Positions 1-33,700 of a DNA stretch of 33,700 nt are shown in pieces. How positions within the stretch are numbered: position 1 is the stretch's first letter; each line of letters opens with the position of its first letter. Under the pieces are notes generated by a model. It searched no databases. It had not been told where the DNA came from and worked only from the letters and a program-made list of their open reading frames with translations. This stretch comes from an uncultured Verrucomicrobiales bacterium (lineage in GTDB: Bacteria > Verrucomicrobiota > Verrucomicrobiia > Limisphaerales > JAYPXF01): positions 1 to 33,700 of the forward strand of contig CALBIE010000620.1 of NCBI GenBank assembly GCA_937893495.1, written 5' to 3'. A program made the translations under genes and the position numbers.

Positions 1-9
1 CGGGACGGG

Positions 10-237
10 ATGCAACACTATTTACAGCCCAAGGTTTTTGTTTCGGGCGGTATAACATACAAATGGGAGATTTCTGCCAAGCACTCTAAATTGCCCGAAT
101 TTCGCATTGATTCGCCCACGATGCATACTGTCATCATTAATCCTTGGGATTGGTTTGATTTGGTTTTTGAACTTTGGGAGAGCCGCCCTGAACTTCTCGA
201 TAAACTAAGTGAATACCCAATTGGTTCAATTTACTGA
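10..237 (+). CDS. Hypothetical protein of the first, partly visible gene cassette
   Basis: This is an open frame of 75 codons with plausible coding character: mixed hydrophobic and charged residues and a Trp-rich middle (NPWDWFDLVFELW). I do not recognise a family. The frame stays open to the left edge of the window (three codons before the ATG), so the gene may start further upstream. It lies upstream of an attC-like site on the same strand as the other cassette genes, which is the usual orientation. About 130 bases separate its stop from the attC. A competing minus-strand frame (391 to 137) overlaps its 3' half, so the assignment is uncertain. Confidence 0.4.
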   Translation: MQHYLQPKVFVSGGITYKWEISAKHSKLPEFRIDSPTMHTVIINPWDWFDLVFELWESRPELLDKLSEYPIGSIY

Positions 238-368
238 TTAGTAGTTCCGCTGCGTCCTCATATAGCTTACCTCCTTCATCGTTGTATTGAGCCATTGGCC
301 ACTGAAACTGAATATGATTAGCAACACACTCCCCATCATCATGCCCATCGTGAATCGCGGAACAAACA

Positions 369-497
369 AGCGAGAACAAGGCGGTGGACATCAACGACTG
401 ACCCGCTGCGTGTTCGGAATCGCCGCCATCGTTCGGGACTTCGGCTTGCTGCGAAGCCCCGCCCTCGGTCAGCCGTGAGTCACCTTTGACGTTCGCT
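369..497 (+). other. attC-like cassette recombination site 1
   Basis: The site starts with a slightly degenerate inverse core (AGCGAGAAC at 369-377) and ends with the core GTTCGCT at 491-497. Inside, the arm around 385-402 pairs imperfectly with the arm around 460-484, with a few unpaired bases on one side only, as attC sites typically show. The segment just before the 3' core (cctttgac) is shared with attC site 2. Confidence 0.6.
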
Positions 498-503
498 GAA
501 GAA

Positions 504-974
504 ATGAGCCCCAAATCGGAAAGCATCCATCAGCGAGGGCAATCGTTCCTTCCTTGGATGATCCGGAAGATTGCTCCCGCTCTATTCGTCGTCGGAATCG
601 TTGGATGCGTAATCGGTCTGCTTGCAACTCACAATACTCCACTGCTTCGGGTGCTGTCGATTGTGGCGGCAGTTCTGTTCGCGCTTTGTTCGATTCTCTA
701 TTTCTACTGGGCGGGTTGCCAAACCAACGGAGGAGGATACAGGTGGTCAGGTTTGGAGCGAATTGGCATTGCCGTTTCAGGTCTAGCGGCTCTTGTGATG
801 GCCGCCAAGTTGGCGCTTCCTGACGCACTTCCTGGATCGCATGTCGTGTATCTCGTCACCGCAATGATTCTGGCCTTTGTGGTGCGCCCTATTTTTGACA
901 GCTTGGGCTTCAACAAAAACAACAGCGAACAAGGCGGTGCTGGACAACCGGCTACTCGCTCCGAGTCGAAATGA
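504..974 (+). CDS. Cassette-borne small integral membrane protein
   Basis: The product is a 156-residue protein with four predicted membrane segments, at about residues 16-40, 44-68, 80-100 and 107-127, and a polar Ser/Gly/Asn-rich tail. The start is the ATG at 504, seven bases after attC site 1, rather than the in-frame TTG at 486 inside the attC. The purine stretch GAAGAA just upstream could serve as a weak ribosome site. The last 15 or so codons run into attC site 2, which is common in cassettes. I do not recognise a family; a four-helix inner-membrane protein of unknown role is all the sequence supports. It is the only gene of its cassette (about 492-1044). Confidence 0.65.
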   Translation: MSPKSESIHQRGQSFLPWMIRKIAPALFVVGIVGCVIGLLATHNTPLLRVLSIVAAVLFALCSILYFYWAGCQTNGGGYRWSGLERIGIAVSGLAALVMAAKLALPDALPGSHVVYLVTAMILAFVVRPIFDSLGFNKNNSEQGGAGQPATRSESK

Positions 975-1050
975 TTTCCGCAGCTACAAACCTTAACCCG
1001 CAGTCGAAGGCGCGCCGCCGGTAGCCGGTGCCAGACCTTTGACGTTAGCC
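924..1050 (+). other. attC-like cassette recombination site 2
   Basis: The inverse core AGCGAAC (924-930) and the core GTTAGCC (1044-1050) frame a 127-base imperfect palindrome. CTGGACAACCGGCTAC on the left pairs with GTAGCCGGTGCCAG on the right, leaving two extra unpaired bases on the left arm, the hallmark that gives attC sites their strand polarity. The inverse core matches the start of the cassette it closes (TTCGCT), as expected for a cassette that once circularised. Confidence 0.75.
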
Positions 1051-1115
1051 GTCATGGGAGCATCCCGTGAGAATTTGCATCTAAGAAATAACCGATTCCC
1101 GTGTCTCTATACTGT

Positions 1116-1598
1116 ATGAAACGAATTCTCTTTCTCACATTCTTATCGCTGGCTGTGTCGCTGGTCGCCGCAGAAAAACCGTATGACTTCCGGGCCGCGG
1201 ACGCCTATCGCAAACTCCCCGGCGCCGACAAGCAACGGCTAGAACAGGTTCACCGTGATCTGGTTTTGTTGTGGGGCGCACTGGATATTTATGCTGATGA
1301 GCACAGCGGAAACCCGCCTGCAACTCTTGACGACCTTGTCCCCAAGTATCTGGCGGAACTTCCATCTGATCCCTTTGCGACTCAGGACACAGCAAGTGCC
1401 CAGACAACTCACGGCTACACGCAATCCAAGAAAGGCATGGGATACCGATTCAAGCAAGGTGCTCCGGGGAATCGTGCGTGGGTCATTGCGAGCATTGGGC
1501 TGGCGGATTTTCCGTATCTTGCAGAACGGGGGAATGTTGGTCTTTACGTCTGCAAGGGGACTTGGATTTCCGGCATCAATCCGGTGATCACCAAATGA
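1116..1598 (+). CDS. Cassette-borne secreted protein with a GspG-like C-terminal region
   Basis: The product is a 160-residue protein beginning with a classical signal peptide (MKRILFLTFLSLAVSLVAA) followed by AEKPYDF. The ATG at 1116 is preferred to the upstream GTG at 1101 because it starts the signal peptide directly. Residues about 50-130 contain a helix (LLWGALDIYADEHSG), then PPATLDDLVPKYL and LPSDPFA, and near the end WVIASIGLADF. This order resembles the soluble domain of type II secretion major pseudopilins (GspG-like), but the pseudopilin N-terminal methylation helix is absent. The resemblance is by eye only, and the function is unknown. It is the only gene in its cassette (about 1045-1719). 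Confidence 0.65.
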   Translation: MKRILFLTFLSLAVSLVAAEKPYDFRAADAYRKLPGADKQRLEQVHRDLVLLWGALDIYADEHSGNPPATLDDLVPKYLAELPSDPFATQDTASAQTTHGYTQSKKGMGYRFKQGAPGNRAWVIASIGLADFPYLAERGNVGLYVCKGTWISGINPVITK

Positions 1599-1599
1599 C

Positions 1600-1725
1600 G
1601 GCTAACCAGATCACTGCACCGAACTGCCGCCCCGCCTTGCAGCTTCGATGCGCCGGATTCTTCGGAAGCTGCATTCGCTGGCAGCGCCCGTTTCCGGCGG
1701 CAGTCGGTGAGTTCAAGCGTTAGGC
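1600..1725 (+). other. attC-like cassette recombination site 3
   Basis: This is the clearest site. The inverse core GGCTAAC (1600-1606) and core GTTAGGC (1719-1725) flank arms in which ACTGCACCGAACTGCCGCC (left) pairs with GGCGGCAGTCGGTGAGT (right), with two unpaired bases on the left arm. A second inner hairpin (GCAGCTTCG / CGGAAGCTGC) extends the fold. The inverse core is the complement of the start of the cassette it closes (TTAGCC). Confidence 0.8.
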
Positions 1726-1738
1726 GGCTCGCACCGTT

Positions 1739-1981
1739 ATGGATTTTCCGGAGCTTCGAGATGGTCAGCACGCGGTCGTAGCAGCCGAGGTTCAGACTGG
1801 TATCGTTTTGAGTCTCGACGGCAAACGATGGCGGAAGGATGAGCCAGCGGAGTGTTGGCGGGTCTTTGACTCGTTCGCAGCGGCTCGCGAGTTTGCAGTT
1901 GCAGAGGTCGCGAAGAATCCATTGGTTGAGTTTTGCATTTACGACAGAAAAGACCATCCAGTTGAGAGGATTGTGAGGTGA
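1739..1981 (+). CDS. Cassette-borne small hypothetical protein
   Basis: The frame encodes 80 residues and starts 14 bases after attC site 3, the usual tight spacing of cassette genes. The product is soluble, with a beta-rich first half (HAVVAAEVQTGIVLSLDGK), a Trp-containing middle and a helix (SFAAAREFAVAEVAK), then LVEFCIYDRKDH at the C-terminus. I do not recognise the family. No signal peptide or membrane segment is visible. It occupies nearly all of its cassette (about 1720-2073). Confidence 0.6.
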   Translation: MDFPELRDGQHAVVAAEVQTGIVLSLDGKRWRKDEPAECWRVFDSFAAAREFAVAEVAKNPLVEFCIYDRKDHPVERIVR

Positions 1982-1991
1982 CAATGACGCC

Positions 1992-2079
1992 GCCTAACGA
2001 ATGAAGCATAGCTTTGATTCGGAGCGCAGCGGAGACATCAAAACTATGCCTGGGTGAACTGGCCCGGCGAACGTTCAGT
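1992..2079 (+). other. Probable, atypical attC site 4
   Basis: The inverse core GCCTAAC (1992-1998) complements the start of the cassette it closes (TTAGGC), so this end is credible. Inside, AAGCATAGCTTTGAT pairs with ATCAAAACTATGCCT. The 3' core is GTTCAGT (2073-2079), which departs from the GTTRRRY consensus at one position, and the outer arms pair poorly. The site is shorter (88 bases) than the other three. Confidence 0.45.
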
Positions 2080-2242
2080 CCGCTTTCATTCTTGGCCGGA
2101 CTTTCCTCCCCGTTCCCCTTTGCGGATTGCTTTTGACCGCGAACCTCTCGCCAATCATCCGTCCGCCCTCTTTGCGACACCCGTTCACCGATGGCGGTGT
2201 TTCCTTGAGTGACTGAACCATCCCGGAGCGTTTGAACCGTAA
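2080..2242. other. Non-coding stretch between the cassette array and the transposase element
   Basis: I see no convincing gene. It could be the beginning of a further cassette (starting TTCAGT) interrupted by the transposase element, or chromosomal flank. The minus-strand frames crossing it are antisense shadows of the transposase or run through attC sequence. Confidence 0.3.
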
Positions 2243-2266
2243 AGGGGTCAGTCCTAAAGGTTGACA
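2243..2266 (+). repeat. Left terminal inverted repeat of the transposase element
   Basis: The 24-bp sequence is the exact reverse complement of 3255-3278. It contains GGTCAGTCC and GGTTGAC. Confidence 0.85.
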
Positions 2267-2296
2267 GTTTTTCTTGTTCACGCTTACCCTGCACCC

Positions 2297-3229
2297 ATGC
2301 CACGCAAGTTGCGAGTTGAGTATCCGGGCGCGATTTACCATGTGATGAACCGGGGGGATCGCCGCGAACCCATCTTCAAGGACGACGCGGATCGGAAACG
2401 GTTTCTGGAAACCCTCGGCGAAGCGTGCGCCAAGACCGGCTGGCAGGTTCACGCCCTCTGCCTGATGCCCAATCACTTCCATCTCGTCGTGGAAACCCCC
2501 GGCGGCAATCTGGTGGCCGGCATGAAGTGGTTCCTCGGCACTTACACCGCGCGTTTCAACCGGTGCCACAAGCTCTTCGGCCACCTCTTCAGCGGGCGTT
2601 ACAAGGCCCTCATCGTGGACGGCAGCGGCAACGGCTACCTGAAGACCGTCTGCGATTACGTGCACCTGAACCCGGCCCGCGCGAATCTGGTTCGTCCCCG
2701 GCAGGCGCTTTCCGCGTATTTGTGGAGCAGTTGGCCGGAATACATGAAACCACCCTCCAGGCGTTGGCCGTGGCTCCGGTTGGATCGGTTGTTGGGCGAG
2801 CATTTGATTCCGAAAGACAGCGCGGCCGGGCGGCGGCGATTGGAGGAGGCGCTGGAGCAAAGGCGGCTGGGCGCCGAGGGCGACGCCTTCAAGGCCATCC
2901 GGCGCGGCTGGTATTTCGGGGGCAATTCGTTGAAGGAGGAACTGCTCGAGCAGATAGGGCAGCGCGCCAGCGAGCACCATTACGCGGAGGAACGCCGTGA
3001 AAGCGGCGAGTCGCAGGCGCGCGGAATCGTGGCGGAGGAACTCAAGCGGTTGCGCTGGACCGATGCGGACCTGCGGGAGCGTCGCAAAGGAGATCCGAAG
3101 AAGGTGCGAATCGCCCGGCGTCTGCGCGGGGAGACGACGATGACGCTCAAGTGGGTGGCGAGGGAGCTGCACATGGGCGCTTGGACGAACGTGTCCAATC
3201 TGCTCTCGGCCGCGAAGCGAAAGTCGTGA
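2297..3229 (+). CDS. REP-associated tyrosine transposase (Y1/HUH superfamily)
   Basis: The product has 310 residues and starts at MPRKLRVEYPGA, the usual beginning of this family; the in-frame upstream codons from 2261 are not typical. The HUH metal-binding motif is present as MPNHFHLVVE (His60 and His62). It is followed by GHLFSGRYKALIV and YVHLNPARANLV, family-typical blocks that carry the candidate catalytic tyrosine. The C-terminal part (about 255-310) is basic and looks like a small helix-turn-helix (TLKWVARELHMG). Proteins of this family nick single-stranded DNA at short palindromes and are thought to spread REP sequences. Several palindromic repeats in this window are possible substrates, although no direct match to this element's ends was found. 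Confidence 0.9.
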   Translation: MPRKLRVEYPGAIYHVMNRGDRREPIFKDDADRKRFLETLGEACAKTGWQVHALCLMPNHFHLVVETPGGNLVAGMKWFLGTYTARFNRCHKLFGHLFSGRYKALIVDGSGNGYLKTVCDYVHLNPARANLVRPRQALSAYLWSSWPEYMKPPSRRWPWLRLDRLLGEHLIPKDSAAGRRRLEEALEQRRLGAEGDAFKAIRRGWYFGGNSLKEELLEQIGQRASEHHYAEERRESGESQARGIVAEELKRLRWTDADLRERRKGDPKKVRIARRLRGETTMTLKWVARELHMGAWTNVSNLLSAAKRKS

Positions 3230-3254
3230 GGAACACTCACCCGCCGACCATTTG

Positions 3255-3278
3255 TGTCAACCTTTAGGACTGACCCCT
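3255..3278 (-). repeat. Right terminal inverted repeat of the transposase element
   Basis: This is the exact reverse complement of 2243-2266. It encodes the last six residues (GVSPKG) and the stop codon of the minus-strand phosphatase gene. Confidence 0.85.
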
Positions 3279-4933
3279 ATTGGGAGTCGCTTGGCCAGCG
3301 TCAGGACGGTCCCCGTGTCGCCGCAGTCGTATTCCACCCGGGTGAACACGCGGGTGATGATGACGGTGCCGAGCCCGCCGGGGCGGATTTCACCGAGTCC
3401 GCGTCCGTGGATTTTTTCGGGGTCCACGCGACCGGCCTTGTCCTTCAGGCGCACGATGAATTCCTCGCCATCGGTCTGCACCGAGATGCGAAGCGGTCCG
3501 GGCTTGCCGCCGTAGGCGTGCCGGAACACGTTGCTCGCCGCCTCGTCGCACGCCATGATGATCTGCCCCGTGGTCACATCGTCGTAACCAACGCGGGTCG
3601 CCCATTGCTCGATGAATTGCCGGCAACTGCAGAGGTTTTCGGGACAGCAGGTCGTGTCAAATTCGGCGGGCGGGTCCGCTGCCGTCCAATCCAGCAGCAG
3701 CAACGAGGCGTCATCATGCTGACCGGCGGATCCCACGAACTTCTTCCATCCTTCGACGGCCGCATCAATCGTCCGCTTTGCATTCTGTCCCAATGGCAGC
3801 GACCGGAGAAACCCCTTCTCGGAATACTCCTGGCCTGCCGCGTTGCGCGCCTCGGTGATTCCATCGGACATCAACAGCCAGAAATCTCCCGGTTTCAACG
3901 GGCAGGTGACGGCCTTGTATTCAACGTCCGGGAGAATTCCCATCGGCAACTGCGCCTCGATGGCCTCGGTCCGCCATGCTCGCCCGTCGTAATGGAACGG
4001 CGAGAACTGGCCGGAGGCGCACACCTGCAGATTGCCGGTCTTCGTGTCCGCCAGCATGAAGGTGATGCTGATGAACCGGCCGGCTCTCAGATCGTCGTGC
4101 AACTGTCGATTGAGTTTTGTGACCCACTCGCCGAGACAGTCGCCGGCCTGGTTGGACACGGCTTTGATCATCGCCGTGGCCCGCGCCATGGTGATGGCGG
4201 CCGGAATGCCCTTGCCGCTCACGTCTCCCAATCCGAGCAGCAACCGGTGGTCGCCCAATGGATGGACAAAGTAAAAATCCCCGCTTACGACCCGCGCCGG
4301 GAAATAATTAAGATGCACGTCAGCGAACGGCAGTTGCGTCAACACCGGCGGCAGGAATGATTCCTGAATCTCTCTCGCCATTTCCAGTTCCTGCCGCGAT
4401 TGCGCCCGTTCGCGTTCACGAATCTCCGCCTCGGCCCGCAACAAGGCGTTCACGGCCAGCCCCCCGAAGCCTTCGAACACCTCCTCACTCTGCTTGGAAA
4501 ACGACTTGCGACCAATGGGATTGACCGCCTGCATGACTCCGAGACATTCGCCGCCGTTCATCAGCGGAATCGACAGCATCGCCCGAATCTCGAAACCAAG
4601 TTTGCGATTGATGGCCGGATAGTGTCGCGAGTCGGTGGCTGCGTCCGCGATATTGACAATCTCATGCGACTGAAACACGTACCCGGATATCCCCTGACCG
4701 GGCGGCACGCGCGGAAGCTCATCGAGTTCATGCACTTTGGAGTGGGTACTATAGAGAATCAGCTCGCCGGTCTCCTTGTCCGGCAGCAGGACGGAACTCG
4801 CCTCGGCTCCGATGACGTCGCGCGATTTATCGAGAATCTCGTCAATCAGCGTATCCAGATCCATCGCCCTGCCGAGCGAACGAGCCGCTTGAAGCAACGA
4901 TTTGTATTGAACAACTGGATCGTCGAAATTCAT
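3257..4933 (-). CDS. GAF - SpoIIE-type PP2C phosphatase - HATPase regulator
   Basis: The 558-residue soluble protein has three domains. A GAF sensor domain lies at about 20-170. A short coiled coil then leads to a SpoIIE-like PP2C phosphatase at about 195-405, with metal-binding Asp positions in VSGDFYF, GDVSGKG and the later SDGITE and DDASLLL. An RsbW-type histidine-kinase-like ATPase follows at about 425-550, with the N-box DEAASNVFRHAY and the glycine-rich HGRGLGEI. Such proteins can switch STAS-domain antagonists on and off by dephosphorylation and phosphorylation; the STAS gene at the head of the same operon is an obvious partner (inference). The gene starts two bases after the mlaD-like stop. 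Its final GVSPKG and stop come from the terminal repeat of the neighbouring transposase element, so the native C-terminus has probably changed by a few residues. The catalytic regions are intact. Confidence 0.9.
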   Translation of the reverse strand: MNFDDPVVQYKSLLQAARSLGRAMDLDTLIDEILDKSRDVIGAEASSVLLPDKETGELILYSTHSKVHELDELPRVPPGQGISGYVFQSHEIVNIADAATDSRHYPAINRKLGFEIRAMLSIPLMNGGECLGVMQAVNPIGRKSFSKQSEEVFEGFGGLAVNALLRAEAEIRERERAQSRQELEMAREIQESFLPPVLTQLPFADVHLNYFPARVVSGDFYFVHPLGDHRLLLGLGDVSGKGIPAAITMARATAMIKAVSNQAGDCLGEWVTKLNRQLHDDLRAGRFISITFMLADTKTGNLQVCASGQFSPFHYDGRAWRTEAIEAQLPMGILPDVEYKAVTCPLKPGDFWLLMSDGITEARNAAGQEYSEKGFLRSLPLGQNAKRTIDAAVEGWKKFVGSAGQHDDASLLLLDWTAADPPAEFDTTCCPENLCSCRQFIEQWATRVGYDDVTTGQIIMACDEAASNVFRHAYGGKPGPLRISVQTDGEEFIVRLKDKAGRVDPEKIHGRGLGEIRPGGLGTVIITRVFTRVEYDCGDTGTVLTLAKRLPIGVSPKG

Positions 4934-4935
4934 CG

Positions 4936-6015
4936 CTACTTGTCGCAGTCTGGCGGAATGAGTATGGGTTGGTCACTTTTCAATATCTCCGCCTCGGTGG
5001 GAAGTTCACGAGTTTTACTTCCCCATAAAAGCCGGGAAGGTTTTTGGGCGAGCGTTTCAGCCAGCGCCTTGGTGTAGGTGCTGACGACCTTGAGATTTTG
5101 CGAGACCACGCGCAACTCGGCCAGAATCTTCTGAAAGTCGTTAGTGCTTTCGCTGATTAAAGCGTCCGTTCGATTCATCACGACGCCGCCTTTCAGGACG
5201 GCGGTATTCAGGTTCGTTGCCACCTGCTGAACTTCAGCGATAATGGACTGCAAACGGGGCGCAAGATTCTGGTAATCCGCCTTCAGGTTCTCCGTCACGA
5301 TCTGGACATTCGTCACTGACCCGTCGGCATGGTTGAGCAAATTGCTGGATTGAAGCAGCAATCCGACGACACGCGGAATCAGGTTTGTATAGTCACCTCT
5401 GAACTTGCCAAGAATGTCCGCGGCTTCGCCGAACGCGACGTTGACCGTCTTCATTGTGTTCGTGCCGCTGTCCAGCAGCCCGGTGACGCGTGGCAGGATT
5501 TTCGGGTAGTCCGCTTTCAGTTTTTCAATGATGTCGCCCACTTTTTCGATCGCTGCCTGCGCGGACTTGGCCAGCGCGTCGATGCTGCCCGTAGCATCGC
5601 CAACGATTACGTCGCCGGAAGCCAGCTTCGCTCCGTCGAGACTTCCTCCAGTCAAAAGAATCATCTTTTCACCCAGCATGGTCTCCGAGCCGACCGCCGC
5701 CTTCACGTCTTTCGGAAGCTCCGGGACTTCGTCGAGTATCTCCAACGTCAATCGAATGGTCAGCCGGGGTTGCGCGGCTCGTTCCTTGGGTTTCAGGTAG
5801 CGGATGTTGAGCACGGAGCCCGCGCTGGCTCCGGCATATTTTACCGGGCTGTGCAGCTTGATGCCCGTGACGTCCTGAAAATCAACGTATAGGACTCGCG
5901 CCGGAGGATTCAGACGAAATCCACCGATCGCAAAAGTGAGCGCGGCGAGCAGCACCAGGCTGCAGACGACGACGACCAGCGGAATAATGTAATGGTGAAT
6001 GGTTCGTGATTTCAT
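4936..6015 (-). CDS. mlaD: MlaD-like MCE-domain lipid-binding protein
   Basis: The 359-residue product has one N-terminal membrane anchor (about 9-31), an MCE domain (about 38-140; VDFQDVTGIKLHSPVKYAG, GSETMLGEKMILL) and a long helical tail. In the Mla family such proteins form a hexameric ring that passes phospholipids to or from the ABC core in the inner membrane. The tail carries three regular 39-residue repeats beginning near residues 167, 206 and 245 (KADYPKILPRV, RGDYTNLIPRV, KADYQNLAPRL), predicted to lengthen the periplasmic part. The start ATG overlaps the stop of the ATPase gene by four bases, and the phosphatase gene follows after two bases. It is longer than E. coli MlaD (about 180 residues), as is common outside proteobacteria. 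Confidence 0.9.
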   Translation of the reverse strand: MKSRTIHHYIIPLVVVVCSLVLLAALTFAIGGFRLNPPARVLYVDFQDVTGIKLHSPVKYAGASAGSVLNIRYLKPKERAAQPRLTIRLTLEILDEVPELPKDVKAAVGSETMLGEKMILLTGGSLDGAKLASGDVIVGDATGSIDALAKSAQAAIEKVGDIIEKLKADYPKILPRVTGLLDSGTNTMKTVNVAFGEAADILGKFRGDYTNLIPRVVGLLLQSSNLLNHADGSVTNVQIVTENLKADYQNLAPRLQSIIAEVQQVATNLNTAVLKGGVVMNRTDALISESTNDFQKILAELRVVSQNLKVVSTYTKALAETLAQKPSRLLWGSKTRELPTEAEILKSDQPILIPPDCDK

Positions 6016-6884
6016 TTGCGGTAATCAATCTCTTCGCCCAGCAACGTTTTCAGGTAATCGCCTTCCGAAAGTCGCAACGGAATCGGGCCATCCGCTTCCC
6101 CGCGAATGAACTGCTGCAGCATCGGGTTGGGATGCCTTCGAATTTCTTCCGGTGTACCTTCCGCCAGAATTTTTCCGCGGAGATCACCCGTGCCCAGCAT
6201 CACCATGCGCGTGGCAATGCGAAAGGCACTGGTCATGTCGTGCGTCACCACCACCGCCGTCATTCCGAGTTTACGGGTCAGGTCCACCGTTAATTCGTCC
6301 ACGACCGCCGTCATGACCGGGTCGAGTCCGGATGTTGGCTCATCGCTGAACAACAACTCCGGGTCCAGGGCCAGGGCTCGGGCCAGCGCCACCCGTTTCT
6401 TCATGCCACCACTTATCTCCGATGGCTTCAAGTGTTCGAACCCGGTCAGGCCAACCAGTTCCAGCTTCATCTTGACCATCAGGTCCACAATGTTGGGTTT
6501 CACATTGCTATGCTCGATGATGGGGAGTGCGACGTTTTCTCCCACTGTCAATGATTGGAGAAGCGCTCCCGATTGAAACAACATCCCAAAGCGTCGCCGG
6601 ATCACTCCCAACTCGCGTTCTTCCATCTTCGTGATCTCTTTACCGAAGAGTTTGATGGAGCCGGAAGTCGGTTTCAGGGATCCGATAATATGCCGAAGCA
6701 ACGTGCTTTTGCCGCAACCACTCCCACCCATGATCACAAACGTGTCACCGCGATGCACCTTGAAGGTGACGCCATTAAGCACCGTGCGATCGCCAAACCG
6801 GCGAACGAGGTTGGTGACTTCGATGATCGGCTCGCCCCTGTTTTTCGAGGTGTGCGATGCTGTTTTGTCAACCGTTGCGGGCAT
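6012..6884 (-). CDS. mlaF: MlaF-like ABC transporter ATPase
   Basis: The 290-residue nucleotide-binding subunit has Walker A GGSGCGKST, the Q-loop FGMLFQSGALL, the signature ISGGMKKR, Walker B LLFSDEP and the switch VVVTHD. The FQSGALL and SGGMKKRVALARAL patterns are typical of the MlaF/Ttg2A (phospholipid-type) branch rather than of sugar or amino-acid importers. A short extra N-terminus (about 18 residues) precedes the first beta strand. It lies between the permease gene (two-base gap) and the MCE gene (four-base overlap), forming the transporter core. It should drive lipid movement across the periplasm; the direction cannot be told from the sequence. Confidence 0.93.
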   Translation of the reverse strand: MPATVDKTASHTSKNRGEPIIEVTNLVRRFGDRTVLNGVTFKVHRGDTFVIMGGSGCGKSTLLRHIIGSLKPTSGSIKLFGKEITKMEERELGVIRRRFGMLFQSGALLQSLTVGENVALPIIEHSNVKPNIVDLMVKMKLELVGLTGFEHLKPSEISGGMKKRVALARALALDPELLFSDEPTSGLDPVMTAVVDELTVDLTRKLGMTAVVVTHDMTSAFRIATRMVMLGTGDLRGKILAEGTPEEIRRHPNPMLQQFIRGEADGPIPLRLSEGDYLKTLLGEEIDYRK

Positions 6885-6886
6885 GA

Positions 6887-7627
6887 TTACAGGAAAAAGA
6901 AAGCAGCCGTCATTAAGGCATTCGCGACCAGCACGGCGAGCAATGAATAGACCACTGACTGGGTCGTCGCCCGACCCACTCCCTCAGCACCGCCGCTCAC
7001 GTTCAAACCGGCGTTGCAGGCAATCGTAATTGTCAGCCACGCGAAGACGACGCTCTTGGCCATGCCTGAATAGAGATCCGTCATGCTCGCTGCCGCCACA
7101 ACCTTGGCAATATACGAGGACGTCGTCATGTCGAGGGCGAAGTAACAGATGGTCCAACCGCCGGCCAGCGCGACGTAATTTCCGACCACGGTGAGGCAGG
7201 GGAGCATGATCATCATCGCCAGGAAACGTGGCAGAATCAGATAACGGACGGGATTCACCGCCATGACTTCGAGTGCCTCGATTTCCTCGGAGACCTTCAT
7301 CGTGCCCAGCTCTGCGGTTACCGAGGAGCCACTGCGCCCGATCACGATTACCGCAACCAACAGAGGACCCAGTTCGCGAAGCAGACTTACGGACACAAGG
7401 TCGGGGACAAATGCCTCGGCACCCATTCGTCGCAATGTATTGGCGCCCTGCATTGCCAGGGTGAGGCCGATGGAGGCCGAAGTAAGGCTGGCCATCGGCA
7501 GTGCCTCGACGCCGATTCGGATCATCTGGTGAAAAACTTCGCTGACCTTGAAGAGGCGTTGCCGCCATGAGCCTACGAACAGCCAATAGAGGATTTGCAC
7601 GTTGAGCTGGAGATAACTCTTGGCCAC
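6887..7627 (-). CDS. mlaE: MlaE-like ABC transporter permease
   Basis: The 246-residue membrane protein has an amphipathic N-terminal helix and about five membrane segments. It carries the family-typical stretch ELGPLLVAVIVIGRSGSSV, followed by AELGTMKVSEEIEALEVM, the coupling region that contacts the ATPase. It is the inner-membrane channel subunit of the Mla-type transporter encoded with the two downstream genes. Spacing to the ATPase gene is two bases and to the upstream STAS gene 20 bases, indicating one transcript. Confidence 0.93.
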   Translation of the reverse strand: MAKSYLQLNVQILYWLFVGSWRQRLFKVSEVFHQMIRIGVEALPMASLTSASIGLTLAMQGANTLRRMGAEAFVPDLVSVSLLRELGPLLVAVIVIGRSGSSVTAELGTMKVSEEIEALEVMAVNPVRYLILPRFLAMMIMLPCLTVVGNYVALAGGWTICYFALDMTTSSYIAKVVAAASMTDLYSGMAKSVVFAWLTITIACNAGLNVSGGAEGVGRATTQSVVYSLLAVLVANALMTAAFFFL

Positions 7628-7647
7628 GGCGTCAACGTTTCAAATGA

Positions 7648-8019
7648 TTAGAGCAATCCGGTGCGGGCGTCTTCTTCCGTTTTGAAAATGGAGAATATCT
7701 GGTTGAGGCGAACAAGACCGAAGACGCTCTCCACCCGGTCGCTGAGCCCGAACAGCCCGATGCGACCTTCAAAAGCGCGCGAGTTCTGGTAATACTCGAC
7801 CAGCGTCGCCAGCCCGGAGGAATCGATATAGCTTACCCCGGAGAAATCCATCAGGAGCACGCTGGTTTTGTCAGCAATCACGGTTTGGAGCAACTCGCGC
7901 ATTCGGGGAGAATGCTGGAGGTCAATATCGCCGGAGAGCGCAATCAGCCGCACTCCATCTTCGGTACCCGACTCCTGCCAATCCATCGCGCGCCAGCCTA
8001 AGCCGGTTTGATTCTTCAT
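7648..8019 (-). CDS. STAS-domain protein (MlaB-like subunit or anti-sigma factor antagonist)
   Basis: The 123-residue protein is a single STAS domain at about 22-115. It has the LSGDIDLQHSPRMRELL opening and the conserved loop SGVSYIDSSGLATLVEY, with Ser67/Ser68 where partner-switching antagonists are phosphorylated. The first 11 residues are uncertain because a second ATG lies at 7986. Two readings fit. As the first gene of an mla-type operon it could be MlaB, the STAS subunit that stabilises the ATPase. Because the operon ends with a phosphatase/kinase-like protein, it could instead be a phospho-regulated antagonist. The DSSG loop, which keeps a phosphorylatable serine, leaves the second option open, and the two are not exclusive. 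Confidence 0.85.
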   Translation of the reverse strand: MKNQTGLGWRAMDWQESGTEDGVRLIALSGDIDLQHSPRMRELLQTVIADKTSVLLMDFSGVSYIDSSGLATLVEYYQNSRAFEGRIGLFGLSDRVESVFGLVRLNQIFSIFKTEEDARTGLL

Positions 8020-8371
8020 TCAAAGAAAGAAATACGACCAGCACCGGGAACGGGCGCATCCGCGCACTGTCCCCGTGCCGGAGCGCGGCTGTGTCGGAGA
8101 CCAGCCGCAGCGGGTTCGCCAGTCGAGTGGGATGGTGCAGTCCAAGGCATTCGTCCGGAAGAGGCTGCTGCGACCGGCCTTTCAGGCACAGTCGCGCTCC
8201 GGCGGCTGTGTGCGGATGCGCCCCATGGGGATCCGGACGGCACCCACTGCTCCTGATTCGGAACCTCAGAATGAGTACCATCGCCTCGGGAGCAGTTTGT
8301 CAGACGATTCAGGGTGGTAATGGATTGTTGTGCCTTGCACGTTTCCCGCGGCTTCCTCAGTTTCTGCGGCG
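8020..8371. other. Gene-free region between divergent genes, containing a palindromic element
   Basis: The region separates the STAS-mla operon (minus) from the MFS gene (plus), so it should hold both promoters. No convincing -35/-10 pair stands out. The central part is the inverted-repeat element at 8052-8223. Open frames crossing it on either strand lack protein-like character. Confidence 0.5.
8052..8223. repeat. Long imperfect inverted repeat (MITE- or REP-like)
   Basis: The left arm (8052-8093) and right arm (8187-8223) are imperfect reverse complements. Both carry GGGCGCATCCGC at the outer end and GCCGGAGCGCG[G/A]CTGTG at the inner end; the left arm has about five extra bases between them. 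About 93 bases lie between the arms. The element sits 32 bases upstream of the STAS gene start. No transposase is inside it. Confidence 0.65.
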
Positions 8372-9736
8372 ATGGATCAAATGGACCAGGCAAGCGAAAG
8401 TCAGCCCGAGCGTTTTCCGCCGGGGCTGTCCCACGCGTTTCTCTTTGCAACGTGCAACGCCCTGTCCTTTCCCATCGTGTTCGGGAGTCCGATGATTCTC
8501 TACGCCAAGAGCCTCGGCGCCACCGCGACGGTATTGGGAATCCTGGCGGGAATGATGCCGCTGCTGGTGATTCTGCAAATCCCCGCCACGAAACATGTAC
8601 CGCGCTTTGGTTATCGGCTCTTTGTATTGATCGGTTGGGCGGCACGAACGGTTGTCTATTTCGGTCTGGTCTGCGTGCCGTTGTTGACGGTGCTCGAGCC
8701 AGCCACGCGCCTGGCCCTGCTGCTTTCGTTAATGTTTGTGTTCACCATGTTGCGCGGAATCTTCAGTTGTGCCTGGTTGCCATGGATTACCTCCCTGGTA
8801 CCAGAGAATATCCGTGGACGCTACCTTGCCGTCGATTACGCCTGCGTGCAGTTGAGTGGTTTTGTGGTCGTCCTGAGCGCCGCCTGGTGGTTGGGTGCGG
8901 AATCTTCGCCGACCCGCTTCGCCGGGCTGTTTCTCTTCGGCGCGCTGGCCGGATTGGCAAGTTTGTTTTTTCTGGGGCGCATTCCCGAAGTCGCGCCCCC
9001 TGAAGCGGTGCGGGAATCAGCCGCGCCCGTTCCGTGGAAGGAAATCCTGTTGCATCCCCCTTTTCGAAAGTTACTGAGCTTTTCCATGATCTGGGCTTTC
9101 GCGTTCGGTGGAATCGCTCCGTTCACTGTCGCCTGGCTCAAAACCGAGGCGGGATTGCCGGTCGATTCAATCCTCAAGGTAACGGCTATAACGTACCTCG
9201 GCGGATTGGTGGCGGTCGGCTTGATGTCCCGTCGGCTGGACGCATTCGGGAGCAAACCCGCGATGCTGTTGGCGATGATGTTGTGGCTGGCGCTGATCGG
9301 TTGCTGGGTGGCCCTCTCGCTCGGCGTTCTGCCGATTTCGTACGCCGTACTCGTTCCCCTTCACGTGGTGATGGGTTTCGCCGGAGCTTTAGTCGGCATG
9401 TCGATGATGCGTCTGGTCATGGGGGTCATTCCCACCATGGGTCGAAGCCATTTCTTTGCGCTGTTCTCGGTCACAGCCAATGTCTCCATGGGCGTCTCGC
9501 CGATCTTATGGGGCCTGTTGCTCGATGTATTGCGAGAATCCGGGGTTGCCCGCGAGCAATGGGGCGTGGGTCACTATACTGTGTTCTTCGTCGGGGTTGG
9601 CGTCTTCGTGGCGGGGGCGTTGATCCTTTGCTTTCGCTTAAGCGAGCCTGCCGCGGTTCCGATGAATCGGCTGCTGCGCGACATCCTGATTGAATCCCCG
9701 CAGCGGCTCTGGATTCGATTCTGGCCGCGCCGTTAA
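8372..9736 (+). CDS. Major facilitator superfamily transporter
   Basis: The 454-residue protein has about twelve hydrophobic segments and a short charged N-terminus. The start ATG at 8372 (MDQMDQAS) is preferred over the upstream TTG frame; a second ATG lies three codons on. The first half contains ATVLGILAGMMPLLV, and a loop after helix four reads VPENIRGRYLAVDY, typical of MFS cytoplasmic loops. The substrate cannot be told. It precedes a convergent DUF1080 gene and a glycan-degradation group, so uptake of a sugar or related product is possible but unproven. The closely spaced 3' ends with the next gene (13 bases) show no obvious hairpin terminator. Confidence 0.85.
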   Translation: MDQMDQASESQPERFPPGLSHAFLFATCNALSFPIVFGSPMILYAKSLGATATVLGILAGMMPLLVILQIPATKHVPRFGYRLFVLIGWAARTVVYFGLVCVPLLTVLEPATRLALLLSLMFVFTMLRGIFSCAWLPWITSLVPENIRGRYLAVDYACVQLSGFVVVLSAAWWLGAESSPTRFAGLFLFGALAGLASLFFLGRIPEVAPPEAVRESAAPVPWKEILLHPPFRKLLSFSMIWAFAFGGIAPFTVAWLKTEAGLPVDSILKVTAITYLGGLVAVGLMSRRLDAFGSKPAMLLAMMLWLALIGCWVALSLGVLPISYAVLVPLHVVMGFAGALVGMSMMRLVMGVIPTMGRSHFFALFSVTANVSMGVSPILWGLLLDVLRESGVAREQWGVGHYTVFFVGVGVFVAGALILCFRLSEPAAVPMNRLLRDILIESPQRLWIRFWPRR

Positions 9737-9749
9737 ATCGGATTCGCCG

Positions 9750-10505
9750 CTATTTTTCGAGCGGGTAAAGATCGAGCCGCCGATAGAAAAGTTCGGCGTT
9801 GTTCGATTGGATCAGAATCTTGCCCGACTTGGGATCGGCATTCTTGCCGTCAACCATCACGCGGCCGTTGACGGTCAACTTGACGTTTCCGTCGCGATTG
9901 ATGATTTCAATCTGATTCCATTCGCCCAACGGTTTTTCCACTTCATCCGGCCCACGAAAGTCGATCTTGTTTTCCCAGGCACCTTTTCCCGGGCGGTCAA
10001 AGCGTTTGGTGTTACTGACTCCGTTCGCCGTCAATGAGGCTCCGCTGATGAGGCAAAGATCGCCGGTGGCGCCTTCGAGAAGCTGGCACTCCTGCGATTT
10101 CATAAAGAGTTTGTCCTCGCCGGTGGCGTTGAAGAACAGGCCCGCATCCCGCCCGCGCCCCTTGCCGTCCCAGGTCTTTTTGCCCCACTTGAACTCAGCG
10201 ACCAGGCGATAGTTTCCGTAACTTTTTTTCGTGGCGAGATAAGCCATGTGTTGACCGCTCACCCGCAAGACACCGTTTTTGTAGGTATAGACGCCATCAG
10301 GATCCTTGTTCAGGTCGGGCGGATTCTTGCGGTCACTCGAGTTGCGAATGTAGCTGTAGAAATTACTGAGGTCTTTGCCATTGAGAAGATGGACCACTTT
10401 GGGTGATTTCTTATTCCTTTCGGCAGCATCGGTAGTAGCCGTGGCGGCAAGGAGAACGACCGACCACAGAATCATCGTCCGACGAATATTAATATTTGTT
10501 TTCAT
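9750..10505 (-). CDS. Secreted DUF1080 protein (3-keto-disaccharide hydrolase-like fold)
   Basis: The 251-residue protein starts with a signal peptide (ILWSVVLLAATATTDAA, about residues 12-28) and then one DUF1080 domain, a concanavalin-like beta-sandwich. Family landmarks are LLNGKDLSNFYSYI near the start, NYRLVAEFKWG, RDAGLFFNATGED, ECQLLEGATGD, GEWNQIEIINRDG, LTVNGR and ILIQSNNAELFYRRLDLYPL at the end. Members are abundant in Planctomycetes and Verrucomicrobia, and some act on 3-keto sugars; the substrate here is unknown. It stands alone on the minus strand, divergent from the first sulfatase gene. Confidence 0.85.
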   Translation of the reverse strand: MKTNINIRRTMILWSVVLLAATATTDAAERNKKSPKVVHLLNGKDLSNFYSYIRNSSDRKNPPDLNKDPDGVYTYKNGVLRVSGQHMAYLATKKSYGNYRLVAEFKWGKKTWDGKGRGRDAGLFFNATGEDKLFMKSQECQLLEGATGDLCLISGASLTANGVSNTKRFDRPGKGAWENKIDFRGPDEVEKPLGEWNQIEIINRDGNVKLTVNGRVMVDGKNADPKSGKILIQSNNAELFYRRLDLYPLEK

Positions 10506-10748
10506 GGATAGGTAACGCCGATTTTAACCACCAGCAGAACCGGAGGAAAGAAAATGCTGTTGCATACCGGCAAAAATCGCCCCAGTAATCCGGTTCCTTC
10601 ATTTAACGTGCGCGCCGAACACCGGACTGGTTTGCGGGCCACGCACGATCTTCGCAATGGACGGCATCCCGAGCACCCGAAAGAAACTTCCGGGTCATAC
10701 ACCTGATTGCTCGATATCCCGACGAAGTTCCCTCACATTTGGAGCGTC

Positions 10749-12353
10749 ATGGCATCAAGAATTGTTATTCGGGCTTTGGTCATTCCCTGGGTATTTGGGT
10801 GTCTCGTCATTGGTCATTCCGCCGCCGCCCGGCTCCCCAACATCATCATCATCTATGCCGACGATCTCGGTTACGGCGATCTGTCATCCTACAATCCCAA
10901 CGCGGCCTACAAGACGCCGCGCCTCGACCGCATGGCGGCGGAAGGGATTCGCTTCACCGACGCCCACAGTCCATCGACCATCTGCTCCCCCTCGCGTTAC
11001 GGACTCTTTTCGGGGAACCAGGTCTGCCGCACGGGTCGCGGAACCCGGGCCTTCGAGGGTCCGGGCGGTCCAAGCTACATCAAGCCGGGCGAACTCACCA
11101 TCGGAGAGATGTTGCGCTCTCAGGGTTATCGGACCGGCGTCTTCGGCAAATGGCATGTCGGACTGACGTGGTATGACAAGAACGGCAAACAACTGGGTGG
11201 CGGGTTCAAGAACTCGTTGCTCATCGACTACCAACGCAGCACGCCACTGGAGGACGGCCCGAACCAACGCGGGTTTGATGAATCCTTTGTCACACCCAAC
11301 TGTCCGACCACCGATCCGCTCTACGTTTACATCGAGAACGGCATGGTAAAGACCCCGGCCAGCCAACGCCACAAACGTGGCAACCTGCCCAATCCCGGCG
11401 GAAAATGGCGCTGGGATAATGACGAAGGCTGGATGGCACCGGACTACAGATTCGTTGACGCGGATCTCCTCTTCTACGACAAGACCCTGGACTTCATCAC
11501 CAGGCACCGGAAGAATCACTCCGACAAACCCTTCTTCGCCGTCTTCTCCACGCAGATTTCCCACGCCCCGGTCCTTCCCGCGCCCGAGTTCAACGGGAAG
11601 ACCAAGGGCGGCCCTCGGGGTGATTTCGTGTTCGAACTCGACACGCTCACCGGCCGCCTGCTCGACGCGATCAAACGCATGGGAATCGATGATGATACTC
11701 TCGTTCTCTTCACCTCCGACAACGGACCCGAAACCGTCCACACAGACTGGATGCGCCAGGATCACCATCACGATGCCGCCGGTGGCTACCGCGGCATGAA
11801 GCGGGACGGTTGGGAAGGCGGCCATCGCGTTCCGTTCATTGCCCGCTGGCCCGGCCGGATACCTCCCGGGCAGGTGTCCGAACAATTGATCAACACCACC
11901 GACATCTTCGCCACCCTCGCTTCAGTGACTGGCCATGGACTTCCCGATGACGCCGCGGTGGACAGCTTCGACCTGCTTCCCGCGATGCTCGGAACGGCGA
12001 AGAAACCCATTCGTCCTCACATGCTTACGCAAAGCTTTCGCGGCGAATTCCAGCTTCGCCAGGGCGATTGGAAATACCTCAACCACATGGGCTCCGGTGG
12101 AAACAACTACACGCGCGGCAATCTCCTGAAATACGCCCTACCCGAAACCGCACCCGACGCGACCGGCCAACTCTTCAATCTCGCCAAAGATCCCGCTGAA
12201 ACCACGAACCTTTTCTTTAGCGAATCCGGCAAGCGCAAAGAATTACAGGCACTGTTAAAGAAGCTGACCAGCAAAGACGGCGGCCGCACGGCTCCGGTAA
12301 ACCGGAAACCGATCGGAATTGGGAATATCCCCCGCTTGTCTTCGGTGCGGTAG
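10749..12353 (+). CDS. Secreted formylglycine-dependent sulfatase
   Basis: The 534-residue family S1 (arylsulfatase-type) sulfatase has an N-terminal signal peptide ending near SAAARLP. The ATG at 10749 starts the signal peptide and has GGAG four bases upstream. Metal-binding Asp residues are in IIIIYADDLGYGD. The catalytic Cys79 lies in TICSPSRYGLFSG, the CxPSR signature modified to formylglycine. Other landmarks are FGKWHVG and FTSDNGPE with a later HRVPFIARWPG. It would remove sulfate esters from glycans in the periplasm or outside. The exact substrate is unknown. It is followed by a sialidase-like gene and a second sulfatase. Confidence 0.93.
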   Translation: MASRIVIRALVIPWVFGCLVIGHSAAARLPNIIIIYADDLGYGDLSSYNPNAAYKTPRLDRMAAEGIRFTDAHSPSTICSPSRYGLFSGNQVCRTGRGTRAFEGPGGPSYIKPGELTIGEMLRSQGYRTGVFGKWHVGLTWYDKNGKQLGGGFKNSLLIDYQRSTPLEDGPNQRGFDESFVTPNCPTTDPLYVYIENGMVKTPASQRHKRGNLPNPGGKWRWDNDEGWMAPDYRFVDADLLFYDKTLDFITRHRKNHSDKPFFAVFSTQISHAPVLPAPEFNGKTKGGPRGDFVFELDTLTGRLLDAIKRMGIDDDTLVLFTSDNGPETVHTDWMRQDHHHDAAGGYRGMKRDGWEGGHRVPFIARWPGRIPPGQVSEQLINTTDIFATLASVTGHGLPDDAAVDSFDLLPAMLGTAKKPIRPHMLTQSFRGEFQLRQGDWKYLNHMGSGGNNYTRGNLLKYALPETAPDATGQLFNLAKDPAETTNLFFSESGKRKELQALLKKLTSKDGGRTAPVNRKPIGIGNIPRLSSVR

Positions 12354-12502
12354 GTCCGCCACTGGCGCCAGAAAATTAGCCGGACGTCACAAGGACAGCA
12401 TCGCTACGTCCGATGACAATAACCGCCCTGACAGTCAGTCCGCGTACACCGCCGCTTGCGGCCGGCGGGCGCGGCGCGGAGATCGGCAACGAAGCCGAGC
12501 TG

Positions 12503-12532
12503 TTGACACGGCCGGACTATTTCGTCTGTATT
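12503..12532 (+). promoter_or_regulatory. Possible promoter before the sialidase-like gene
   Basis: A perfect TTGACA (12503-12508) is followed 17-18 bases later by CTGTATT, a weak -10 match. Only about eight bases then remain to the ATG at 12540, so a transcript from here would be nearly leaderless. Confidence 0.25.
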
Positions 12533-12539
12533 TGGTGCC

Positions 12540-13775
12540 ATGCAAACGCCCCCCGTCGGTCTGCTCCGATTAATTCTTTTCGGATTCCTGATAGGCTCGA
12601 TGACCGGCTCCATCGCCGCAGCGGCGGGCCTGGTCATCCTGCTCGATCTGCCCGGTTCGGGAACTGATCCTGATCGCATTGATTACGCCAAGCTGCCGCG
12701 CCTCAAGGGCGATCACGCCGTAGTCAGCATCGCCACGCGAAATGATCGTCCGGAAGTGGACGGACGCGTTGACCTGCGCAACTTCCGCTTCGAACTTCAC
12801 AACTACCTCGCGCACTTCGGCGGACGTTTCTGGTGCATCTGGAGTGACGGCCCGGTGGTCGAGGACGAACCCACGCAGGAGATTCGCTACGCCACGAGCA
12901 AAGACGGTCTGCGCTGGTCGGATTCGAAATCCGTCACCGGCACGCCGGCTGCGCCGTATGCCTTCATCGCGCGCGGACTTTGGATTCGCAACGGCGAATT
13001 GCTCGCGCTGGGTGCGCATTACAAGGGCAAGGGCGCGTTTGGCGTGGACAAAGAACTGGAACTGCACGCCTGCGCGTGGGACGAAAAGAAGGGCGAATGG
13101 TCTTTCAAACAAAAGCTCTACGGCAACGCCATCAACAACTTCGCGCCGCAACGCCTCGCCTCCGGTGACTGGATCCTTACGCGCCGCGATTCGCGCTTCA
13201 ATGTATCGGTGCTCATCGGCGGGGTGAAATCGCTCGACGACTGGCAGTCGTTTCCCGTCGTCGGCATCGGCGAGGTGAAGGGGTTTCGACCGGACGAACC
13301 CATCTTCTGGCCGCTGCCCGACCAGACGCTATACGCGCTCTACCGCGACAACGGCGGATCGCGGCGGGTGTTTCACTCGACCTCAACCGATCAGGGCCGA
13401 ACCTGGGGCAAGCCGGTCATGTCCAATTTTCCGAACTCCACCAGCAAGCTGTTCTCGATGAAAACCAGTCGCGGTTATCGCGTGTTGGTGCTCAACGCCA
13501 ATCCCAATATCGGCCGGCGTGAACTGCATCTCGCGGTCAGCAAAGACGATCGGATCTTCACCCGCCTGGCGTGGCTGGACATCCCGGCCCCGCCGGAGAA
13601 TGAGGCCGTCAATACCGTTTCGTTGCGGAAGAAATTTTCCGCCGGCATCGGAACGCTTCAGTATCCGCACGTCATCGAACATGATGGATTTCTCTACATC
13701 GCCTTCTCGCGCCTCAAGCTGCAGACTGAAGTCCTGCGGGTGCCGCTGGATGCCATCGAAGCCTTGCTGAAATAG
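12540..13775 (+). CDS. Sialidase-like (BNR/Asp-box) secreted protein
   Basis: The 411-residue protein has a hydrophobic signal or anchor segment (about 8-36) and a predicted six-bladed beta-propeller. An Asp-box STDQGRTW is seen at about residue 282, and a second, weaker one (TSKDGLRWSD) near 119. Arg-containing strands such as QEIRYATS and LYALYRDNGGSRRVFHS resemble those of exo-alpha-sialidases. The catalytic set (Arg triad, Tyr/Glu pair) could not be confirmed by eye, so the substrate may be sialic acid or another sugar. Its stop is one base before the next sulfatase start, so the two are probably co-transcribed. Confidence 0.75.
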   Translation: MQTPPVGLLRLILFGFLIGSMTGSIAAAAGLVILLDLPGSGTDPDRIDYAKLPRLKGDHAVVSIATRNDRPEVDGRVDLRNFRFELHNYLAHFGGRFWCIWSDGPVVEDEPTQEIRYATSKDGLRWSDSKSVTGTPAAPYAFIARGLWIRNGELLALGAHYKGKGAFGVDKELELHACAWDEKKGEWSFKQKLYGNAINNFAPQRLASGDWILTRRDSRFNVSVLIGGVKSLDDWQSFPVVGIGEVKGFRPDEPIFWPLPDQTLYALYRDNGGSRRVFHSTSTDQGRTWGKPVMSNFPNSTSKLFSMKTSRGYRVLVLNANPNIGRRELHLAVSKDDRIFTRLAWLDIPAPPENEAVNTVSLRKKFSAGIGTLQYPHVIEHDGFLYIAFSRLKLQTEVLRVPLDAIEALLK

Positions 13776-13776
13776 T

Positions 13777-15132
13777 ATGGTGCGACCCCTGCTCACCTAC
13801 GGCCTCAGTCTCATCTGCGCCTGCGCAGTGAATGCGGAACGGCCGAACATTATTCTCATTCTCGCCGATGATCTCGGCTATGGCGACATCGGGTGTTTCG
13901 GGAACACCATCAACCGCACGCCACATCTCGATCAATTGGCGCGCGAGGGACTACGGTTGACGGATTTACATTCCAACGCCGCCAACTGTTCGCCGACCCG
14001 GGCCGCGCTGTTGACCGGTCGATATCAGCAACGGATGCGGATCGAAGGCGCGCTCGGCGAGAATGCGCCGGGTTTGCTCAAGAGTGAAATCACCATCGCC
14101 GAGCGGTTGCATGAAGCCGGATACGCCACCGCGCTCTTCGGCAAATGGCATCTTGGCTACAAATCGGCCAACGGCCCTTTGCTTCACGGCTTTGAGGAGT
14201 TCATCGGCCATCTCCACGGGGCCACCGATTACATTTCGCATGTGGACAAATACGGACGGATGGACTGGTGGCACGGCGATCAGCCGACAGTGGAGGCGGG
14301 GCACAACACGGAATTGATCACCCGGCATTCCGTCGGCTTTATCGAACGCTATCGCGACAAGCCGTTTTTCCTGTTCGTGTCGCATTCGGCAATCCACTTC
14401 CCCTGGATGAATCCGGGAGACGAGGCGCATCGAACAGCCGGAACACGGTATGAAGGCAAATTGGGAAAACTTGGCCCCCACGCAAACGGACCCCTGCAAC
14501 CGGTCGTGCAGCGGATGATCGAGGACCTGGACAAAAGCGTCGGCCGGATCGTGGCGACCGTCCGGCGATTGAAACTTGAGAAGCGGACACTCATTTTTTT
14601 CACATCGGACAATGGCGGGATCGTGAAGGAAGCGGGCGTGCCGATTGTTCCGTCGAACCGGATTTCCAGCAATGCGCCGTTGCGCGGTCAGAAGCATGGC
14701 CTTTACGAGGGCGGCCATCGGGTCCCGACCATCGCCTGGTGGCCCGGCAAAATTGAAAGAGGCGGCACTTCCGGAGAAACGACGATGACGATGGACCTGT
14801 TTCCGACCCTGCTCGAACTGGCGGGTTTGAATCAACCAGCACCCGACTCCGCCAGCCGACTTGATGGCATCAGCCTCGTCCCGTTGCTCACCTGCGGCAA
14901 GGCCCTGCCGCCGCGCAAATTGTTCTGGCGTCAGGGAGATTCGCGCGCGGCTCGATCCGGCAATTGGAAGATCGTCAGTATCCATCAGCAACCGTTTGAG
15001 CTTTACGATTTGGAACACGATCTCGCCGAACGGCGAAGCCTCGCGCAAGAACACCCGGACAAACTCCGCGAACTGATGGAGAAACATCAGGCCTGGGAAC
15101 GGGAGGTGACATCGGGTTCGCCGCGAGACTGA
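13777..15132 (+). CDS. Secreted formylglycine-dependent sulfatase
   Basis: The 451-residue family S1 sulfatase has a short signal peptide (LLTYGLSLICACAVNA). Metal site residues are in IILILADDLGYGD. Cys71 in NCSPTRAALLTG is the formylglycine precursor; Thr instead of Ser follows the Pro, a common variant. FGKWHLGY, FFTSDNGG and HRVPTIAWWPGK complete the fold. Its start lies one base after the sialidase-like stop, arguing for coordinated action on a sulfated, possibly sialylated glycan. The C-terminal domain ends in FELYDLEHDLAE, typical of the family. The sulfatase-maturing enzyme is not in the window. Confidence 0.92.
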   Translation: MVRPLLTYGLSLICACAVNAERPNIILILADDLGYGDIGCFGNTINRTPHLDQLAREGLRLTDLHSNAANCSPTRAALLTGRYQQRMRIEGALGENAPGLLKSEITIAERLHEAGYATALFGKWHLGYKSANGPLLHGFEEFIGHLHGATDYISHVDKYGRMDWWHGDQPTVEAGHNTELITRHSVGFIERYRDKPFFLFVSHSAIHFPWMNPGDEAHRTAGTRYEGKLGKLGPHANGPLQPVVQRMIEDLDKSVGRIVATVRRLKLEKRTLIFFTSDNGGIVKEAGVPIVPSNRISSNAPLRGQKHGLYEGGHRVPTIAWWPGKIERGGTSGETTMTMDLFPTLLELAGLNQPAPDSASRLDGISLVPLLTCGKALPPRKLFWRQGDSRAARSGNWKIVSIHQQPFELYDLEHDLAERRSLAQEHPDKLRELMEKHQAWEREVTSGSPRD

Positions 15133-15187
15133 GCGTTGGTGACTGTGGAAAAACACAACGCGGCGGAGTCGGAACCCAAGGGGAGCA

Positions 15188-15228
15188 CGCCCGCCTCGGG
15201 CGTTGGTTTGTGCGCCCTCGCGCAAACC
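15188..15228. repeat. Two adjacent hairpins of a palindromic repeat
   Basis: The first hairpin is CGCCCG-CCT-CGGGCG (15188-15202). The second (15205-15228) pairs GGTTTGTGCG with CGCGCAAACC through one G-T pair around a CCCT loop. Such hairpin pairs, preceded by GGGAGCACG, look like interspersed palindromic units. Confidence 0.5.
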
Positions 15229-15452
15229 GTCTTGAAGCCAACGCTGATCCGGAGCCTTACGATTGGTAAACCCGACCTTCCCACCGGACGACCCGCTCGA
15301 ACGTGCTCTGCACCGCCAAATTGCCTTGCTTCTCCGATGAATGGATTGAAGATTTGGCCTCGCGATTACCCGGGACCGTCGTTACGCCAGACTGTTTTGG
15401 AGAACCCAACCGCGGAATGGGAGATGACCGTTTAGAGATTAGATAATGTATG

Positions 15453-15533
15453 ATGGGCATCGACCCTGAGACCTGGGAAAACTGGGAAAACGACCAGGTT
15501 CCCGGCAAAATTCTCAAACAACTTGGGATATAA
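15453..15533 (+). pseudogene. Possible remnant of an XRE-type helix-turn-helix regulator
   Basis: Twenty-six codons read MGIDPETWENWENDQVPGKI and then LKQLGI before a stop. The spacing of the DPETW and NWEN words and the final KILKQLG resemble the recognition helix and C-terminal end of XRE repressors. It is too short to be functional and too short for a firm call. Confidence 0.25.
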
Positions 15534-15730
15534 GCAAGAAGGACGAACTTATTGAACCATCCGACTCGTTGCTCACCGAGTTGCGGCGATTGATCGCCGA
15601 TGCCCGCCAACAGGTCGCGCAGGTTGCCAATGCCGCCCTGCGGCGACAATTGGGCTGGACTCACTTCCAGAGGAACATACCGCTCAAAAACGACCTCCTC
15701 GTGAAATGCGAGATCGCCATGGAGGGAAGC
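15533..15730 (+). pseudogene. Internally deleted DUF1016/YhcG-like nuclease remnant
   Basis: The frame reads SKKDELIEPSDSLLTELRRL, a stretch like the start of YhcG-type (DUF1016) PDDEXK proteins, and continues through ADARQQVAQVANAAL. It then jumps directly to LGWTHFQRNIPLKN, which in the family lies much further along. After about 50 codons it dissolves into repeat sequence. The order suggests an internal deletion, leaving a dead fragment. The identification rests on recognisable words, not on an alignment. Confidence 0.45.
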
Positions 15731-15746
15731 GCCAAAGCTCAAAACT

Positions 15747-15790
15747 CTTCTCCCTCGCCCCCATCGGGGGAGAGGGCCGGGGTGAGGGGG
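15747..15790. repeat. G/C-rich interspersed palindromic repeat
   Basis: CTCCCTCGCCCCCATCGGGG continues into GAGAGGGCCGGGGTGAGGGG. The two halves form an imperfect hairpin, (C)TCCC-rich against GGGA-rich, around an AT. It lies between the nuclease-like and transposase remnants. Confidence 0.5.
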
Positions 15791-15819
15791 CAACTTGTGA
15801 AATTCGCCCTGCTCAAGCT

Positions 15820-15961
15820 CTACGGCCAGGAGTTCACCCTCACTGACCATTCCCGTCATGTACGAATGCACCCGGGCTGCGATGTCGCCTCCGATCATCG
15901 GTTCGCGATTCTTCGTGGAAAACACAATGTGGGCGAAATTGCAATGGAGAGATTGGGGCAT
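15820..15961 (-). pseudogene. N-terminal remnant of an IS200-type (Y1) transposase
   Basis: About 46 codons from the ATG at 15961 read MPQSLHCNFAHIVFSTKNRE and on to SYMTGMVSEGELL, the characteristic start of IS200-like transposases (MPQSL..HIVFSTK). The frame then runs into the G/C-rich repeat and unrelated sequence. The HUH motif and catalytic Tyr region are missing, so it is inactive. It belongs to a different subgroup from the intact transposase at 2297-3229. Confidence 0.6.
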
Positions 15962-15968
15962 TATTCGC

Positions 15969-16051
15969 GCGTCCCTTCAGGACGCCGTTGTTATTGGTTT
16001 CGTTCCCCGGACTGAAGTCCGGGGCTTTTTTTGGGTGATGCTTTCAGCATC
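15969..16051. repeat. Three consecutive hairpins with a common loop type
   Basis: GCGTCC-CTTCA-GGACGC (15969-15985), CCCCGGAC-TGAA-GTCCGGGG (16005-16024) and GATGC-TTTCA-GCATC (16037-16051) follow each other. The stems differ, but the loops are TTCA or its complement. They lie directly upstream of the IS200-type remnant's start codon, where such elements often carry the hairpins recognised by their transposase. Confidence 0.6.
16005..16032 (+). terminator. Strong hairpin plus T-run, intrinsic terminator on the plus strand
   Basis: A perfect 8-bp GC-rich stem with a TGAA loop is followed by CTTTTTTT. It could end plus-strand transcripts coming from the sulfatase group about 870 bases upstream, although it may be a fortuitous property of the hairpin repeat. 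Confidence 0.5.
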
Positions 16052-16075
16052 GTTCAAATCATTCGACAACCGCGC

Positions 16076-17563
16076 TTACTTCTGCTCACGTTTCTTCCGC
16101 TTGGGATTGTCGTTCCTGGTTTTCTTTGCCTTCTTGACCTTCGGCGGGCCGTAGGTCTTGAGCAGGACGGCATCGACCTTGGCCCGGTCATCCTTGTTCT
16201 GGAGTGCGGCAAGCATGGGATCGCCGGTCCGTTTCATCCATGACTCCAGCCGCTTCCGGTAATCATGAATCTGCTTTTGATAATCCGTATGGCCGATGAG
16301 GTTGTTCAGGCAATTGGGATCTTTCTCCAGGTCGTAGAATTCCTCCGGAACGCGCATACGGAACAGGTCGATGCGGGCGGCGATGTCGGGATTGGTTTTT
16401 GCCGCAGCCGCCATCGCTGCGAAGGTCTTGCCCTCGTTGTTGTTGCGATAGACGTGTTTCCCGTCGCTGAACGGATTGTAGATGTAGCCGAACTTCGCAT
16501 CCTGCACGCAGCGCATCGGAACACCATCGTTGCCGGCCTTGCTGTCGATCTGGGTGAACATGAACTCGCGAGTGTCTTGAGATTTCCCTTGCAACAGCGA
16601 AACAATGCTTCGTCCGTCCAATCGCTTCGGTCCCGACACACCCGTGATTTCGAGGAAGGTGGGCATAAGATCAACCGGCGATACGAAATGAGTATCGTTC
16701 CGGCTGCCGGGCCTGACATTGCCGGGCCATCGCACGAGGAAGGGCGTCCGCGAACTGTGAAACCAGGTGTTGCACTTCGCGAAGGGAACGGCGATGCCAT
16801 TGTCTGACATGAAGAAGACGATGGTGTTGTCGGCCTGCCCGGATTCTTCCAGTGCCTGCATGACCTTGCCGAAGGTGTCGTCCAAACGCCGCGTGGAGTT
16901 TTGGTATTGCGCCAGTTCCGCGCGCGCACCGGGCAAATCCGGCAGAAATCCCGGCACCTCGACCTCATCAGGTTTGTACGTCCGGCTGGGCATTGCGGCG
17001 CCTTTGGTGAGTTTCTTCGGATCGCAATAAGGTCGGTGCGGGTCGTGGGAGTTGACCATGAAATAGAACGGCTTCTTCTCCTCGCGACACCGCTTGAAGA
17101 AAGCCACGCAACGTTCGTAGTAGATTTGCGGATTCCGACCATTTCCAAGATCTTTCTGGTCAAACGAATAGTCCCACTTCATCGAGGTCGTCGGCGTGGA
17201 ATGCGAGACCTTGCCCAGAATCCCGGCGAGGTAACCGCCGGATTGAAAAGCAGTCACAATGTCCGGCGTACCGGGCCTGGCCTTCATGAAGCCCATGGCA
17301 CCCGAGTTGTGGCTCAGAAAACCGGTTGCAATCACCGCCCGACACGGGGCACAAATCGCCACGTTCACATGCCCGCGATTGAAGAGCATTCCCTGAAAGG
17401 CAAAGCGGTCGAGATTCGGAGTCAAACCCGCCACCTTGCCGCCATACACCCCAAGCGACTCGGCGTGGAGGTCATCGGCCGTGAAGAGAAGCACGTTCGT
17501 ACGCTGCGCTGCACTGGTGCTGAACGCGACGCCGAGCAGAAGCGAGAGAATCTTATATGGCAT
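16076..17563 (-). CDS. Secreted formylglycine-dependent sulfatase, sulfamidase-like
   Basis: The 495-residue family S1 sulfatase has a signal peptide (KILSLLLGVAFSTSAA). Metal-binding Asp residues are in VLLFTADDLHAES. The formylglycine precursor is Cys71 in AICAPCRAVIATG, the C-x-P-C-R variant of the signature. Other blocks are GKVSHS, VNSHDPHRPY, FFMSDNGIAVPFAKCNTWFHS and SPVDLMPTFLEI. The SDNG context and the HDPHRPY block are closer to heparan N-sulfatase and iduronate-type enzymes than to the arylsulfatases upstream (by-eye judgement). The last 21 residues are extremely basic (many Lys), unlike the other two sulfatases. It lies on the opposite strand, so it is transcribed separately. Confidence 0.9.
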   Translation of the reverse strand: MPYKILSLLLGVAFSTSAAQRTNVLLFTADDLHAESLGVYGGKVAGLTPNLDRFAFQGMLFNRGHVNVAICAPCRAVIATGFLSHNSGAMGFMKARPGTPDIVTAFQSGGYLAGILGKVSHSTPTTSMKWDYSFDQKDLGNGRNPQIYYERCVAFFKRCREEKKPFYFMVNSHDPHRPYCDPKKLTKGAAMPSRTYKPDEVEVPGFLPDLPGARAELAQYQNSTRRLDDTFGKVMQALEESGQADNTIVFFMSDNGIAVPFAKCNTWFHSSRTPFLVRWPGNVRPGSRNDTHFVSPVDLMPTFLEITGVSGPKRLDGRSIVSLLQGKSQDTREFMFTQIDSKAGNDGVPMRCVQDAKFGYIYNPFSDGKHVYRNNNEGKTFAAMAAAAKTNPDIAARIDLFRMRVPEEFYDLEKDPNCLNNLIGHTDYQKQIHDYRKRLESWMKRTGDPMLAALQNKDDRAKVDAVLLKTYGPPKVKKAKKTRNDNPKRKKREQK

Positions 17564-18024
17564 GGCTCAACTTCGTCCTCTTTCGGATCCGTTGGCAAAC
17601 TCATTCTGAGCCGACGGTTCATTGTAATTCACTGGACCGGCAAACGGCCGGGACGGATGAACGTGTCTCAGTTTACTTCATATCCGTTGCAGGTCGGGCT
17701 GGGCAACCGCCTTCCTCCCTCCCCGTGAACCTGGTAGCAGCCGACGTGAGGAGGTTCATGCAACATTGGGTAAAAGAAATCAGAGCCTGCCAACGAACGG
17801 GTTGGCGAAAGTGGGGTGGGTCTCCGACCCGCCGGTTCCGGGAACCTCTGGTTCCCCAGACACATCCGGGCTCAATTGCGTTCCCGGAATCGGCGCCCTC
17901 AGAGAGGCCGCAACCGGCAGGTCGGAGACCTGCCCCACGCCGTGAAGCTCTGCCACCGGAGGACGCAAGTTCGATGACATTATGCCGCGCCTATTTGGCG
18001 CTCCGATTCTCCTCACGTCGGCTG
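17564..18024. other. Gene-free region between sulfatase and oleC, largely repeat
   Basis: The 170 bases next to the sulfatase start should contain its promoter, but no clear -35/-10 pair was found. The rest is the compound palindrome at 17734-18028. Open frames across the region have no protein-like features. Confidence 0.5.
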
Positions 18025-18028
18025 CTAC
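17734..18028. repeat. Compound nested inverted repeat at the end of the pfa-ole operon
   Basis: The outer arms (17734-17753 and 18009-18028) are perfect 20-bp reverse complements, GTAGCAGCCGACGTGAGGAG on the left. Inside, 17811-17837 and 17911-17937 form a second, imperfect pair (GTGGGGTGGGTCTCCGACC against its near complement). Each inner arm is itself a small hairpin around a TCC or GGA loop. The right outer arm includes the oleC stop codon. It resembles REP/MITE-type units and could also act as a transcript end. Confidence 0.75.
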
Positions 18029-19698
18029 ATCGGTTTCGAGGCGGCCGCCCAGACGGCGAGTTTTTCGCGAAAGATTTTTGCGTTGTGACGGATGTCCACC
18101 GGGAATGCGGGATGAAAGAGAATCGTTTTGATGTTGCGAGTCAGTTCGTATTGCGAACCAATCTTCAACAACTCCGTGCGTATCGTGGCTTCGGTCTGGT
18201 GACGGGATTCCGAATCCAGTTCCACGCAGAGAACCGGTTCGGTCGTTTCATTTCGTGGAACACCCACGAGCGCGGTGCGAAACACTTCGGGATGAGTGTT
18301 GAAGATGCCTTCGCACGGAATGGTGAAAAGCGTTCCCGAATCGGTGATGACACGATGGGCTTTGCGTCCACAAAACCAGATGCGACCGGTGTCGTCCCGA
18401 TAACCCACGTCGCCCATGCGATGATAAGATCCGCCATTCTTTGAATCGGGAATCTTGCCGAGCTTCGTGGACTCCGGGCGATTGTAGTACTCGCGCGTGA
18501 CATTCTCGCCCCTGACGGCGATTTCACCGATCTCGCCGTTGGCCACGAGCAAATCCTCCGACCAGTCGGCAATCGGTTCATCGGTGATGCGAATCACCTT
18601 CAACTCGATTCCCATGACCGGTTTGCCCACGCAGACGCCACCGCCGGTTTTTGTACGAGCGGCGGTGTCGTTGAGAATCTCGTGACTCCCGATGGAAGCC
18701 ACGGGCAGCACCTCGGTCGCCCCGTACGGAGTGAAAATCTGCGCATCGGGTTCAAGCATCTTCGAGAATCGCTCGAGGATGGCGGCGCTGACGGGCGCGC
18801 CCGCCGAGATGACTCGTTTCAAGGATGGAAACTTTATGCCCTTCGCCACGCCATAACGACTGATGCGATTGATGAGAGCGGGCGAACCGAACATGTTGGT
18901 CACGCCAAAGTTTTCAATGCACTCGCCAATCATCGCGGGATCAACGTTGGCCGGCCGGGTGGCGTCCATGTCGGGAATGATGGCGGTCATGCCCAGTGCC
19001 GGCGCAAAGAGCGCGAACAGCGGAAACGTCGGCAGATCAATTTCACCTGGTTGGATGTTGTAAATCGCCTTCAGCTTTTTCACCTGGCTGTCGAAGATGC
19101 CATGCGTATAGACGACGCCCTTGGGAACCCCTGTGCTGCCGCTGGTGAACAGAATAGCGGCCACTTCATCCGCACGCGTCGCGGCCATCTTGAAACCGTG
19201 ATTGGCATTCACCCGTCCGCGAATCGCCGCGAGGGTGTCACCGCCCCAGAAGAGCCTGCGGCCGACGGTGACCAACTGCTTCAGCGTGCCGTTCGCCCAA
19301 CGAAACAGCCAGCGCGCGACATGGGCTTTGGGAATTCCAATGAACGCCTCGGGCTCGGCCTCCGCCAGGCATTGACCGAGATTCTTGATGCCCATTCCCG
19401 GATCGATCATCACCGGCACGGCGCCAATCTTGAAGAGCGCAAATGTGAGCGCGAAAAAATCCAGACTCGGCGTTACCATCAGCACGGTGCGCATGCCACG
19501 AGTGATACCGTAGTCGATCAATCCGGCGGCAATACGATCACTCTCATCGTCCAGTTGCCGGAAGGTGAAATGCGTGTAGCTGACCCGTCCCGCTGCGTCG
19601 CGTCCGTGGGGAAACACGACGGCCTGACGATGCGGTTGATGCCGCGCCATGGCCGGCAGATGCGCGGCGATGTTGACTGCCTCAATCGCGTCACTCAT
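18025..19698 (-). CDS. oleC: OleC-like beta-lactone synthetase (AMP-ligase superfamily)
   Basis: The 557-residue protein is an ANL-superfamily adenylating enzyme. The phosphate-binding motif LFTSGSTGVPKG is at 183-194, followed by FTPYGATEVLP and GDVGYRDDTGRIWFCGRKAH. Near the C-terminus, DIRHNAKIFREKL contains the likely catalytic Lys541. The C-terminal RHNAKIFREKL pattern and FPLFALFAPALGM are typical of OleC, which converts a 2-alkyl-3-hydroxy acid to a beta-lactone using ATP. General acyl-CoA ligases are the alternative, but the position after oleA and oleB settles it. Its ATG overlaps the oleB stop by eight bases. The stop codon lies in a palindromic repeat, so the last one or two residues may not be native. 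Confidence 0.92.
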   Translation of the reverse strand: MSDAIEAVNIAAHLPAMARHQPHRQAVVFPHGRDAAGRVSYTHFTFRQLDDESDRIAAGLIDYGITRGMRTVLMVTPSLDFFALTFALFKIGAVPVMIDPGMGIKNLGQCLAEAEPEAFIGIPKAHVARWLFRWANGTLKQLVTVGRRLFWGGDTLAAIRGRVNANHGFKMAATRADEVAAILFTSGSTGVPKGVVYTHGIFDSQVKKLKAIYNIQPGEIDLPTFPLFALFAPALGMTAIIPDMDATRPANVDPAMIGECIENFGVTNMFGSPALINRISRYGVAKGIKFPSLKRVISAGAPVSAAILERFSKMLEPDAQIFTPYGATEVLPVASIGSHEILNDTAARTKTGGGVCVGKPVMGIELKVIRITDEPIADWSEDLLVANGEIGEIAVRGENVTREYYNRPESTKLGKIPDSKNGGSYHRMGDVGYRDDTGRIWFCGRKAHRVITDSGTLFTIPCEGIFNTHPEVFRTALVGVPRNETTEPVLCVELDSESRHQTEATIRTELLKIGSQYELTRNIKTILFHPAFPVDIRHNAKIFREKLAVWAAASKPM

Positions 19699-20584
19699 GG
19701 ATGGGATTATCTTTCAGGAACCCATTGATGATTTCAACAATCTCGTCGCCCACGTCCTCCAGCACGTAGTGTCCGGCATCCGGAAAACGATGCACGTTGG
19801 CTTCGGGCAGATACTCCGTCCACTGGTTCAGGAAATGCCGGTCAAAGACAAAATCTTTTTCTCCCCAGCAGATCACAGTCGGGATTTTGCGAAACTGCCC
19901 GATGTCTTTCTCCACGCGACTGACGAGATCATAGCCTTCGTCGCCGGAACGCAGGGGGATGTCCTGGACAAAGCGCAAAACCGCGACGCGATTGGCCCAG
20001 GTGTCGTACGGGGCAAGGTAGCCATGCCGAATCTCGGCCGTCAGCGGCTTCTTCGTGGCGCACCAACTGACGGCGGCGCGACTGAAGGCATTGGCGCCGC
20101 GCACGAGCAACGAACCGAGCAGCGGCGTCCGGCAAAACCAGAGCGACCATGGAAATGGTTTGGTTTTCGGCAGATGGAAGGCGCCGGTGTTCAGGATGAC
20201 GAGCCGCTTGATTTTATCCGGATGGAGCGTGGCGTAGGCCATCCCGATCATTCCGCCCCAATCGTGAACGATGAGCGTGACGTTGTCCTTCACCCCAAGT
20301 TTGTCGAGCAGTGCCTCGAGATCAGCGACCCGTTGTTTGAGCGTGTACGGATACGACTCCGCGTCGGGTTTGTCGGATTTGCCGCAACCGATATGGTCTG
20401 GAACGATCGTGCGATAGCGATCGCGAAAGGCCTTCACCAGATTGCGATAGTAGAAAGACCAGGTCGGATTACCGTGGAGCATGACCAGCGGGTCGCCATC
20501 GCCTTCGTCGAGGTAGTGGAGCCGGTTGCCGTCCAGCTCCAGATACTTTCCGGCGAAGGGATAAAGTTCGGGGCTGACTACCAT
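19691..20584 (-). CDS. oleB: OleB-like beta-lactone decarboxylase (alpha/beta hydrolase)
   Basis: The 297-residue protein is a haloalkane-dehalogenase-type alpha/beta hydrolase. It has the oxyanion region HGNPTWSFYYRN, the nucleophile elbow VHDWGGMIG with Asp108, and the C-terminal DAGHYVLED with the catalytic His. An Asp nucleophile fits OleB, which opens the beta-lactone made by OleC and releases CO2 to give a cis-olefin. A haloalkane dehalogenase would look similar, but the location between oleA and oleC supports OleB. The start ATG overlaps the oleA stop by seven bases and its own stop overlaps oleC by eight, so translation is likely coupled. Confidence 0.92.
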   Translation of the reverse strand: MVVSPELYPFAGKYLELDGNRLHYLDEGDGDPLVMLHGNPTWSFYYRNLVKAFRDRYRTIVPDHIGCGKSDKPDAESYPYTLKQRVADLEALLDKLGVKDNVTLIVHDWGGMIGMAYATLHPDKIKRLVILNTGAFHLPKTKPFPWSLWFCRTPLLGSLLVRGANAFSRAAVSWCATKKPLTAEIRHGYLAPYDTWANRVAVLRFVQDIPLRSGDEGYDLVSRVEKDIGQFRKIPTVICWGEKDFVFDRHFLNQWTEYLPEANVHRFPDAGHYVLEDVGDEIVEIINGFLKDNPIHE

Positions 20585-21618
20585 TTCAGGCCAAGCATCA
20601 TACAGTTAAGACCGCTGCCAATTCCGAGGAAACTGACGTTGTCACCCGGTTTGAGAGCGCCGCGTTCCTTCGCCAGGGCGGCGGTGATGGGAAGGGAGAC
20701 GGTGCCGATGTTTCCAAGGTGTTCGTAGGTGGTGAAATCCTTCTCAGGCGCAATGCCAAGCGTCTTGAGAATGGAACTCTGATGCCCTGATCCAACCTGA
20801 TGGCAGATGACGCGATCGACGTCGTCATTCGCCCAGCTCATTTCGGCAAGGAACGACTGCCACGTTTCTTTCCCCAGTTCGACCCCATGCTTGAGTACCG
20901 CCACGGAATCGGTGGACATGAACGGGCGATGCACACCGTCAATCTTCTCAATCCCCCACCGGCAAAGTTCATGATGCTCGGGCGCGACGTGGGTGACGCC
21001 ACCCAGGAGTCGATGTCCGGATGCCTTGTCAAAGCTGCCGTCCGTCAACAGGACCGCCACGGCGCCGGAACCACCCGTCAGCGTGGCCAGTGCGAGCGTG
21101 AAGAGTTTCATGTCCTCCATCTGCAGCATCCGGTCGATCATGACGTCGTTGATCTCACGAGCGGATTCGCACGAGACGATCAGGCCGGCGCGAATCTGGC
21201 CAAGCTCGATGCGGTTGGCGACTTCGAGCATGCCGTTGAGCACGCCGAGGCAGGCGTTGCTGATGTCGTACACGGCGGTGGATCGCTTCACGCCAAGACC
21301 GGCGGCCACGCGACAGGCCGTGGCCGGTTCGTAAAGCTCGCGACAGACTCCAGCGTAAATCAGTGAACCAATCTCCTCGATGGGAACGCCGGAAGCGACG
21401 AGCGCTTTCTTCGCGGCCGACGTGGCTCCACGCGACACGGGCGTGCCGGGCGCCCACCAGCGGCGTTCCGCGATGCCGGTCAGGAATTCCAGTTGTCCTT
21501 CCGCGATGCGCAGCTTTTTCAGCATCGGCGCGAGGCGGGCTTCCAGTTCCTCGGACGTCACGACGACTGGCGCGAGTTCGTAGCCGATGCCGGTGAGTTC
21601 AACCTTCTCGTACTTCAT
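20578..21618 (-). CDS. oleA: OleA-like thiolase, head-to-head acyl condensing enzyme
   Basis: The 346-residue thiolase-fold protein is of the FabH/OleA type. The catalytic set is visible: Cys123 in SNACLGVLNG, His273 in ICHQVGSG and Asn303 in HLGNIGTVSLP. Glu97 in LYEPATAC lies exactly 26 residues before the Cys, and the His-Asn spacing is 30. Both match what I recall for Xanthomonas OleA (Glu117, Cys143, His285, Asn315); this Glu separates OleA from FabH. OleA joins two fatty acyl thioesters to a beta-keto acid. Its ATG shares one base with the stop of the synthase gene upstream, so it is translated in step with it. Confidence 0.94.
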   Translation of the reverse strand: MKYEKVELTGIGYELAPVVVTSEELEARLAPMLKKLRIAEGQLEFLTGIAERRWWAPGTPVSRGATSAAKKALVASGVPIEEIGSLIYAGVCRELYEPATACRVAAGLGVKRSTAVYDISNACLGVLNGMLEVANRIELGQIRAGLIVSCESAREINDVMIDRMLQMEDMKLFTLALATLTGGSGAVAVLLTDGSFDKASGHRLLGGVTHVAPEHHELCRWGIEKIDGVHRPFMSTDSVAVLKHGVELGKETWQSFLAEMSWANDDVDRVICHQVGSGHQSSILKTLGIAPEKDFTTYEHLGNIGTVSLPITAALAKERGALKPGDNVSFLGIGSGLNCMMLGLKW

Positions 21619-24600
21619 CAGGCGTCGCGATAGGCAGCAGTAAAGTCCTTCATCCCGTAAATGATCCGGCCATCGACCGATAGATATCCGTCGGCACGAA
21701 TCAGGCGATTTTCGATGTCAATGTCAGTGACGACGGCTTCGACCGTGACGAGATTGTCGGTGGGCAAAATCTGGCCGCGATAAACCCACTCATGCGGCTG
21801 GCCGACGGCCATGGCTTCCATCCGTCCGGATTCGCCGATTTCAAACTTCTCCGCCATGACCACCTTCAACAATTGTAGGAAGGATTCCAGCCCGAGCGAT
21901 CCCGGGCAGACCGGATCCTGAAAGAAGTGAGCCTTGAAGAACCATTCGTTGGGATTCACATCCTTCGTGCCCCTGATGTAACCCAACCCCTCGGGTCCGC
22001 CGTCGGGCACAAAGGTTTCGACCCGGTCGATCATCCGCATCCGGGTTCCGGGAAACAATCCAGTCTCCGGATACGAAAATTTTTTCGCGCGGCTCAATTC
22101 GTCCGTGGTCGGCCCGTAAAGTTTCGCCTCGCGAATGCCGACCTGTTGCGCCAATGCCTGCTTCGAGAAAAAACCAAAATACGTGTTGCCCTGGTAGGCG
22201 AGACCCCGGCGGGAATGGACCTCGTATTCGTAATGCTGAATGATCATCCCGCCGGAACTGGACGCCCGCGTAATGTGCACCTTGATGGAGAGTGTTCCGG
22301 CGTTGGGATAGATGGGAAAGAACTGTTCCGCCTTGCCGCCAAGATTGCGGAATGACAAATCAACGTCGCTTGTCAGCGCCGACCCGATGTAGCCGGCGAG
22401 CCAGCCGCAAGGTTGCAGGGCGATCTCCAGCAGCACGGCAAAGGGCATGTCGCCCTGCCGGTTCCCGGCGAAGTACCATTCGCCCGGCGGCACGTCGTAC
22501 TCGGCAACGATTTTGCCACCGGCCTGCATCTTCCATGGCTCGCAATCGATTTCGACGATGCGATCAAGAAACTTGTACGGCGGACCCGGCAGACGGGCGA
22601 TCACCCGCCCGCTGTCGAACACTTTGTAGGGCTCGCCGAATGCTGCGGATGGTTTGCCAATCGCGAAGGCCAGGATGCGATCGTTGTCGAAGCGCGGGGC
22701 CTGGGACGTGGGGCGAGGGGCGAGGGAGGCTGGCGCACTCGCTGTGGCACCATTGTTTTGCCAGAGCGCCTCGATACCTTCCCGGGTCCAGCCTTCGAAC
22801 CGGATGGACATGTCGTGCATCTCCACGATGGGACGGCCATCGGCATACATCAACGCGTCGGCAATGGCGTAGGGTTCCGGGCGATAGCCCATCTCCTTGA
22901 TGGAGATTTCATAAACGACCTTCTTCGTCGTCTCGATGACCTGGCCGCGACATTTCAGTTTGCCGGTCACGCCGGGAACGGGCCCGTGCGTCAGGTGGTC
23001 CGTTTCGCCGACCCAACCCATCCGCAGCAGCAGAATGCGAAGCGTGTGCAGACAGCATTCATACATCAAGGTGCCGGGCATGACCTTGTCATCGACGAAG
23101 TGACAGGTCAGAAACCAGTCGTCCGGATGAATGTCCGCCTCGGCGCGGATGATGCCCAACCCGAATCGCCCGCCCTGCGGTTTGATGGACGACACCCGGT
23201 CCACCAGTTTCATCCGGTCGCCCGGCAACGTCAGTGGATTCGCGAGATTCAATCCACGGAAACGTTCGCCAAAGCAGGCGGCGAGATCGCCATCGCGCAA
23301 GGCGTCCAGCCGTTCATCAGAAATGGATTCGTCGGTGAGCGGAACCAGTTCGCGCCAATCGGCCGGCAAGATTCCGGGGACGGGACGCAGATCGAGCTGC
23401 GTGTGAACGATGCCCTTGCCGGCGGCAAGTTCCGCTTCGGTGAAAAAACCGGCGCAGCCATTGCGCATGCTCAGCAACGGCTCGCCATCGACGGTGCCGT
23501 CAAACCGGAAACGAAACAGCCACGTGGAACCCTGCCGGAAGAAGCCGTCGATGTGGATGTCGTAATCGATGATCGAACCGGGTCCCGGTAACGAACGGTG
23601 AAAGGTGATTTCCGCATCCAACAGGCGATAGACCGCGAGGCCCTTGGTTTGAAAATCGATACCGAGGTAACCGGACAGAAACAAGTCCGCCTGGCCTGCT
23701 TCAACGGCGATGCACGTGGGTATCTTCCCGCCATCGAGATACCATGCGCCGGAGTGAATGTCGTGTTCCGTCACCAGACTGCCGTGCGTCATCGAACGCG
23801 GTTCGCCCGAGATGGACATGATTCGATCCACCAGCATCAACGGTTCGTCCGGCAGTCGCACCCGCGTGGGATGGTTGTCGATTTCAGCAAACCCCTCGCC
23901 CAGCACGTTGCCCAATTTGCCGATGGCGATTTCAAAACAGGCTTCGCGGTCGAACGCCACCGATCGTCTATCGGAGTCCTTTGTCGTCGGTCGAAAATTT
24001 GTTTGCGGCAGCCGCAGAGAAACGCTGGAACCCGCCGGGCGTTGCGCCAGCAACTCCAACTGATCCTTCACCGCCAGCGTCATGGCGTGTTGCAGGTTCT
24101 CTGAGAATTTCAGGAACTGCTCGTGCGCGAGCGTGCGCGCCCGGGTGGTGCGCACGAGTTGTTCCAAAAAGGGATCACCCGTCCCCGGGGCTGATACAAA
24201 GGCGGGCGTCAACGTGGAGGGCGGCGCATATTCCATTCTCGTCGTGAGGGTCCCAACTTGTTCGTCGGGTTCCGGTTCCGCGATGAGATAGTCCGGCTCC
24301 GGATCGAAGAGGGCGACGTCCGGTTCATTGCAATCGGGAAGGGAGACGTCGAAAGATTTTCCGCCAAGCGGCACCGAAACCATCGGGACGGTGCGATGAT
24401 GCGCAGGAGAACGATTCGCCGGGGGTTCGGCCGCGTAAAGGAAATCGAGGTTCATCGAAAACTGATGACCAATCAATTTGGCGAAGAACCGGAGCAGCGT
24501 GATGGTTTCGCCCTGCCCGGGAAAGCACGCTGAAATCGCCAGATGCGGCCGGTCACCGAGAATCTTCGGAATCATCCGGCTGCAACTCGCGCCGGGTCCC

Positions 24601-27600
24601 ATTTCGAGAAAGGTGCGAATGCCGTCGTCGTAGGCGGCGTTGATGACCTTGGGATAATTCACCCCGTCCAGCGCCTGCGCGAGGATGGACGCGGCGGCGG
24701 TCTCGCGGCTGACATCGTAGGATTTGCCCCACGCGCCGCTGTAGTAACGCACCCCCGCCGGCGGGTCCGTCGGAAACAGATGCAGATCGTGGTATTCCTT
24801 TTCGACCGGCTTGGCCACATCGCAATGCACGGTGGTGACGCCGTCAATCGGATACCAGTGGCACTTCAATCGCCGGACCACTTCATTTACGCCTTTGGCG
24901 TCACCGCCGATCACGCATTCCTCGGGTGTGTTGACGATCAGCAGGTAAACCTTTGAATAGTGACTCAACAGTTCGCCGACCTTCTCCGATGAACACGCGA
25001 CCACGCCAAGTTTCCAGTCAATCGGTTCCGACTCGGGAATTCCCCAGACCTTGCGGGCGGCCTTGCAAGGGCCGGCGAGGTCCGTGCTGAAAAGTGTGCC
25101 GGCTTTCATGCGTCGATACATCTCGTCACGATCCTTCCAGGCCCGGGTGGAAAACAATCCGGCGGATTCGCCGAGGCTGTAACCGACAACCGCATTCGGA
25201 TGAATGCCGCTTTGCTCGACGATATCCGTGACCATCGCGCCCAGGGCGACCTGGCCATAGATCATTGCGTGATGATCCTGATTGATCGCCTTGAGCGTTT
25301 GTTCGCTCCAGAACATCTGCGGCACCATCTGACCGGCGAGGTTGCCGTTTTCGCCGTCGAGCCGACGAATGACCTGCGGAAACTGCAGCGCCAGTTCCCT
25401 CCCCATGTCAGGATAGTGATTGCCGGAACCGGGATAGACAAAGCCGAGGCCATAATCGGGCAGGATGGAATGGGGATTGAAGAACACCCCCGCCTGCTCC
25501 AACTCCTGGATGGCGGGCGCCGAATCCGGTTCCGAACAAATGGCGGTGATCCGACCTCGGCAAAGATCCACCTGCGCGGACAATTGCGGGACGAACTGGG
25601 AAACGATTCCCAACTGCTTGCCGACATTGGTGGAGTGGTTGTGCGAACGATGCCATTGCCGCGCAAGCGATTCGATGCCGGTTCCCACAAACTCACCGGC
25701 CCCCTCAGCGAGTTCGTCCAGTTGCGCCTCGATGCTCTCCGCATTTTCCCCGGCGACGACAAACAGTGCCGCGGGACTGTCGCCGAGCGGCCGGGATTTC
25801 TCCAACTGCACGGTCGGATCGGACTGGTTTTCGTACGCCTGCAAAACCACGTGGGTGCAATTACCATCGACACTGAAGGAACTGACCCCGGCGAATCTCC
25901 GTTCAACCTTGCGGTCGCGCAGCCAGTACTGGGCCTTCGGCGAGCACGCGAGCTGGCCCGTGGATTCGAAGTGCGACCGGACGCGTTCGTGGCCGGGAAT
26001 GCCGGGAATGATTTCCTGAAACAGACTCAGCGAGGCCTTGGCAATGGAAGCCAGCCCCGACGCGGCACCGGTGTGGCCAATGCTGCCCATGCAACTGCTG
26101 ACGCGAATCGGCCGGTCAAGATGATCGCGATTGAAAAATCGGTTGAGCGCGCCCGCCTCGACCTTGTCCTCGTGCTCGTTGCCGCTGCCATGGGCCTCAA
26201 CGTAACCCACCGCGGCAGGCTCCACGTCGGCTTCGGCATACGCCCGCGCCAGGGCATCGAGATAAGTCTGTTCGCGCGGATAAACGGATTCACTTTCCCC
26301 GCCGATGGCGCTGCCGATTCCCTCGATGACACTGTAAATGCGATCCCCGTCGGCGATGGCATCCTCCACCCGTTTCAAAATCAGCGCAACCGCGCCTTCA
26401 CCGGGAATCGTGCCATCGGAATCCTGGCTGAACGGAACGTGATTCCCGGATTTGGAATAGGGCCGGCTCCCGTGCGTGCCCAGCACAGAGCGAATCTCAC
26501 CGGCCAGATCCACCGCCCCTACGAGAACATGATCGACCTCCTTGTTCTGCAAGGCGCGAACGCCGGCCTCCAACGCGCGGATGCCCGAAGCCTCCTCGCT
26601 CTGCACGGTGTGCGCCGGTCCGCCGATGCGGAACTCGCGGGCAATCCGGCTGGCGACGATGCCGCCAAGCGCGCCCATGGTGCGATTGGCGTTCAACGCC
26701 GGACCCGCGACATCGCGCAATTGATCGACCCAGTCCTCGAGATCCTCCTCGCCCAAATCCAGTTCCAATTCGCGATTCCATTGGCGGGCCTTTTCGAGCA
26801 GCGACCAGCGGAAGTGAAAATGCGTGGTGCCCAGATCGAGCCCGACCCCGATGAAAACGGCGGAGCGATGCGGTTCACGCGTATCCGATTGCAGATCGTC
26901 CAGCGCCCCACCGGCGACTTTCAGCATCAGCAACTGCTGCGGCAGCATCTCCTCCAGTTCCTTCGGCGGAATGCGAAATTGATTGATGGGAACCTTCAGG
27001 TCCGACAGGTAATACCCGGCGAACGGACAGTCTCCCGCCGCGGAGTTTTTGAACCACTTCGACTGCTGAAGGTTCCACCAGTTGGCATTGGGTTCCGGCT
27101 TCTCATCGCGCCGGCCAAACACGCGCTCCTGAAAAGCGGCCAGGCTGTCCCATTTGCCGAAGGCCGCGTCCATCGCGACAATCGCCACCTTCCCCGCTGG
27201 ATCGGGCGACGCAACGGTCGGTTTGGAAATTGATTTAGGCGACCTCTCCTTGCGCCATTCTTCGACCAGCAAATGGGCGTTGATGCCGCCGAATCCAAAT
27301 GCGCTGACGGCCGCCCGGCGAGGCGCATTGGCGGAGCGCCGGCGCCATTCGCGGGAGCGCGTCAGGATGGAAAACGGGCTGTTTTCCAAATCGATTCGTC
27401 CACCGGCCTTGGAAAAGTTCGCAATAGGCGGCAACGTGGCGTGCTTCATCGCGAGCAACGTCTTGATCAGTCCCGCACCGCCCGCTCCCGTCAACAGATG
27501 GCCGACGTTGGACTTGGCGGCCCCCAACAAACACTGGCCCGGCTTCCACTCCGTGTCGCTCCAGAGTTCCTTCAAGCTTTTGAATTCCACGGCGTCTCCG

Positions 27601-28598
27601 ACGGGCGTGCCGGTGGCATGGCACTCGATCAGATCCACCTGGTTCGGGTTCCAGCCCGCGTTCTCGTACGCCGAACGCATGGCGCGCACCTGTCCTTCGC
27701 TGCTCGGCGCGAGGATGTTGCCCTCGACATCGTTGGACAGGCCGATTCCGCGGATCGTTCCATAAATTTGATCGCCGTCGCGCAACGCATCGGACAACCG
27801 TTTCATCACCACGATGCCGGAGCCTTCACCGACGATCAATCCGTCGGCCCGTTCATCGAAGGGCGTGCATCGGCCGGACCGCGACAGCGCATGCAACTGA
27901 GAAAATCCCATCTGCGTGTAAAGACAGTCGGGTCGTGAGAGGCCGCCGCTGAGCATGACATCCGCCCGGCCACTCAAAAGTTCATCGGAGGCCAACTTGA
28001 TCGCGTAGAGCGACGAAGCGCAGGCCGCGTCAAGCGTGTAGCTTCCGTAACCAAGCCCCAGCGCGCGCGCCAACAGGCCGGCGGGAAGACCGGTGACGTA
28101 GCGGTTCAACGGTTGACCGCCGGTCTTCGCCGGTCGCTTGCGGCGTCCGAGAAGCTGTTCCTCGAATTCCGCGCCGAAGATTTCTTCACCCAGCGCGGAC
28201 GCGCCAGTGGTGGGCAGCGCGATGTTGCCGATGATGATTCCCGTGCGCTGCCGATTGATGGCCTCGTGGCTGTGGGTGTCGAGCCAGGCCTGGCGGCCGG
28301 CGTAGAGGAGGAGCCGGCAAACCTCATCCAGTCCGGCGACAAATTCGCGCGAGATTTCCAGACCATCCAGATCGAGCGCGTAATCCTGAATGAAGCAACC
28401 CCGATCCGTATAGACCTTGTCCGGCAGAATGCCCGACGTGTCCACGACGTCTTCCGGCGCGAGTGCCCAACGCCCCGCAGGCACGACCGACGAGGTGTCC
28501 GTTCCCTGCTCGATGATCTCCCAGAAACGATTCAGGTCCGCCGCCCCGGGAAACACTCCGCCCAGGCCGACGATGGCGATGGGTTCGGTGTTCCTCAT
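21618..28598 (-). CDS. pfaC: PfaC-like PUFA-type synthase: KS-CLF-AT-(hot-dog)x4
   Basis: The product has 2,326 residues from the ATG at 28598 (MRNTEPIAIVGLGGVFPGA), which overlaps the previous stop as ATGA; the longer frame from 28664 only adds upstream coding sequence. Domains: ketosynthase (about 5-455) with Cys193, His327 and His367; chain-length factor (about 470-925) in which Glu669 stands at the Cys position; acyltransferase (about 1050-1440) with Ser1141 in GYSLGESAG; and four FabA-like hot-dog units starting near 1580, 1795, 2005 and 2185. Units two and four carry catalytic His motifs (CHFVDDKVMPG, HFFQDPVCPG) and one and three do not. This fits two double-hot-dog dehydratases that isomerise and dehydrate. 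The AT sits between CLF and dehydratases, unlike the separate PfaB of Shewanella, and resembles myxobacterial Pfa3 (from memory). No acyltransferase of the AGPAT type or enoyl reductase is attached. Confidence 0.92.
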   Translation of the reverse strand: MRNTEPIAIVGLGGVFPGAADLNRFWEIIEQGTDTSSVVPAGRWALAPEDVVDTSGILPDKVYTDRGCFIQDYALDLDGLEISREFVAGLDEVCRLLLYAGRQAWLDTHSHEAINRQRTGIIIGNIALPTTGASALGEEIFGAEFEEQLLGRRKRPAKTGGQPLNRYVTGLPAGLLARALGLGYGSYTLDAACASSLYAIKLASDELLSGRADVMLSGGLSRPDCLYTQMGFSQLHALSRSGRCTPFDERADGLIVGEGSGIVVMKRLSDALRDGDQIYGTIRGIGLSNDVEGNILAPSSEGQVRAMRSAYENAGWNPNQVDLIECHATGTPVGDAVEFKSLKELWSDTEWKPGQCLLGAAKSNVGHLLTGAGGAGLIKTLLAMKHATLPPIANFSKAGGRIDLENSPFSILTRSREWRRRSANAPRRAAVSAFGFGGINAHLLVEEWRKERSPKSISKPTVASPDPAGKVAIVAMDAAFGKWDSLAAFQERVFGRRDEKPEPNANWWNLQQSKWFKNSAAGDCPFAGYYLSDLKVPINQFRIPPKELEEMLPQQLLMLKVAGGALDDLQSDTREPHRSAVFIGVGLDLGTTHFHFRWSLLEKARQWNRELELDLGEEDLEDWVDQLRDVAGPALNANRTMGALGGIVASRIAREFRIGGPAHTVQSEEASGIRALEAGVRALQNKEVDHVLVGAVDLAGEIRSVLGTHGSRPYSKSGNHVPFSQDSDGTIPGEGAVALILKRVEDAIADGDRIYSVIEGIGSAIGGESESVYPREQTYLDALARAYAEADVEPAAVGYVEAHGSGNEHEDKVEAGALNRFFNRDHLDRPIRVSSCMGSIGHTGAASGLASIAKASLSLFQEIIPGIPGHERVRSHFESTGQLACSPKAQYWLRDRKVERRFAGVSSFSVDGNCTHVVLQAYENQSDPTVQLEKSRPLGDSPAALFVVAGENAESIEAQLDELAEGAGEFVGTGIESLARQWHRSHNHSTNVGKQLGIVSQFVPQLSAQVDLCRGRITAICSEPDSAPAIQELEQAGVFFNPHSILPDYGLGFVYPGSGNHYPDMGRELALQFPQVIRRLDGENGNLAGQMVPQMFWSEQTLKAINQDHHAMIYGQVALGAMVTDIVEQSGIHPNAVVGYSLGESAGLFSTRAWKDRDEMYRRMKAGTLFSTDLAGPCKAARKVWGIPESEPIDWKLGVVACSSEKVGELLSHYSKVYLLIVNTPEECVIGGDAKGVNEVVRRLKCHWYPIDGVTTVHCDVAKPVEKEYHDLHLFPTDPPAGVRYYSGAWGKSYDVSRETAAASILAQALDGVNYPKVINAAYDDGIRTFLEMGPGASCSRMIPKILGDRPHLAISACFPGQGETITLLRFFAKLIGHQFSMNLDFLYAAEPPANRSPAHHRTVPMVSVPLGGKSFDVSLPDCNEPDVALFDPEPDYLIAEPEPDEQVGTLTTRMEYAPPSTLTPAFVSAPGTGDPFLEQLVRTTRARTLAHEQFLKFSENLQHAMTLAVKDQLELLAQRPAGSSVSLRLPQTNFRPTTKDSDRRSVAFDREACFEIAIGKLGNVLGEGFAEIDNHPTRVRLPDEPLMLVDRIMSISGEPRSMTHGSLVTEHDIHSGAWYLDGGKIPTCIAVEAGQADLFLSGYLGIDFQTKGLAVYRLLDAEITFHRSLPGPGSIIDYDIHIDGFFRQGSTWLFRFRFDGTVDGEPLLSMRNGCAGFFTEAELAAGKGIVHTQLDLRPVPGILPADWRELVPLTDESISDERLDALRDGDLAACFGERFRGLNLANPLTLPGDRMKLVDRVSSIKPQGGRFGLGIIRAEADIHPDDWFLTCHFVDDKVMPGTLMYECCLHTLRILLLRMGWVGETDHLTHGPVPGVTGKLKCRGQVIETTKKVVYEISIKEMGYRPEPYAIADALMYADGRPIVEMHDMSIRFEGWTREGIEALWQNNGATASAPASLAPRPTSQAPRFDNDRILAFAIGKPSAAFGEPYKVFDSGRVIARLPGPPYKFLDRIVEIDCEPWKMQAGGKIVAEYDVPPGEWYFAGNRQGDMPFAVLLEIALQPCGWLAGYIGSALTSDVDLSFRNLGGKAEQFFPIYPNAGTLSIKVHITRASSSGGMIIQHYEYEVHSRRGLAYQGNTYFGFFSKQALAQQVGIREAKLYGPTTDELSRAKKFSYPETGLFPGTRMRMIDRVETFVPDGGPEGLGYIRGTKDVNPNEWFFKAHFFQDPVCPGSLGLESFLQLLKVVMAEKFEIGESGRMEAMAVGQPHEWVYRGQILPTDNLVTVEAVVTDIDIENRLIRADGYLSVDGRIIYGMKDFTAAYRDA

Positions 28599-31500
28599 GC
28601 CTGCTGGAGCCGCGCCAGCCGATTTCGGGCAAACGCGGCCTTGAGCGAAGAATCCAGCACGCATTCATATCCCTCCATGGACGCGAGCAGCCTGCCTTTG
28701 GCGTCGAGGCATTCCATCCGCGCGCGAACAATCTGCTGTTCCACGGAGGTAACGCGAATGCGAACGGTCATCGCGTGATTGGGGAAACGACGGACGTATT
28801 GACGGAACTTCGCGAAGCCGGTCGGCAACGAATGCGCGCCCTGATGCTGGAGGCTCCACAAAATCATCATCTGAAAACTGCAATCGAGCATCAGCGGTTC
28901 CGTGATCCAGGTCTGCCGCAGCGGATCGTCAATCCAACTGGATGGCCGCGGAGCTGCGGAAATCGTGGCGGAAATGCCTTTCGCGTCGTTTTCCGTCAGC
29001 ACTTCGATGCCTTCGAGTTCCGTGCCATGAAAGAGAAATTCCGGTTGGTAAATCTCGGCGCGCGTGCGGCCGTCCGGCTTGCCGGCATCCGTGATCCGCG
29101 GGTCGGTCGCCTTGATGACGCTGTTACCGAGCAGCACCTGCGCGCGGGCGTGGATCCTGGTGCGTCCGTCTTGACTGCTGACCAGTTGCACGGGAACCAC
29201 CAGGCCACCAGCGGACTCCTTCGGCGTCAGGACGTTGGCTGAAAGACTCACCGACTCGTCTTCCGCAAGGATGATTCCCTTGAACACTGCAAAGTCGTTC
29301 AAGCCGTTGAACGCCATGCCCGGATGACCGTGCATCGCGGCGTGGGCCATCCATTCCACCATCAACGCTGCGGGCACAACGGCTTTCCCGTTCAGGACGT
29401 GCGAGCGAAGAAACGGAAAACGTTCCACCGAAACGATGGTTTCAAACGCCGGTTCACCCGACGGAGATTGCGATTCGGTGGTTTCCACCATTGCCGCCGC
29501 CGGACGATTGTTGAAATTGCCCAGGCCCGGTGAAGGAGCAACGACGACCACCTCGACGGGACCATTGACGCCAACCGACAATTCCCGGACGAGATAATCG
29601 GCACCGGCTCGCGGTTCGATCAGACCGACGCCTTCCTTTTCGAAAATCGCCTTCAGAGCGGAGTTGACCATGCCGCCGTTCCACGGTCCCCAATTCACGG
29701 AGACGACGCGACAATTCGGACGCCGTTGCGATTCGAACTGCGCGAGCTTGTTCAACACTTCGTTGGCCGCCGCGTAATCCACCTGACCCGTCCGTCCGTA
29801 GCGACCGGTGAAGGAGGAAAACAAGGCGATGAATTTCAGGTCGTCATCCTTGGCACTTTGGAGCAACGTCTTCAGACCATCGACCTTCGTCGAATAGACG
29901 TGTTCGAACTGTTCGCTGGTCTTGTCTTCAATCTTGCGATCCGCCAGCACGCCCGCGCCATGGATCAATCCGCGAATCGGCCCGAACTCCTTGCGGAGAC
30001 TGTCGAACAATGAACCGACAGCGGCGCCATCGCGGATGTCAACCGACCGATAGACCACCCGAGCGCCGGCTTGTTCCATCTGCTGGACATTCGCGGTGAC
30101 TTCACGATTTCCCATCCAACGGCGATATTGTTGCTCGACGTCCTTCAAGGTGGACTGCCCGTTCAAATTCGCGTGGATGGCGCGCTTGATATCCGCCGTT
30201 GTCGTAAGCGCGTTCAGCCAATCGGGTTCCTGTTCCGGAGTCGGACTGCGACCAAGCAGAACGAGTGTTGGTTGCATGGCTTTGGCCAGCGCGATGGCGG
30301 CTTGCGCGGTGACACCTCGTCCGCCACCGGACACCACGACGACATCCCCCTTCGCCAGCGGGAGCGTTGTCGCTTCGCCATTGATGGGAATCGACTGCAA
30401 TTCAACCGTGCTGCGCGCGTGATCGCTCAAGCCGATTTCCACCGGACCGTGCGTGAGCATCTCGCGGACAATGGTTCGGGCAGCCGTGCGAACGTCCCTC
30501 AACTCGGCATCCAAATCGATGGCCTTGCATTCGACTTCCGGCCACTCGTGCTTCGCCGTCTTGGTCATGCCCGCGAGGCCGCCGCTGAGTGGATTGCTGT
30601 TGCCGTTCAATCCCCGCAGACCGAAGCAACCGTCCAACCGCGAAATTGTGGCGAGCAAAGCGCCGCCGGATTGACCGCTCCGGCGCAAGGCCGGGCCGGC
30701 ATGCTGTATCAACGCAAATGATTCGAGGATTTGATCGTCCTGGTCATGCCCGGTGGCGGCGAGCACGATCAGCGCGCCAAGTCGCTCGGGAAGTTTCTGT
30801 TGGCTCAGCTTGCCGAGACGTTCGCGCACCACCCGATGACCGAGCGTTCCAAGTTCCTTTTCAATCTGCCGCGCGAGGTCGGTATTGTCATCGACCAACC
30901 AAATCAGCGCGCCTTTCGCCAGCTTGATCTTCTCGCGACTCCCGTTGCCGTGATACTCGGTTGATTTAACGACGAGCCGTTCGAGTGTCTGCTCGGCTTC
31001 AGAACTGAAATTTGCCGCGTGAACCGGAGTTGTCGGCGAAGCCGACGCGGCGGCGGGAACGGAGTCGCCAGCGCATAGGAATTGAACCACGTGTTGCAGC
31101 GTTTGGAACGTGCCGAGCGCCTCGGGTTTGATTTCCGGCACTTCGCTCAATTCATTCTGCAACGCTGACATGATCTCGACGCGCTTGATCGAATCGATGC
31201 CGAGATCCGAATCGAGGCCCATTTCGAGATTCAGCATCTCGACAGGATACCCGGTCTTGTCGGAAACGATGCGCAGCAGGGCTTCGCTCACGGCGGCCTC
31301 GTCGATGCCCTTCGCCGTCGTTGTCGCCGCGACCACGGGTTCGGCCGGCGCGCCGGTGGGAACCTGGCTCAAAAACGAGACGACCTGTTGCAGCGTCTGC
31401 AGACTCCCCAACTGATCCGGCTTGATTTCCGGCGCGTCAGGCAGACGGCTTTGCAACGCCGACATGATTTCAACACGCTTGATCGAATCGATGCCAAGAT

Positions 31501-33700
31501 CGGAGTCGAGGCCCATCTCCAGGTTGAGCATCTCGGTCGGATAACCCGTCTTCTCCGAAACAATCTCGAGCAGAATTGGTGCGACCTGGCTGTTGGAAAG
31601 AACTGATGCGGCAACCGGTTGCTGAACGGACGGTGCGACGGCGCTTCCAGTGGCGGAACCGAGATAGTCAACGACCTGCTGCAACGTCTGCAGACTACCC
31701 AACTGATCCGGCTTGATTTCCGGCGCGTCAGGCAGGCGCGTTTGCAACGCGGACATGATCTCAACGCGCTTGATCGAATCGATGCCAAGATCGGAATCGA
31801 GGCCCATCTCGAGGTTGAGCATCTCGGTCGGATAACCGGTCTTTTCCGAGACGACCTCCATCAACACGTCGGCGATTCGCGATTTAATATCAGTAGTCGG
31901 AGCCGCCGCGACCGCGACCGGTGTCAGCGACGGTTGCGCTGCCGGAACGACGGATTGCGGCTCGGGAATTGGTGAAACCAAAGGTGCCGGAATCGCAATG
32001 CGGGCAGTAGCAGCGAGCGGTGCAGCCGTTTCGGAACTGATGGGCAAATGCCCACCCGTGAGAGCCCGCTGCTGTTCCACGAGGGCGAGAAAAGTTTTCA
32101 GCGCGGTGTCCTGACCTTCCAGAAACTTGCGATGAAGCTCGGCCGTTTGTTCCTGAAGTTGCTGCAGCGCGACCAGTCCTTCGCGGGAGGCGTTCATGGC
32201 CTGGTCAAGTTCGGCCGGGGTCAGCGCCGCGCGGGATGTTTTGGAATTCATGGTTGCCGTTGGTGACGTCGCAGGCCGCGAGGGTGAGAGATGGGCGGCG
32301 GCGTTCATCATGCCGATTTTTGATCGCGGAGCCGAAGGCGGTCGTTCTGGTTTCTGGTTGCGTTTGTTGGCGCCGCAAATCGGGATGTTCAGTTTCGATT
32401 TCTGCGTGTGATTGCGATCCGGTGACCGGCTGAATTCCTCGTCCCAGAGTTGCAGGTCGATGGCGTGCCCGGCAGCCGCAATTTCACACAAGGTCAGCGC
32501 CAGATCACGCATGCCGTCATTACGACCCTTGGAGGCATCCAGCGAGACCACCGTGGCGTCGGTGTCCTTCAGGATTGCCTTGATCAGGCCGTTCAAGACG
32601 TTGCCCGGACCGACTTCGACAAACGTGCGAACGCCGCATTCGTACATCGCCTGAATCTGTTCGACGAAGCGCACCGGTTTGGCGAGTTGTCCGGCGAGAA
32701 TGGAGCGGAGTTCGTCGGCGGAATCGGGATAAACATCGGCCGTGGAATTCGCGAAGACCGGGATTGCGGCGGGGCTGATCTTCGCCTGATTCAACCGCGC
32801 CAGGAATGGCTGGCGCGCATTGGCGACCAGTGGACTGTGAAACGCCGCGGAGACGGGCAGCGTGCGGTTCCAGATCGAGCGATCGGAAAAGAGCGCGGAC
32901 GTTTTCTGAATCGCCTCCAGTGTTCCGGCCAGGACGATTTGATCCGGCGCGTTGTGATTGGCAATGACGAGGCCGCAGTTTTCCTTTTCGAGCAGCTCTT
33001 CGACCGTTTCGAGCGAGGCCTTGGCGACGAGCATGCCGCCGGCTTCCTTCGCCTGACTGGCTTCGGCCATCAGACGACCGCGGAAATTCGACAGCACGTG
33101 AAATGTCTCCTCGTCAATCCGGCCGGCGGCATGAAGCGCAACGAGTTCGCCGTAACTGTGTCCACCCACCACGTCGGCCTGAAGGCCAAAGCCTTGCAAC
33201 ACCTTGAAACCGCCCAGGCACGCGGCGCCGATGGCCGGTTGCGCAATCTGGGTCTGCTTCAATTGCTCGGCCTGTCGCGGCGGCGTTTCCTTGTCAAAAG
33301 CCGGATGCGGAAAAATGTAGTCGCTGAGACGGTCGGTGAGTTGCCCGGACTTGTCCGCGTCGAATGCGGGATTGGCGGCATCAAAGACGTTCAGGAATTC
33401 GGGAAACTGACAGGCAAGATCGCGCATCATTCCCACGTATTGCGAGCCCTGCCCGGGGAAGATGACGCCCAGTTGACCGGCGGCGGCGGCGCGACCGAAG
33501 ATGGCACCCTCCGGCGTGCTCCAACGTTCGCTGCCGGGTTTGGAACCAAGATTGCGGCGGGCCGAGGCCAGCGCTTTACTGAGCGAACCGGGTTCGTTCG
33601 CACAAACAAGGAACAGCCGGTAGGGCGCCTTGGCGTCGAACGACGAGCGCGAGCGCGCCGCAAATTCCCGCACGTCGATCCACTTGCCACCCTCGGGAAC
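28595..33700 (-). CDS. pfaA: PfaA-like PUFA-type synthase, 5' end outside the window: AT-ACPx3-KR-DH
   Basis: The frame is open through the right edge, with sensible codons before the GTG at 33673, so this is the C-terminal part (about 1,700 residues) of a larger protein; a ketosynthase is expected upstream. Numbering here is from that GTG. The acyltransferase (about 68-375) has GQGSQYVGM and Ser173 in GGHSYGELVA. A Pro/Ala-rich linker leads to three acyl carrier domains with LGIDSIKR Ser near 632, 729 and 828. The ketoreductase (about 1105-1370) has GGGRGVTA and DYAAAN. The C-terminal PKS-type dehydratase (about 1415-1690) has HVLNGKAVVP and DCSFQ, the two catalytic motifs. The order matches PfaA, with three carriers instead of the five or six common in Shewanella. 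Its TGA overlaps the next ATG. Confidence 0.92.
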   Translation of the reverse strand, partial: VPEGGKWIDVREFAARSRSSFDAKAPYRLFLVCANEPGSLSKALASARRNLGSKPGSERWSTPEGAIFGRAAAAGQLGVIFPGQGSQYVGMMRDLACQFPEFLNVFDAANPAFDADKSGQLTDRLSDYIFPHPAFDKETPPRQAEQLKQTQIAQPAIGAACLGGFKVLQGFGLQADVVGGHSYGELVALHAAGRIDEETFHVLSNFRGRLMAEASQAKEAGGMLVAKASLETVEELLEKENCGLVIANHNAPDQIVLAGTLEAIQKTSALFSDRSIWNRTLPVSAAFHSPLVANARQPFLARLNQAKISPAAIPVFANSTADVYPDSADELRSILAGQLAKPVRFVEQIQAMYECGVRTFVEVGPGNVLNGLIKAILKDTDATVVSLDASKGRNDGMRDLALTLCEIAAAGHAIDLQLWDEEFSRSPDRNHTQKSKLNIPICGANKRNQKPERPPSAPRSKIGMMNAAAHLSPSRPATSPTATMNSKTSRAALTPAELDQAMNASREGLVALQQLQEQTAELHRKFLEGQDTALKTFLALVEQQRALTGGHLPISSETAAPLAATARIAIPAPLVSPIPEPQSVVPAAQPSLTPVAVAAAPTTDIKSRIADVLMEVVSEKTGYPTEMLNLEMGLDSDLGIDSIKRVEIMSALQTRLPDAPEIKPDQLGSLQTLQQVVDYLGSATGSAVAPSVQQPVAASVLSNSQVAPILLEIVSEKTGYPTEMLNLEMGLDSDLGIDSIKRVEIMSALQSRLPDAPEIKPDQLGSLQTLQQVVSFLSQVPTGAPAEPVVAATTTAKGIDEAAVSEALLRIVSDKTGYPVEMLNLEMGLDSDLGIDSIKRVEIMSALQNELSEVPEIKPEALGTFQTLQHVVQFLCAGDSVPAAASASPTTPVHAANFSSEAEQTLERLVVKSTEYHGNGSREKIKLAKGALIWLVDDNTDLARQIEKELGTLGHRVVRERLGKLSQQKLPERLGALIVLAATGHDQDDQILESFALIQHAGPALRRSGQSGGALLATISRLDGCFGLRGLNGNSNPLSGGLAGMTKTAKHEWPEVECKAIDLDAELRDVRTAARTIVREMLTHGPVEIGLSDHARSTVELQSIPINGEATTLPLAKGDVVVVSGGGRGVTAQAAIALAKAMQPTLVLLGRSPTPEQEPDWLNALTTTADIKRAIHANLNGQSTLKDVEQQYRRWMGNREVTANVQQMEQAGARVVYRSVDIRDGAAVGSLFDSLRKEFGPIRGLIHGAGVLADRKIEDKTSEQFEHVYSTKVDGLKTLLQSAKDDDLKFIALFSSFTGRYGRTGQVDYAAANEVLNKLAQFESQRRPNCRVVSVNWGPWNGGMVNSALKAIFEKEGVGLIEPRAGADYLVRELSVGVNGPVEVVVVAPSPGLGNFNNRPAAAMVETTESQSPSGEPAFETIVSVERFPFLRSHVLNGKAVVPAALMVEWMAHAAMHGHPGMAFNGLNDFAVFKGIILAEDESVSLSANVLTPKESAGGLVVPVQLVSSQDGRTRIHARAQVLLGNSVIKATDPRITDAGKPDGRTRAEIYQPEFLFHGTELEGIEVLTENDAKGISATISAAPRPSSWIDDPLRQTWITEPLMLDCSFQMMILWSLQHQGAHSLPTGFAKFRQYVRRFPNHAMTVRIRVTSVEQQIVRARMECLDAKGRLLASMEGYECVLDSSLKAAFARNRLARLQQA

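What the first reader, a model, noticed from the sequence alone, without database searches (positions are those of the whole stretch)
369..2079. Integron-type gene cassette array without a visible integrase
Seen: three good and one atypical attC-like sites, each closing a cassette with one short gene. The inverse core of each site matches the start of its own cassette (TTCGCT/AGCGAAC, TTAGCC/GGCTAAC, TTAGGC/GCCTAAC), the signature of circularised cassettes, and asymmetric unpaired bases occur in the arms. Chromosomal arrays in this kind of organism are little studied and the cassette proteins are unknown.
Basis: partly seen in the sequence, partly recalled or inferred. Interest (0 to 1): 0.65.

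Follow-up and report, generated by a model that had tools for sequence, protein, structure and literature searches.

The report
Real integron gene cassettes, integrase elsewhere
The stretch is a genuine integron cassette array (small swappable genes, each ending in a folded recombination site) at the broken edge of a contig from a verrucomicrobial genome; the integrase only looked absent because it lies on another contig of the same genome, so this is a known kind of system in a little-studied group.

Summary
Confirmed. Three attC sites close three cassettes at 369-497, 924-1050 and 1600-1725. A covariance model trained only on attC sites beside integron integrases in other genomes (mostly Verrucomicrobiota) finds exactly these three (44.8, 41.9 and 30.7 bits; E 8e-10 to 4e-6). 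The next best hit in 33.7 kb scores 12 bits. The fourth site keeps a correct R'' box (GCCTAAC, 1992-1998) but fails the model; it looks like a decayed array end. Each R'' of cassettes 2-4 is the exact complement of the core that opens its own cassette. Across 49 neighbouring cassettes of this genome and relatives the match is perfect in 32, against 4.8 expected by shuffling. The missing integrase is an assembly effect: the window is a whole contig that starts inside a cassette. The same genome encodes a clear IntI on contig C787 (TIGR02249, 360 bits, cut-off 265), which ends inside its first cassette. The genome holds at least 22 attC on 17 contigs; 12 of those have one within 1.1 kb of a contig end (3.7 expected). 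Integrons are already reported from Verrucomicrobiota (PMC8618304). New member of a known kind. Of minor interest: many dispersed arrays and an extra N-terminal domain on this IntI.

The parts
1..491 (+). cassette 1, cut by the contig edge; carries the end of an ORF (1-237, unknown protein) and attC-1
   Evidence: window begins at base 1 of contig C620; no Pfam or NCBIfam match
369..497 (+). attC-1 (R'' interrupted: AGCGagAAC; R' GTTCGCT)
   Evidence: R1 30.7 bits, E 4.2e-6; R2 59.5 bits
492..1044 (+). cassette 2: one ORF 504-974, 156 aa, hydrophobic (membrane-like), unknown
   Evidence: only weak sub-cut-off Pfam match to DUF6962; no homologue in 195 other genomes of the order or in plasmids
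924..1050 (+). attC-2 (R'' AGCGAAC, R' GTTAGCC)
   Evidence: R1 41.9 bits, E 4.9e-9
1045..1719 (+). cassette 3: one ORF 1116-1598, 160 aa, signal-peptide-like N-terminus, unknown
   Evidence: homologues at 62% (G111) and 65-71% (G142) identity in two genomes of the order, not beside attC; DNA homology with G111 covers 1080-1598 and stops 1 nt before R''
1600..1725 (+). attC-3 (R'' GGCTAAC, R' GTTAGGC)
   Evidence: R1 44.8 bits, E 8.3e-10
1720..2073 (+). cassette 4: one ORF 1739-1981, 80 aa, unknown; right boundary uncertain
   Evidence: no Pfam or NCBIfam match; one weak homologue (43% identity, E 1.5e-6) in 195 other genomes of the order
1992..2079 (+). attC-4, degenerate: intact R'' GCCTAAC and stem, extra nucleotides before GTTCAGT; probable distal end of the array
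   Evidence: R'' matches the start of cassette 4; not recognised by the model
2243..3278 (+). first element downstream of the array: REP-associated-type Y1 transposase gene (2297-3229) between perfect 24-bp inverted repeats; not part of the integron
   Evidence: PF01797 8.5e-14; NF047646 below its cut-off; inverted repeat

Best explanation
This is the distal part of an integron gene cassette array in a verrucomicrobial chromosome, cut by the contig edge. Each cassette is one small, apparently promoterless gene plus its own attC site. The integron integrase (IntI, encoded on contig C787 of the same genome) is inferred to bind the folded bottom strand of each attC, recombine at the R' core (G/TT), and excise or insert cassettes as circles, shuffling accessory genes. 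Shown by sequence: the attC architecture, its covariation, the core matching between the ends of one cassette, and an intact IntI of the right family in the genome. Inferred: that this IntI acts on these sites, and that the array is or was continuous with the intI contig rather than one of several detached arrays served in trans.
For: Independent covariance model: three hits, exact coordinates, nothing else in the window. Training sites lie beside IntI genes in other genomes. No hits at E<=0.01 in five other genomes of the order, about 25 Mb (first-look candidates capped at 150 per genome). Core matching 32/49 perfect against 4.8 by shuffling. Covariation across 22 attC of this genome: 84% of cells paired, 92 double changes against 31 shuffled (that alignment is model-fitted). 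In the original sequence alignment of the 8 training sites: 76.5% against 63.6%, 0/500 shuffles. IntI on C787: TIGR02249 360 bits, cut-off 265; 4e-63 to the solved integron integrase IntI4, 2A3V, aligned through the integron-specific insert WEWQWFWPS, catalytic R/H/Y motifs intact. Array contigs break at attC: 12/17 within 1.1 kb of an end, 3.7 expected. Cassettes carry less G+C (44-54%) than the flank (59%).
Against: No intI or attI is physically linked to this array. Folding energy of the isolated strands is not exceptional. Site 4 fails the model. The genome is a fragmented, MAG-like assembly (88% complete, 6.7% contamination), so co-binning of C787 and C620 is not proof that they share a cell. 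No recombination was observed.
Confidence: 0.96

Rival explanations
1. A true CALIN: a cluster of attC lacking any neighbouring integrase, made by off-target insertion of cassettes or by loss of intI, lying away from the C787 integron. (This is a sub-question of the best explanation: the array is an integron array either way.)
For: attC also occur mid-contig without intI in this genome (C467, C333, C483, C882). Relative G007 (98% complete) has 69 attC hits and no full intI, only near-identical N-terminal intI remnants, one of them beside a large array.
Against: The array runs off the contig edge on exactly the side where intI would lie; draft assemblies are known to inflate CALIN counts by splitting integrons (PMC9024848).
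Confidence: 0.5
2. Chance inverted repeats between ordinary small genes, not attC.
For: Hairpin energies are within the shuffled range; a loose box-and-arm scan finds many palindromes in the window.
Against: Independent covariance model, exact core matching of three consecutive cassettes, and homologous sites beside IntI genes.
Confidence: 0.01
3. The array belongs to a contaminating genome in the bin, not to the genome that owns the rest of the assembly.
For: Estimated contamination 6.7%.
Against: The contig continues for 31 kb of ordinary genes; attC of the same type are on 16 further contigs of the bin and in most other genomes of the order that were drawn.
Confidence: 0.05

Closest known systems
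Sedentary chromosomal integrons (Vibrio, Xanthomonas and others)
   Same: Chromosomal flanks, attC of similar type within a genome, cassettes of unknown function with one gene each, a single full-length IntI in the genome
   Different: Instead of one large array, attC are spread over at least 17 contigs; linkage of this array to intI not shown
[quoted passage not shown] IntegronFinder class)
   Same: Three attC within 4 kb of each other and no integrase on the contig
   Different: The label here depends on a contig break; an IntI exists in the same genome
V. cholerae integron integrase IntI4 (PDB 2A3V) and TIGR02249 integron integrases
   Same: C787 IntI aligns over the whole 320-residue enzyme with catalytic residues and the integron-specific insert
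   Different: About 100 extra N-terminal residues forming a predicted four-helix domain, present in related Verrucomicrobiota IntI and absent from the four gammaproteobacterial MAG IntI in that alignment and from 2A3V

Membership tests
attC site | R'' (RYYYAAC) and R' (GTTRRRY) boxes in inverted order | tested here: met
   Site 3 fits fully (GGCTAAC/GTTAGGC). AAC and GTT are intact in all three; sites 1-2 depart from the consensus outside them (R'' AGCGAAC, R' GTTCGCT) but keep complementarity within the cassette
attC site | Unpaired central spacer between R and L stems | tested here: met
   Modelled as unpaired columns, found in all hits
attC site | Extrahelical bases on the R''-L'' arm (PMC2727003) | tested here: met
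   Extra bases about 6 nt apart on the left arm only, e.g. site 3 and L008 sites
attC site | Strand-selective, IntI-dependent recombination of the bottom strand | not testable with these tools
   needs a conjugation or deletion assay
Integron cassette array | Tandem cassettes, one gene plus one attC each, same orientation; R'' matches the core at the start of its own cassette | tested here: met
   Cassettes 2-4, exact matches; ORFs
Complete integron | intI gene adjacent to the array | tested here: inconclusive
   IntI in the genome, but on another contig; both contigs end inside cassettes
Complete integron | attI site and cassette promoter | not tested
   Only one intI-cassette junction is available in this genome, so attI cannot be delimited
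Integron integrase (IntI) | Over the curated score of TIGR02249, with the integron-specific additional domain | tested here: met
   360 bits against 265; alignment to 2A3V through WEWQWFWPS
CALIN | At least two attC with no integrase nearby on an intact replicon | tested here: inconclusive
   Contig edge at base 1
Mobile (class 1-5) integron | Linked transposon or plasmid genes, heterogeneous attC, resistance genes | tested here: not met
   Flank carries SpoIIE/GAF phosphatase, Mla transporter, sulfatase and PKS-like genes; the only transposase-type gene seen is the Y1 element at 2243-3278; no resistance-gene match among cassette proteins in Pfam or NCBIfam

The most novel reading that the evidence does not exclude
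In this verrucomicrobial order the integron is a dispersed system: a single full-length IntI with an added N-terminal core-binding-like domain serves many small attC arrays scattered over the chromosome in trans, and the extra domain has to do with that different target use.
Probability: 0.15. Interest if true: 0.55.

Novelty: new member of a known kind. Interest (0 to 1): 0.27.

Why it matters
It adds a well-tested case of chromosomal integrons in a phylum that is barely covered: none of the 11 taxon-specific attC models of PMC8352920 is for Verrucomicrobiota. It shows that 34 of 97 genomes (this one and relatives) carry integron integrase matches and that 30 of 40 carry this attC type. The covariance model makes the cassette pool of the group searchable. 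It also shows how 'integrase-less' arrays arise from contig breaks. The cassette-3 gene, found elsewhere in the order without attC and with homology ending one base before R'', is a concrete case for studying how a chromosomal gene becomes a cassette.

Tried and rejected
A home-made box-and-arm scan was not specific and was replaced by a covariance model. Rfam has no gathering-threshold hit in the window. Plain MAFFT alignments of all 16 seed sites were misregistered; eight that aligned well were used. k-mer overlap between C620, C787 and C467 gave no join at contig ends (only interior repeats shared by C620 and C467). Conserved synteny of intI with the neighbouring sdhC-like gene: no homologue in the other intI loci. 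Array insertion point in relatives through the flanking SpoIIE gene: no match at 1e-60 in 11 other genomes. Truncated intI ORFs in G007 and G017 were considered as functional 'mini-integrases' and rejected: they are N-terminal remnants or internally deleted, and the G007 copies run into the same unrelated tail.

Full report
WHAT WAS CLAIMED.

THE SEQUENCE. The window is contig C620 of a genome of 7.98 Mb in 900 contigs, in full: base 1 is a contig end. Reading rightwards there is a truncated cassette 1 (ORF 1-237), attC-1 (369-497), cassette 2 (492-1044, ORF 504-974), attC-2 (924-1050), cassette 3 (1045-1719, ORF 1116-1598), attC-3 (1600-1725), cassette 4 (from 1720, ORF 1739-1981) and a degenerate attC-4 (1992-2079). 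Each R'' of cassettes 2-4 is the exact reverse complement of the core that opens its own cassette: AGCGAAC/GTTCGCT, GGCTAAC/GTTAGCC, GCCTAAC/GTTAGGC. Beyond the array come a Y1 transposase gene between 24-bp perfect inverted repeats and ordinary chromosomal genes.

INDEPENDENT TEST OF THE SITES. IntI relatives were collected from genome contigs. Their cassette sides carry sites of the same form. Eight of these, all beside an integrase gene and none from this genome, were aligned and made into covariance model R1. On the seed alignment 76.5% of cells pair against 63.6% shuffled, 0/500. R1 finds window 1600-1725 (44.8 bits), 924-1050 (41.9) and 369-497 (30.7), and then nothing above 12.2 bits. 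A broader model R2, which includes the window's sites and so is not independent for them, separates them further (71.6, 66.6 and 59.5 bits against 14.5 for the next). R2 gives no hit at E<=0.01 in five other genomes of the order, about 25 Mb in all; that search scores at most 150 first-look candidates per genome. AttC-4 is not recognised (5.2 bits): its R'' and stem are there, but about 16 extra nucleotides lie before the next GTT. I read it as a decayed distal end (inference).

CORE MATCHING AS A RECORD OF CASSETTE EXCHANGE. Over 49 neighbouring cassette pairs in this and related genomes, R'' equals the complement of the preceding core in 32, against a mean of 4.8 and a maximum of 12 in 2000 shuffles. 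Even a mutated core (GATAGGC/GCCTATC on contig C804) is mirrored. This is what excision and insertion of circular cassettes leaves behind.

WHERE THE INTEGRASE IS. The same genome encodes one protein over the curated cut-off for integron integrases: C787:3451-4383:-, 360 bits against 265. Its last 310 residues align with the solved integron integrase IntI4 (2A3V, 4e-63; also the best structural match of the predicted model, E 2.8e-23), including the integron-specific insert and the catalytic arginines, histidines and tyrosine. Its contig ends inside the first downstream cassette. At least 22 attC lie on 17 contigs (a lower bound, as only 150 of 4116 candidates were scored). Twelve of these contigs have attC within 1.1 kb of an end where 3.7 are expected from their lengths. 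PMC9024848 describes this splitting of integrons in draft genomes. Five contigs (C333, C467, C483, C882, C349) have attC further in without an intI hit, so some detached arrays are probably real; whether this one is cannot be settled.

CASSETTE CONTENTS. No cassette protein matches a Pfam or NCBIfam family over its cut-off. The cassette-3 protein has relatives at 62% (G111) and 65-71% (G142) identity in two genomes of the order, neither beside an attC. DNA similarity to the G111 copy runs from 1080, 36 nt before the start codon, to 1598, one base before R''. Cassette 2 has no relative in 195 other genomes of the order and cassette 4 one weak one.

RELATIVES. 34 of 97 genomes carry an integron integrase match at 1e-40 (31 with a match over the cut-off), and 30 of 40 carry attC of this type. 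G007 has 69 attC hits and no full intI, only near-identical N-terminal intI remnants, one of them divergently beside a large array. Verrucomicrobiota are already listed among phyla with integrons (PMC8618304), and CALINs are known to outnumber complete integrons in bacteria (PMC9668308).

AN EXTRA DOMAIN ON THIS INTEGRASE. The C787 IntI has about 100 residues before the usual enzyme. They are recognisable in IntI of ten other loci (mostly Verrucomicrobiota MAGs) and missing from four gammaproteobacterial ones. The model predicts four helices, mostly at pLDDT 80-92. Their best folds in the PDB are Cre and IntI4, TM 0.55-0.59 but E only 0.5-1.5. One of eleven sequences matches the Pfam SAM-like integrase domain at 4e-5, and a profile comparison with the enzyme's own core-binding domain gives P 3e-4 against 0.57 for a control domain. 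A duplicated core-binding domain is suggested, not shown.

VERDICT. The observation and interpretation hold. The missing integrase is explained by the contig edge and by the intI found on another contig. New member of a known kind; interest modest.

Noticed in passing
L001 (G000:C787) 2497-2796, minus strand: N-terminal extension of about 100 aa on the IntI, conserved in related Verrucomicrobiota IntI, predicted four-helix bundle resembling a second core-binding domain.
   Followed up: partly
G007:C220:38490-38711, G007:C69:1670-1891, G007:C56:34478-34699: Three near-identical truncated intI 5' ends in one genome that has 69 attC hits and no full intI; suggests duplicated array heads after integrase loss.
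   Followed up: partly
window 2243-3278: Y1 (REP-associated-type) transposase gene between perfect 24-bp inverted repeats AGGGGTCAGTCCTAAAGGTTGACA; such terminal repeats are not usual for single-copy RAYT genes (own knowledge).
   Followed up: no
window 1080-1598: Cassette-3 gene exists without attC in G111 and G142; in G111 similarity stops one base before R'' and includes 36 nt upstream of the start codon.
   Followed up: partly
L176 (G000:C804) 191-316 and 638-732: Matched non-canonical cores GATAGGC/GCCTATC in one cassette, lacking the usual GTT.
   Followed up: no
L001 (G000:C787), just upstream of the intI start, about 2803-2825: Perfect palindrome-like AAAGACAAACTCAGTTTGTCTTT in the intI leader, a possible operator.
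   Followed up: no
window 21618-33673, minus strand: Two very large genes with ketoacyl synthase, acyltransferase, three FabA-like domains, three carrier domains and KR: looks like a PUFA-synthase or PKS-type cluster.
   Followed up: no
window 10707-15132: Two sulfatases flanking a BNR-repeat (sialidase-like) protein, as often seen in polysaccharide-degrading Verrucomicrobiota (the generality is own knowledge).
   Followed up: no
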